Assembly: GCF_000328475.2 (NCBI RefSeq)
Contig: NC_026496.1
Span: 1-64,000 of the forward strand
Length of the DNA: 64,000 nucleotides
Origin: Mycosarcoma maydis
Lineage: Eukaryota > Basidiomycota > Ustilaginomycetes > Ustilaginales
Direction: 5' to 3'
The position numbers were made by a program, and so were the translations under genes. The notes below the pieces were generated by a model. That model worked only from the letters and a program-made list of their open reading frames with translations. It had not been told where the DNA came from and ran no database searches. Of the stretch, positions 1-64,000 are shown piece by piece (the stretch's first letter is position 1; every line of letters starts with the position of its first letter).

Positions 1-100
1 CTATGGAATGAATTGGTTGCCTTTGTACTCCAGGGAAATCTTGCGAGGGCACGTTACTGCCTGCGACATGAAAGCCAGTGCTACGTTGTCGAATTGCATC
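1..100 (-). other. Start of NRPS A4 domain, cut by window edge
   Basis: The last readable part of the NRPS frame has the opening pattern of an adenylation domain: a hydrophobic VALAF stretch followed by CPRKISLEYKGNQF, which compares with HPKKIALQ in A1 and IPKKIAIMF in A2. It shows that a fourth adenylating module or A-domain-containing unit follows outside the window. Whether it is broken cannot be seen here. Confidence 0.6.
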
Positions 101-199
101 AAAGGATGGAATTGGCATTGAGCTTCAGTGTCGCTTCGAGACCAAATTGAAGTCAACAAGGCCTCGGACGGAGAAAGAGTCGAAAGTTCGCGAACGCGC

Positions 200-3100
200 G
201 AGCCCGGCGAGAGGTCTGCCAATGCATCGAGGGCAACCACGATCTTATCGGCGAAACAGTCCAACTCTGAATCTGTCTTTGTGCCGTCCAGCAAATATGC
301 GCATTCGATGAATAGGCTCCCGTCCTGGACGAAGGCTTCAACTGTCAAACGATTGTCCAACAACATTGGCTGATCTTGAGGCTGCTCTTCAAGCTGGCAT
401 CTCTGCTAGCTTGGCGAATTTGCTCCTTCGAGTCTTCAAAGTCATGAAAGACAAAAAGCAGCTCAGAGAGTCCGACTTTGACCAAGGAGCCGGTGATCTT
501 TCGTAAACCTTCAAGGCTCGGTACTTCGTGCTCCAGAGCTTCTTGATGATCAATTTGCGCCTGCTCGAAGAGGCTCTGCAGAATATCGGCCTCGTGCACT
601 GTTACTCGAAAAGGGATGTTGCGGATGGAAGGACCATCTATGATCGTGTTTGCTGATATCCTATCCACGTGATTCGAGCGGCCAGATGCGACGACCCCAA
701 TTACCACACTTTCGTGTCCAGCATTCCTTGCGACGATGATGGAGATAACAACTTGAAGGATGATGGCAATTGTGACGCTATTCTTCGCACACATTGTCTG
801 GAAGTCTCCTTTCCAGCAAACATTCTTGCGCCGAATTGTAAGCCATTTCGTCCCAGAAAGGGCCCGAGGAGGCCAGGTTTGGTCTCCAAGGTCTGAGAGC
901 AAGGAGCTCCAGAATTGAGATGAACTTGCATCCGATTGACCTTGAGCTTTCTTCTTACACCAAACGAATTATGAGAAAGGTAGAACAGGTCGAGTGAAAG
1001 TGACACCGGATAGAAGTTCGCCGAAATCGTGAAGAATTCCTCGAATCATAGCTCCATCATACAGTGCATGATGTAAACGAAGAAGCATCAGCATCTCTCG
1101 AGGACGGTCTGGGTGTCTACACTAGCTAGGTAGTAGCCAATGCTGACATTCTCCAAGAAGCACTGTCCGGAACGCATCCTGTGGTTGTCGTCCCTTCATC
1201 CTGTTTAACAGCTTGGAAGTCGGTCTGAGGACAACATGAAGAAGGCTGTCTTCATGTGCTTTGAAGACAGTTCGTAGCATCGGATGTCGTTCTTGCATAA
1301 TGCCCCAGAAGCGTTCCAGACTCTCCTGGGTGACCTCGCCGACCCGGATACGCAAGTTCGCAAAGAAGGCTTGCTGCTCAGGATGGACCAAGGTTGAGTC
1401 GATGAGTCCTTCCTGGAACGTACTGCAAGGGAATACGTACTCGATATCGTCGCGATCGACCACATCGCTTCGTGCAAATATGTCCTCCGACTTTGTTTGA
1501 ATCATCGAAAAAGGTATATAACTAGGTACCGAAGCTGCCAATGCATTACCTGCCTGTGTCTGAGGTCCTTGAAGAGCTGCAGCAAGCTTTCTTACAGTCG
1601 GCTGCCTGAAGAGTGTCGCCACACTCACGCGCAGACCACCGGCGATAAGACTCCTGGCTACCTTCATGGCGGTGAGGGAATCTGCTCCGAGGGAGACAAA
1701 GTGCTTGTCAATGTCCAGGAGCTGTGGGTCGATACCGAGATGCTCGGACCAGCCCGTTGCGATACGTTCTTCGAGATGATTTCGAGGGGGATTTACTGCT
1801 GGTTTCTTGTGCGCCGGTAAGGGATGCGTTGCTAGAACCTTACGATGAAACTCTGTCAGCTGGTTTCTGTCAATCTTGGAGTTCTGGGTCATAGGTATCG
1901 AGTCTACCGTGAGGACCATTGACGGCACCATGTATGCTGGCAGCACATTTACAATCGTGTCTCGCACCGCTTCGCAAAACTCGTGCTGTCGCTTTGAAGC
2001 ATCGTTGTCGTTCCGTACGACGAAAGCAACGATAGATTCTCGATTGTCGAAGGTCGTTTTGATGCACGCAGCCTGTCGAATTGTGCCAGGGAAGACGGTC
2101 AAGATTGTCGATTCGATGTCTCCCAGCTCTACGCGATACCCCTTGATCTTGACCTGACTGTCGATCCTACCAAGGAGGTGCAGCCTTCCATGCCCATCCC
2201 AGTATCCGAAATCCCCAGAAAGGAACAAGCGAGTGCGCAAGACTTGCGACTCTAGCTCGCAGTCCTCTATGAAACTCTTGGATGTGAGCTCTGCCATGTT
2301 CAGGTATCCTCGAGATATTTGAGGGCCAGCGATAGCGAGTTCACCTGGCTCGTAGAGAGAGCACAAATTGAGTTGCGATCTGCTTTCTTGAGTCTTTGAC
2401 TTGACAATATAGATCGCACTGCTTCCGACGGGTTTTCCAATGACGTTCGCTGGATCTTGCTGATGAAGACGACCTGAAGAGACACTCACAGTCGCTTCAG
2501 ACGGTCCGTACGTGCTCAGGAGGTAGAAGTCGTCGCTGAATTTTTGTTGGATACTGCGTACGACCGGCTCACCTCCTGGCAGGATGTACTTCAAGAAGGG
2601 CACTGTCGCAGGTTCGATCAGATTGCAGATTGAGAACCGTAGACGTCGTTTCCAGGAAGGCGCATAAGAGCTGAGTTGCCATACCACCGAGGTCTTCGAG
2701 CCAGCTGAGCTTTGAAAGTGTGCAAAGGGTTCCACCGGTACAAAGCCTACCGAAAAGATCCCAGACACTCATGTCGAAAGATGGACCCGAGAAGCAGAGT
2801 GTCCGCAAAGAAGAACCTTGAGGCATGACAGACATGCAATCCAGTATCGAATAATCAAGATTGCGGTTCTCAACGCAGATCCCCTTTGGCTTACCGCTTG
2901 TGAAAACAACATACGCAAGATCACTGCCATTTCTGACCGCCACCATTGCTGCAGGATGTTCTTCAAGGGTGGCATTGGCACTAGTCCCCATTTCCTCGAT
3001 CGTCAACAGCACGACAGCGAAGGCGCTGTTTGACAGCAGTGATCTCGCTTGATCACGCCGTTTATCGCTGGTAAGCAGAAGAGTTGGTGCTGATGCTGCG

Positions 3101-3400
3101 ATGATGTCCCGAGCCCGAGTATGGTTGGAGTCTTCATCCACTGCAATGTAGGCTGCACCTGCCTTTTGTGCAGCTAGGATTGCCGCAACGAGACCCGGTC
3201 CGCGTTCCAACACCAAAGCAATCAGTCTTGGGCGGGTCCGATCGTTGCAGAGACGGAGTTGACGTTGGAAATCCAAGGCTAGGCGATCCGACCAGCTGTC
3301 CAAAACAGCGTAACTTACAAAGCTCGAACAGCCATGTTGAACAGCTATCTTCTTTGGAGTCCGTTCAACCTGCCGTTTGAAGGTCTGCAAAACATCCTCT
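200..3400 (-). other. NRPS module 3 (A3-T3-C3), broken
   Basis: A3 covers about 3400-1830, T3 about 1760-1620 (LGADS core, serine kept) and C3 about 1500-200 (HHALYDGA at about 1050-1073). The A3 ATP loop reads VVFTSG directly followed by KPKG, three residues short of the TSG-T-x-G-x-PKG pattern. A tandem duplication of 7 bp (CAGATTG twice, 2619-2632 on the plus strand) shifts the frame inside A3; with one copy the reading continues as VLNLIEPATVPF. In C3, TAG at 1122-1124 precedes and TAA at 969-971 follows the intact HHxxYDG core, and an indel near 365-400 moves the frame once more. Confidence 0.85.
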
Positions 3401-6400
3401 GCTTCATTCGAGGTAGAACGGATGCCGGAATCATTGCTGTATGCAAGGAGGCGTGCATGCTCCTCATGATCAAGCATTCGAAGATCGAACAAGGTTCGAG
3501 AACTCGTGTCTGTCGCTGTCGGCTTCAGCGATTCAAGGATCGTCGCGATGTGCTTTAGGAACCAATGAACCCGACTTGCTTCGACGGTGCATGTGTGGAA
3601 GAAGCACGACAGTTCTAGTCCTTCTGACGTAGGAGAGACTATCAGATTGATGGGCGTGTCCATTGTCATCCGAACCTTGCCTCCAAAGATACGGAACATA
3701 TTGGTGTCCTTGCCGACCGCCTCAACCCGATCAACGTGCGCCTGGTATGTCAAGATCACGTTCGTCAGGGGTCCTCGGCGCCTAATTCCCATTAGTTCTT
3801 TGATCTTGTGCATTCCCAAGTGCTCGTGTTTCAGACTGTGTTGTAAGTCCTTCATCAGCGCGGCAAGCGATTGGTTCACCGGTTGGTCTTCCTTCACTTT
3901 GACTCTGACCGGGATAGTGGCAATGCAGGGACCTGCAACCTTGTCTAAGCCTTCCATCTCCAAGCCAGAGCGGCCAGATGATACCATTGAGAACAAAACG
4001 TCGTCCTCTGCGGTGTATCTTTTTAGAACCAAAGCCAAGGCCAGCTGGACCAGCGCGATAGGGAGGACGGAATAGTGACTCGCCAGGCTATGTATGTGAT
4101 CTGCCCAGATGTGAACGACTCGTTCTGTATTCTGCACTGTCCCTGAGAGGAGGGCGTGATCGTGATTGTCCAGATTCTCGGCGAGAGGGGGCCATTGGCA
4201 AGGGCTGCATCCTTGAAGGTGTTCAGACCAAAAAGCAATCTGACGCTTATGATGCTGACCTTGAAGCCACCGTATGAAGAGTGCGTAGCTGTAGCGAAGC
4301 GGTCCACTTGAGGTTGACCGTTCGTACCGCAGAACACTGTAGAACTGGCTCAAGAGGATGTCGAGCATTTCCCCATCGTACACTGCGTGGTGGAATTTGA
4401 CCACGAGTCGGGAGTTCTCGGTTGAAGAATAGTATCGCGCTGTGATAGGGACAGCTCCCATCTCGAGCCCTGGTGCCGGTACCGTATCGAAGTTTGTAGA
4501 ATCGGGACTTGAAGCACCAGTATCTTTTGTGTCGATTTCATGCAGATAAGCCGCCTTGCCTCTGGTCGATTCCGATCTATACACTACCTGAAGCAATCCT
4601 TCCTTTCCGAAGAAGAAGCATGTACGCAGCACATCGTTCCACCGGACGAGTTGATCCCATGCACGCTGCACCTCCGAAAAAGCTAGAGATTTTGGAAGTT
4701 CTGTGTCGATCGTGGCAAAGTAGGCCTGGGCGTCCTTGTCGCCAGTGAGACTGAGACCAACTAAAGCATCTTGCATCGGCGAGCAAGGGAGGATATCCAC
4801 TACGTCCTCCGGCTCAGCGTTGAGTCCTGCAATCGCATCTGCCGTGGTGGTGATCGCATCTTGAAGCAGACTGAACGGTTCATAGGCCTTCTGAGCTTCT
4901 CTCTCGTCGATTGATCGTGATGGAAGGAACAGTTTTGCCTGGGCTGAGAGAATGAGGTTGTCGAAGAGCGTTGCAAAGTCAATCTTGCAGCCATGTGCTC
5001 GCCAGAGACCTGCAAGGCGGATCAGGAGGACCGAGTCGCCACCCACGAGGAGGAAGTGGTCGCTCGACGAGAAAGAGCTCGGCTCCCTCCCAAGCAGCTG
5101 ACCCCAGAGAGTAGCGACCTGGATCTCGGTCTCGTTGAGGCTTGGCTTCAAAACATTCCTCTGTTGTGCAGAACCGTCATCGATGAATGTGAACTTGCTT
5201 CCCGAAGCGAGCCATTCCGTGTATGTAGACATCAGCGCTTTCCTGTCCACCTTGAGATTGGCGGTCAACGGAAAAGCCTTCATCGGAAGAATAACTGAAG
5301 GGATCATATACGAAGGTAGCCTTTGTTTCAACGCAGATGAGAGACTTGCTGTACGTGCAGAAGCGACCTCTGTAAGGGTACCGGTCAGCGTCAGCCCAGC
5401 ACTGAAGGTACAATCTGTCTGACTGTTAGCTCCATGGGATAGAGCTAAAAACAGGACAAGACGTTCGCGGCTTTCATTGTCGAACACCTTCGCGCAGATT
5501 GCATCATCTCCAAGAGGATGAGCAGCTTTGACGACCGCCTCCTCAACCTCGAAGGGGTCAATGCGGAAGCCTCGGATCTTGATTTGGAAGTCGGAACGAC
5601 CCAGGTATTCAAGGCGGCCATCTGAATGCCATCTTGCCTTGTCCCCTGTCAAAAACAATCTTTGACTTGTGGGCGCATCGACGTCGAAAGGGCTCGGAAT
5701 GAAAGACGCCAAGGTGGCAGGTTGGTTGCCAAGATAGCCGAGCCCTACTTGGGGTCCACCGATCGCCAGTTCACAGATTCTTCCGAGCGGCACCAACGCA
5801 GGAGGTCGGCCACTGCAGCGGTCGATGACGTACGCACGGTTGCAGCCTATCGGTCTGCCTATGAGACTCGGAAGGTCATTTCTTCCAATACAGCCGGACG
5901 TGACGCTGACGGTGCATTCAGAAGGGCCATAGGTGTTGAGGATCTGGAATCCGGTCGAAAAGCGTTCGCAAATTTGCTTCTTCAGCGGTTCGCCTCCCGG
6001 ACAAAGTGTCAGCAGGAACGGCACTTGGTCTGGCACAAGCAGATCCAAGACTGTGGAGGTAGTCTCGATGAAAGTAGCAGCAAGCCTAGCTGTCACGCCA
6101 CTCAGGTCAGTGAGAAGATCGTTGCGCGGGGCAATGCAAAGAGTGCCGCAAAATCAAGAGCGTTCCGAAGAAATCCCATACGCTCATGTCAAAAGTCGGG
6201 CCTGAAAAGGCCAGTGTGCGTAAGGAAGACGGATCCTTGTGAAGAATCGAGCGACTCGATTCGATGGAGTGGTAAAGATTGCCGTGCTGGACCACAATCG
6301 GCTTTGGAGAGCTTGTTGTGCCGCTGGTGAAGACAATGTATGCCGTGTCATCTTCTTTGATTGCGATTGCCTTCGAAAGGTCAGCTTCGCAGCCTGTGTC

Positions 6401-6930
6401 CTCTGTATCGCATTCACGGATGGCTCTGTCTGCGTTGAACAGTGAGCTATTGACGTTGTTTTCGGAAATACCGTTTACGTTCTCTGCCAAGATTGAGCTC
6501 ACTCGAGGATGAGTGCTTTCAATCACGATCAACAGAGACGCTTGGACGTGCGACAAGAGCTGAGGCGTTCTGGATGGCGGATGATCGGGCTCGAACGCTA
6601 CGTATCCATAACCCGCTTTGAGCACGGCAAAAATGACGATATAGAGCGCGATGCTTTTAGGCATGAAGATGGCCACTGGCCGCTTACTGGGATTGGAAGA
6701 AGAGATACGGGCAGCCAGCTTCACAGAGAGCTGACCGGACAGGTAATCGAGCCTATCATACGTGATGGCTTCGCCGTCCAAGAACATGATAGCGATCTTC
6801 TTCGGGATCTGCCGGGCTTTTGCCGAAAAGGAGACATGAACCGGCTCGAAGGCTTTGATTGTACTTGTAGCCGTAAGCGGCTTGCACAGCGTCGTGCGCA
6901 GATGCAGAAGCTCTTCTTCGCCCACGCACG
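3400..6930 (-). other. NRPS module 2 (A2-T2-C2), largely intact
   Basis: A2 spans about 6890-5240, T2 about 5140-4990 with the GGDS core near 5030, and C2 about 4800-3400 with HHAVYDGE at about 4371-4394. A2 has FTSGTTSSPKP in place of the usual PKG end of the ATP loop. A frameshift at 6147-6160 lies between FGTL and GGTLCIA: the spacer is 10 nt where the sister modules have 6, a net gain of 4. From about 6140 leftward the frame stays open for over 1100 codons across T2, C2 and most of A3, the longest uninterrupted part of the gene. Confidence 0.85.
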
Positions 6931-6969
6931 GAAGATCTTTTTACTGTCAATCCTCTTAAGTCACTGCTG

Positions 6970-9900
6970 CAAATCGAAGTCAGAACAGCCGAGATCCGTT
7001 GCAAGAAGAACGTCGCCAATCTAGGAGCAACCTCCTCGTCGTGTGAGCAGAGCGCCATGAGCAAGGCTTCGTCGCGCGGGTGCACGATGAGATTGATCGG
7101 GAACTCTACTTCCATTTGAGTGGTCGCGTCAAAGAGGCTGAATTCTTGGGCTGATAAAGCAGAAGGCTCGTCTTGAAAGGTCAACAAGACGGTAGACAAG
7201 GCTGTTGCAGGACGCAGATTTGCTGTACCACAGATCTTGGCGTAGCCGACATGCTCGTGGGCAAGGGCTGCTGCACCGTCAGCGTCAATTTGAGCGAGAA
7301 GCTCCGTGACAGTCTGATCTGGAGCGATGACAGCTCGAACTGGCACAGTAGTGACACAAGGTCCTAATACATCCTGAAGGTCTGCGTGCCCAGCCATGCC
7401 GGAGCGGCCAGAAGAGACGAGACTGTAGATGAAGTCGTTTGCACCCGAAGATGCATGGAGGACGATGGTTAATGCTGTCTTGAAGAGAGTCGCTGTTGTC
7501 ACGCAATGCTCCTGCGCTTTAGAGCGCAGAGCACCTTCGAAAACCATCTGAGTCTCCCTGCAGGAGCTTTGCCGTTCGACTTGCGAGGCTAAGCCAGCCT
7601 TTCCTACCATCTCGGTGGGCCAGGTGAATGCCTGACATTCGAACAGATACCGTTTCCAGTACGCAATCGATTTTTCATTGTCCTGGAGCTTGAGAAGACG
7701 ATGAACGAACAAGGAATAGGGACGGCCTTGCAGCTCCGCTCCGGGGGTGCGACAGAGCTGAATCAGTCGCTCGGAAAGAAGTCGGAGCAGCTCGCCGTCA
7801 TATACAGAGTGATGTATAGTCAGGTGAAAGTCTGTCTTATCGCTAGCAATGTCGAGTTCGGCCGCAACAGGACATTGACCGAGCTTGAACTGCATGTGAA
7901 CGCAGCTGTCATGACTGCGTCTTGCAGTGAGATTGACGAGCTGTTGAACTTGAGCGGACGTGGTTTTCAGAACAAGCTGAAGCAGCTGGTCGCCCTGCAA
8001 CACGAAAGCTGTTCGCAGAATTGGAGTTGCCGAAACAAGCTGCTTCCAAGCTTCCTTGAATCGCTCTACCGAGACCCAGTCTGGGATTGGGACTCCCATA
8101 CGCGCCATATAGCGGCCGCCATGTCGGGTGTTCCTCAGGCTGATGCTGATGAGCGACTCTTGAGTTCGAGTAGCTGGCATCGCCTCTTCGACTTCGTTGA
8201 CTGAAATCTCAACTTCACTGAGGCCATCCTGGGCAGAGTCTGCCCAGCCTTTGACAAGGCTAAAAGGAGCCAGAAGCTCCTCTGCGCCGTCGAGACCCGT
8301 TAGATCGGTGCTCAAAGGCGTAGAGACTCGCATCAACACGCGAGCTTGCGCACGAATGGTTGGATGTGCAAAGATGTCGGCAACTGACAGGCTGTACCCA
8401 GATTGGCGCGCAGCTGCGCTGAGCTTTATCACACTCATCGAGTTGCCTCCTGCTGCGAAGAAGTGCTGATCGAGTGGAATTCGGCAAGCTGGAAGATCGT
8501 AAGGTAGGATAGACTCCCAGAGCGCCGCAACGGCTTCCTCCAACGGGGAAGATTGATATCGAATGGAAGTTTCGTTAGCACTGCGGCGGAAATGCCTCTC
8601 CAAGTTCTTTGCAACGATATCCGAGTAGATGGAAGCAATTCTGCGCTCGTCAAGCTTGTCGTTTGCGGTAGAGGGAATCGCCCCGAGTGGGAAAACGAAA
8701 GAAGGTACAGCGTACCAAGGCAGCTGCAACTCGCATCGTTCAAAGATTGCATTCGCGGCATTTCGATAACCCTTCTGCAAACAGTGTGGAAGATCGTCCT
8801 TGTCCATCGAGTTAATGTCGGGAAAAGGAGAAATAAACAGTGCGAGTGTTTCGACCTTGTCTATCTCGATCTTGATGCATGTTGCGTCCTTGACTTCATC
8901 GGTGGCTGCTAGAGCAACGGCTGTGACGGAGGCAAGCTCAACTCTGCCCCCACGAATCTTGACTTGACGGTCTTTGCGACCTTCGAGAAGCACAACGGAC
9001 TCCATCTACCCATATCTCCGGATAGAAACATTCTTTCGCCCTTCGCAAATGGATTGGCGATGAACTTCGACGCCGAGAACTCGGGTAGATGAAGATAACC
9101 CTGCGCAACTTGAGGACCGGCCAACGCAATCTCTCCAATTTCGTTGACGCCGCAAAGCTCCAAAGATGAGCTGAAATCGTCTGTCACTGCCGTTGAATCT
9201 CGAAGAATATACACCTTGTTGGATCCTAAGGGCTGACCTATGGTCTTGCGGCTTGAAGATGGTTCAATATTCGCAGACACAGCGCTGACGGTGATTTCTG
9301 AAGGACCGTACGTGTTGTAAAGGTCGAAATCCTGAGCAAATTTCTTCTGCACCGAAAAACTCATAGGCTCGCCGCCCGGAAGAATGACGTGAAGGAAGGG
9401 CACTCTTGCTGGGTTGATCAAGTTCAAAACCGTCGAAGTCGACTGCAAGAATGTGGCGGCAAAAGTGTCGCACATTGTTGTCAGGTCTTGAAGCAACTGA
9501 GGCTTTCTTGCCACGCAGATCGTACCTCCGCTTGTGAGAGTTCCGAACAGATCCCATACGCTCATATCGATGGCAGGAGCGGAAAAGGCAAGGGTGCGTA
9601 AAGAGTGGTAGGCATTCATCATCGACCTGCATCCCCGGATAGAATGGAACAAATTACCGTGGTCGACACGAATCCCTTTAGGGGCGCCACTTGTTCCACT
9701 CGTAAAGAGGATGTCTGCTAGATCGGAGGCCTCTGTCGAATGAAACACGCCGGCACCAATGGTGAAGATAGACTCGTTTGCTACGGGAAGTTGGAGCAAC
9801 TGATCGACCAGGATAATTCTAGCTCCGCTTGCATTGAGGAGACCTTGCAGCGAATCACTTTGCTTGGCGGTTGTGAGGATGACACGAGGGCTGATCTGAT

Positions 9901-10250
9901 CCAAGATCAGTTGATTCCTTGCCGCTGGACTTTCAAGATCAAGTGGCACGTAAGCACTTCCTAGCATCAGTACTGCTCAGATGGACACGTACAAAGGAAT
10001 GCCTTGGTCAAGTGCCAGCGGAATCGGTGATGCCCTCTCCGTGGAAGAGAGCTCGGCAGCACAAAGGGAGGCCAGGTGTTGCGCCTGTCTATAGAGCATG
10101 CCATATGGCATGCAACGTCCTTCCGCGGTCTGCAATGCAATCTTCTTGGGATGAAGCTGTGCGCGTCGAGCTATCTGCATTTGAACGCTCTCGAAACCAC
10201 CCACTGAGGCGGGAGTGTCCAACGAGAAGGTTTTCGAGACTTTCTGGCAA
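6970..10250 (-). other. NRPS module 1 (A1-T1-C1), broken
   Basis: A1 runs from about 10250 to 8640. It has the ATP-loop FTSGTSGAPKG (A3 core), NTYGPSE (A5), SGD (A7), the QVKIRG segment (A8) and the NDKLDERR segment holding the A10 lysine. T1 has GGNS with the phosphopantetheine serine (about 8440). C1 has HHSVYDGE at about 7790-7815. Lesions: TGA at 9977-9979 reads SI-stop-AVLM where A domains normally have a residue such as Trp; a loss of about 4 nt just after GDMGRW near 8998-9010 shifts the frame; an extra A in a run of five (6938-6942) shifts it again between C1 and A2 (removing one A restores VKDLPCVGEEE). Confidence 0.85.
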
Positions 10251-10329
10251 GGCCAATGGTCACGGACGAGGATTTGTTCGTCACTATCGAGAGAGTCAAT
10301 GTTGTGAAGAGCCTCGTTGCAATCCGATC

Positions 10330-10972
10330 GGATGATTGTCTTAAGGATCGTGGCTGTATGTCGCAAAAGCCATCGCAGACCTGAATTGTCGGTATTGTCC
10401 CGCTTTCCTTACTGGCATGATATCTCCAATCCGTATCTGGTGGGTGCAACACTGATTTGTGCAGCGCCTTGAGAAGCTTCCTTTTTCTGAAGCCCCTGCT
10501 CGTCTTCATGATCTTCGGGATCTAGCTCTGCGGGAATAGCAAGTACTACCCAACCGCTTGCGCCGCTGAACGGTTCGTTTCCATCTAGCTCATTGAACGG
10601 CTGCTCAGTCGATTCACCGATCCTGGATAGCGCTTGACCGATCGTCAAGGTCTCCTCGAGCTGAACGCTAAACTTCAGCAGCTGCGTCGTTCGATCGCCT
10701 CCTGCACGAACAGTCGAAGCAACTGAGGCGCCGATGGGTTTGAGTACGCAGAAAGCTGCGTCTGAATCTCCCGACACTCTGCACATGGCCATGGCCAGAG
10801 CCAGCTTGACGAAGCTGCAAATCTCACCCCGGTGTTCTGTTGAGATGAACGGAAGGATAAACTCCCAAGGAACGCAACATTGCTCTGACTGGCCCAGATC
10901 CATCTCAACGTGATGGGGTTTGGTTGAGGTAAGATTTGCCGAAGCGTTCGAGAGGTGAGCAGGATAGGTCAT
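10330..10972 (-). other. NRPS N-terminal partial C-like domain
   Basis: About 200 residues from the presumed ATG at 10972. They resemble the C-terminal half of a condensation domain: a 'VKLALAMAM' segment aligns with 'VQLALALVL' of the second C domain of the same gene, and 'GLEISC' plus 'LRHTATIL' align with its 'LELSC' and 'LKHIATIL'. No HHxxxDG motif is present, so it was not a working C domain. The reading frame is cut by TAA at 10409-10411 inside this tail, exactly where the sister domains have an aromatic residue. The frame continues openly on both sides of the stop, which argues for a point mutation and not an intron. Confidence 0.7.
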
Positions 10973-13362
10973 GACGAATGGCGTTGTCGCGATGCTGCGA
11001 GCGGACAGATATGAGAAAAGGCGTGTTTTCGGTCGAGGCGGCGATCAATCTGTTCTGATGTGAATACGGTTTAGATACTGCAGATGAGTGCGGCAGCGAT
11101 CGAGCTTGTTGAAAGCAGTGTGGCTGGAAATGAACCATCAAAAAGGCATTTACACTCCTTTCGCAAATACTGTACGGGTACTGCTCAAGCAGACCTCATG
11201 TCAGCGTTGATACTTCCTTATCGGGTTCATTGTGGCACAAGAGCGTGAGTTACCACGGTAGGGTGATGTCTTTGTGCCTCTAGACTACGAATTGCACTAG
11301 ACGCAATACAGTGTCGCACACATGAACCAATTGCGAACTTGAAAGTGGCACCTACTTTACACACCTCAAGAGCTTGACAAGTGTACAAAAGTGTTTTTCT
11401 CGCGTTGGTCGAAGTATAGAAACCCGAAAATCTATGGTGGTTATCGAAGGTTTTAGTGGCCTCACAGTATAAGTAGACGGTCAGATTCGGCTTTTCAGTC
11501 TGTATCTCGGCGCTGTGTGAGGTCTAAGATTCACTAAGTTTGGTAAGTCGGTGATTGCGCTACTTGAAAGGAAGCGGTCTCGCAAAATCGCGGGGACGAA
11601 CACAGTTGCTGTATGCACCGGTCAATTGGACACAGATATGACTTTCGTCGATCTTTCAGAAGCCCGCTGTAGCAGTGCTTTGCGTAGTACGACCAGCGAT
11701 CATTTCCTCCCTCTTCACACTGCCTAACGGGCTGAACGTCTATCACCAGTGACAATTGGCTTGCTCGATGATTGAAAGGTGCCTCGTTCGTTGGCGTATG
11801 TCGTTCATGCGGGTGCAAGACTGGCAAAGGAGCAAGTATAGCAGCCAGCGGGCACGTACGCCAACGAGAAGCGCCGTCGTTTCTTCGCCTTGTGCTCGCA
11901 ATGTCAAGCAAAGCACACCCATTGCCCAGACCCACTTTCGTCTGTCGAGAGAGGTTCACAGCGGCTCGAGATTCAAGTCGCACGATGGCTGGTATCTCTC
12001 TCGTGCTAGACGTCATATTCGGAAGAGCACGAAGCGCTTGGGCTTCAAAACGACTACCGCAGCAGCTGGTCATTATACTCCGACTCGTCACTTCGTATGA
12101 GTAACGCGGAGCTCGACACAATGTCGACTATGGCGCTAGTAAGGTCGGTCTTCTCCCACCTCTGGGCTGATAGCGTCAAGCCATAACCTTTGTCCGAGCG
12201 CTGAGTCTCGATGACGTTCTAGGCCTAATCACCGATGCGACCAAGATCTTGGCCTGAAGGCGCCCTACTGAAGCGGCTCATTCTCCTAATTGAAATGGCC
12301 CGAACAGAACAACTTCGATGGGTCCAGAAAAAGGACCTCAAGGATACGACTGTCTAAGTCGTATGAGTTCAAAATTGGCAACGATATTGAGGCTCCAAAA
12401 TTCGATTCCTTTTAAATATGTCAGATCGGCGGCTCTGCCTCCGCAATGATCACTCTCGAGGCAGCGATCCACCCTTCTGCACTTCAGACTCGTCGAGCGC
12501 CCCAACAGCCTGTACGGAGGGGTGTTGCGAAAACTCCTGAATAGGTGTGCTCCCAAATTGGCAGCAGGAACACGAGGCATTCAAAGGTTCCCTTGGAATT
12601 CACTAGGGTCCTACGGAGCGACGATTCCAATCACAAATCGAGCGAAATCGGAAGTCACAATTTACTCAGCATGTCGGCGACACCGAACTTCGAGTACCGC
12701 ACAGAAGGGTTTTAGCTCCGGTAGTACTCGCCAACTTCAGCAAGCGATTCGTCATCCCTCATCTGTCGCCATTGCTGTCACGATGAAGCAATCCGTCGAG
12801 ATTGTCAACATCGTCAGTGCAAATTCTCTGTCGTGCAGCCATACTGTATGTCGTTAATCGAGTTTCAAAAAATTTCAATAATAGAGGTCGTGTAAGCTTG
12901 CAACAGTTGTGCGTGATTTCAACGAGGACCCCTTTGTCTTTCTACGATCATTCGCGAGAGTTCCTCTTTGGTGCAGTTGTCTGCCTCAAGCCTATTATGT
13001 CCTATCCAAGATTTAATATTACATACGTTAATTCAATTTCGTTCGAGTTACTGTATAGTGCTGTAGAGAAGCGTGATAAGTGCACGACTTTATTGTTTTT
13101 AAAACGAACAACCGCGAATGATTCACGATTATCGTCTGGGGCCAATGAATATTTTGTATCCCTTCTACTGACTGTGGACTGTGGGCATTCATATATACGG
13201 TTTCATATCAACTGCAGTACCTCATCCAGTGCACCGACTTCAACGTCTTCGTCGCCGTCATCGTCAATGTCAGGCTACAGACTGAATTGTCAAACAAATG
13301 GTTTGCTGCTACTACATTTACAAAGAAGCAAGACATACACCTGAGTCGCAGCGCTCGCTCTC
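10973..13362. other. Intergenic, no supported gene
   Basis: 2.4 kb between the NRPS start and the Myb gene 3' end. Several short open frames exist on both strands, including overlapping ones of 100-195 codons at 11534-12121 and one of 180 codons at 12802-13344, but they show no recognisable domain and no splice-connected partners. It should hold the former NRPS promoter. No tRNA or long repeat was seen. Confidence 0.5.
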
Positions 13363-15152
13363 TCAGCCCCACCAACCACTTGACCGATGCACCAAGCTCG
13401 GCATTGATGAATGAGTAACAGCGTCCAGCGACTGTCTGCTTCCGACAAGGTTGTTGCTTCCTGTGTCAACGCCGTTGGGGCTGCTGAAGTTATTGGGAGC
13501 ATAATTAGGACATATCCATGCTTGAGAAAGGCACGCGTCCGTCCAGTTGCGCATGCTCGAGTCAAATACGTTTCCGGTATAGTTTTGGGCGCTGACCATG
13601 GGCGCGAAGTCGGCCGCTGCTGCAGTCGTGGATACTATTGCGGTTGGCGATACCGATGAATCGGCACTCAGTGTTGTTGATGTGGTCGTGGGTGTGGACA
13701 TTGCTTCGCAGTTAGAGAGCCCTAGCACATCGGACCATGCTTTCTCACCGACCTGGGTTGTGCTGGTGTTCGAGACACCTAGCATGCTCGTATCGCACAT
13801 GCCTGCAGCATCACTATTGCTGTTGAAGACACTAGTAAGCCAATGGGTTAAGAACAAACCATCGTCTCGAGTGGCAGAATCCGTTGGTTGCGGCGATTGA
13901 TCCTGATTTAGGGTATGCGAGACTGAAACAATAGTTTCTGCAAGCTGCATGAGGGTACCACGTGCATGTTCGTTGGTCATCATCTGCTGGACCATCGCCA
14001 GCATCGGCTCCTCGCGTTTTTGTACTCCTTGATTGAGGAAAATCGACGAGGTGGATCCAGCTGCTAGATCTTCACCGCCACTAATGCAGCTGCTGAAGAT
14101 GCTGCTACTGCTCGCCCTTCTGCTTGTGGATGCCAAACTTGACGCGCTGCCTGCGACATCTAGCACTTTGCCCTCATCCGTCAGTGATGGCAACAATGAA
14201 GGGCCTGCTGCGTCGCGATTGCACACCAACTTGAGCGTTTCGATTTCGGTCTCGTGCCGCTTATCTGCACTCAGCCGTCGGATAATGCGATGATATCTGT
14301 TGCGGCATTCGGCGTTGGTGAACATGGGGAGCCACTGTCTACGTACCTCTGCCCATCTCTTTCCATGCCTGAATCAACAGTGTCGAAAATTTGAAATAAG
14401 TACTGTGCTCGCATTCCCGCCATTATTCTTGGTAAAGAGACTCACCTGTTGACAAAATCGAGTAGGATACGGTCTCTTTCCTCGTTCCAGTCCGCACCAG
14501 AACTGAAGCATACAAAAGATTGAAGCCATCACTGCTCGTAAGCCAATGCATCCGATAAAAAGAGCAAGCGAGAGAGGCCTACTTACCTGAGCACGCGCCA
14601 CCGGCTCGAACACTGGTCACCGGTTCGGGTTCCTACATATGTGGCGATCTTAGCCCATTGTCCCGGATAAATTTGCATTCCCTGTTGCAGGAGCTTGTCC
14701 TCCGATGGCGTCCAGCTGCCTCGAGAGATGCCGGGACACAAGCTGCTGCTCCAACGCTTGCGACACTGTTGACCACCCATAGAAATTCGGTGAGCATCAA
14801 TGATACAGCCTTACCGGAGGAACCACCGCGAAAGTCTCGTAGTTGTTGGTACTCACGTCTTTGGCATTTCGCCTCTCAAAGTGTTGCGCGACGCTTACCC
14901 AGTTTACCTGTTTTTTAGCGCCATTCTTCTCTGTTGGTTTGCCGTTACATTCTGTGATTACCAGGCGTAGGAAATGTAGAATGTAAGCGAGTGACTCCAA
15001 CGGGCACCTGTTTACCGCACCTGAGGTTGCGACGACCTACTCTGCATCAGTTTTGTTAGAAGCGCATCTTCGCTAGGTGTCCAGCTGCCCTTTCTGTGTA
15101 GCCTGTCCGTTGAGGACGGAATGGTGTCGAAGTTGCTATCCAAGCAAGCCAT
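13363..15152 (-). CDS. Three-repeat (R1R2R3) Myb DNA-binding protein, five exons
   Basis: Exons, in order of transcription: 15152-15021, 14907-14857, 14765-14587, 14502-14446 and 14368-13363. All introns are GT-AG (donors GTGCGG, GTGAGT, GTAAGT, GTGAGT), and the joined frame is 475 codons including the stop (474 residues). The N-terminal third holds three SANT/Myb repeats: one starting GSWTPSEDALL and crossing two introns to NAKDCRKRW, one starting GSWTPSEDKLLQQG and ending DQCSSRWRVL, and one starting DWNEERDRILLDF and ending ECRNRYHRII. The 300-residue C-terminal part is low in complexity (Ser/Thr/Asn) and fits a transactivation region. Expected to be a nuclear, sequence-specific DNA-binding regulator. 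The target is unknown; it lies between the dead NRPS and the carboxylase group, but nothing shows that it controls either. Confidence 0.88.
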
Positions 15153-17764
15153 GTTTGTTTGGTTATGCTGGGTAAATGAGAAGGACCAAGAGGTGGTTGG
15201 GCGTCAAGCAGCAAGGATAGAAACTTTGGACAAAAGCGAGTGTACTAAAGCTTTTTTGAAGCCAGACGACCAGATAAACGACTCACTTGTGAAATCTAGC
15301 CAGTAGCCTGTACAGTGAACTGTTCATGATTCCAACACTATCGAGCAGTAGCTCTCCTAACCTCAGGAAGATATGAATTGTGCAGCGGAACAAGTCGTAT
15401 CTGGTGTGGAGGGCTAAGTGGACAGGACTCGAACAATTAACCGCAGAAGCCTAGTCCACTGCGATACAAGGCAAGCGAAACGTGTGCTGTGTTTGAACCA
15501 GCTGATAGGCACGATGAGCTGACGCAATTCTGGCCAGCTGATGTTGAAAGCAGGGTTGAAGAGTCAGGCACAATCAGGAACGTTTCAACGTTGCACCAAG
15601 CAAAGACGACATGATTGGCGAGTGGCACGTTGCGTTGGCGCCTTCTTGGCAGACAAAGCATATCACCACGTTATGATAGAACTTACTATATCGGCAACTG
15701 CATGACTTGCTCCTTTGTGTTGTCTGGGAACTGACGTCGATCCAAGTTGACAGCCGAGCTGTGCGCTGAGCGCGCCGCCGATGTCTAGCGCGCTTTCCGT
15801 CAACCGAACCGTGAGAAAAAAAAATCAAAAAATCAAAAATCAAAATTGGGGGAAGGAGGATTGGTCCGACCTCAATTTTTTTTTCCCCCAAGATAATGAT
15901 TTATGCTGCACATTTTCGTAGACTTTAGTAAACTTGGTTTTAGCGTTGCTGAAAAGCAATTCGCTTGCAAGCGAGCGTGATAATGTCCAATAGATAAAGA
16001 AAGGGACTGTGTTGAAGTGCGAGTGAGAATCGGCCAGGCTGAGGAGTCGAGACTCAATGAGGCACAGAAGGCACAGGTACGGATAACCCTACTTTCCGTC
16101 GGAGCATATATTGACAGAACCGCTGGTTGGGTCGGCGTACTCGGTAAGCTTTAGTGTCTCCACCAACCGAGTCAATGTAAGGAGCTAAAAATACAATTGC
16201 TTCCGACACCCGGGCCAGAGCAACAACCAAGCTGATAGCGCGGGTCGTGACTGTCCCGACGTCTTCCGCGAGCCTGCCCTTAGGGTGGGGGTCGCGAAGT
16301 CTAACGTATCTTTAGTGCACTACTATACGGTGTTCCTTTCGCGATGGGGGACTTCTGGACAGATCAGCGTGGACGTCGAACCGACTAGTGTTCGCTCGGC
16401 CCTTTCCGAAGACGATCCGAGTTGTTGCCAGATATGCGGATACCGGAAATGCGGATAGAGAATCAATAACGGAAGCCTCTAAGCGAGCGGCTTTGGTGTC
16501 GATACCGCGGACGAAGGTTGACGACTTCGGATGTGAAATGACGACATTCACAGGTCGACACGATAGATAACTGGTTGCATGTGAAAGGGAAGGTGCGAGA
16601 TGTGGGAGATTTCACACGTGAACTGTTGCATCAACGCTTGAAGTCGTGAATCGTGAGTGTCTCCGGCATCTGAAGTTCGAGAGGGAAAAAGGGAAACACG
16701 AAACAGATTTTGAAGATCGGGGATCCAAGTAGATCAGACTTGGTCCTGAGTAAGATCCACGAATACCCTCTTTTCGAATAATCTCCTTTGCTGAATGTAG
16801 TTTATATTTATTATAATAGCTGCGCTTGAAGCTTAACCATACGTGATTGTACCAAAAAGAAGTCTAGACTACCGATCGGACTTGGGTTGTAATCTTCAAC
16901 TGCTGCACGCTGGGAGACGCAATGAAAGAATATCATAGACTAGACACAAAATGCTCGACGGCGGTGCACTGTGCGCCACGGCGCTCTCTGTCCGACAAGC
17001 GTGAAGGGTGCTTTCTGAGTCAGTAGATCCGTGAATAGAGAAACTCGTTACTCCGTTACTTGTGACTGCTGATTCTGCCGGACCATGTGCATGATTCGCG
17101 ATTCTCGAACCTCGTTCCTGGTGCGTCACGCCTGTCCAAGACCGCTGTTAATACTCCAAGACGCACTCGTTCATTTGCATCAGCATTACAATCAATGGTC
17201 GGCATCACGGCCCTATTCATCTGATCCAACTAATCGTATCAAAGTTGTCATCGAGCAAAGTTCGTCTACTGCGCGACATTTCGTTGCTTGGATGTCGCAT
17301 CGCCAAGCATTAGCTGGCTAGTACTTCATGAAATGCTTCCGTCGAAGGAGCAAGATTGAAAGCCGCACGTATACTGTTTGTTCAGCGCAATCTCAAGCCT
17401 CGTTATGAACGCCCTTGCTATGGTTAGGTTTCAAACATGAAATCATTCCCTGTGTCGCCTCTTCATCATTGAGCAGGTTTTCATTACTGGCGGTAACTAC
17501 GTCAAAAAAGAACATCACATCACGGCCATCACATTACAGCTGTATCTCCACTAAACCTGTCATCTTGTCGAGTCGAACAAGTGCTATCTCGCTGCCAAGT
17601 GCATTAACCGCTGCAATGCTTTGACGATGCTTCGAAGAGCATCTTACAGATTAAGCTGGTGATCGAGTCTCTTGATCAGGAGGGTCGAGACATGAAACAA
17701 ACATCACCAGGTGGGTCTGCCTCGATTGACCGGGTAAGCCATAGCTGACAGAAAGTGATCGTTA
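15153..17764. other. Intergenic, no supported gene
   Basis: 2.6 kb between the divergent-side 5' end of the Myb gene and the 3' end of the carboxyltransferase gene. It contains A/T-rich tracts (15810-15890 with A- and T-runs, 16795-16825) and a 25-bp element near 16875 that recurs near 33567. A truncated tRNA-like string lies at about 15417-15475. No open frame here has a recognisable domain. Confidence 0.5.
16875..16899. repeat. 25-bp dispersed element, copy 1
   Basis: Begins TCGGACTTGGGTTGTAATC and continues with TTCAAC. The same sequence, with one base changed, occurs at about 33567-33591. A shorter relative (TCTGTAATCTTCAAC) is at about 30508. Confidence 0.8.
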
Positions 17765-19572
17765 TCACATGCGCGAGACTCCGCCGAAACCAGGGTTGCC
17801 CTGAATCTTTTCTTGGGCAAAGATCTCTAGGCAGAAGCCGACGACATCGCGTGTAGAGCGAGGATCGATTATGCCGTCATCCAACAGGCGGCTAGAGGAA
17901 TAGTAAGAGTCAGACTCAGTAGAAACCTTCTCAAACATTGCCTCGCGGCGCTTTTGCTGTCGAACCTCGTCGATGGGCTTGGCGCTACGGCTGAGAATCT
18001 CGCGCTCCACCATGTCCACTACGCCTGCCAGCGCGTCGGGTCCCATGACCGAGGTACGTCCCTGAGGCCAGGTGAACAGGAAGCGTGGGTCGTACGCGCG
18101 CCCGCACATGGCGCAATTGCCTGCACCATAGCTAGAGCCTACGATGATGGAAATGTGGGGAACGCGTGAGTTGGCAACCGCGTTAATCAGCAGAGATCCG
18201 TACTTGATACTTCCCGCAGCTTCAAACTCGCGCCCTACCATGAAGCCCGAGATGTTGTGCAAAAATAACAGAGGGACATTGTTGTTGTTGGCCAAACGGA
18301 TGAACTGAGTCGTCTTCTGTGCGTCGGAGGGATTCAACACCCCGTTATTTCCGATGATACCCACCGGATGACCCGCAACATAGGCAAAGCCAGTCACAGT
18401 GTTGGCGCCATACAGAGGCTTGAAGGCGTTGAAGCGACTGCCATCGGTGATGCGTGCGATCAGCTGCTCGATACGCCAGGGCTTCTTGATGTTGGCCTGA
18501 GCCACGTCTAGAAGCGAGTCCATCGAGTATAGCGGCTCCAGACTCTGCCACTGTGGTGTGAGAAGCGCCTCGGGACGCGAAATGCGTGAAGCCCAGTTGA
18601 GAGATGCAACCCAGTAGCGCGCTTCGGTGATAGCCTCAACCTCATTGTTGACCAAGCAATCGGCCACGCCCGACACAGTGGCGTGTTTCTCTGCACCACC
18701 CAGCTCCTCAGCGGTACTTTCCTCTCCTGTCGCCATCTTGACCAAAGGCGGTCCGCCTAGGAAGAGTTGCGCCTGATCACGGATCATGATGGTCATGTCC
18801 GACATACCTGGCGTATAGGCACCCGCAGCGGGGCACTGGCCAAATACGACCGAGCATGTCGGGATTCCATCTTGGGAACGCGTCGCTAGATCGTAGAACT
18901 GGCGTGCGCCGTGATGGAACTCGAATTGCTGTTGCAAGTTCGCGCCTGCGCTATGTACTAGGAACACAATCGGCAGTCGATTCTCATGTGCGATCTGGCC
19001 CAGGCGCTGAATCTTTGCAATCTGTGCCCTGTTAGCTGAGGCGCCTTGTAGCGTGGGGATATGGGCGATGCACATGGTTAGAGTGTTGCTGAGCGATGAG
19101 AAAATCCAAAGTGGGACGTAAATCAAGTCAAGATTAATCCACACGACTTATGTGTTAGCTTGCTAGTCACTGATCGCAGTCATGAGTCGCAAAGTCAACA
19201 TTATGGAGCTACTTACCTGACGAGGCCAATGCCACCGACTACGCTACCCGAGGGCGTACAGTCCTTTTGTTCGTAGCCAGCAAAGGTACAGAGCTGTAGA
19301 AAGGGGGAATCTTGATCCAGCAGCAGCGCAATACGGTCGCGCGCCAATAGCATGCCACGGCTGAGGTGGAGCAGCTGGGTCTTTCCACTGCCCTGATTTA
19401 GCACGGATTGCGTACGCTCGTTTAGCTCACGAATCAATGCTTCGTTCGCCGCACGATTCGCCTCCACTTCAGGGTCTGTCACCAGCGGGGGCAACTCCAG
19501 TACTGGAAGCCTCAACGCAGGGTGGGCTGGCTTGAGCGGTACTTCCGGCGTCTGAAGCGCATTGGTTGACAT
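17765..19572 (-). CDS. Methylcrotonyl-CoA-carboxylase-like carboxyltransferase (beta) subunit
   Basis: Two exons, 19572-19217 and 19088-17765 (intron donor GTAAGT, acceptor CTCAG), giving 559 residues, about the size of eukaryotic MCC beta. Carboxyltransferase of a biotin-dependent acyl-CoA carboxylase: it moves carboxyl from carboxybiotin to the acyl-CoA. Family landmarks: SAGANL, GQCPAAGAYTPGMSD, LFLGGPPLVKMATGE, GIIGNNGVL, ISGFMVGREFEAAGSIK, GSSYGAGNCAMCGRAYDPRF and a C-terminal LLDDGIIDPRSTR. These are MCC-like, not PCC- or ACC-like, but diverged. The ATG at 19572 has A at -3; the open frame reaches 19725 only by a TTG, so I reject that longer start. The N-terminus (MSTNALQTPEVPL) is acidic and not presequence-like, and there is no SKL-type tail. 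The partner subunit is encoded at 26671-29397. Confidence 0.9.
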
Positions 19573-21761
19573 GATGACACGTTTGATAGTGAGGCCAAGA
19601 TTAGAGGGAGGAGATGATGCGTGCAGGTAGGGTGGTGGTCGCAACAGTGACTGTCGAGGAGAAAAGACGGTTCGAGCTGTCCAAAATGGGCTTGGAGGAG
19701 AGAGGCAGAACTTATAGGGAACCAAGCAAGACGATGAGCTAGAGGCAGCTCTAGCCTTGGTGTCACAACGCTACCTGGCTTCCTGGAATAAGAAATCACG
19801 AAAGCCTAGGCTCAATAGCTCTGAGCTTCTCGTTCTGTGTCACAAGTGTAGCTATCAGTGATACATCGTTGCTTTGTCAACCTTCCTGCCTGCTTCTCGT
19901 ACAGTTCTGTTTTGAACATATCTTCGGTCTCCTCTCCTTTCACGAGTTAAAATGAGGTGTAAGCGTCAACGTTTCAACAGCCTGGCAGACAGACGTTCGT
20001 GAATGGCTGACGCTGGTTCGCACCATTAGCAGAAGCACTGCTTGGTGCCACTGACGGTGCAGTAAGAGCAGCAGCCGCATTTAGCTGGCTCGCTTGGGCT
20101 TTCAACAGAAGCTAATTGATATGCCTTGCCCTGAATCTGAGTCACCTCCGAAGGCAGCCCCTGCTCCAGAGGAGGAGGAAGCAGCAGTCGAGCACCCAAA
20201 GAAGATGACATTGGTATCACAATTTCAATCACGCAGGCACTAGCATGATAGCAGTTGCGTGCACGCCCTAGCGCATTAGCGGTATCTAGCCGGGGTCCAC
20301 GCTGACCCTAGTCAAGGAACGCTTGCGTGTAAAGAGTCGACCTCTTCCTGGCCATTGTTTTCTCCGCGTCACGCGTGCCAGGTTGCGCTGTGCGGTGACG
20401 ACTAGTTAGAGGGTCGGATCGCCATGAGGAAGCAGCAGTACCGCTTGCTTATGGCCGCTCGCAATGTGCGTATGAAAGAGTAGCGCCATCGTTTCAGCTG
20501 ATCAGAGTGCGAATGACTGCGGCAGCACGTGTCCAAGACGCTCTTAATAGTAGCCTCTTGTCCACTCGCTTCTTGCAACAAGTCCAGATAGGTTTTGCTT
20601 ATGTTATCAATTCTTCACGGAACAGGGCGGAGCAAAGCTATTGGGAGCAGATGCGACATCTAGTTCCATACTGCGTAGCGTGACTACCATGTATGTGTGA
20701 CTCTGTGACTGTGCTGCACGCTGCGGAAGCAACCTGAGCAAAGCGTGAAGGTTCGGAGAGTGCTACGACGTAAAATTGTGAAAACATGCGAAATAAAACT
20801 TGAGCCGACCCTGCGTGACACGGTTCCCACCCTACACCAATTTTCGCACTCACACAGTTGTGAGTGTTATTGCGCATATCCGCCGAACAAGCAACAAAAA
20901 GCATTCACAATTATTTCTTTCCGTTATGCCGATGATTCTCGTCTGGACGTCACAAATCATCTCGATCACTGAAACAGCAAAGCGATCTTATACCGTTCTA
21001 TTGTGCTGTACTGTAATGTAGCTACTCTCTGTCGAGCAGACAAGACAATGAAATCATAATCAAGTTCAAACTCACGCTGGGATGTCAATCATGCATAATT
21101 CTAAAATTTTCTCCGCGGTCGTTGTTCACACTCGACAAACTTCGTCTACTCTTTTTTTATTTCCTTTTTTTTATAATAAATACTTGCGTCAACTCGGTTG
21201 CCCAACGCGAATTTTCCGAACCGAGCAGGTTTAGTGCTCGCTAAGCCTTAAGCCTTGCGTACTAACCCTGATTGCGCAGAAGTAAGCCAAGCGGAAGCAC
21301 CCACCAATAACACACTTGCCTGCTCGCGGCCGCGATAGCATGCCCAGACGGTGTGATACGTCGAGTAGCGACCCTTGCTCAGGCATTTGTGGCCTTGCAA
21401 AAGGCAATCACATCGCTATGAGCGATAACAACCAAAGCTAGCTGAAACATGAACAGAAGGAAATCCGTCTCTTCACTCTACTTTGCAACCACCCCTCACA
21501 GCATCAACCGATGCATCGGGCGATTGTTTACAACCGGACATACATAGCATCTCAATTCGGCCTTGTGGTCCGAATACCAGACTTGCCTGCTCCTGGACCA
21601 CGCCTGGCTTCCGTCATGAAGAGCACAGTTAAGCTGGACGTATTGCTCCAACTACCACAACCTCTATAGAACTGGACTGCCAGCAAGCTCGACGTCTGTT
21701 CTTCCCGACCTTTGCTTGCTCTCCTTCGCACAGAAAATACCGACGACGAAAGGCTTGTAAG
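19573..21761. other. Divergent intergenic region between carboxyltransferase and MFS genes
   Basis: 2.2 kb serving as upstream region for two genes that point away from each other. It includes one small Cys-rich open frame at 20026-20211 (listed separately) and an A/T-rich stretch at 21145-21185. No other gene is supported. Shared control of the two flanking genes from this region is possible but not shown. Confidence 0.5.
20026..20211 (-). CDS. Possible small Cys-rich protein (metallothionein-like tail), doubtful
   Basis: From the ATG at 20211 the frame gives 61 residues. The first 43 contain no Cys; the last 18 read KCGCCSYCTVSGTKQCFC, six Cys in CxCC, C and CxC spacing, which could bind metal as small fungal metallothioneins do. 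There is no signal peptide. The frame is short and could equally be chance or a terminal exon of a spliced gene; no upstream exon was found. Neighbours are the carboxyltransferase and MFS genes. Confidence 0.25.
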   Translation of the reverse strand: MSSSLGARLLLPPPLEQGLPSEVTQIQGKAYQLASVESPSEPAKCGCCSYCTVSGTKQCFC

Positions 21762-23507
21762 ATGCAAAGTGGTACAGTGGCAAGCCAGCCCTATACTGTG
21801 GACCTGGCTGCGGGAAATGGTCAACTGGAGGCGAGTGGCGCCAAGGGGGCATCTTCATACGCTTCATCACAGACAGCCACTACACCAGACGTGCACAGCT
21901 ACGAACCTTCCACTTCTGGAGTCGCAGAGATCAACACTCCCTTTGACCCGCAAAGTGATTGCGGTCTAGACAGAGATCGCCAAGCTTCTGATCTTGACGA
22001 CGAACACAAGGCTGCCGCGGCGCCGGATGACCTCGAGGTTGCTGGTCATCAGGTCGCATCCAAAGTGGCTGACAGCAGCCTCGATGAGAAGTTGCCACCG
22101 CAGCTGGTGGGCTGGGAGGGCCCTGACGATCCTGACCATCCGCACAAGTGGTCTGTGGTCCTTCGTGTATACCTCACCTTTCTAGCATGCGTGGTGGTGC
22201 TGGCATCTACGTTCACCTCTTCGATCTCCTCTGGTATCGCTGAGAGTCTGATGAAGCACTACAGCTTCGGCAAAGAGGTCGCTGCACTCACCATCTCGGT
22301 CTTCGTCGCGGGTTATATCCTGGGACCCTGGTTGTGGGGTCCACTCTCGGAACGAATCGGTCGCCGCAAGGTATTTGCGGCTTCGCTGCTCATCTATACT
22401 GGCTGGAACGTGGGCTGCGCTCTGGCACCCAACACAGGTGCGCTACTGACGTTCCGCTTCCTCGCCGGCACCGCTGCCGCTGCGCCGCTGAGCAACTCAG
22501 GTGGTCTAATCGCCGACCTGTGGCCGACACGCGTTCGTGGTATCGCCACCGGTCTATACGCCTGTGCGCCCTTCGCCGGGCCCGCACTAAGCCCTATCGT
22601 CAGCGGCTTTATTCAGAGCTCGGGCGCCAATTTCCGATGGGCATTTTGGGTTTGCGCTATATTTTCCGGTGTCTGCTGGTTGCTAGTAGTTCTCACGCTC
22701 CCAGAGACATACGCGCCTGTGCTCCTCAAGCGCAAAGCGGACCAACTTCGTCGACAGACTGGCAGCGCAAGCTACTGCGCGCCGATAGAGCAGGCCAAAC
22801 TGACACCGTCGACGTTTCTGCGAGATGTTCTGATCAAGCCGCTGATCATGTCAATTCAGGAGACAATGCTGCTCGCCTCGATCTTGTTTATGGCGTTTCT
22901 GTACGGTGTTGTCTACCTGCTCTTCGAAGCCTTGCCCATCGTGTTTGGCGAGGGCTACGGCTTCAGCGCAGGCGTTGTGGGCCTCATGTTTATTCCTTTC
23001 GCTCTAGGGGCGTGTGTTGGCGTGCTATTCTACATTGTTGTCTTTTTCCCTCGCTATGCCCACAAGGTCGACAATGCGCCGGGCAACCAGGTAGCACCAG
23101 AGGAACGTCTTCCTATGGCTATGCTTGGAGCACCTGTTCTGACCATCGGCTTCTTTTGGTTCGCGTGGACCAGCGACCCGAATATCAGCTTCTGGGCGCC
23201 CATGCTCTCCACTGCCCTGCTGGGCTTTGGCATCTTTTTTGTCTTCCAGGGGCTGTTCAACTTTATGATTGACGCCTACACCGTCAATGCAGCCTCGGCG
23301 TTGGCTGCCGGCGTGATTGTGCGCAGCTGCTTTGGCGCTGCATTTCCGCTTATCGCGAGACAATTGTATGCTCGGCTGGGCACCAAATGGGGGTCCAGCT
23401 TGCTCGGCTTTCTCGCGTTGGCTATGACGCCGATCCCATTCCTGCTGTATCACTACGGGCCTCGTCTCAGGGCCAGATCCCGAAGTGCCAAGCATACTGC
23501 CGCCTAG
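21762..23507 (+). CDS. MFS transporter, DHA1 drug/metabolite efflux type
   Basis: A single open frame of 581 residues from the ATG at 21762. The first 120 residues are hydrophilic and acidic, followed by HKWS and 12 predicted membrane segments. Signature features of fungal DHA1 proton antiporters: GPLSERIGRRKVF between TM2 and TM3, FRFLAGTAAAAPLSNSGG in TM4, DLWPTRVRG after TM4, and PLSPIVSGF-type motif C (here GPALSPIVSGF) in TM5. Motif C is typical of exporters. A hydrophilic central loop separates the two halves. It sits between the two carboxylase subunit genes and is convergent with the CoA-transferase gene, so export of the pathway product or its precursor is a reasonable inference. The substrate is unknown. 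Confidence 0.88.
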   Translation: MQSGTVASQPYTVDLAAGNGQLEASGAKGASSYASSQTATTPDVHSYEPSTSGVAEINTPFDPQSDCGLDRDRQASDLDDEHKAAAAPDDLEVAGHQVASKVADSSLDEKLPPQLVGWEGPDDPDHPHKWSVVLRVYLTFLACVVVLASTFTSSISSGIAESLMKHYSFGKEVAALTISVFVAGYILGPWLWGPLSERIGRRKVFAASLLIYTGWNVGCALAPNTGALLTFRFLAGTAAAAPLSNSGGLIADLWPTRVRGIATGLYACAPFAGPALSPIVSGFIQSSGANFRWAFWVCAIFSGVCWLLVVLTLPETYAPVLLKRKADQLRRQTGSASYCAPIEQAKLTPSTFLRDVLIKPLIMSIQETMLLASILFMAFLYGVVYLLFEALPIVFGEGYGFSAGVVGLMFIPFALGACVGVLFYIVVFFPRYAHKVDNAPGNQVAPEERLPMAMLGAPVLTIGFFWFAWTSDPNISFWAPMLSTALLGFGIFFVFQGLFNFMIDAYTVNAASALAAGVIVRSCFGAAFPLIARQLYARLGTKWGSSLLGFLALAMTPIPFLLYHYGPRLRARSRSAKHTAA

Positions 23508-23970
23508 CTGCTCACTATAGACTTCTTACATACTTCCAATTTGCTCACATAGAAGCCATGCCTCTGCACATACCATCCGTATTGGCCATCAAATCTAAAA
23601 AATAAAATAAAAATTGGCGCGAAAGAATTAGGCCAACTTACTGTACATGCAGCCGATATTGGCCACTGAGTCACGAGTGTGTCACTGATTCATAATCAGG
23701 AAAGGTGAACATTCACGACTTTCCACGACTTGTGCGTTGCTTAATTGAGTTTCAGCGAGCTTGAGCATCGAGAAGTGGTTGCTGGAAGGATTATGAGTCG
23801 CGAGTGACAGATGTTTGCCTCGGCCGTTCCACAATATCATCTTAGCGCCTCTCATATTTGAGAGTTTGCGTGGATGAATCAGTAGGATCACTAGTGGAGA
23901 TGGGCTAACTATGTACATGGTGAGGGGCAGGATGAATATGTAGGTCGCAAGCCGATCTGATTACTACGTG
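23508..23970. other. Convergent 3' intergenic region
   Basis: 463 bp between the stop codons of the MFS and CoA-transferase genes, which face each other. It is A-rich at 23595-23625 (aaataaaataaaa), which may serve 3' end formation for the plus-strand gene. No open frame here is worth calling. Confidence 0.5.
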
Positions 23971-25449
23971 CTACGAGGTACGGAACTGGTTCCAAGAAAA
24001 TGGTACAGCACCGGCGGGTTGAGCACCGCGTTTGAAGTGGGGCCTGATATGCTCGAAGCCGATACGGACACCAAGATAGGTGGTATTGCCGTTTGGACCC
24101 GAGATGGAGCTGAGTTTATCGGAAGCAGCGTTGTGGTCGATAGGTGAGAGATGCTCCACCTCTTTAGTGTCAAACGATCCGAGATCCTGCACCCACATGA
24201 CGACGCTGGCGAGGTTGAGACTGACTACGTAGCTGCCACCTTCCTTGGCGCGGCGCAAAAGGGCGCTCAGTGCACCGGCAAAGCCCAAGATGCCTGCCAG
24301 ATAATCGTTTAGCAGGTAAGTGGGGGGTAAGCGAGGAGAGGCAAAGCCGCCTTCTTCAGCAGAGAACCCGGTAGCGGTACAAGCCAGCTGATCAAATCCG
24401 CCGCGGGTGGCCCAGGGCCCGATGCGCCCCCAGCCGGTGATGTCAACGAAAATGATGCCGGGTTTGAGTTTTGCCAGATCCTTGGCCGAGTAGCCCTTGA
24501 GCTCAAGGGAACGATAGTTGCATACGTAAATATCGGCGTCGGAGATGACGTCTGCAAATGCTTTGCGCCCCTCTTCTTCGTTGAGATCGCAGAAGGCATT
24601 GAGCTTGCCCAGACCAGTCTCGTTAAGCATAGCGGCCGAGTCGGGATAGTCTGGCGAGGACATGTGGAGCACATCGGCACCAAACTCGGCAGCCAGACGG
24701 CTGACGATGGGCGCAGCAATCACATGACCGTTGTCTAGCAAGCGGATGTGCTCGAGAGGCAGCGAGGCGTTGTCCTTTTCTGGATCGGGCTGCGACAAGG
24801 GGGTGAGTGGAATTGGCTCACTCTCGTCGATTTTAGTGACTGAAATGAGTTCCTGCTGCAGAAGCGCCTTGCCTTGCGGGTGCTCGCGCCACTCTTGACG
24901 TGTGCGCAGCGCAATAGCACAGCCATGCGACTGGTTGATGGCATCTTCGAGCTCAAATGCATTCCATTGAGCAATGTTCTTGGCATAATCCTTCTTTTCA
25001 GGAGGGCACTGGAGCACCTGACACGCGGCGTCGCGGAGGCGCGGATAAGTGAGCAGCAGGAACACATGGCGGCCATCCTTTGTGGGATAAAAGTCGCTGT
25101 TATGGAAGAGCTTAGGATCCTCGAACAGGCGGAGAAGGTTCACGCCGTTGAGCTTAGTATAGAAGGCGGCAGTGAGCTGCATGATGGCCTCGTCAACCGA
25201 GACACTGACCTTGTCTAGCGCCGAGCCGCGCGAATGGGCCACTTGGGATACAGCAATGCCCGCCAAGGCTAGAGCGGCCGCGCAGGCGTCGCCAATGCGG
25301 TGAGTGGAAGGCACCACAGGATCATGCCCATTGATTGTAGCAGTATGAGCCGAGGTGTCGAGACCGATTTGCTTACCGAGCTCTTGGAGGATGCTCTCCG
25401 TGCTCGGAAAAGCGTCCGAGGCGTGCGCTGACCCGGTGGATGTGGTCAT
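23971..25449 (-). CDS. Family III CoA-transferase (CaiB/BaiF-like)
   Basis: An unspliced frame of 492 residues from the ATG at 25449 (MTTSTGSAH). The frame reaches 25542 only through a TTG, so that start is not used here. Family III enzymes transfer CoA between carboxylic acids. Seen: an EHIRLLDNGHVIAAP segment, GADVLHMSSPDYPD (the usual GADVIKVE-type step), YVCNYRSLELKGY, GIIFVDITGWGRIGPWATRGGFDQLA, and YLLNDYLAG in the region where the catalytic Asp of the family lies. The first 200 residues hold what resembles the family's late part (DEAIMQLTAAFYTKLNG, KDGRHVFLLL, WRE), an order common in long fungal CAIB/BAIF proteins. No targeting signal is seen. It lies head-to-tail with the carboxylase alpha gene and probably supplies or recycles its acyl-CoA substrate. 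Confidence 0.85.
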   Translation of the reverse strand: MTTSTGSAHASDAFPSTESILQELGKQIGLDTSAHTATINGHDPVVPSTHRIGDACAAALALAGIAVSQVAHSRGSALDKVSVSVDEAIMQLTAAFYTKLNGVNLLRLFEDPKLFHNSDFYPTKDGRHVFLLLTYPRLRDAACQVLQCPPEKKDYAKNIAQWNAFELEDAINQSHGCAIALRTRQEWREHPQGKALLQQELISVTKIDESEPIPLTPLSQPDPEKDNASLPLEHIRLLDNGHVIAAPIVSRLAAEFGADVLHMSSPDYPDSAAMLNETGLGKLNAFCDLNEEEGRKAFADVISDADIYVCNYRSLELKGYSAKDLAKLKPGIIFVDITGWGRIGPWATRGGFDQLACTATGFSAEEGGFASPRLPPTYLLNDYLAGILGFAGALSALLRRAKEGGSYVVSLNLASVVMWVQDLGSFDTKEVEHLSPIDHNAASDKLSSISGPNGNTTYLGVRIGFEHIRPHFKRGAQPAGAVPFSWNQFRTS

Positions 25450-26670
25450 GATGGTGAATCTGGGGGCTCTGTAGAAACTTGCGACTGGGATGCGTGGTGA
25501 TGGTGGTGAGCAAGATCGTGTAATGACCAGTTGGGCACTCAATGGCAGTTGAAAGCAATGTTGGCTGGAGCGCAGTTACGTAGTGATGTACACTGGACGA
25601 GGTGGAATTGGCAAAGGTGCGATCCTATTTATCACTCAAGTCATTGACTGACCTACGCCTCTTTCATGCTTGAAGCGAGGGATATGAAAGGGTCAGACAA
25701 AGGGACTGACGCAGAGAAACGTTCGCGACTTGGCCCCTCGCGGACTTGAACTCAGAAAGCTAGTTTGAAGGCTACAAGGGGCTCTCTGTAAACCATCCAG
25801 ATATGAGAGAGGAAAAGGTCAACTGACGACGGTTCGGAGGCTTCGGCCGATGGATTCCGAGTATAGGCAAGAGGGCTGTTCTTGCTTTATAGCTGTCTTG
25901 ACAGTCAAAGCACTGGGTGACGCGCCGAAGAGGGAGCCGCGAAGGGAACAGCTACGGCAGGCGACCTAGCGAGCTAGCGAGCGAGAAAATCAACACTGAC
26001 GCAAAGCTGAACGGCAAGGCAAGCACTCTGTGACATTTTCCAGTCCAGTTGTGTATCGTGAATGCTGCAGGAAGCCAGCTGAGGATGTCGGCTAATTGTG
26101 AACAATAGAAGCGCACACCCATACTGTCCAGGATCTGCATTTTAGTGTGAGCGCAACGAGCCTCTTCCGACCTGCACTTACGACTCCGGTTCTTTTAACG
26201 AGCTGAGAAGTGGATCGTAGTACGATACTGACATAATTTATTGTAAGGTTAACCACGGACAAGGCACGAGAGCATTCTTGATTATTCACGATTTGTACAA
26301 GAAAGAAAATAGCAGGTACAACATGCCGTGTGCAGGATCGTGGATGTACGATGAGACTAAGTCTCTCTTGTCTCGGCGCAGATACCGCTCGTCGCTCTTG
26401 CTTCGTGATTTGTTATCCGTGATCGACTATTTTCATTCGCGATTGTTATAATAATAATCGTGAATTCGCGAATGCGTGGATTTGGCTTGGTGCGGCTTCT
26501 GCTCTTGCTAGTTACTGTCACTAAGCAAGAGCGACGAGCGGTATCTGCGCCGAGACAAGAGAGAATCGTCTTGTTCTGTTCACTCGTGAATTGTGCCGAA
26601 CACTGCGCAGCGGACGACTCAGGTTACCGACGGGAAAAGCCACGCCGTGTACTGCCGCATCATGAAGTCC
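25450..26670. other. Intergenic region with long inverted repeat
   Basis: 1.2 kb between the alpha-subunit stop and the CoA-transferase start, both genes on the minus strand. The CoA-transferase promoter should lie in the left part. The right part holds a perfect 42-bp inverted repeat (listed separately) about 100 bp past the alpha-subunit stop. No gene is supported. Confidence 0.5.
26362..26564. repeat. Perfect 42-bp inverted repeat with 119-bp loop
   Basis: Arms at 26362-26403 and 26523-26564 are exact reverse complements over 42 bases (left arm begins TCTCTCTTGTCTCGG, right arm begins AAGCAAGAGCGACG). The 119-bp spacer is A/T-rich (ataataataatcgtgaattcg). Just inside the arms the match continues imperfectly. 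Transcribed from either side it would form a long hairpin. It may be a small non-autonomous mobile element or a hairpin near the alpha-subunit 3' end. No target-site duplication was established. Confidence 0.9.
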
Positions 26671-29397
26671 TTACTGTTGCTGTTGTTCCAATCCTACCTG
26701 GCAGAGAAGCTTGCCCTCGGGTACCGTGTCGCCATTCTGGACGTGCAGGTGCAGCTTCCCTGCAACCTGAGCTCGAATCGTCGTTTCGATTTTCATCGAC
26801 TCACAGATCAGCAAAGCTCTGCGTGGCATAGGCAGTGCAAGGAAATAGGAGCGCAATCCCAATTAGAAAGTCAGTCTTTGATCCAATGCCAAATTACCCA
26901 AGTCAATCAATGCAGAAGCATGGTGCTCATACTCACTGTCCAGCTTCAACGTCGGCCTTATCTTCGACCAGGATTTTGAGGATTTTGGCTGGCATCGGGG
27001 TTACGTAGGCTGACTTGCTTGCGGTCGAGTCATCCGACGACTGGTTGGCAAGAGCGTAGGTGCGCATGCCGTGTCGTACTACTTTGATCGGTCCACAGAG
27101 CCTGGACGACCAGACCCAGGCGGTTTGTGCGCTGGTCTCGTGGTCCTGGAAGGAGTGGTCCGTCGCCAGAACATGGGTTGAGGTGATGCCATCAATCTCG
27201 AGCGAGAGCGTCGCAGTTGCCCAGCGCGCCCGTCCCGTGGCCAGATGAGATTTCGTTGTGGCGGGCAGAGACGATAGCTGCACTTGCGACGAAGTCAGCA
27301 GCGTGGAGCGCACGTGATGCATCTCACCCGGCTGAACGCCCAACTGCCACTCACCGTTGGTGCGTCCTTCCAGCCCGTTGCGCGTGGGTAGCGAGCTGTA
27401 GAACTTGGTCGATGCGCGACTCGCCTTAAGCTGCGCCGCCAGCGCCTTCGGCTGCGCCTTAGCGCTGTACTTTTCCTTGATGCGCTTCTCGGCCGCCTGT
27501 ACTGCGTCAGTGGACTGGTTATGCCAGATCTTTAGCTCGTACTCGCCATTCGCGCCGTCGTACTCCACCATCACGTCCCACTGCTTGCCGCCATCGGGCA
27601 GAGAGACAACAAAGTTCTCCGTCTTGGACACGCTTCGATCGCACCCGTTGACCAGCCCAAAGCTCGATGGCAGACCGCTGCGCGATGGATACAGTTTGCT
27701 ACGCAGCTCCTTGAATAGCTGGAACGCCGGAACAATTGCTGCTAAAGGCAGGGATGTCTCTTTTGGCCCCGTCGAAAGCGCCGAGGGAGCAAGCTGTTCG
27801 GGAAGACCCAGCAGCCAATCGAGGTTGTTGGGAATGAGCGAAGTGGTGTAAGTACCGTCGACAAAGCTCGGATGACGCAGACAGGAGCTCATAAAAGTCG
27901 TGTTGGTTGGCAGTCCGATCAGTACTGTCGTCTGCAACACCTGCAGCATCTTCTCTATCGCCTCGCGTCGTGTAGCCGCGTGCACAATTAGCTTGCCCAG
28001 CATTGCATCAAAGAAGATCGAGACTGACGTGCCGACGCGAATGCTCGTGTCGAAGCGCACTCCGGACTGGCCAAGGCAAAGCACCTCGAGCATCCTTACC
28101 ACGCCCGTGCGTGGCGTAAAGTCCTGTTGATAATGGTGATAAGGCAGCACCGACAGGCGAGGGGTAAGGTGGTCAGTTATTTCGTCCGACCAGTGAATCG
28201 GCCAGTCGCCCTATCTTGCATTGTACTAGTCTATCAGTCGCGCAGTTGAATACTCACAGCACCAGGCTCCTCTGCGCAAACACGACACTCGATTGAGTGT
28301 CCAAAAGGCACTAGCTTGGCCACGGGCGCCAACTTGGAAAGATCGCCATCAGCACCGACGTATACACCGAGGCTGACTAGATCCAGTCCGCTACACATCT
28401 CCGTCACGGGATGTTCGACCTGCAAGCGCGTGTTGACCTCAAGGAAAAAGAATTCTTTTGTCTTGGGGTCGAAAATGTACTCGACCGTGCCTGCGCCTTG
28501 ATAAGACAGCAGCGATCCGATGGTGACGGCCGACTTATGGATGCGCTTGCGAAGCTCCGGATCTGCCTCGCAGTCGACCGCAGGCGACTCTTCGATGATC
28601 TTCTGGTGACGACGCTGGACGGAACAGTCACGCTCGCCGAGCGCGTAGACATTGCCGTGATTGTCACCAAAGATCTGCACCTCGATGTGTTTGCCGCCCT
28701 CGATGTAGCGTTCGAACAGCAGTTCGGACGAGCCAAAGTTACGCTGGGCTTCGGAGCGTGCTCTTGCGATCTCAGAAGCCAGCTGATTTGGCTCGCGCAC
28801 GATACGCATGCCTCTCCCGCCGCCACCAGACGATGCTTTGATCATGAGCGGATATCCGATCTTGCCTGCCATCTCGAGATTAATCTCGGCGGTACCGTGG
28901 TAGCCAGGAACAAGATGCGCATCATCGCCCAGCTTTTCCTGGAGCAGCTGCTTCGAACGGCTCTTTTCACCAATCGAGCGCATCACATCTCCGCGCGGGC
29001 CCAGAAAAGTGATCCGTCCTGTGGCGGCCACAGCGTCAGCAAAGTCGGCGTTCTCGGAGAGGTAGCCATAACCGGGGTGAATGGCATCACATTGGTGTGA
29101 CAGTGCCACTTCGATCAGCTTCTTGATGTTGAGGTATGGGTTATCGTCGGTGGTCATGGGTCCCACATTGATCGCAGTTGTAGCGTGGGCTACAAACTCG
29201 GCCGAGGCGTCGACCTCAGTGTATACCACAACCGTCTCGACGTTCATCTGCTGGCAGGTGCGCACGATTCGCAGCGCAATCTCACCGCGATTGGCGACCA
29301 TGACGCGACGGATGGGCTTGGGTCCATTGGGTGCGATGAACAGCGGGGTGCCCTGCACCGTGGGCGGGCTGGGAGGTAGCAGCTTGGACATAGTCAT
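26671..29397 (-). CDS. Methylcrotonyl-CoA-carboxylase-like biotin carboxylase/carrier (alpha) subunit
   Basis: Three exons: 29397-28258, 28123-26937 and 26818-26671 (GT-AG introns of 134 and 118 nt), 824 residues. The N-terminal biotin carboxylase domain has VMVANRGEIALRIVRTC, HPGYGYLSENADFA, the ATP-grasp glycine loop KASSGGGGRGMRIV, ERDCSVQRRHQKIIEE and EVNTRLQVEHPVTE. A middle region of about 300 residues follows, and the last exon brings the biotinyl site ESMKIE plus the NGDTVPEGKLL turn of the carrier domain. It carboxylates its own biotin with ATP and bicarbonate for the beta subunit at 17765-19572. ATGs at 29397 and 29391 are the first candidates; the frame before them has only a GTG. 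The N-terminus (MTMSKLLPPSPP) has no arginine-rich amphipathic presequence, which is unusual for an MCC subunit. Confidence 0.9.
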
Positions 29398-31189
29398 GGT
29401 CACCGTGATGGTGGTGTTGTCGTGATCGATGTGTTCGATATCTCCCCTTCAGTCAAATTGAGGATGATAGAAGCCACTTGGGAGACTGCTTGTGTTGATT
29501 AGCCGGTAGCGAGATGCCAGCAGCTGATATATGCTGAGGGCCGATAGGAAAGAGGAGGCTTCTGGAGAAAAGGTTGGACCAGGATCAAGGCGCCGCAACA
29601 AGACGGTATCCCGACCATAAAAGCAAACTTTGCTGCCGTATTAAGGCAGGCATTGGAAGAGGTTGAAAAGCGTGCTGTGTCCGACCATGTTTGGACGTAA
29701 GAGCAGCAGTAGCGCAGTGTGCTGGATCAACTTGCAGCAAAGTGATGTCCAGCGTAACGCATATGTGTGGAGCCATTGCGGATAGAATTGACCTGCTTGC
29801 ACAGCGACGACTCGTCTGGCAGCCATCTAATGTCACATCGTGTGTTACTTGTTTTCACGAGCAGTCACCATCGCCTCCGCTTTCAGGAGAAAAGACCACG
29901 ATGAAAATGAGTGAAGCTTCGTAGCACGGCAGCTGCAGAATGTCTCTCTGCCATGCGAAGTAGGGTTGACGGTGTGTAGTAGCCGGAACACTGCTGTGTT
30001 CCAAGCGGACTCAATTTGGAGCTAGCGTGCCAAGGACGTGCCATCGACACATGGCTTCCTTGCGAGCTAGCTGACCTGAGGAGATACAGTTCCTGAATGT
30101 GAAAGGTTGCCACTGACCAGAGGAGAGTTAAGCTTGGGCGGCAAAAGCGTGGTAAGCAAGCAAGTTTACACAGCCTGACAAGCGAAGTGGAGCTGCTGTA
30201 CTACCGTCGATAGACCACCAATAGGTTGGCAGCCCAAGGCGTAAAACGTGGGATGAAGAAGACCTGCTTCACGCATTTACACCGCGTTACGCAGCGCTGT
30301 GATACAAGGAGATGGGTTCGCATCACTAAAAGCTAGAGTCGAGCACACTGAGATCATCTTCGTCGCCCTTGCGGGTCGGGTTTCCTCGCTGTTCTGGGCA
30401 AATTCGGGCGTTGATTACGTCCGATGCTGTACATACACAAGCTGTTTACTGATGGCAACCACTGCACCAAATTGATGTCTGGACGACTAATCGTGAATCA
30501 GACAGGGTCTGTAATCTTCAACTATCTTACTTGATCTAGGCATACGCAGACATACTTTATCGATATCGTCAACTTACTGTAGGCCTGTCCGGCGCACGGC
30601 GCGTGGAGGCCCTGCCTCTGTGCACGTGAATGGAGCGAAGCATGAATGGTGCGAGAACCAGGCTTTCATGGCTTGTCACCAAAACAAGCTTGCTGATCAG
30701 ATCCGAATCGTAGGTGTGCTAGCTGGCTTCTCCTCGTTGTGTGGCACCAGCAGTGACGAGTCGGGAGTTTGAAAGGCGTAGCGAGCCAGACTGCGATCGA
30801 CTTAGCGCCATTTTGGATTTGCTTAGCGAACTCGTGTGGATTTCGCGTGACGCGGTGCCGCAGTTTGGCGAGCTCTGGAGAGTGGTGAGGTGACCAGATG
30901 ATTTCCGAATTAAAGCACGCGAGAACAGCTGATTGACAGTTGTGAGTTGTGAGTGTGATGCTTGATGTGCTGCCCCAGACAGCCTGTCTGGTAGCGCTGC
31001 GCCCTATCCACCAATTCATCTGACGATCCACTATTCGTGATTGTCTCGAGGGCCTTGAGGAAACTTCATCAAAATACTTAGCATGTTTACATGGACTGTC
31101 AATTCAGTTTGCATTGCTAGCCTACGAGTTACAATCATCTGCAAACTTGTGAAAGTCAACGCCGTGCGTATCAACTGTTCATACGGCGA
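29398..31189. other. Intergenic, no supported gene
   Basis: 1.8 kb between the alpha-subunit start and the hydrolase 3' end. Short open frames on both strands lack domains. The promoter of the alpha-subunit gene should lie within 29400-29600. No repeat longer than about 20 bp was noticed. Confidence 0.45.
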
Positions 31190-32178
31190 TTATAGGCGCG
31201 CCTGTGCGGGAGCTCCAGCTGAGGAGCTCGCCGCCTTAGCAGACTTGCGCTGGTGGTACCAGCTAACAATGCACTCGGCCACCGCTTGGGTGTGGCCCTT
31301 ATACATGTGGTCGGAGCCCTGAACCAAGTGGATCTGCTGTGCGTCTTGCGCCCGGCCAGGGATGTTTGAGAGTTCATCCAGGTAGCTACTAGCATCATCC
31401 ACGGGGACAGTACGGTCCTCGGTACCGTGGATAATGAGTCTGTGGAACCTTCAAGGAAAAGAGAGAGAGCTATAGTTAGCCAAACGGAGCTTACCTTACC
31501 GGCAAGACGGGGCAAGAGGAGGACTTACACGTCGGTGTTGTGAGAAAGCCGTTTCACGATGCTACGGATTGGAAAGTTGGCCATTCGAGCAAGATCCGTG
31601 GGATAAACTGGATACTCTCTTTGCACGCCTGCACTCTTTGTTCGCCAACGGAAGACACCCTCCTTATCAAAGCCACGCTTGTACATGTCGTACCTGTCCA
31701 TCACGCGTGTCATATCCCAGCGACCAGAAACAGCCACAAAGTAAGGCACATCAACATCATCGTCCCAACGCAGGCGTTCATCGCGACCGAGGTATGCCCA
31801 GGCATCGAGAGAGCCGCGTGAGTGGCCAACGATCAGTTCGACACGGTAGCCTAGCTGGTGGCGCAGATGGTGCACCACCGCCTGGATATCTTGAATGTCC
31901 TGTGCTATATTGCACATGCCCCACGAACCTCCTGTATCACCGTTCCCGCGAAAGTCAAATCGAAAGCTGTCCATAGGGAGAGCAGCGGCGAGCTCTCGAT
32001 GGTAGCTCTGATTCTTGTGTGCCATAAGGCCGTGAAGGATGAGCGCTATTTCGCGGGTTTTTTGCTGCGCAGAGTGACGGTGGTGCAAGATGCCAGCAAT
32101 GTCTACGCCTGCCTCCGCAGACGGGATGCACAAGGATACCTCGTGTTCTGTGATGGACGATTCTCTGACGGCTTGCAT
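31190..32178 (-). CDS. Alpha/beta-hydrolase fold protein
   Basis: Two exons, 32178-31529 and 31448-31190 (donor GTAAGT, acceptor TTGAAG), 302 residues from the ATG at 32178. Serine hydrolase layout: LILHGLMAHKNQSYH provides the oxyanion-hole HG, GHSRG carries the nucleophile Ser120, LIIHGTEDRTVP carries the expected acid (Asp), and LVQGSDHMYKGH carries the expected His. FDFRGNGDTGG matches the strand-4 loop of cinnamoyl-ester-hydrolase-like and peptidase-S9-like hydrolases of this fold. There is no signal peptide, so it is probably cytosolic. The substrate cannot be read from sequence. It ends in a short Ala/Ser tail. Confidence 0.85.
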
Positions 32179-32564
32179 TCTGTATTTGATCCTCGAAGGT
32201 GGTGGTGGTGGTAAGAATTATGGTTTGTGCTCAAGAGTGCACAGTTGGACTTGTGTAGATTCGATCGTGCGTGTACGTTTGTCAAGGATAAGAAGCTAAG
32301 CTGAATGGAACCCTTGAATCGATAGATGATCACTGAGGCGAATGTATGCAGCAATACTTACAGACGCATGGCATGAGGCTCGCTCAGCCTAGCAGTTTTA
32401 AGTATGTTTGAAAAGAGGGCCAGATTCTGTTGACAGTGGGGTGAGGCACGAGGCGCACTGGCCCCAGCCAACGAGGGGCTTAGATTCGCTACGCAGCGTT
32501 TAGATCACAATCACGAATCTTTCACGTTTCCTATTTGGGATACCTTGTGAGATGCTGACTTCGG
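32179..32564. other. Intergenic, upstream of hydrolase
   Basis: 386 bp that should hold the hydrolase promoter and the 3' end of the possible small gene at 32565-32924. A run of GGT (about 32197-32211) lies close to the hydrolase start. Nothing else was seen. Confidence 0.4.
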
Positions 32565-32924
32565 CTACTCGCTCCCCAATACGTATGGTAGCCTGTGTGG
32601 AGGCACCGCCGCGTTCCTTTGCCTCTGCCTCGTCGCCCCTTCGGCTGCAAGCATCGCTTCCATGTACTTTTGAAAGTTCGTACGCTGCGTCACGCTGAGC
32701 GGCATACACACACAGTTTGCATTATCAAACAGGACTTCCCTTCCGCCATCCGCCGGTAGCCGCTGCTGAGCTTCGTTCATGCATGCGTTGCGCTGGCTCG
32801 CGGCACTGCCCAAGTGCTCTGCCGAGGCTGCCCGCTGGTATGGTCAGTCACTTACAGAGGTGACGAGCCTCGATAATGACTCACTCGCACCCCTGGTTGA
32901 ATCTGTTGCCATCGGTCCAAACAT
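32565..32924 (-). CDS. Possible small Cys-containing protein, structure uncertain
   Basis: The stretch 32813-32565 codes for a coherent 80-residue segment (RNACMNEAQQRLPADGG, NANCVCMPLSVTQRTNF, KYMEAMLAAEG), rich in charged and polar residues and with three Cys. Upstream, an ATG at 32924 (MFGPMATDSTRGASES) opens a frame that meets a TGA after VTSVSD. A 57-nt intron (donor GTGAGT, branch-like TGAC, acceptor GGGCAG) would join ATG and main segment into about 100 residues; alternatively the TGA is a real break. I do not recognise the family. It looks protein-like but stays unproven. Confidence 0.35.
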
Positions 32925-33566
32925 GCACCCTTCTCCTGTGAACTGTTTGTGTTACGCAGAACCCTGGCATACGTAGCAACAATCAACCAGAAGCACACTT
33001 TGCTCGATACATGCGTTGGTTGCTTGTGAACCTCTCGCAAGACTTTGTTCTATCCAGCAAGCGAGAATCTCAAACATTTGATGAAGTGCTACACGCTAAG
33101 ATCGAAATGTGAATCGCACTGCCGTTCCTGGTAGAGAGAGCAGGCGGGAGTTGTGAAGCACCACTTTGTGAGTCTGCAGCGATCGACCTAATTACAGCAC
33201 CCGCAGAGCGTGCTCGTTTATTCGCCCAACAGCAGCTGGCGTTCAACTTCAACTCATTCTGAAGCTTCGCTATAGCTAGACACCTATCCGTGTCTTCATA
33301 TCAGGAGCGATGGTTCCTTGTGCCTAGTGCTTAGAAGAACTACCACCATGGTCAATCAAGAATCAGCAACCCAGAGCAAGTTCAGCCTAGCTCTGCAGTC
33401 TAACATCATCGGTATATGCTCGCGGCTCGCGGCTATGCAGAAAGAAGGCGGAAAAAATTCGCGATCCTGATTCACGTTGTCAATTCGAGTATATCTGTTT
33501 ATAAAGAAGCAGACTACTCCCGACAACGTCCCATTATCTGCACCTATTTTCCTCATAAACAACCAT

Positions 33567-33591
33567 TCGGACTTGGGTTGTAATCCTCAAC
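33567..33591. repeat. 25-bp dispersed element, copy 2
   Basis: Same orientation as the copy near 16875, with C for T at one position. Flanks differ, so only a short piece is shared. Confidence 0.8.
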
Positions 33592-33684
33592 AGGTCGCGA
33601 GTCACGAGTGAGGGAGACTAGGTAAGGCGACTTGGGGACGTTGCCCAACTCTCGACTCGCAAGGGTGCGTCACACTCACGACAA

Positions 33685-33719
33685 ACGACTCACGACTCAC
33701 GACTCACGACTCACGACTG
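33685..33719. repeat. Tandem array of five 7-bp units (ACGACTC)
   Basis: Five head-to-tail copies of ACGACTC; the last base of the fifth copy is G. The unit contains GACTCAC in rotated form, one base from GAATCAC, the complement of the GTGATTC unit found elsewhere in the window. Confidence 0.9.
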
Positions 33720-33727
33720 GGCGATAA

Positions 33728-33762
33728 ATCACGAATCACGAATCGTGAATCGTGAATCGTGA
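33728..33762. repeat. Phased heptamer array with strand flip
   Basis: Two copies of ATCACGA are followed without loss of 7-bp phase by three copies of ATCGTGA. The junction is the perfect palindrome TCACGA-A-TCGTGA. Confidence 0.88.
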
Positions 33763-33962
33763 ATAAAAGCCACGAGCGTAGCGATTTTGAACAGCTGAGT
33801 GTTGACCAAGGTTTTGATTCTCTTAGCGAATCGGGAAGACGTCGACTCGTGACTCTGTGACCGAAACGGTTTCAGTGCATGCTGGCGTGCAAGCACACGT
33901 CTTTCTTATGGAGAGATGAACTACGAATGTGTAGAGTCTGACAAAGACGACAGATGGACAGC

Positions 33963-34787
33963 TCAAGGAAGGGTGTACCCGCCATCGATGATAGTGTCAC
34001 TGCCAGTCTGGTACGAAGAAGCATCGCTGGCCAAGTAGAGGAAGAGACCTTTGATCTCTTTGACGTGGCCTTGTCTTCCGAGTGCAGACATACGGTATGC
34101 CTCGTTGACGACACGAGGACTGGCTCCTAGCTTAGTATCGAAAAAACCGGGGCTGACAATGTTGACTCGTGCGAATTCTCTCCATTCCCTCGCAAGCGAC
34201 TTGCCCATGTGGGTGACGGCGGCCTTGGTAGAGTTGTAGACGGGTTGATCGACGGGTACGTTGACAATGTGCGCCGACATGCTCGAAGTGATGATGAGGT
34301 TTCCCTTGCCCTGACGCTTGAAGACCTCGCCTACGTACTTGGCGCAGTAAAAGACGCCGTCGACGTTGACTTCCATCTGACGCTTGTATTCTTCCACGGT
34401 CTGTTCGAGGATGGGTTTGGAAATGGCCATACCAGCGTTAGCGACGAAGACATCGATGCGACCGAAATCGGCAATGACCTTGTCAATGGTTGCGCGGACC
34501 TTGTCAACCAGTGAGACTTCGCACTGGTACGCCTTGGCCCGAATCGCGTGAGTCTTTGCGAGCACTTGCGCTTTCTCGATGGCACTGTCGTTCGAATTAT
34601 ACCAGAGTGCCACGTCTGCGCCAGCTTCAGCAACGGCCTCGATGGCAGCATATCCAAGACCTTCGCTCGCACCTGTGACGACAACCACTTTGCCCTTCAT
34701 GCTAAGCTGCTCAAGCACATTCGTTGGCGTGTCAGGCACGGGTCTTGGCTCTCGAAAAGCCGAGCAGTCTTGGATTGTCATAGACAT
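33963..34787 (-). CDS. Short-chain dehydrogenase/reductase, sorbose/xylulose-reductase-like
   Basis: A single frame of 274 residues from the ATG at 34787. Classical SDR: cofactor loop TGASEGLG (38-45), NAG (117-119), catalytic Ser at 168/169, Tyr184 and Lys188 in YNSTK, and a PGF segment after the sixth strand. The N-terminal extension before the first strand (about 30 residues, with NVLEQLSMKGK) and the C-terminal SYQTGSDTIIDGGYTLP resemble fungal NADPH-dependent sorbose/L-xylulose/arabinitol reductases, which reduce ketoses or related carbonyls. There is no targeting signal. The exact substrate is unknown, and its neighbours give no pathway hint. Confidence 0.87.
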   Translation of the reverse strand: MSMTIQDCSAFREPRPVPDTPTNVLEQLSMKGKVVVVTGASEGLGYAAIEAVAEAGADVALWYNSNDSAIEKAQVLAKTHAIRAKAYQCEVSLVDKVRATIDKVIADFGRIDVFVANAGMAISKPILEQTVEEYKRQMEVNVDGVFYCAKYVGEVFKRQGKGNLIITSSMSAHIVNVPVDQPVYNSTKAAVTHMGKSLAREWREFARVNIVSPGFFDTKLGASPRVVNEAYRMSALGRQGHVKEIKGLFLYLASDASSYQTGSDTIIDGGYTLP

Positions 34788-36020
34788 CTTAGCCAGAACA
34801 GTTCAGGTCAGAGGCCTAAGTGGATCGAGGATGTTCCAAGCGGGAGAGGCTGAGGAGTATCGCGGGAAGGATGTTTGTGTGGGGAGCAAGGTAAAGAAGC
34901 GAGAGAAGCTGGAGCTTGTCCACTGACTACGCCACAGACAGAGAGGCCTCGCCGTTGGTTGTTACACCTGCCTTGAGCGTTGCTGCCGTACGAGCTGACT
35001 ATCGTTTCCTGTTTGTGTTGTGAACAAGGGTTTTCCACTCACGACTGTTTTCTTTGAAGGCAACGCTGGTCGGTGAAATTGATGCCCGATCCGCCGAAAA
35101 GAAGGGTTAAGGCCAACGTCCTGCTTAAACGCACAGGTAATCGCGATTCGAATGTTGGCGTCGGAGAGCCGCAAGCATGGCAGACAATCAAGAGTTCGTT
35201 CTGCTGTGACCTCAACCAAAATTCGTGATTCAGCCAAGACCCTCAACGTGCCAGCAGCATTCGTGATTCATTCGAGATTCACGCCTATTACCTCGACAGG
35301 CTTCCCTAGCGGCGGTTCACACAGATTATGGTATTTTTGTGCTGTTTTAGAGTCCCCAATTTTTCGTATCTATAGCATTCCGATTCACGATTCGTGATTC
35401 ACGATTGTTGTAACATTCATGAGCTACGAGATCGTGATATTCAAAGACCGGATGGAAACTGCTCCTGCCAAAGTGGATTCTAATTCGTCCACAACCAACC
35501 TATACGCGCTCACAGAGCGAGCTTTTCTGTAACAACTGGTACACAATGGAGCGGCAAAACAGGGAGCAGAGGTGGAGCTGGAGCTGGACGCCATGCTCCA
35601 CTTGTTGCTGTTGGTTGATTCGAGGTGGAGGCACGAGCGTGGAAGTGAGGTCGCCGCGGATCTGTTTGCTGAATTCGTGAATCACGAAACTCCTTCCATG
35701 TTCCATGTTCGGACCACCTAAAGCAACGCGTCTGTCTACTTTGCATTGCCGTTTATGCTGTGCAGGCTTTTCAAGACAACATGTCGAATATCCGAAAGGC
35801 TCACCGTCGCGGGTTCCTCAACCTGCACATCCGTGGAAGAGAGCAAGATGGCGGATGTGATTCACGAATCTTTGCCGTGGATCAGGCACTTCTACACGTA
35901 ATATGATAATATGTGATGTCATGCTCGCAACAAATTCAGCGCACGAGACGTGTGTAGAAATGTGCACCAAAGCAAACGCCGTGATACGTCGTACGTGGGT
36001 ACAGTTATCGGCATTCATTC

Positions 36021-36055
36021 GTGATTCGTGGTTCGTGATTCGTGATTCGTGATTC
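36021..36055. repeat. Tandem array of five GTGATTC heptamers
   Basis: Five exact 7-bp steps: GTGATTC, GTGGTTC, then GTGATTC three times. Single and paired copies of the same word recur in many gaps of the window (35390, 36608, 43388, 47525, 53748, 54592, 61965, 62500). Confidence 0.92.
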
Positions 36056-36867
36056 CCAATCACGAGTTATGGATCGTGAATGGATGGTTCACATGCTCAA
36101 AAACACTTGGATCCGCGTCCGAGATGAGAGGCGATATCCAGAAAGCTGTGTTGCCTCCATCGCAAGACGAAGGTGGCTAGTCACCGTGTTAACTGCAATC
36201 ACGAATGACTCGAACGATTGCGCTGCTCCACGGACTAATGGTTGGTTCTTGGCAAACCTCCGAGTCAGGAGAGCGCGCTTGCTAAATGTGAATGTGAGTT
36301 AATTCAGGCCCGCTGCGCTCCAAAACTCACGACTCACGACTGTGCAGCAGACTCCACTGAGACAGCGGCAATCTAACTTATCACCAATCACGATTGCACA
36401 TGCTCTCGCATGAACACGCTCCATTTTATATCCGTTGTGTCGCTGCTTAAACGTCTCTGCCAAGCAAGCCCATCCATCATTCTTGGAGTTTCGCCCTTGT
36501 TATACGCCGAAGCCAAAGCTGTCAAACAGAAATTTTCCCCTCGTGAATTCGTTTGCTTTGCCGAAGTCGTTCTTTACGTGATGTTGGGAATCTTCTCAAT
36601 TTGAATCATTCGTGATTCGCAGCCTCAGCTGTGGCCTCATACGTTGTTCTGATCTGCCGTCATCTTGGGGTTTGATAACAGCACGACTATATTACCCACG
36701 ACTTGCCTAGGCGCCTCCTTGTTCTTCTTCCCCCCGACAACTCTCATCCGCTCCGTCGTGCGCATTTACTTTCTTGACTCCTCTTTCGGCTGATCCCAAG
36801 TGATACTCCACGCAACACCAGCAAGCCTACATGGCTCCAGATTCGAGATTCGAACGCTACCCACGCC

Positions 36868-36889
36868 AAATATATATACATATATATAA
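36868..36889 (+). promoter_or_regulatory. TATA-rich element before ABC transporter gene
   Basis: An alternating TA tract (tatatatacatatatata) starts about 60 bp and ends about 40 bp before the ATG at 36929. It is the most obvious TATA-like element in the window. Its role as the core promoter is inferred from position alone. Confidence 0.5.
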
Positions 36890-36928
36890 CACCACCGTCT
36901 GACGTCAAGCATCAGAGACTCGCCAGTC

Positions 36929-39900
36929 ATGGCATCCACCTCTCATCAGCCACCCATCGTGTCTCCCCCGGATATGCAAGACGTTGAGTCTACCAACAAC
37001 ATGGGTGCAGCTCCCCTGGCTTGCGTCTCCAGCAGAGGCACTTGGGGAGAGCCGGAACGTGGTGAACATGTCAACGTCGACCAAGCTATGCAGGATTTCC
37101 AGCTTGTACGACAGTCCTCGCGCGGATCTGTATCCAGCGCTAACGCAGCCGCATCTTCCTCCGGACTTCGAGGAGCATCCGCTATTGGTCGTGCTCTAAG
37201 CGGCGGAGACCATAAAAAGCAGCCAAAGATCAACGAAAACGAACTGGATCTCGAGAACGTCCCTTCCGAGGAAACCTACGAAAACGACTTTGATCTCGGC
37301 AAGTGGTTGCTCACACGCAGTGCACAAGCAAAAGACGAAGGCATTCATGATGGCAAGCCTGTAGGCATGCTCTGGAAAGACATCTCCATCATCGCACCTG
37401 GATCGGGTGGAGGAGGCATCTTTGTCAAGACTCTTCCCGTCGCCATCGCAAACACTGCCTGGAGAGATCCCATCGGAATACTCGCCACCTTGATCCCGCC
37501 CCTCTCCAAGCTCTCTATCGCGCGCAACATGACCACCACCACCCTTCTTTACAGCTCCAACGGTATCCTCAAGCCAGGCGAGATGCTTCTCGTTCTTGGT
37601 CGTCCTGGTTCTGGCTGTTCGACCATGCTTCGCGCCATCACGTCCAAGAACCACACCAACGTCTCTGCCTTGGGCAAAATCCTCTATGGTGGTCTGTCAC
37701 CTGATCAGATCAATCGCAAGTATCGAGGCGAGGTTGTCTTTGTCGATGAAGAGGATACCCACTTTCCTACGCTCACCGTCGGGCAGACACTCCAGTTCGC
37801 CCTCAAGAACAAGGTCCCCCACCGATCGCGCCGACTTAAAGGAGAGTCCCGTCAACAATTTATCGAGACTTGCATCGAAGTCATGCTCAAGATGTTTGGT
37901 ATGACGCATGTTCGCGACACCATCGTCGGTGATCAAGCCGTTCGCGGTGTCTCTGGAGGTGAACGTAAGAGGACGACAATCTCCGAGGCTCTCGCCACCC
38001 GTGCTAGTGTTATCGCTTGGGACAATTCGACCCGCGGTCTCGATGCATCCACCGCTCTCGACTATGCTCGTTCCCTTCGTATCATTACCGATCTCGCTCA
38101 GCGCTCCACCATCGCCACCCTCTATCAGGTATCAGAGAGCATCTTTGATCTTTTTGACCGCGTCGCCATCATCGATCAGGGTCGTTGCATCTACTATGGC
38201 CCACGCAAGTTCGTTCGCTCCTACTTCTACGAGCTCGGCTACGATACGCCCGATCGTCAGACTACTGCCGACTTCGTCACCGCCCTCACCGACGTCAACC
38301 AAGTCGTATTCCGCCCGGGAATGCAGAATCAAGCGCCCAAAACGGCCCAAGACCGCGAACGAGTATGGAGGTCCAGTAATCTTTACCACCAACTGGAAGC
38401 TGAGATGGAATCCTACGAGCACCATCTCGCCCAGGCCGAGCAGGCAGACCAGCTCAAGCAGACCGTGCGTTCCGAAAAGCGCAAGGGAGTCAACAAAGGC
38501 TCCAGCTATACCGTCAGCTTCTGGGACCAAATTGTTAGCTGCATTTGGCGTCAACTCCTCATCAAGTGGGGCGCGAGAGGGGATCTTTACGTCAAGCTCT
38601 TCACCATCATCTCGGTCTCGTTCATGATTTCGTCGCTCTTCTACAAACAGCCTTTCGACTCCGAGGGAGTTTTTACTCGCGGTGGTATTTTGCTCTTTGC
38701 TTGCTTGTTCAACGGCTGGCTTCAGCTTTCGGAGTCCTTCGAGGCTGTAGCCGGTCGTCCGATGCTCAGCCGACATCATCAATTTGCCTTCTATCGTCCA
38801 TCAGCGGTGGTTTTGGCACGCGCTCTGGTGGATATTCCTTTCCTTCTGGTGCAGTGTTTACTCTCTTCCATCATCATCTACTTCCTGGCGAACTTGAGGA
38901 GCGACGCCGGTGCCTTTTGGATTTTTTACGTCTACTGTTTCCTCTCATCGTACTCCTTGACGGCTCTCTACCGAATGTGCGCCGCTTTCTCACCAGGCTT
39001 CAATGAGGCTATTCGCTTCTCGGTGCTCGCCCTGAATCTTCTCATCATCTGGGTGGGCTACGTACTTCGCAGACCACAAATGAACTGGATGATCTGGCTC
39101 AGCTATGCTCAGCCTATCAGCTACGCGTTCGAAGGCTTCCTTGCCAACGAACTCAACTACCCAATCAACTGCACATCTCAACAAATTGTTCCTTTTGGTG
39201 AGGTCAGAGATGTAGCCTACCAGACCTGCTCGCTCACCGGTGGAGAACCTGGCTCAGTCATTGTCCAAAGCGCCGACTACCTCTCCGTCACATTCGGCTA
39301 CTCGAGATCTCACATTGGCCGCAACGTCGGTGTCATGATCGCGTTCGCTGTGCTTTACCTGATCCCGACGGTGATTGGAGCCGAGATCATAAACTTTGGA
39401 GGCGCCGGTGGCGGTGTCACTGTCTTTGCACGTACCAAGGCTGCCAAAGCCAAGCTTGCTGCATCAAAACCCGCTGGTAACGATGACATCGAAGAAAAAG
39501 CTGTGGTGGCTGCCGATATTCCCAGCTCGTCTGACAGCAACGGCAGCATCACGCGTGCCAATTCGCCTGCAGACCCCGGCAAAAAGGGCAACGGATCGGA
39601 CAAGCAAGCATTGACGAAAACAGCACAAGAACTCGACAAGAAGGCCATCTTCACCTGGAAGAACGTCTCGCTTCAATTGCCGACTGGACGAAAGTTGCTA
39701 GACGATATCACCGGCTATGTCAAGCCGGGTACGATTACAGCGCTCATGGGAGCTTCCGGTGCCGGAAAGACCACGCTACTCACGGCGCTCTCGCAGCGAG
39801 GCGTGAGTGGCAACTTGTCCGGGGATATTCTCGTCGATGGCAAGCCACTAGGTCCCGGCTTCCAGCGGGACACCGGCTTCGTCCTCCAAGGCGATGTCCA

Positions 39901-41593
39901 TCTCGCATCTCAGACCGTGCGTGAGGCAATCGAGTTCTCGGCGCTTCTCCGTCAGCCTGCCGAAGTTTCTCGTGCAGAGAAGCTTGCTGATGCAAAACGC
40001 GCAATCGAGCTGCTCGAACTCGAAGATCTGCAGGATGCGCTCATTGGTGTCCCTGGCTTTGGTCTCGGTGTCGAGCGCAGGAAACGTGTCACGATTGCCG
40101 TCGAGCTGGCTGCCAAGCCCGATTTGCTCCTCTTCCTCGACGAGCCCACTTCTGGTCTGGACTCGGCCGGCGCAGCGTCGATTGTCCGTCTCATCCGTCG
40201 CCTCGCTAGCGAAGGACAGGCTATTCTTTGCACCATCCATCAGCCTAGTGCTTTGCTCTTCGAGTCGTTCGATAACCTGTTGCTGCTCCAGCCCGGTGGC
40301 AAGACGGCGTACATGGGTCAGATCGGCAACGAGCGTTCCAAAGGATCGGACAGAGTGCGCGAGTACTTTGAGCGCAATGGCGCACCGGCTTGCGCTCCGA
40401 CCACCAACGTTGCAGAATACATGCTCGAGGTGGTTGCGCAAAAGACGCAAAAGCCGTGGTCCGAGCGATGGAAGGCATCGCCCGAGGCGAAAGCACTCCG
40501 TGAACAGGTTGACGCTATCAACGCAGAGCGTGCTGGTCGTGCCATGATCCAAGACTCGCGAGCCGAACGAGAGTATTCGGCTACGCTCAAGACGCAGATC
40601 ATTGAGTGCACCAAGCGACAGTTTCGTGACCTATGGAGAGATGCACCCTTCGCCTACGGCATCCTCTTTTCCAACTTTGTCACTGGCTTCGCTGCAGGAG
40701 GTGGCTTTGCTCATCTGGGCAACTCGACCACCGACCTGCAGTATCGCGTCTTTGTGGTGTTCTTGGTGATTCTCAACTTCCCCGCCACTGTCAATTCGAT
40801 CATCTCCAAGTTCTGGGAGATGCGCATCACGTTTACGGTGCGTGAGGGTCCCTCCAAGACTTACTCGTGGATCGCGTTTATGACGGCATTTGTGGCGGTG
40901 TCGATTCCCATCGCGCTGGTAGCATCGGTGCTCTTCTTCCTTCCGTCCTTTTTCCTTCCCTTGTATTCGCAGAGATCGACGGTGGCAGGCATGTGGTACT
41001 TTATGATTTTTCTGGTGACGTGCTACGAGATGTTTTTCTCACTTGCACTTGCCGCAGCTTGCCCTACTCCGGTGACGGCCGCCAATCTGCTGCCTTTCTT
41101 GCTGCCATTTATCGCGATTGTCAACGGCGTCATCAAGCCAAAATCGACACTGCCTGCCCCGTGGTCTGGGCTTATCTACGCCAATCCACTCTACTGGTAC
41201 GTGCGCTCGATGGTAGGCAATGTTCTTCACGATCTCCCCGTTCGATGTCGACAGGAGGACCTGGCCATCTTCGACGCACCCGCCAATCAAAGCTGTGCAC
41301 AGTATGCTCTTGAGTGGGTCGAGTCTGTAGGGGGTCAGCTGCTCAACCCTGACAGCAACAGCCGATGCGAGTTTTGCCAGTACCAGGTTGGTGATCAGTT
41401 TGCTGCTACGCTTGGCGCCACCTGGGATTTCCGCTGGAAAGGTGTTGGTATCGTAGCGGGCTACACGATCGGTCAACTGTTGTTGGCATACGCCGCATAC
41501 TGGTACTTCACCGAAAAGGGCTACGGAATCGGCGCTCGGCTCATTTCGGCCCTCGTCGAGAAGGTCAAACGCCTTGGCAAGCGTCGCCAATAG
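36929..41593 (+). CDS. Full-size ABC transporter, pleiotropic drug resistance (ABCG/PDR) type
   Basis: An intact, unspliced frame of 1554 residues, the usual length for fungal PDR pumps. The order is reverse, NBD-TMD-NBD-TMD. NBD1: degenerate Walker A GRPGSGCSTML (near 224), signature VSGGERKR (near 340). NBD2: Walker A GASGAGKTTLL (near 940), degenerate signature GLGVERRKR (near 1045), Walker B with LDEPTSGLD (near 1070). The Cys-for-Lys swap in Walker A of NBD1 and the poor second signature are normal for this family. Each TMD has six membrane segments; a Cys-containing extracellular loop precedes the last helix (CEFCQYQVGDQFA). Expected at the plasma membrane, exporting hydrophobic compounds with ATP. 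The N-terminus is Ser-rich and hydrophilic. Confidence 0.95.
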   Translation: MASTSHQPPIVSPPDMQDVESTNNMGAAPLACVSSRGTWGEPERGEHVNVDQAMQDFQLVRQSSRGSVSSANAAASSSGLRGASAIGRALSGGDHKKQPKINENELDLENVPSEETYENDFDLGKWLLTRSAQAKDEGIHDGKPVGMLWKDISIIAPGSGGGGIFVKTLPVAIANTAWRDPIGILATLIPPLSKLSIARNMTTTTLLYSSNGILKPGEMLLVLGRPGSGCSTMLRAITSKNHTNVSALGKILYGGLSPDQINRKYRGEVVFVDEEDTHFPTLTVGQTLQFALKNKVPHRSRRLKGESRQQFIETCIEVMLKMFGMTHVRDTIVGDQAVRGVSGGERKRTTISEALATRASVIAWDNSTRGLDASTALDYARSLRIITDLAQRSTIATLYQVSESIFDLFDRVAIIDQGRCIYYGPRKFVRSYFYELGYDTPDRQTTADFVTALTDVNQVVFRPGMQNQAPKTAQDRERVWRSSNLYHQLEAEMESYEHHLAQAEQADQLKQTVRSEKRKGVNKGSSYTVSFWDQIVSCIWRQLLIKWGARGDLYVKLFTIISVSFMISSLFYKQPFDSEGVFTRGGILLFACLFNGWLQLSESFEAVAGRPMLSRHHQFAFYRPSAVVLARALVDIPFLLVQCLLSSIIIYFLANLRSDAGAFWIFYVYCFLSSYSLTALYRMCAAFSPGFNEAIRFSVLALNLLIIWVGYVLRRPQMNWMIWLSYAQPISYAFEGFLANELNYPINCTSQQIVPFGEVRDVAYQTCSLTGGEPGSVIVQSADYLSVTFGYSRSHIGRNVGVMIAFAVLYLIPTVIGAEIINFGGAGGGVTVFARTKAAKAKLAASKPAGNDDIEEKAVVAADIPSSSDSNGSITRANSPADPGKKGNGSDKQALTKTAQELDKKAIFTWKNVSLQLPTGRKLLDDITGYVKPGTITALMGASGAGKTTLLTALSQRGVSGNLSGDILVDGKPLGPGFQRDTGFVLQGDVHLASQTVREAIEFSALLRQPAEVSRAEKLADAKRAIELLELEDLQDALIGVPGFGLGVERRKRVTIAVELAAKPDLLLFLDEPTSGLDSAGAASIVRLIRRLASEGQAILCTIHQPSALLFESFDNLLLLQPGGKTAYMGQIGNERSKGSDRVREYFERNGAPACAPTTNVAEYMLEVVAQKTQKPWSERWKASPEAKALREQVDAINAERAGRAMIQDSRAEREYSATLKTQIIECTKRQFRDLWRDAPFAYGILFSNFVTGFAAGGGFAHLGNSTTDLQYRVFVVFLVILNFPATVNSIISKFWEMRITFTVREGPSKTYSWIAFMTAFVAVSIPIALVASVLFFLPSFFLPLYSQRSTVAGMWYFMIFLVTCYEMFFSLALAAACPTPVTAANLLPFLLPFIAIVNGVIKPKSTLPAPWSGLIYANPLYWYVRSMVGNVLHDLPVRCRQEDLAIFDAPANQSCAQYALEWVESVGGQLLNPDSNSRCEFCQYQVGDQFAATLGATWDFRWKGVGIVAGYTIGQLLLAYAAYWYFTEKGYGIGARLISALVEKVKRLGKRRQ

Positions 41594-41856
41594 AAACAAG
41601 CACCCCTCATTAGCTCAGATGTATCTCTAACTCCTCCTTTCGCCCTATGCTGATTTCCTCATCGGAACATGTTATTCATGCTGGCAACACTCATACTCAC
41701 TCTCATCCTCAGAGGTTAAACAAGAGGATGCCAAGCTCGACATCGTATTGGGGTGAAACAATGAATGTTACGAAGAAAAGACAGACTAAGATTTGATTGG
41801 GGTGAAGGCTTGAAGTTGAAGTCGAAACGTAAGAGGCAACAAGAGTCAAAAGCTGA

Positions 41857-42840
41857 TCAATGGGTAGTTTGGACGGCTCCGATGAGGTGCTTAAGGGCAG
41901 ACTTGTGATCAACATGGGGATGCTCAGTGACTACGGTGACGCCTCGCTGGTTTTCTTTTGCAAGAGCAGCTTGGTCGTGGATAAAGTCGATGTGACCAGT
42001 GTAGAGGCCGGTAGACATTTCGACAAGGAGCTGAGCCTGCTCTTCGAGTAAGCCTGCATTCTTGAACGTGTCGAACCACTCTTGCTGAGGAATGGGAATT
42101 GCATTCACCTTGGTGCCGGTGATTTCAGAGACGTACTGAGCGAGCTCGGGGACGGTTTTTTTCTCAGTGACAAGCTGCACAGCTACAATATGTCCCTTTT
42201 TGGCGACGTCGGGAGACGATGAGGGTGGTGCAACGAGGTATTTAAGCGCGGTGGTGGCGATTGCAGTCGAGTCGATAAGCTGGTACGACCTGTCGAAGGG
42301 TATCAACACGGATGGCAGAATGTGGGGAGGATTGATGGCAAGTGGAAGGACAGCTTTGAGGTTGGAAAGAAAGTAAGGAGGTCGCAGTGCATACAGCTCG
42401 ATTCCGTCACGAAGCTTAGCCAAGAAGCCGTTCTCTGCAATGTGGACGTTGCGAATGGGGCCGGTTCCGTCGCTCTTTTCGGCACCGATTGAGGAGAGGT
42501 AGACAATCTTTGTGAGGGTCGAGCTAGCGTTAGCAGCCTCGGTGATTGAGTCGACGTATTTCTGTGAGAGCGAGAAAGGATCCTTTGAGCCGTAGAATGG
42601 AGGGTTCACGATAAATGCAGCCTGACTGCCATCGAGAGCGTCCTTGATCGAAGCGACGTTGGCGATGTCAAGCGGCGTCTCAGAGACAGTGACGTTGCTT
42701 CCAGTGGCTTCGAGCTTTACGGGAGTGCGCGAAGCAAGCCGGATCCGGATCTCAGGGTGCTGTTGCTGCAAGAGTACGGCGATGAGTTTGGCGTTTGCAG
42801 AGGAGGCGGGGAAGATGCTGATTTGAGAAGGAGCCGGCAT
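41857..42840 (-). CDS. NmrA-like NAD(P)-binding protein
   Basis: A frame of 327 residues from the ATG at 42840. Atypical SDR/NmrA-like: the dinucleotide loop is degenerate (ISIFPASSANAKLIAVLL in place of GATGxxG), followed by IRLASRTPVKL, SQAAFIVNPPFYG, KIVYLSSIGAEK, HIAENGFLAKLRDGIELYALRPPYFLSNL, and a C-terminal substrate-side lobe (VTEKKTVPELAQYVSEITGTKVN). Relatives either sense NAD(P) redox state (NmrA, HSCARG) or reduce quinones/ketones. With no clear glycine loop, catalytic activity is uncertain. It is convergent with the ABC transporter gene, 263 bp apart. Confidence 0.8.
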   Translation of the reverse strand: MPAPSQISIFPASSANAKLIAVLLQQQHPEIRIRLASRTPVKLEATGSNVTVSETPLDIANVASIKDALDGSQAAFIVNPPFYGSKDPFSLSQKYVDSITEAANASSTLTKIVYLSSIGAEKSDGTGPIRNVHIAENGFLAKLRDGIELYALRPPYFLSNLKAVLPLAINPPHILPSVLIPFDRSYQLIDSTAIATTALKYLVAPPSSSPDVAKKGHIVAVQLVTEKKTVPELAQYVSEITGTKVNAIPIPQQEWFDTFKNAGLLEEQAQLLVEMSTGLYTGHIDFIHDQAALAKENQRGVTVVTEHPHVDHKSALKHLIGAVQTTH

Positions 42841-43934
42841 AGTGGGTTTGGTGTCAGTGTCACGTACGTGCCTTGAGAAGGAGGAGCTGCTTTGGAGTCA
42901 CAGAGTATTTTGAGAGGATAGAGCTAGATGGTCTAAGCTTCTTTAGTGTGAGTAAGACCGGCACCATGGTCTGTTTGAATAGCACCGGTTATATAGACGT
43001 GAGCAAGGCTAAGACGCTGATACCATATATTTCACAGCTCCTCACGGTTCACAAAACAGCGAAGTTGGTACGAGAATACATGATGCACAGAAGCTTGTCT
43101 CCGGCAGGCAAGTGCGCGGGCAGTGATCTGATTGAATCGAGGACAAGAACAAAGATCAGGATGAACGAAAGGCTCTGTAGCAAACGTTAGTGCAATCACG
43201 AAGGAAACCCCAGAGCGGACAACGTGCAACACGCAAGTCCGCGGACCTTCAACTGGAACCGTTCAAGATCCCGATTCGTATTCTACGGTGGGAATCGTGA
43301 ATCAGGCTCTGACGAAAATCAACACCCGATCGAGAAACGCACTCGTGAATAAATAAATAAATCGTGAACATTTACAGTCACATTCGTGATTCACGATTGC
43401 AGATGGCGCGAGCGGCGTGAGCAGCGCCAACTCACGACTCACAATCCCCGGATCATGAACATTGTAGAATCGTGAATCACGAAGGTGTCGAATTTGGCAG
43501 ATAAATCCTTAACGCCGCGCACAAGGAGGTTAGCATAATTTCATGGCGCCATGATGTGATGCCTGTCCTCCGGTGCACATACACGATTCGTGATTATTGA
43601 CGCATTCCATCCTACCGATACCTTCAAAAAGAAGTGCAAGTGTCAGTGGTAAAGTCACGAATGGCCGCCAATAAGAGTCTTGAAGCATCTGTTGGGTTAC
43701 GGAGCACCTTATCAGATCATGCTGAGCTTTGATGGTGTGCTTAAAGCCGAGGCCATAGCATCATCTCCAGATCGCCGTGCGCCGATCTGTTCTGGACTGC
43801 AGAGGTAATCATGAGTCTCAACCTCCACACGGACCAAGTCTTGTATTCGTGATTGAATGTGGAATCCATGGTAGATGGTTTCTTCTCGTTCGCGCTCACT
43901 TGACCAAGAGAATCTGAAGATAAGGCCTGTCGTC
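42841..43934. other. Divergent intergenic region with heptamer copies
   Basis: 1.1 kb between the NmrA-like and Dabb genes, which diverge. Heptamer motif copies lie at 43387-43400, 43430-43445 and 43468-43485. A plus-strand frame at 42873-43190 has no domain and is not called. Confidence 0.5.
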
Positions 43935-44346
43935 ATGCCCGTGATTCACGTTGTCTCGTTCAAGTACAAGGAATCCGTCTCCTCCCAGGAGCGGCTCGAG
44001 CTGTACAGCCAATTCGGGACATTCAAAACCCAGTGTCTGTACACGGACAACCAACCCTATATTCTCGGCTTGAAAAGCTCGACTGAGAACACTTCGCCTG
44101 AAAACGCTGGCAAGGGCTTCCATCACATTTTTATCACCACTTTTCCCTCGCAAGATCACGTCAAGTACTATCTCGACAAAGATCCAGTGCACCTGGCCTT
44201 TGTGGTAAGTGACAGTCTCGACGCAATGCCAATATTTGAAATCAAACCTGACCACTTGCTTGCTCTTTGTCGCTCGGCTATCGTCGCTGCAGGACAAGGT
44301 CAAAGCGGCACTTGACGACGTCTTCATCTACGACTTTGACGTGTGA
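43935..44346 (+). CDS. Stress-responsive alpha/beta-barrel (Dabb) domain protein
   Basis: Two exons, 43935-44204 and 44293-44346 (donor GTAAGT directly after TTTGTG, acceptor CTGCAG), 107 residues. It opens with MPVIHVVSFKYKE, the first strand of the dimeric ferredoxin-like Dabb fold (HvvlFKfK pattern), continues with GKGFHHIFITTFPSQDHVKYYLDKDPVHLAFV, the family's central helix/strand with paired His, and ends DKVKAALDDVFIYDFDV, the typical last strand. Full family length. Members are small cytosolic dimers, some stress-induced, some with aldolase/cyclase roles. No function can be given beyond the fold. Neighbouring genes are unrelated. Confidence 0.85.
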
Positions 44347-44467
44347 AGCGCAGTCCTATCACAGCACATGTCAACAAGTTGAATGCATTAAGAATGATGA
44401 CAAACCCATATACAAATTACATACAAACGCACATCATGAGGGACCAACCAGCTGTAAACATTGTCGA

Positions 44468-47173
44468 CTACGATCGCGCCCGGAAAGAGCCCGAAGACGC
44501 AACCCGAGCTGACACAGCCTTGCTCGACGTCAACGCCTGAGTAGCGCCTTCTCGCGTGTTGGTCAAATTCGACAACGGACGTTTGACTGTGACTTGCACT
44601 GCTTTGCTGCGGCGAAGCGAGGCAGCTGTGGGACGGCTGACGGACGACGAGGATCCCGAGACAATCCTTCGCGAGCTGAGTGCAGGTGTTTTACTCGAAG
44701 CTCCACCGGCTAGTGCAGGCGTGGAAACCACTCGTGACTTTTGCTCAAGCTCCTGCTTCTCTCGAGTCGAAAGCCTTCGACGCGACTGAGCAGCGACAGT
44801 AGCCGTAGCAACAGGATCTGTTGCGGGTGCCTCTATGATCGGCGGCTGTGGCGATGAAGAAAGCGAGCCTTGCACCTCTGCTCTAGCGCGCTTCGACGAG
44901 CGTGATGAAGATTCGTCGCGTACCGCTTTGGGACTCGATCTATCCGAAGTACGACCGCTCGTTCGTTTCTTGGTCGTGTCGCTCGAGTCGGCCATCTCTT
45001 CCTTCTGCGCCTTCCTCTTGCGGCTTTCTCTTTGAACTTCCTGATTCTGCTCCTCCTCGACCTTTGCAGGCATCTCTTCAGTGGCTGCACTTCCACCCGA
45101 CAGTCGCGCTGAGCGACGTGTCGAAACCCGAGCACCGCGTACTGCCGTTTTCGCTGCAACGCCAAAAATGGCATCGAGCTCGGGATTGTTTCCGAAGCTT
45201 TCCCCAAAGCTGATAGCACTTGCATCCGCAGAATCTTTGCATGGCCTGTTGATTCGAGTCGATCGACGTGAGCTTGACGTGTCCGCGTTCTCGAACACAG
45301 CCTCGCTCGCAGTGTCTGCCGTTTCAACCGTGCTAGTTAGGGAAGGCAGTTCGGCATCTTCAGCAACAACCGAAAGGCTGCCCTGGTCGTTGCGCCTATT
45401 CTGGTCTCGAGCATGAATCTCGGCCACCTCGCGTTGGTCGAGCCGCTTCAATGAGGTGACCTTAACACGTTGAGCTGCATCGTTGCGTTCCAACAGAATT
45501 CGATCGCGCTCGTTGCGGAGCTCTCGTGCTTCCGCTTCTAGCATCTCGCACCTCTCGACCAAATGTACTCGCTCTTTTTCTGCCATCTGCAGCTCGGATC
45601 TCAACTCGTCCACTTGCTGCGTCGCATTTGAGCCGCTTGCCACTGAAGACGAGCTCTGATCAAGCAAGCTGCGTGCGCGTTGTTCGGCCTCGGCAAGCTT
45701 GACAATTTCCTTCTCTTTTCTCGCCATGTTCTGCTCTGCCACTGCCATCTGTTTGACGAGTTGGGCCAGCTTCTTTTCAAGTTCCACTTTCTCCCTCTGC
45801 CAGTCGACGCGATGTGATGCCCCTCCATTTGACGATCCACGTGAGGCGGCGATGGCGGCAGATGTGATCGATCCTACATGAGCGGGACCGTTCGTTTTGT
45901 TGAGCGAAAGGCGTGCGTCGTTTGCCAAGTCTTGATAGATGTCATGCTCAAGCTTTGCTGCCCATGCTTGCTCGCGTGTCTCAGCCGATAAACGCTGACT
46001 CTGTGCGGCTAGGTGAACGTTGCGTTCCGTGCGCAAATCAAGCAAAGATTGGACGTGCGAACTGATGGCGCTCGCCGTCACCTCGAGCGCACGCAAAGCT
46101 GGATGTGAGGCCTTTCTTGAAGAGCCCGAGATGAGCGCGCCTGAGGAAGTCGACCTAAGAGTATCGTTGGCTGGAAAGAGGTCTCTTTGGAACAGCGGCC
46201 GGTGGCCCTCGAGCCAGGTATCTTTGGAAGGCAGACGCTTGGACGCGCCAACACTGGCCAGGCTGCTGGTAGAAACAGATCGAGAGCCGCTCGATTCGTC
46301 GTTTGCCTTTGTCGCTGCAGAAGTCGGATCTCTCCTTTTGGCATCGTCTTGTTCGGCCTCGACCATGTCCAACAGCTCCTGATCAGCGCGTCTCACAGTA
46401 TTAATAGCCTCGGTAGCAAGACGTTTCAAGGCTTGATTGTACTCGACCAAATGAGCTCGCTTCTGTTCGAGCTCCTGCACCTGTTGAGCGTACAATCCTG
46501 CCGCACCCACCTTGGATGACGAAGCGGTCGGCGGTTCGTCGAAAGCAGATGCCACAATCTGAAAGTCAGGAACAGCAGAGCGAATGGCTGAGCTGGTGAC
46601 TTCACCAATACGAGCTCGAACTCGAGCCACAGATCGATCGTTTGCTGCTTTGTACTGCAATGCCGAAGCTTTGATTGCCTGTAAATCCCTTCGCGTGCGA
46701 GCGAGTGCGTCCTTTGTGGCTTTGTGTGCATGGCATTCCGTTTCGAGCTGCGCGGTGAGATGGAGCAGTTTTGCCTTTGACGCTTCTGCCTTGCGCTCAA
46801 AGTCCGCCGAGCGTTCCAGCTCCTCTTTCTGAAAGCGCTTCGTTCGTTCCAAGGAGGCTGTAAGCGTGCGACTTTTGGCGGTCAAGGCGGTGCGCACTTC
46901 AATATCTTCTTCTCTTTGCGCGATCATGGCATGTAACGCGTCGGCGAGGGCGGCTAGCGAGTCTTCAGGCATCCCTGCAGTATTGAGCGGCGATCGCAAG
47001 TACCCTCGCGAGATGAGCGTAGCATTGAGCTGTTCGAATGTAGGTCGCACGGCATTGGCGGCTTCGACTGAAATGTTGGCGGGCAGGTCTGGAAGGTGGT
47101 CGTAAAGCCCTGGCTGAGGCGCAGAGGCAGTCGTGTTGGCGTCCATCTTCACTTCAGATGTAGCCACAGCCAT
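44468..47173 (-). CDS. Coiled-coil protein, ADIP-like, with Ser/Arg-rich tail
   Basis: 901 residues from the ATG at 47173 (context ACAATGG); the frame extends further upstream to a GTG only. Residues of about 25-190 (TFEQLNATLISRGYLRSP, then long heptad-patterned helices rich in Glu/Lys/Arg) resemble the afadin- and alpha-actinin-binding (ADIP) family, whose fungal members work at spindle poles or the cytoskeleton. Further coiled coil occurs around residues 470-590 (WQREKVELEKKLAQL). The last 300 residues are basic, Ser-rich and low in complexity, with many Arg/Ser pairs and STRRSARLSGG- and STREKQELEQK-like elements. It shares a 515-bp divergent upstream region with the CENP-A gene. A spindle or kinetochore role is only a guess from that and from the family. 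Confidence 0.7.
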   Translation of the reverse strand: MAVATSEVKMDANTTASAPQPGLYDHLPDLPANISVEAANAVRPTFEQLNATLISRGYLRSPLNTAGMPEDSLAALADALHAMIAQREEDIEVRTALTAKSRTLTASLERTKRFQKEELERSADFERKAEASKAKLLHLTAQLETECHAHKATKDALARTRRDLQAIKASALQYKAANDRSVARVRARIGEVTSSAIRSAVPDFQIVASAFDEPPTASSSKVGAAGLYAQQVQELEQKRAHLVEYNQALKRLATEAINTVRRADQELLDMVEAEQDDAKRRDPTSAATKANDESSGSRSVSTSSLASVGASKRLPSKDTWLEGHRPLFQRDLFPANDTLRSTSSGALISGSSRKASHPALRALEVTASAISSHVQSLLDLRTERNVHLAAQSQRLSAETREQAWAAKLEHDIYQDLANDARLSLNKTNGPAHVGSITSAAIAASRGSSNGGASHRVDWQREKVELEKKLAQLVKQMAVAEQNMARKEKEIVKLAEAEQRARSLLDQSSSSVASGSNATQQVDELRSELQMAEKERVHLVERCEMLEAEARELRNERDRILLERNDAAQRVKVTSLKRLDQREVAEIHARDQNRRNDQGSLSVVAEDAELPSLTSTVETADTASEAVFENADTSSSRRSTRINRPCKDSADASAISFGESFGNNPELDAIFGVAAKTAVRGARVSTRRSARLSGGSAATEEMPAKVEEEQNQEVQRESRKRKAQKEEMADSSDTTKKRTSGRTSDRSSPKAVRDESSSRSSKRARAEVQGSLSSSPQPPIIEAPATDPVATATVAAQSRRRLSTREKQELEQKSRVVSTPALAGGASSKTPALSSRRIVSGSSSSVSRPTAASLRRSKAVQVTVKRPLSNLTNTREGATQALTSSKAVSARVASSGSFRARS

Positions 47174-47688
47174 TGTGGTGTTGCCGTTGGACAATTTTTT
47201 AGTGATGGTGGTCGAGATCCGTGCATTATCGACCACACAGAAGTATGGCCATTTGACTAATTCTGCCACATCGCTTTCGCTTTCCTCGATGAGAACAACA
47301 CTCGTGACTGGTGTCCTCGTGCCTGTGACTCTCGCGACGCGTCTCAGGCCAAGGTCGACCTGAGCCAAAATTTGTGGAGAGCCATGCACACGTGACCTAA
47401 ATTCGGTTGAAATGGCGTAGAAACCGAAATCGGGAGCTGACCCGATTTTGCCAAGTGCTTATATGAATCACGAATATGCACGACGCGACCCTGTGAATCC
47501 TTTCGTTCTTACACTTTCGTACTCGTGATTCGTGATTGGTTTCTGAAGCCTTGCAACCACCAGACGAGCTCTTCAGCGCCTCTTTTCCATTCCTTGCACT
47601 CACGTACGTGCTGCTAACGCTGCTGACTCGGTCCAATCTTATCCAAAGCAGCCCCGGTATCCTCGAAAGGTACCTTACACATCTCGAT
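47174..47688. promoter_or_regulatory. Shared divergent promoter region, coiled-coil gene and CENP-A
   Basis: 515 bp separate the start codons of the two genes, which are transcribed away from each other. It contains the pair of heptamers ACTCGTGATTCGTGATTGG at 47520-47538. There is room for only one compact bidirectional promoter region, so co-regulation is plausible but unproven. Confidence 0.45.
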
Positions 47689-48510
47689 ATGGCTTCACGC
47701 GCAAGGCCTAGTTTGGCCGACACCTCGTATCCAGAATCCACGACATATGCAGAGACGTACGAAGAAGCCTCGTATGCGAGCTCTTCCGAGGGAGGCGGAT
47801 CTGCCATGCTGTCTCGACGGGCGCCATCGATTCTATCCGGAATCTCGCGAAGGAGGTTCGAGGAGTACTCGATGCCTGAACCCAGTTTGAGTAAGTGCTC
47901 AAGGTTGGCGCTCTGCCATTGCGAAGTCAGCCCACCTTTTCTCTTGGTGTTCTCAGGCTCACCTTGGCTCGCATGCGCACATTGGCTTATTTCTGCTGCT
48001 TTCACTAATACAGGCAACGTGGGTCAGAAGAAACGCTTCAAGCCCGGCACAGTGGCGCTGCGAGAGATTCGCAAATACCAGAAATCCACCGATCTTTTGC
48101 TGCGAAAACTTCCGTTTGCCCGACTTGTCCGCGAAATTGCCAACGACTTTGTCACCTCCTACGAGCATGGCGAATACGGCTCGGGCTTGCGATGGCAGAG
48201 CTCGGCCATCTTGGCGCTGCAGGAGGCGACTGAAGCCTTTCTCGTGCACTTGTTTGAAGACGCGTAGGTTTCATCATTCGCTTGTCATGTTCCTGGCTAA
48301 ACTAGGCAGACGCAAGCGCTGAAATACTCTCTCTCTCTTATCCTCTCTTGATTTGATCTCTTGACTTTGATCTTTTGACTTTGCTCATTCGCCGTCTATC
48401 TCTACAGCAACCTGTGCGCGATCCATGGCAAGCGCGTGACACTCATGAAGAAAGACTTCCAGCTCGCAAGACGCCTGCGTGGCCGATGGGATGGTTTGGG
48501 CGGATACTAG
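47689..48510 (+). CDS. CENPA: Centromeric histone H3 variant (CENP-A/Cse4)
   Basis: Three exons: 47689-47890, 48014-48263 and 48408-48510, 184 residues; donors GTAAGT and GTAGGT, acceptors ATACAG and CTACAG. The histone fold begins [20 protein letters not shown] (residues 78 on) and continues [63 protein letters not shown] marks against canonical H3: a long unrelated N-tail with many Ser/Glu/Tyr, Trp in LRWQ (Phe in H3), FEDA (FEDT in H3), and an enlarged loop 1 (about 12 residues between DF and LRW, against about 3 in H3). It replaces H3 in centromeric nucleosomes and is the base for kinetochore assembly. The C-terminus extends slightly (WDGLGGY). Confidence 0.93.
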
Positions 48511-48785
48511 ACTTCCTCCATCTCAGCCTTTCGCTGTCCTCTTCGCTCTCCAGTCTTGCTCGCATTCTCAATATACCGTCAAAGTCGAGCCCTGTTCTGC
48601 TCAAGTTCTTATTTTCTTTCATTGTCACCTCAGCTTGTGCACCCGTGTACACCAGTCTCAAATTGAATTCGCTCTGTCAACCTCACGACGTGCGATCCGA
48701 CGCTTAAAGAGTGAAGATTGTCCTCTCTTCGAGAGAAGGAAAACAACGTTTTGGAAGAGGTAGGAGTGGTACAGGCGAGCAGAGT

Positions 48786-51101
48786 TTACCAACCAAAGAT
48801 GCCGTCGGTGATTCTACCGAGCATGCTCGTGCTCGCAGTGGCAGCTGCAGGTTTCTGATCAGCTGTGCCAGCGTTCGAAGAGGTGGTGGCAGGCTTGGAA
48901 GAAGCAGCAGCGCCCGAGCCAAACAGGGAAGATGCTGCCTTGAAAGGCGAGCCGGCGAGACCGCTCAAATTACTAGTCGAAGCCGACGTCTTGAAAGCAA
49001 TTGAAGGATCATTGATGACCGAAAGCGGTCGACCAAAGGCAGGATACGACACATTATTGCCTGCCGACGGCGTCGCGGCACCAGACGCAGTCGCTATGTC
49101 CTTGCGGCCAGAATGGGCGCTGACACCTTGACCAAATGCGATGGAGTGGCGGTTGTTCTGTTTGTTCGAAGCGTCATTGCTGGCAAGGCTGGATGGATTG
49201 GCAGCTTTAGCACGTGACAAAGAGACAGCGGATGCACCAGCTGCTTCGAGCGAGGCAACAGCGATCGACTTGGAAGACGCTTTGTACGTTTCAGCTGTGT
49301 GACGCGAGGGGAAGACGTCCATTCGGAAGACAGCATCGGCACCGTTGGTAAGGGCAACCTGGTGGAAGTTGTCGTCTTCCCATCGAACTCCGACCATGCA
49401 TGCACCAGCGACGATCTCGCCGCTGCGACGCAGAGCATGAAGCGCCTGGAAGGCTTCAGTGTAACGGAGACGAGTGCAGCACGACAGCGGAGGCGCGGAA
49501 GGCTGATCTGCAGCCTGCTCTTGAGCTGAGCCACTGCCGGTAAGGTCAATGGCTTCAACTAACTCGACCCCGCCGATGCTGGCAAAGAGCTCAAGGACTG
49601 CTTTCTCCATCCAAGTCGGGTACCCGTATACCAGGACAGTGCGTTGTGCCAAGCCCAAAGCGGTATCCGATTCCGCCGAATCGGGCGACAGAACTCCATC
49701 GGTTGCGGAGACCGTGGTTACTGACGGTGATGTCCTTGAAAATGCGGCCGTGGAGGATGGTGTCGTCAAGGTAGAACGTCCGGGAAGCAACTGCGCAGAT
49801 GACGAATCCGTGTTGTAGGGAGAGCGGAGATTGTTTGTAAAGGAGCCTTCAGAAGAGATACCCAGAAAGGACGATTTGGCCGCAGCAGAAGCTTGATCCT
49901 CAAGTCGTTGATTGGGTGGGGCATCCTCATCATCGTCTTGATCCATGGAGCCGGGTGCCGCGCTGAAGGAAGTGGATGTTGCAGGAGGGGTCGAAAAGGA
50001 ACGGCTGCTGCGGGCGGGGGATTCCGCGGGAGTCTTTCGAGCAGGCGTAGCTGATGCTGTTGCAGGAGCGGGTGTAGCAGATTGACGCCCACCACGCAAA
50101 CCCCCGGCACCAAAGATACTTTCCTTGCCACCTCGCCATGGCGTGCCAGGCCCAACCGAGCCGGCTCGAGTAAAGGATGCGTCGTCGCGCCTATCATTGA
50201 AGAAGCTCGAGCTGAAGCGGCCAGTAGGAGAAGCTTGGCCCTTGGACGAAGGAGTGCTGTCCTCCTTGCCAGATTTCGAAGCGGGAGTGCCAAAAGTGAT
50301 GCTCGTATCAACATCCTGTGCTGCTTCAGGCGACGTAGGTTCCACTTGGCGCGCAGGAAGCTTGTATGGCTTCACAATCTTGGTGCGGCTGAGGTAGCCT
50401 GGGATGTAACTCATATTTTGACTCTGCTGTTCCAGATTGAACCTTTGTTGGTCGATCGCTTGCTGCTGGTGATGTTGCTGCCCATTGTGTTGCATGAAAC
50501 TTGCCTGCGACAGTTGTGGCTGTTGCTGAGCGTTCTGATTGTGGAAGGGACTACCAAAGGTCTGATTTGGCTGCGACTGCAACTGTTGCTGCTGAGCGTT
50601 GAATGGAGCGGGAGAGGATGAGTTGAGACCAAGTGCGCCTTGCCCGTAAGAGTTGGGCTGTGATGACTGCTGTTGTTGGGGCTGAGGCTGTCCACCAAAT
50701 CCAGAAGAGGAAGATGATCCGAATAAGGTATTACTGCTTTGCGGCATGCCAAACATATTCGTCTGCTGAAGCTGATGACCTGCTTGGCCCGCATTTGGCG
50801 CAGTTGCGTTGTTGTTGCCAAATAGCGACCCTGTGTTTTGTTGCTGTAGCGGCTGTTGGATGCCAGGAGTGCCTGACAAAGGCTTTTGTCCGAAGAGTGC
50901 ACCTGACTGCGGCGTTCCTGCCTGCTGCTGCTGCTGCGTTGTGTTGTTCGAGACATTGTTGCCAAAGGAAAATCCACCTGGCGTTGAGAAGGAGTTGTTG
51001 AAGCCTCCCCCTGTGCTGGCGCCAAACGGCGTGGACGACGGCTGATGTTGCTGTTGACCAGCCTGTTGCGGTGTTGCCGCTGGGTTCGAGAACGAAAACA
51101 T
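48786..51101 (-). CDS. NUP53: Nucleoporin Nup53/Nup35 family
   Basis: 771 residues from the ATG at 51101 (MFSFSNPAAT). The frame is open to 51143 only via TTG. Residues 1-230 are a Gln/Asn/Gly-rich FG-repeat region with FSFG, LFG and FG units and poly-Gln runs. A middle part follows with Ser/Pro-rich disorder. About residues 485-600 form the Nup35-type RRM fold: TVLVYGYPTWMEKAVLELFASIGGVELVEAIDL, CCTRLRYTEAFQALHALRRSGEI, ACMVGVRWEDDN. The last residues MLGRITDGIFGW form the short amphipathic, membrane-binding helix typical of Nup53. It is an inner-ring scaffold/linker protein of the nuclear pore that touches the pore membrane. Its 3' end is convergent with the CENP-A gene (275 bp). Confidence 0.92.
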   Translation of the reverse strand: MFSFSNPAATPQQAGQQQHQPSSTPFGASTGGGFNNSFSTPGGFSFGNNVSNNTTQQQQQAGTPQSGALFGQKPLSGTPGIQQPLQQQNTGSLFGNNNATAPNAGQAGHQLQQTNMFGMPQSSNTLFGSSSSSGFGGQPQPQQQQSSQPNSYGQGALGLNSSSPAPFNAQQQQLQSQPNQTFGSPFHNQNAQQQPQLSQASFMQHNGQQHHQQQAIDQQRFNLEQQSQNMSYIPGYLSRTKIVKPYKLPARQVEPTSPEAAQDVDTSITFGTPASKSGKEDSTPSSKGQASPTGRFSSSFFNDRRDDASFTRAGSVGPGTPWRGGKESIFGAGGLRGGRQSATPAPATASATPARKTPAESPARSSRSFSTPPATSTSFSAAPGSMDQDDDEDAPPNQRLEDQASAAAKSSFLGISSEGSFTNNLRSPYNTDSSSAQLLPGRSTLTTPSSTAAFSRTSPSVTTVSATDGVLSPDSAESDTALGLAQRTVLVYGYPTWMEKAVLELFASIGGVELVEAIDLTGSGSAQEQAADQPSAPPLSCCTRLRYTEAFQALHALRRSGEIVAGACMVGVRWEDDNFHQVALTNGADAVFRMDVFPSRHTAETYKASSKSIAVASLEAAGASAVSLSRAKAANPSSLASNDASNKQNNRHSIAFGQGVSAHSGRKDIATASGAATPSAGNNVSYPAFGRPLSVINDPSIAFKTSASTSNLSGLAGSPFKAASSLFGSGAAASSKPATTSSNAGTADQKPAAATASTSMLGRITDGIFGW

Positions 51102-51503
51102 GGCCAAGATGTTGTGTCCAAGCAAAGCCGCCGTACTTGACAATACAGAAGGCTGTCAGGGTGATGTTGGTTGCAGCTGGTTACGTGATACGTCGGTGTG
51201 ATGAATCATGAATGTTTGTTGTTCTTTTGCTTGAACGCGCTTTGAGAGCAGATTCACAGATTTATCTCGGCCGTTACAAATTCACCTCGGCTCTCGGTGA
51301 AAAATGTCGCATTCGTGATTATTCAGGGTCCAGACATTATTCACAATTGACGCATACCTGCATGCTCGTGCTCAGCAACTCAGAGGAACACAGCAAAGGT
51401 ATTTGCCACCGAGCCGTTCGTCTCGCCGCATCTTCGCTCCTTGCTCCTTGCTTCTTGGCTTCCTCCAAGGATTTCCATCGTATCAACTAGCTCTTGCATC
51501 GAT
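51102..51503. promoter_or_regulatory. Divergent upstream region, Nup53 and FAD oxidoreductase
   Basis: 402 bp between two start codons facing away from each other. It contains scattered copies of the CGTGATT-like motif (51312-51320). No open frame is worth calling. Confidence 0.4.
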
Positions 51504-52691
51504 ATGACCGCAGCGAAACATCCCACGCGCAATATCATCGTTGTTGGAGGCGGCATCGTGGGCTCGAGCATCGCCTACTATCTCTCCAAGGCGGTGGCAA
51601 CTACAGCGACACGAGCAGCGACCAAGATCACCCTCATCGAAGCTTCCGCAGCACCTGCACCCGGCGCATCGGGAAAGGCTGGTGGCTTTCTCGCTCTTGA
51701 CTGGCATGGGCCTGCAACAGCGAGCTTAGCCAAGCTGAGCTTCAATCTGCATCGCTCACTGGCAGACCAGGATGGTGGGCAAGAGAAATGGGGTTATCGA
51801 GAGGTCGAGACATGGCAGGTCCACATCGATTCGAAACTCAAGGAAAGGCCAAAAAAGGCGAAGTCCGTCATCAGCTGGCTTGACCAAGAAATTGTACGCT
51901 CCACTTCGAACATGGGTGGTGGTGGCACAACCGCCCAAGTTCACCCTGCTCAACTGACACAGCATCTGGTCGACGAGTCGCAAAGAGGTGGCGTGCAAGT
52001 TATGTTTAATTCTCGAGCCACTGGCTTGCACTTCAACGACGATCGGCAAATTGACAAGCTCGAGGTCACAGACACCCGATCAGGAGACACCAGGACGCTC
52101 GATGTGGATGACCTTGTGATTGCAGCGGGGCCCTGGACAGGGTCGCTGATCACCCAACTGTTCCCTCGAAACTTACTGCCTGCGCATCTCAAGTCGGCAT
52201 CCTCAATCGACGGGTCCCGGGCTCACAGCATTGTGATTGAATCTCATAAGCCTTTGTCAGCGGACTGCCTGTTTACCGACATGTCTTACGGCCCTGGTGG
52301 TCGCAAGGCAGGAGCACCGGAGCTCTACTGTCGTCCTGACGGCACTGCATACGTATGCGGTGGCTCCGACGATGCTCCTTTGCCCGAAACCGCTGATGAA
52401 GTGGAATTCGACGACACCAAGGTTGCTTCGCTCATGGAACAAAGTGCGGTTCTTTCACCCTCTTCGTTGGATGTCGACGCAGGAGCTACCTTGCTTGCAA
52501 AGCAAGCGTGCTATCTTCCGATCAGCAACAGAACTGGCAATCCCATCATTGGGGGGAGAGATGGCGTGTATATTGCTGCTGGTCATTCGTGCTGGGGCAT
52601 TACTAACTCGTTGGGAACGGGTAAGGCGCTTTCAGAGTTGATACTTGATGGCAAGGTCCACAGCGCCGACATTCGGGGTTTGATGCCCTAA
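51504..52691 (+). CDS. FAD-dependent oxidoreductase, DAO fold, Tda3-like
   Basis: 395 residues from the ATG at 51504; the frame before it reaches only a TTG. An N-terminal Rossmann loop IIVVGGGIVGSSIAYYLSK binds the FAD ADP moiety, with ITLIEASAAPAPGASGKAGGFLALDW completing the DAO pattern (acidic end of strand 2, then GxSGKAGG). DDLVIAAGPWTGSLI and a C-terminal GRDGVYIAAGHSCWGITNSLGTGKALSELILDG form the second FAD contact. The ASGKAGG motif and overall length resemble yeast Tda3 and its fungal relatives, putative oxidoreductases of unknown substrate. No signal peptide or membrane anchor is seen. Confidence 0.87.
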   Translation: MTAAKHPTRNIIVVGGGIVGSSIAYYLSKAVATTATRAATKITLIEASAAPAPGASGKAGGFLALDWHGPATASLAKLSFNLHRSLADQDGGQEKWGYREVETWQVHIDSKLKERPKKAKSVISWLDQEIVRSTSNMGGGGTTAQVHPAQLTQHLVDESQRGGVQVMFNSRATGLHFNDDRQIDKLEVTDTRSGDTRTLDVDDLVIAAGPWTGSLITQLFPRNLLPAHLKSASSIDGSRAHSIVIESHKPLSADCLFTDMSYGPGGRKAGAPELYCRPDGTAYVCGGSDDAPLPETADEVEFDDTKVASLMEQSAVLSPSSLDVDAGATLLAKQACYLPISNRTGNPIIGGRDGVYIAAGHSCWGITNSLGTGKALSELILDGKVHSADIRGLMP

Positions 52692-55600
52692 TCTTGTGTG
52701 GCTTCTGATAGATTGAGGCCATGCGGGAAATACACGTGCACATCTGATCCGGGTAGTGCGAGAATGCTTCCTCGCCGGCGAAACAAACTTGCGAGAGAAG
52801 AGAGATGGAGTGAGTCATCATACTTGGCTGAGATTAGTTTCGATTGAGTTGGATGCGATAAAAGGATCATAACTGTGTCCAGACAGGAGTGATTGCCTGA
52901 CGCGAACGGGCGCTTCTGGTTGAGAATGCCGTTGGAGACTTGGTAACGTGTGTCAGGCACGCGATGTCATTGCTATCACACAGGGAAGACAGGCCCAGCG
53001 CTTGATGTCATCACATGCTCGAGGACGGGAGATCGAACAGCATGCTGAGAAATCGTTTGCACAAAGACTAAGAACGTGAACAAACCGGCAGAGGTATGGA
53101 CTTTGACGGTTTCAGAGAGCGACGTAAAGGAGAAAGTGCGATCACGGCATGGGAGATCCTGCTCCTGTCCATGTCCTGTCAGCCGCGAAGTGATAGTCAG
53201 GTAACATGCGGGCCATTGCGCCAAGAGTTGGAATGTCATTGCTAGTACCGTCCAGAATTTGACGGCTTAATCCGTGAATGATAGAGGGCAACTAGAGGCG
53301 ATTTTCATGGAGTGCTGAATGGCTTCTCGCAACTCCAAGCAAAAATGTAAACATTCAACCACGATCTGGTGCAGGATATGCTTCCTTCCTTGATAGTCGA
53401 TGTTCCCAACTAAGCTAGGAGAACTGAGCTTGAAGTACAAGGGTTAGGGCGATCCGGAGTTGATTCGTTATTCTGCGACAGGAGCGTAGTATCTTGACAG
53501 GAAGGGCCAGGCAACTGACTGGAAGCGGGCCATTGGCCAAAACTCGATCAGGCGATCAATCACGAATACTGAGAGACTCGCCGGATGACTTGTTGTAGTT
53601 GTCGAAAAGTGCCTTGTTGGACAGTGCAGGTGGAAATTATTCCTGGCCTCTTTTTTTGGTATGTAATCGAGGGAACGTGTACACCTCGGCTGAATGCGAT
53701 TTCCCTAAAGGTCAGCGTCAGATCGAGGTGAGCGTTGACCCGGATTCGTGATTCGTCGCTTCAATCGTGAATAGTAAGTTACCTTGTGCCAAGATGGTCA
53801 CACGTCGTCATCATCGACATCATCCAGCGCGGATGCTCCGATCCTAGACCTTGCAATAATACCATGATTCCGCCGTTCGAATAGAGTACGCTGTATTCCA
53901 GAAAGCGACTAGGCGGATGAGCCGGTAATAGCCTTTGCCAACTCGGTGAGGAAATTGAAAAGTCTTTATCCCATATCAAGTGAGAATACATCGTATGGTT
54001 GGCTCTCTGGGGCATGCATGATCTTTGGTCTATCAAATTGACATTCGTGATTGTTCTCACCTGTTGATGGAATGGAAAACATCGCACAAGTCACATGACC
54101 TTGTTAACAATCACCAACAAAGTCTTGGCTGCAAGGCGAGTCGGGGCTACATTCGTGATTCATAGTGTGAGCCCAAGCACGTCGGCAAGTCAGCCAAGCG
54201 CCGCCGTACGGCAGAGAGGCTTGCGGGAAATTGTGGTACAAAGTACGAACCGCGGAGAATTTGGTGTTGAAATCGTGATTGAAATTTTGCACCCCCCATC
54301 TTCCAAGTTAACTAGAACTTTACAGATAAGTTAAACTCGAAAGTCACAAGTCGTGAGTGTTGCAGCTTGCAGAGTCACGAGTGTCAAGAAGGTGCAGCAA
54401 CCAATTCAAACCTCGCACAATACAGTCACGAGTACGGAGCTGCGGGGGTGCGTCAAGAAATTCGCCTAAGCGAGGCTCGTTTGGCGGCAGCTAGTCAGCT
54501 AGAAATTAAGTCGCTTGGCGACCCAGTTTGGACGCTTTCCAACTTGAACAGAGCAAGGTTGTGTTGAGTCTTTGTCGTTCGAAACCACGATTCGTGATTC
54601 GTGATGGTCTCTCTCTGTAGCTGGTCATCTTGTTCCGTAAGCGGAGGTCGAGCTCAGTCTGACGATAATTGGCGTCCTTGTCACCTCTAATGATGTTGCG
54701 AAGATTGCGAGGATCATCATCAAGCCCGGCAGAGTCATCGAACAACGTCAACGTCAGCTGCGCAATATGTTGCCAACTGGTTACGATAATGACTTAGTAT
54801 TGTGGTGCTCTCTGAATATGTTAAGAAGGGGTTGTCTAAACAAAAGATACACAGGCGACATCACACTTGCTCGTCATTCTCGCGTCTTGTGAATCCCGGA
54901 TTCGTTTTCGAATGACATAGCATCGTTTATCCCACCGACGCCCAACTTTCATCATCACAAGCAGCATTGTGATCACGGACGAAGTGAGAGACGTAACGGG
55001 TATTGTGGTTCTCTCGGCTGTGGATGTCGGTCAGCTTGTTGTGTAGTGCAACACCCAAACCGTTTTCAGCGTTGCAGGTTTGATTGGCGAGTACATCCAG
55101 TTGCTTGTTCTTCCGTCTTCAGACAGTGAAGTCAACCATGAATGGCACTGATCCGAAAAAATTTGACTGTGCTGCGTGATTTTTTAGAATCGTGAATCCT
55201 CCTGCACCACTCAGGTGCTCACGCTAAAATTCTGTCTGGCTCTGCCGCATGTGCTCTTTTTTGCTTTTTTTTTTCTTTTTTTCTTTTTTAAAAAAACTCT
55301 CATCTTCTTGCCGTGGGTTCGTTCGCAGCCTCTCGCCGTACGAAGGAGCAAACATCAGGGGAAGAAATTAATTTCTCTATCGCCGGCTCATCCGACTGTT
55401 CTGTCCCTCAGCCACGTTCGATTCATCGTCTGTTTCTGTCTTCGAGCTGCATCGGTCCCTCCGTGCTCTTGAGCGTCCTCTGTTAGTCTGCCAGTTACCA
55501 TGGTACTGGCTAGCGCCGTCCGGTCAAGTTGGTCCGTTTCTGCGTTTTGCAGCCAGCTGGTCAGCCAATCGTGAACGAATTGAATCGAGTCGTCAACAAG

Positions 55601-55819
55601 TTTTGTCGGCCTCCAATTAAATAGTCCATCACCCTCTTCTCAATCGCGCTCATCTCTCATGTCTTCTGAGAAGCCATCACTCCTCACTTGTCTCTCACGA
55701 CCTCCTTCCGACCCACCATCCTTGCTCTGTCGACGCTGGTTCCGCCTATCGGCTAATCCGGAGGCATCGCTTACTAGCTGATCCTGCCCTCGCCCATCCC
55801 CCAAACACAGATCGCTACC
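52692..55819. other. Long intergenic region, no supported gene
   Basis: 3.1 kb between two plus-strand genes, the longest gene-free stretch of the window. Heptamer copies lie at about 53745-53770, 54130-54165 and 54585-54605. A pyrimidine-rich tract with long T runs (55255-55290), followed by CT-rich sequence up to 55800, probably represents the promoter and 5' UTR of the transporter gene. Open frames of up to about 100 codons show no domain. Confidence 0.5.
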
Positions 55820-57811
55820 ATGTCTCAGCCTCAGACCGAGATGTTGTCTGCATCTTCGGATGCCAACTCTAGCGAGCGCCAGTCATCCACGCCTTCAACT
55901 CAGTCCAACGACCACAATCATGCTGGCCCCAACCCAGCTCAGGCTCAGGTCCTGGACGAGACGCTCTTCCCTGCCGATTCGTATACCCGCGACACAAAAA
56001 CTTACTGGGCCGATCTTCCCTTCTGGGAAAAGACCAAATGGATCAACGCACAGTCCAATCAGGAAGCACGTCGAGAGCTCGGTGAGATCGGTAGCATGTT
56101 TAAGAGCGATCCGCTCTCCCCTTTGCGCGCCTACTACAACAACTACGTCATCACTGGTCTCGGTCTCTTCGTCGAGGGCTACACGCTCTTCTCCATTGGC
56201 AACCTCTCACCTCTCTTCAAGGCGGTCTGGCCACAATGCTGGAAGAACTACACCGTCTGCGATGAAGGCTGGCTCCACGCCATCGACTACCTCGAGATCG
56301 TTGGTATCATCGTTGGTCAGATCCTCGTCGGTATCGAAGGTGACTGGATCGGCCGTCGATTTGGCATGGTCCAGGATGCGCTCATCATGACTCTCGGTTC
56401 CGTAATGTTGACCGCCATGTGGGGCACTTCGCTCAACGGCTGGATTATCTGCTACGCCTGGTCTGTCTTTATCTACGGCATCGGTGTTGGTGGTGAATAC
56501 CCCATGACTTCGACCCGCGCCATGGAGGGCACTGGCACCGGCCGCGCTGCCACTACTGGTGATCGAATGCACCGTGGTCGTAAGGTCGCCCTTTCCTTCC
56601 TCATGCAGGGCTGGGGTCAGCTCGCCAACCAAGCCGTCCTCATCATTGGTCTGCTCATCTTCCACGGCTCACTCAGTGCTCCGTATTCCACGACGTCGAC
56701 TCAGTGGACCTTCCGTGTTCAGTTCGGCATCATTGCCGTATTCACCCTCTATCTCGCCTACATTCGATACTATCGCATGAAGTACCAGGACGCTGCGCTC
56801 AAGAACGCCAAGAAGCGCCTCAATACGTCGGGCTACGACGTCAAGTCGCTCAAGCTCTCGCTCAGTCACTACTGGCATCGTCTCGTTGGCACCGCCGGTG
56901 GTTGGTTCGCCAACGACTTCTTCTTCTACGGCAACAAGATCTTCTCCGGCGTCTTTATCAATATTATCACGGGCGGCAGCGGTAGTCTCGAGACCACCTG
57001 GCTCTACAACCTGTACAATATCATCATTTCGCTCGCCGGCTACTACCTTGCGGCTCTGCTCATGGATCACAAGCAGTACGGCCGCAAGTGGATGCAAGCC
57101 AACGGATTTATTGCCGACTTTATCCTTTTCATCATTGGTGCTTCGCTCTTCGGCCCGCTCACCCAGCCTGGCGGCGGTATCAAGGCATTCCAGGCGATCT
57201 ACTTCCTTTCGTCGTTCTTCAACCAGTTTGGTCCCAACTCGACCACCTTCTTGCTCGCTGCCGAGGTGTTCCCAGCTTCGATCCGTGCCACTTCGCACGG
57301 TGTAGCAGCTGCCGTTGGTAAGCTGGGTGCACTTGCGCCCGCCATTCTGTACAACTACATTGACAACCATACCAAGTTTTGGGTGGTTTCGTGGTTCGGT
57401 CTGCTCGGCTGGGTGCTTACCATGGTATTCATTCCGGACACCACTGGTCTCGATTTGCGAGAGCAGGAGCGCTACTGGGAGTGTGTGGTGCAGGGTCGTG
57501 AGCAGGACTACCACGGAGTCGCCATCCACCCGCGCCACCTTTCCTTCTACGAACGTGTAGTGCTCAAACGCCACCGCTACTACGATCCAGAGCTCGACCG
57601 TCAGCAAAAGATGCGCGAACTCGAGGCGCACTTCCACTCGAGCAAGAACGAGAAGGGGGGCGACGACGAGTTCCCCACTGACGACTTGATGGAGGCTGAT
57701 CTCCAGCTCTACTTCCAATCACTCGCTGACGGTCAGAACAAGAAGCTGCAACCGCAACCATCGCAACCTCAGCAACCTTCCAAGCTTGCCGAGATCGAAA
57801 AGAGGTTGTGA
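55820..57811 (+). CDS. MFS symporter, phosphate:H+ (PHS/Pho84-like) family
   Basis: An unspliced frame of 663 residues from the ATG at 55820, just after a CT-rich leader. A hydrophilic N-terminus of about 100 residues precedes 12 membrane segments in two halves. Landmarks: GLGLFVEGYTLFSIGNLSP in TM1, GDWIGRRFGM (MFS motif between TM2 and TM3), GIGVGGEYPMTSTRA in TM4, matching the GVGGDYPLSAT signature of phosphate symporters, and FFNQFGPNSTTFLLAAEVFP and RATSHGVAAAVGKLGA in the second half. A long cytosolic C-terminus of about 120 residues ends in Gln/Pro repeats. Expected at the plasma membrane, importing phosphate or a related organic anion with protons. GEYP in place of GDYP leaves the substrate open. 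Confidence 0.88.
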   Translation: MSQPQTEMLSASSDANSSERQSSTPSTQSNDHNHAGPNPAQAQVLDETLFPADSYTRDTKTYWADLPFWEKTKWINAQSNQEARRELGEIGSMFKSDPLSPLRAYYNNYVITGLGLFVEGYTLFSIGNLSPLFKAVWPQCWKNYTVCDEGWLHAIDYLEIVGIIVGQILVGIEGDWIGRRFGMVQDALIMTLGSVMLTAMWGTSLNGWIICYAWSVFIYGIGVGGEYPMTSTRAMEGTGTGRAATTGDRMHRGRKVALSFLMQGWGQLANQAVLIIGLLIFHGSLSAPYSTTSTQWTFRVQFGIIAVFTLYLAYIRYYRMKYQDAALKNAKKRLNTSGYDVKSLKLSLSHYWHRLVGTAGGWFANDFFFYGNKIFSGVFINIITGGSGSLETTWLYNLYNIIISLAGYYLAALLMDHKQYGRKWMQANGFIADFILFIIGASLFGPLTQPGGGIKAFQAIYFLSSFFNQFGPNSTTFLLAAEVFPASIRATSHGVAAAVGKLGALAPAILYNYIDNHTKFWVVSWFGLLGWVLTMVFIPDTTGLDLREQERYWECVVQGREQDYHGVAIHPRHLSFYERVVLKRHRYYDPELDRQQKMRELEAHFHSSKNEKGGDDEFPTDDLMEADLQLYFQSLADGQNKKLQPQPSQPQQPSKLAEIEKRL

Positions 57812-58770
57812 TGGCGTTTGCTTGCCCGTTTCGGATCGTATCGCTATAGACACTCTACGCCACGTTCACGTATGGCTTTTGCTTTAATCTCAGTTTGATC
57901 TTGATCGTTTTTTTTTTCACCTGTGAGACGAGATATCGCGCGTGATATTCACGATTACATCCGCGTTTGTGGTTCCTGTGTGTCATTCACGATTTCGGGA
58001 TTCTGTGCTGTTTCTGTAGTGTGGTCACTGACTGTATGGTCGGATGTTAAGAGGATGAGAGCGGTGTTTAGGGTATGTGGTTGCAACTTTGACGCGTCCA
58101 GCTTACTATAAGAAGCTACGGTAACCGAGTTGGTTAAGGTTGCAAACTAGCCTGTTTGAGAGTTATGCTGTTGGCAACACAATTCGAATCCGAGTGGGGA
58201 TTGGATTACTCGATGGGGATTTTGGGAAAGGCATTTGGGTGAGCATCAGTGAAGAAGTCGGCTTGGCCGACGCACCTAGGCTCTAGGTCAAGTATGCAGA
58301 ATGACTTCGACTCTGCTCCCCCAGGGACAGATCCTGGTAAGTTCTTGCTCTCTTTCTCTCTTCCCTCGCTCCTACAGTTTATAACTCAAGACCTGCGTCA
58401 TGCGCGTTGCTCTCAATGAAAGGCACAGTTGTAAGTCAAGGAATCCAGGGTCTGAGGCTGAACGCACTGCCGTAGCGAGGCGACGCTTAGTAGCTTCGTA
58501 ATTTTTTTATGAATTTTGGCGCTCAGTTTTACTGACATACAAGTGACGAGGATTTCTGTATCTTTCGCAGCTCAGAGACATGTAGGTCTGAAAGCCATAC
58601 AGGTTTGGACCTGATTCACGATCTGGTCTAGGGAGCGCTTTTTAAGACAGATTCGACTCGAGAGACAACTCAGCCAGATGGACACACAGGCATCACAGAC
58701 ATGGACGGGTTGGTATAAGAACGAGATTGACATGGCACCGAGGGCGGACGTCACCTGAGGCACGTCGAGA
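57812..58770. other. Convergent intergenic region with tRNA-like string
   Basis: 959 bp between the stop codons of the transporter and Ubc2 genes. A T-run (57909-57920) may be part of the transporter 3' end. A tRNA-like, A-box/B-box-bearing string lies at about 58115-58195 (listed separately). No coding frame is supported. Confidence 0.5.
58115..58195 (+). other. Degenerate tRNA-like element
   Basis: Contains TAACCGAGTTGGTTAAGG, close to the A-box/D-arm of class II (Leu/Ser) tRNAs, and about 50 bp later AATTCGAATCC, close to the B-box/T-loop. A GTTGC/GCAAC pairing lies in between. The acceptor stem and the T-stem do not pair, so it is not a functional tRNA as it stands. It may be a tRNA pseudogene or tRNA-derived repeat. 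Confidence 0.4.
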
Positions 58771-61260
58771 TCAGACGGTAGCCATCGGCGCGGAAGCTGA
58801 ATGCGCGGACGGATGGTCGTGTGTCAAACTGCTGTCGTACGACGGCGAGCCGGCCACGGCTGTGACGGACTCTGCCGCATGCATCAAGCGCGAATCCGGG
58901 ACGGGCGTCGCAGACAAAGCAGTGGTCGACGCCGACTTGCCCAACGATCCGCTGGCGGCCGAGGAAAGCTTGCCAATGTACCAGCTGGGGACCCAGCCCC
59001 TGGCGTGCGCATCTCGCTCCTGTACGCAATATGACCAGTGGTTGTACCGCTTGAATACGCGCAGACGCTCGTCCTTGCGCAGATCCAGATCGCCCTCGCC
59101 ACTCTGGTAATCCATGAGCATGATCCCCGGCGTGCTGGTGCTCGTAATCAGCGCCGGCGGAATCGCCGCACGCTTGGCATCCAGCTTGGCTCCGCTGCTC
59201 GATGCCGTGGGCGTGCTCGGGTTCGAGATGGTGCTTGCACCCGACCGCACATGCGACATCGACGCCGCCTCGGCTTCCACAATGCTCCCCAGAGGTCGAC
59301 TTGTCTCGAGCAGACACCCGGCAGGCACCCATCCAGACGCATGCTCGGCTCGGTAGTTCGAGTAGGTGACTCCATCATCATCCGCCGAACTCGCTTCGCT
59401 CGCCGGGACGCTATACACCACGTCCCCTGCACCGTCTTGCTTTGCGTCTCGTTGCACGATCCACCACCCTTTGGCCTTGTTGATCACGACAAACGTATCG
59501 CCCACATTCACGTCAAACTCGTCATCGCGCTCGGGCATGTATGGGTAGATGGCCACCGCGTATGTTCTCGCCACCTTGTTGCGTTCGGGCAAGTCGGCAG
59601 CCGGTCCAACTTCCACCGGGTTCGAAGCGTTGGTGACGAGCGCACCCGGCGGCGGTGTTCCTGCAATCACACGACGTCGGTCGGCACGCGGCGCGCTTCG
59701 CTTCTTGGTAGCGGACGAACCACCGTCGGTTTCGCGTTCCTGAAGCTTCGAGGCTGCCTTTGCCTCGGCGATCGCAATGGGCGATTTTACGTCGCGGATG
59801 TGACGAAGCATAAAGACAGGGCTCTGTTCGTTTTCCTTGAGCTTCTGAAACAGAAGCAGAGGTTTTTCGTCGTAGCTGAGACACCGCTCCGTCTTGCCGT
59901 AGCAGATAAAGAGCGCGTACTTGCGCCAGTCGTCGTTGATCTTGTACTTTTTGAGCGCTGCTGGGAGCACCTTATAGCATGGGTCGTCGAGAGTGACGCG
60001 AAACGACTTGTACGGGTTGCTGTCGGAGGATGCCGTGGTAGCAGCCGCTGCAGAAGCGGCTGGCGATGCCGACAACGAAGAGCCCGAGGCAGCGACCGTC
60101 GAAAATTTGGGCTTCGGTTCCGACACGGTCGTCGCTGCGGCGTCTTTGATGCGATCGTCGCGTTCGGTTGCTGCGCTGACAGTGGTGGCGTTGATGGAGC
60201 CGCTGCTTCCAGTATTGGAAAAGAGAGATGAGCCACTGGTAGACGACAGAGCAGCGGATGCACCCACGGAGCCTGCACGCGGTCGAGCAGAGCCAGCGGC
60301 GTCTGGATGTGCAAGCGAGTTCTGATGCGCAAGCCGACGGGTCGGACTCACCATCGAGGTGGAACCGGCACTGGATGGCGGTTGCTGCTGAGGGAAAGCA
60401 GGCTGAGATCCGAGTGATGTGGGAGTGACCGAGGGAGTAATCTGCGTTGGCGAAACATCTCCTGTGGGCACTGTATTGGACGCGCTGGCCGCATACATGT
60501 GTGCGGCAGTAGTGGGTGTCATGGGCGCGGCACCACCGATACTATTAGACCTGGACGACTTGACGGTGGTTGGTTTGAAGCCGCTCATGGCTTGTGAGCC
60601 GCCATATGTGAAGCCGGTTCGAGTGGGAGAGACAAGACCAGCAAAGTTGCGCGAAGTGGGCGATTCCATGGGCAAGCTGGATGCGGCTGAGGAAGCCAGA
60701 TCGGAATTTGAGCCGAAGGCGGACGTGGTGGCGCTGCTCTCACTGGAACGATGCGCGGAGAGCGAGTTGGAAACAAGGGTGATGGGCGTGTCAATGGAAT
60801 GCGCCTTGACTCCGACGTGCCTTGCTACGGACGCCATGTCCTGCTGGAAGCGAACGAGATAGTCTGCGAGTCGCAGGATCTGCGATTCCAAGAGACGAAT
60901 GCGATCGTCGCGTTGACGTAGCGCAGTAGACATGTGAGCTGTGCTGAGCGTGTTGGTGGCATGTTCTTGCGCCTCGATTGACTTGGGAATCCAGTCGCCT
61001 TCTTGGATGGGGATGTCAAACTGCTGCTTGAGACGGTAGATGGCAGCAAGGAGCGCGAGGCGCTGACCTATGGTGACGACGCCGATATCCCTGAGAGCTT
61101 CGTCGTCGAGCAGAACAAGCACATCGCCAGTGATGCCGTTTGACTTGAAGTCTCTTGCATACTTGGAAAGACCGACGGAGGAGAGCCAGTCTACGACCTG
61201 CTGCTCGGACCACTTGTTGACATGAACTGTCGGTGACGACTTTGGGCTTTGAGAGGACAT
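58771..61260 (-). CDS. ubc2: Ubc2/Ste50-type MAPK adaptor (SAM-RA-SH3-SH3)
   Basis: 829 residues from the ATG at 61260 (MSSQSPKSSP); the frame before it has only a TTG. SAM domain at about 16-80 (KWSEQQVVDWLSSVGLSKYA, LVLLDDEALRDIGV). A long Ser/Thr/Ala-rich linker follows. The Ras-association domain lies at about 420-490 (FRVTLDDPCYKVLPAALKKY, RKYALFICYG, LRHIRDVKSPI). The first SH3 is at about 563-650 (YAVAIYPYMPERDDEFDVNVGD, GWVPAGCLLE), and the second at about 715-760 (MLMDYQSGEGDLDLRKDERL, GWVPSWYIGKL). SAM plus RA alone is Ste50; the added C-terminal SH3 pair is the basidiomycete Ubc2 plan. In Ustilago maydis Ubc2 links Ras to the pheromone MAPK cascade and is needed for filamentation and virulence (established knowledge). 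The upstream region carries three microsatellites. Confidence 0.93.
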   Translation of the reverse strand: MSSQSPKSSPTVHVNKWSEQQVVDWLSSVGLSKYARDFKSNGITGDVLVLLDDEALRDIGVVTIGQRLALLAAIYRLKQQFDIPIQEGDWIPKSIEAQEHATNTLSTAHMSTALRQRDDRIRLLESQILRLADYLVRFQQDMASVARHVGVKAHSIDTPITLVSNSLSAHRSSESSATTSAFGSNSDLASSAASSLPMESPTSRNFAGLVSPTRTGFTYGGSQAMSGFKPTTVKSSRSNSIGGAAPMTPTTAAHMYAASASNTVPTGDVSPTQITPSVTPTSLGSQPAFPQQQPPSSAGSTSMVSPTRRLAHQNSLAHPDAAGSARPRAGSVGASAALSSTSGSSLFSNTGSSGSINATTVSAATERDDRIKDAAATTVSEPKPKFSTVAASGSSLSASPAASAAAATTASSDSNPYKSFRVTLDDPCYKVLPAALKKYKINDDWRKYALFICYGKTERCLSYDEKPLLLFQKLKENEQSPVFMLRHIRDVKSPIAIAEAKAASKLQERETDGGSSATKKRSAPRADRRRVIAGTPPPGALVTNASNPVEVGPAADLPERNKVARTYAVAIYPYMPERDDEFDVNVGDTFVVINKAKGWWIVQRDAKQDGAGDVVYSVPASEASSADDDGVTYSNYRAEHASGWVPAGCLLETSRPLGSIVEAEAASMSHVRSGASTISNPSTPTASSSGAKLDAKRAAIPPALITSTSTPGIMLMDYQSGEGDLDLRKDERLRVFKRYNHWSYCVQERDAHARGWVPSWYIGKLSSAASGSLGKSASTTALSATPVPDSRLMHAAESVTAVAGSPSYDSSLTHDHPSAHSASAPMATV

Positions 61261-61310
61261 GGTTGGCGGAAGAGGCTGAGAATCAGGGAAGCGCTCGTAC
61301 CGGGTAGGTG

Positions 61311-61350
61311 CTGTGCTGTGCTGTGCTGTGCTGTGCTGTGCTGTGCTGCT
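61311..61350. repeat. Pentamer microsatellite (GCTGT) x7 plus GCTGC
   Basis: Eight 5-bp steps, the last one varied. It lies 51 bp upstream of the ubc2 ATG, probably in its 5' UTR. Confidence 0.95.
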
Positions 61351-61550
61351 CTGCTTAGATGAATTGCGACGAGGAGAGGGAGAGGACTGGTTCAGCTGTA
61401 CGAAGTGGTTCAAGACGATCGGTCAATGGCAACGAGCGTCATCTTGACCGCTGATGAAATAGAAGAAAGGAGCGGCGTAGATATGGGCGAGCAGAAAGAT
61501 GGACGAGCGTGCGTGCTCTAGCCGAAGACTTGTGCTCCGATGTGAGCCGA

Positions 61551-61577
61551 GTCGAATCGAGTCGAGTCGAGTCGAGT
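61551..61577. repeat. Pentamer microsatellite (GTCGA)n
   Basis: About five units of GTCGA, one with A for G, about 300 bp upstream of the ubc2 ATG. Confidence 0.9.
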
Positions 61578-61702
61578 GGAGCCAAACGTATTGAAATAGG
61601 GCGTTAGAGGAGCCTAAGATGAGACCGACAGAGAGGCTGACAACGATGAGCGTGTGCAAGCGGTGATCGTGTCAGAGCGAACGTGACCCGGAGCGAAGCG
61701 GA

Positions 61703-61790
61703 CGATGTGATGAGATGTGATGTGATGAGATGTGATAAGATGTGATGGAATGGAATGGAACGGGTGAATGGATGAAAGGATGAAAGGTTG
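61703..61790. repeat. Imperfect pentamer repeat (GATGT/GATGA/GGAAT)
   Basis: A purine-rich stretch of mixed GATGT, GATGA and TGGAA units about 450-530 bp upstream of the ubc2 ATG. Confidence 0.85.
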
Positions 61791-62527
61791 AATGGGTAAA
61801 TCGTCAACCGTGAAGCGTGAATGACTTGCAAGACTAGGATGAACCAAAGAACACATCGCATGCTTGCTGCGCTGCACCCTTAAATCGAAATCGCCCAGCC
61901 AGGCTGCTGCAGCCGACGCCAGCGCCGCCGCCTTGCTTGCGAATCGTGAATCGCGTTCAAGTGTGAATCACGAATCACGAATTGGAATCGTGATTAATCG
62001 CGAGTAGCTAATTAACTTAGTGAATCTTGTTGACAAACCTCACATTCGTGATTAAGTTGGCATTAATCGTTCATCACCGTCGTGCGTGCACCACACAAGA
62101 CACGAACCCGAGAATCGCGACACTCACGACTCACGACTCTGGACTCGTGACTAAGTTACTCTTACATGGGTGATTCAACCGCGATTTGTGATTCACCAAC
62201 CATGCATAACGCATGAGTGTGATACACAAATGCAGCGTGCACGGCGGGCTTTAATTGATATTCACTTTGTATTTGTTCCACGTTCGACTCGTGACTGTGG
62301 TGTTCGTGTCTCTCAAGTTGGAAGCCCGAAACGACGCTTTCGGTACGCGTTCGGGTCAGTGAATCGGCTCAATTACCAAATCTCAACAGCCATTCGCAAG
62401 TCCCCACCCGAAGTTTCAACTCAATAGAGATGGCCAAGCATCATCATGCCTTCAACGTGCATTCGCTGATAGCAACAGGCAAAACATTGATACAGTCTGT
62501 GATTCACGATTGACATTCGGGATCACA

Positions 62528-64000
62528 CTATGCTAGCTGGGGATCGACCTCAGCCAGAGACGAGCCTGAAGGCGCGTCGTCTGGGCGTCGATGAAGCTCT
62601 ACAAGCGTATCGTTAATGTAGGATGAAAGGATATCGTTCTGAGACGAGTGATGCATCAGCTCCTCTTCCACTCCTTGCACTGCATCCAACAGACGCGTAG
62701 CCGCTTCCACTGCCCATGCTGCCGTGCATTCGTAATCCTCATCTTCCTCGTCCAATCCGGAAATGTCTCCCGCCGCGTAGCCGTTGGCTTGGTTGGTGTC
62801 ACCAACCTCTCCGCGTTTGGCACGATCCGACGAGCCAAAGTTGGCTGGCAACGGCAAACCGAACTTTTCGTCGCCTTGGCCTCGGATCGAAGCTGCGTCC
62901 TCCTTCAGCTGCACCTCGGCGTTCTGCTTGGATCCTGCCTTCTGCAACAGGGAGGCTGCCCTCCTAGCAAGCATCCGCAGAATCAAGATCGAGGTGTACG
63001 CCGGTCCCTGGGGCGATGGGTTGTCTTCGTTGCCAACCGTCGGCGTCCGCGTTACATCGAGTATGTAGCATCCAGGATTGTCGATCGTGCCGTTGGAAGG
63101 AGCTCCGTTGGTCGTTGCCGTGTGTCGGTTGACTTGTCGATTCGCATCGCCTTTGGCTTGAGTTGCAGCCTTGGCCAGCGTGAAAACAGTCTCGACACCT
63201 TCGGAATCCCTCTTGCCGCGCAGCATGCGTGCACCGTTGACTTTTGCCGTAAGCAGCTGCACCGCCTCTCCAGTGTGCGTAGCTCCGGAGACAATACGGA
63301 GGTCATCGTCGACAACAATGTCGGCTCGTCGTTTGCTCGGCTTGGCCAACCTAGTTTCGGCATCGTCCGACTTGAGGTGCGTCAACACATGCGCCACCAA
63401 GACTCGCTTGTGATCTTGGGCGGTGGCTGCTGCGCCGCAAGAAAGCTTGACGTCAAAGTCGCACTGTCTCCATCGGCACCGACCATCCGAGGCGTACTCT
63501 GCGTGTAGCTTGGCGTGGCTTCGCTGCGATTCGAGTGAGTTGGTTTGCGCAGCGGGACATGTCGACCAATGGCAACGGAACGGCTCGAGCTTCTCAGGGT
63601 CCCGTTCCTTGACAGCAATCCCTCGAATCACGAAACGCTGTGGCTTGCCGTCCTGTGCTGGTACCACCATAGCCGACGCATTTGGGATCACCTGACTGAC
63701 GGTACGGATCAGCTCAGCTGCAGGCTGCAGAGGAACGTCGATCTGCTGACCAAATTCTTCCTTGTATGCGGTCCAAAATTCCATCTGAGTGACCTCTTGG
63801 GCCTGATCGCGTTGAAAGACCATCTTCATCCATGCGATACCACGCTCCGGTTCCTTGAGACCAGCCAGGCTCTGACGTTCTTGCGGTGTAAGCCTCTTGC
63901 GTTTGGCTCGCTCCTGAGGTGTTTCGTTGGCGATTCGGATCTCAAGCTCGCGCCTCCTGCGCATCGTCTCAACCTGACGGCTCGGAATATCGGAAAGCCA
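62528..64000 (-). CDS. Rsc9/RFX-like chromatin-remodelling subunit, C-terminal part (5' end outside window)
   Basis: The frame is open through the right edge (codons for WLSDIPSRQVET lie before the first visible ATG at 63964), so the start is outside; 490 residues are visible. A basic stretch (ANETPQERAKRKRLTPQERQSL) is followed by ERGIAWMKMVFQRDQAQEVTQMEFWTAYKEEF, matching the RFX-type winged helix of Rsc9/ARID2 proteins, then a Cys/His segment CHWSTCPAAQ...HAKLH and a second CRWRQC...H, probably C2H2-like fingers. The rest is acidic and low in complexity, ending with helical segments (AAWAVEAATRLLDAVQGVEEEL). Likely a subunit of an RSC/SWI-SNF remodeller in the nucleus. The ARID domain, if present, would lie outside. 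Confidence 0.6.
   Translation of the reverse strand, partial: WLSDIPSRQVETMRRRRELEIRIANETPQERAKRKRLTPQERQSLAGLKEPERGIAWMKMVFQRDQAQEVTQMEFWTAYKEEFGQQIDVPLQPAAELIRTVSQVIPNASAMVVPAQDGKPQRFVIRGIAVKERDPEKLEPFRCHWSTCPAAQTNSLESQRSHAKLHAEYASDGRCRWRQCDFDVKLSCGAAATAQDHKRVLVAHVLTHLKSDDAETRLAKPSKRRADIVVDDDLRIVSGATHTGEAVQLLTAKVNGARMLRGKRDSEGVETVFTLAKAATQAKGDANRQVNRHTATTNGAPSNGTIDNPGCYILDVTRTPTVGNEDNPSPQGPAYTSILILRMLARRAASLLQKAGSKQNAEVQLKEDAASIRGQGDEKFGLPLPANFGSSDRAKRGEVGDTNQANGYAAGDISGLDEEDEDYECTAAWAVEAATRLLDAVQGVEEELMHHSSQNDILSSYINDTLVELHRRPDDAPSGSSLAEVDPQLA

Follow-up and report, generated by a model that had tools for sequence, protein, structure and literature searches.

What a biotin-dependent acyl-CoA carboxylase encoded next to a CoA-transferase and a transporter might do in a smut fungus, and where in the cell it might do it, is the question raised by a locus of U. 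maydis located within the first 64 kb of contig C19. This stretch of 64,000 nucleotides is hereafter called the window; the genome searched consists of 19,664,356 bases in 27 contigs. Two open frames of this genome share their last 12 residues with um03158 and um01966 as given in a paper on U. maydis (PMC9133605), which supports the species assignment. A preliminary description had proposed a group of four genes with no unrelated gene between them, whose products, including both subunits of a carboxylase similar to methylcrotonyl-CoA carboxylase (MCC), would activate, carboxylate and transport a branched or unsaturated acid.

The four-gene locus and its counterparts in other fungi

From left to right, the locus includes a gene coding for the beta (carboxyltransferase) subunit of an acyl-CoA carboxylase (17765..19572, minus strand, exons 19572-19217 and 19088-17765; 559 aa with the C-terminus GGVSRM), a gene coding for an MFS transporter of a generic multidrug type (21762..23507, plus strand, 581 aa), an intronless gene consisting of one exon and coding for a class III (CaiB/BaiF) CoA-transferase (23971..25449, minus strand, 492 aa), and the gene of the alpha subunit comprising biotin carboxylase and biotin carrier (26671..29397, minus strand, exons 29397-28258, 28123-26937 and 26818-26671; 824 aa). 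The splice sites of the alpha and beta genes, all introns being GT-AG, were placed by eye against known carboxylases, and the models agree with close homologs of 826 aa (P0121) and 559 aa (P0001), respectively. Pfam searches of the open frames assigned Carboxyl_trans to beta (342.6 bits), MFS_1 to the transporter (142.6 bits), CoA_transf_3 (PF02515) to the CoA-transferase (144.9 bits against a cut-off of 23.3) and Biotin_carb_N, CPSase_L_D2 and Biotin_carb_C to alpha, the third exon of which encodes the biotinyl motif ESMKIE. The pattern E-x-M-K-x-x is present in 118 of 121 rows comprising the window alpha and its best 120 homologs listed. No open reading frame of at least 200 aa was found between 17765 and 29397 beyond the four gene spans, which bears out the proposed composition of the group.

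Synteny in other fungi was read indirectly, from locus tags and equal-sized source contigs in the match tables alone. In Pseudozyma hubeiensis, beta (PHSY_001925) and alpha (PHSY_001928) originate from a contig of equal size (440,687) with two locus tags between them, which is consistent with a conserved gene order, so that, judged by the tags, the arrangement looks to be kept in one relative. Beta and alpha also occur on equal-sized contigs in Tilletiaria anomala (457,298), Stagonosporopsis (49,841), Sarocladium strictum (3,517,452) and Fusarium euwallaceae (371,564; tags 000805 and 000806), and alpha and the CoA-transferase on one equal-sized metagenome contig (12,437). The source records of the Pseudozyma beta and other beta homologs use the name methylcrotonoyl-CoA carboxylase.

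These linkages bear on whether the four genes belong to a larger secondary-metabolite cluster, in which the carboxylase would supply an uncommon acyl unit, such as the methylglutaconyl group of ferrichrome A. An NRPS-type gene lies at 1122-9967, and genes coding for an SDR, a PDR-type ABC transporter and an NmrA-like protein are located on the other side of the group, all within 45 kb. Against this stand the distance of about 8 kb between the group and the NRPS gene and the linkage of alpha and beta in fungi of other phyla; the pair itself is therefore not tied to the NRPS of the window, and membership in such a cluster is considered quite improbable.

Relation of the window pair to methylcrotonyl-CoA carboxylase

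In the host genome, Carboxyl_trans was matched in four places, namely the window and contigs C7, C13 (a long ACC-like frame) and C21 (a frame of 1241 aa), and Biotin_carb_N in five. A separate, unlinked MCC-type pair with beta on C7 and alpha on C14 was found, so the window does not contain the only MCC-type pair of the genome, a possibility that the preliminary description had left open. The first 35 residues of C7 beta and C14 alpha contain six basic and no acidic residues each, those of the window beta two basic and four acidic, and those of the window alpha four basic and no acidic, this crude leader test being not clear for alpha. The alignments begin at residue 35 of the window beta versus 54 of C7 beta and at residue 25 of the window alpha versus 75 of C14 alpha; since they start later in the C7 and C14 proteins, the latter possess longer leaders, and their N-termini appear to be of the mitochondrial type.

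Isovaleryl-CoA dehydrogenase and HMG-CoA lyase, both identified by the closest solved structures, are encoded on C17 and C3, respectively, confirming their reported absence from the group, and 18 matches of the enoyl-CoA hydratase family are present elsewhere in the genome. The host HMG-CoA lyase combines a mitochondrial-type start with an AKL end. Because the MCC pair, the dehydrogenase and the lyase all exist outside the window, leucine breakdown as the only role of the locus was rejected, in agreement with the earlier opinion that it was not the obvious reading.

The beta search scored 7,999 candidates, the best 120 of which were listed. An alignment of 124 rows was made from these, the window beta, its C7 copy and those parts of P. 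aeruginosa MCC and geranyl-CoA carboxylase (GCC) beta that are available in print. Jurado et al. (PMC4673880) assigned Phe191 together with an insertion to MCC and Gly162 to GCC, and used mutants to show that this residue sets the substrate size, the F191G mutant of MCC being essentially inactive on 3-methylcrotonyl-CoA. The Phe191 column, matched by alignment and not by the numbering of that paper, contains Gly in 111 rows, Ala in four, Ser in three, Thr in three, Phe in two and a gap in one fragmentary row. Phe is confined to the C7 copy and P. aeruginosa MCC, both of which also carry the three-residue insertion, whereas the window beta has Gly and lacks the insertion. The pairing of Gly with Phe191 depends on gap placement, the gap lying one step elsewhere in a smaller alignment, and the absent insertion is for this reason the firmer feature. 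As Gly is common to most rows, bacterial ones included, it was rejected as a decisive signature, and a tree and a gene-context test were therefore added.

A careful tree built from 40 selected rows unites the C7 copy, P. aeruginosa MCC and a Streptomyces leucine-type copy (100/99) to the exclusion of the window beta, and the 23 rows with a peroxisomal targeting (PTS1) type end form another group (100/99). P. aeruginosa GCC is placed with MCC, on a long branch. The window pair shares with MCC the subunit make-up, the domains and the fold, but its beta and alpha are only 43% and 40% identical to those on C7 and C14, respectively. With GCC, the beta shares Gly and the lack of the insertion, the former being common to most rows; it belongs to a eukaryotic clade with a PTS1-type end and in this tree is not grouped with the long-branched P. 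aeruginosa GCC. A model of P0001, a smut beta 94% identical to that of the window, superimposes on MCC and GCC with an rmsd of 1.8-2.5 and on PCC-type subunits with about 23-24 at similar length, so the halves of beta are predicted to be placed as in MCC and GCC, not PCC. The term "MCC-like" used previously is too narrow for a beta that lies outside the MCC group, lacks the insertion and has a PTS1-type end.

It might nevertheless be suggested that the pair is a second MCC, produced by duplication, that serves leucine or 3-methylcrotonate utilisation and may have been relocated to peroxisomes or the cytosol. Among solved structures, MCC beta of human (442.7 bits) and of P. aeruginosa (429.9 bits) match the window beta best, followed by GCC (427.5 bits), and the source names of the Pseudozyma and other homologs agree with such a role. 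It is opposed by the complete-looking mitochondrial set elsewhere in the genome, by the position of beta in the tree and by the missing Phe191 and insertion, given the inactivity of the F191G mutant, which makes a second MCC improbable.

The C-terminal tripeptide of the beta subunit

To our knowledge, no biotin-dependent carboxylase has been placed in peroxisomes, the eukaryotic ones being described as cytosolic, mitochondrial or plastid. Searches of an open-access collection, which lacks most subscription papers, listed no report of the four-gene cluster or of an acyl-CoA carboxylase in peroxisomes. The window beta ends in SRM, which fits the PTS1 pattern [SAC][KRH][LMI], a conserved feature overlooked in the preliminary description. 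Among the best 120 of the 7,999 matches, where eukaryotes and bacteria were assigned by hand from source names, a PTS1-type end is found in 64 of 67 eukaryote-named homologs, in none of six bacterium-named matches and in 13 of 47 unnamed ones. The final residue is L or M in 46 of the 64, and the end is ARI in 18 eukaryote-named homologs among the matches listed; the three exceptions are one HRM end, one extended model and one partial record. In a quick tree of 120 rows (the 124 rows minus four short or incomplete ones), the 77 rows with a PTS1-type end lie on one side of a single branch (SH-aLRT 98). No PTS1 is present on the window alpha or CoA-transferase or on any of the 120 listed homologs of each, so these two were rejected as carriers of the signal.

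ARI acts as an import signal in U. maydis, in malate synthase (PMC9133605), and in the available text of that paper neither SRM nor the word carboxylase was found. In the accessible part of the Histoplasma peroxisomal proteome study (PMC13343957), methylcrotonyl-CoA carboxylase appears as an endogenously biotinylated standard, and that of PMC5922974 contains nothing on this enzyme. Piggy-back import exists, but was described with a PTS2 partner, the PTS1 route not supporting it there (PMC5314374, as far as its accessible text goes).

Alternatively, the carboxylase could be cytosolic, with the SRM or ARI tail being a leftover of a bacterial FRM tail and no targeting signal. The ends found in bacterial and other members, FRM or FRH, are a single change away, and alpha carries no signal. 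Yet position -3 is occupied by F or Y in bacteria versus S, A or C in eukaryotes, position -1 is only M, L or I in 64 of the 67 named eukaryotes, and the tail is poorly ordered in the model (pLDDT below 50 at 554-559), all of which renders a cytosolic carboxylase unlikely.

Bacterial relatives, the CoA-transferase and the proposed role

GCC of Pseudomonas corresponds to the genes AtuC/AtuF. The family name AtuA (acyclic terpene utilisation) is that of Pfam. Together with P0001, it was used to query 14 actinobacterial genomes, a non-random set taken from 68 loci with relatives of the CoA-transferase; genes at the bacterial loci, for which longest-ORF gene finding performed poorly owing to high GC content, were called with a GC3 filter. 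AtuA was matched in all 14 genomes, in 13 of which the best P0001 match lies 462-3,707 bases from the AtuA gene; in the fourteenth it lies 140 kb away, and the second-best match, less than 5 bits lower, is near AtuA. None of the 12 second-tier beta copies checked has AtuA within 20 kb, and the one inspected, from Streptomyces griseofuscus, possesses the MCC signature and lies in a leucine-type cluster, flanked by HMGL-like and acyl-CoA dehydrogenase genes. All three AtuA-linked copies examined lack the insertion, two having Gly and one Ala. In one Rhodococcus genome, the gene order is AtuA, beta, alpha, enoyl-CoA hydratase and TetR, whereas in the smut locus the pair is accompanied by the CoA-transferase and the MFS transporter instead, and AtuA was not matched in the U. 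maydis genome with the same model, a search that might overlook a gene split by introns.

The CoA-transferase clusters within bacterial proteins and was likely acquired by horizontal transfer from bacteria. The Asp of its LLNDY motif is invariant in all 17 aligned rows, and none of the curated NCBIfam models reaches its cut-off on this protein. Compared to other class III CoA-transferases (FRC, SUGCT, CaiB), it has about 215 extra residues at the front, resembling the catalytic-helix and small-domain part. The start of the profile matches residues 224-416, weak matches to its later parts, all in one register, are seen in the N-terminal half of several relatives, and the structural match covers residues 226-490, which suggests a "rearranged" N-terminal half and an unusual domain arrangement. 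A proven circular permutation is not claimed, the swapped order coming from the profile search and a profile-profile comparison backing it over no more than 48 columns (probability 54%, E 1.3e-4, against E 0.11 for the best of 20 controls with shuffled columns). Close bacterial homologs in Streptomyces adjoin a canonical class III transferase and acyl-CoA dehydrogenases; these neighbours name no substrate, and the linkage was discarded as a substrate guide.

The gene content also fits the export of a dicarboxylic acid suggested in the preliminary description, with the CoA-transferase loading the acid, the carboxylase adding a carboxyl group, the transferase recovering CoA and the MFS protein secreting the free acid. 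Smuts secrete organic acids, a transferase of class III could hand CoA on from the product to the substrate, and the transporter matches multidrug-efflux-type models best. However, this transporter, whose best paralog in the same genome (on C3) is 56% identical, is generic and also matches aromatic-acid uptake models, the PTS1 on beta would place the carboxylase away from the plasma membrane, and the bacterial relatives are found in catabolic-looking operons, so export is regarded as rather unlikely.

The explanation preferred here, to which a probability of slightly less than one half is assigned, is that of a peroxisomal carboxylase for isoprenoid-type 3-methyl-2-enoyl-CoA, joined in smuts to a module for activation by the CoA-transferase and transport by the MFS protein. 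The genes, the clade, the signature, the C-terminal tripeptide, the second MCC pair and the AtuA linkage of bacterial relatives are read from sequence, and from them we infer the localisation, substrate, order of steps and transport direction of the four-gene system. Alpha and beta would together constitute an acyl-CoA carboxylase that depends on biotin, belongs to the MCC/GCC lineage and carboxylates the gamma carbon of a 3-methyl-2-enoyl-CoA, the substrate being probably bulkier than 3-methylcrotonyl-CoA because of the beta signature. Since beta has a PTS1-type C-terminus, the complex would most likely work in peroxisomes, alpha being carried in with beta. A 3-methyl-branched isoprenoid-type acid, for which a terpenoid or phytol-derived compound is a guess, could thus be made degradable: it would be carboxylated, hydrated, cleaved by an HMG-CoA-lyase-type enzyme and then beta-oxidised, and the host lyase with its AKL end could supply the peroxisomal cleavage. 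In smuts, the bacterially derived CoA-transferase and the MFS transporter would have been added to the locus, their probable tasks being activation and movement of the acid.

Several observations speak against this peroxisomal reading. AtuA has no match in the host, subject to the intron reservation above; Gly is not specific and one AtuA-linked copy has Ala; in the careful tree, the AtuA-linked rows form a separate group that does not enclose the PTS1 group, and P. aeruginosa GCC, on its long branch, falls with MCC; by bit score, MCC beta is as close as GCC; alpha and the CoA-transferase lack PTS1; and the tail might have a structural role, as bacterial FRM differs from SRM in a single residue.

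A wider form of the peroxisomal reading is put forward tentatively and is possible, if on balance doubtful: fungi, green algae and amoebae may share a peroxisomal biotin-dependent acyl-CoA carboxylase through which 3-methyl-branched isoprenoid acids (terpenoids, phytol-type chains) become accessible to a eukaryotic counterpart of the bacterial acyclic terpene pathway, smuts having supplemented it with a transporter and with a CoA-transferase that was gained horizontally and has rearranged domains. If this is true, a PTS1-bearing clade extending from chytrids through moulds and smuts to green algae and amoebae would provide peroxisomes with a carboxylation reaction and a means of bypassing the methyl-branch block in beta-oxidation, and "methylcrotonoyl-CoA carboxylase" in databases would stand for two different enzymes in fungi.

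Surroundings of the carboxylase cluster

The genes adjoining the carboxylase cluster are an SDR gene (window 33963-34802), a PDR-type ABC transporter gene (window 36929-41593) and an NmrA-like gene (window 41857-42840). Inside the cluster there is an inverted repeat with 47-nt arms (window 26362-26408 and 26518-26564), which are 98% complementary and separated by a 109-nt spacer, with the alpha subunit gene on one side and the CoA-transferase gene on the other; this repeat is perhaps a small mobile element. The very beginning of the contig carries several overlapping NRPS-type open frames on the minus strand (window 1122-9967), containing condensation, AMP-binding and PP-binding domains.

Possible single-chain carboxylases

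Another host contig carries an open frame of 1241 aa (L033, C21:83873-87595) whose single polypeptide includes a biotin carboxylase as well as a carboxyltransferase domain; this frame is not the ACC-like one located on C13. Carboxyltransferase and biotin carboxylase of the window cluster's kind are also joined in each of two predicted proteins, P0191 from Aspergillus saccharolyticus (1155 aa) and P0199 from A. aculeatus (1148 aa), representing either a real fusion or a gene model merging two adjacent genes.

Other host loci

A long array of a short-period repeat with several frames open is located at C14:274594-276068; it reads QFTIHNS over and over and has a masked stretch. The host HMG-CoA lyase (C3:1539647-1540507) possesses both a mitochondrial-type N-terminus and a PTS1-type C-terminal end, AKL, and may be dually targeted.
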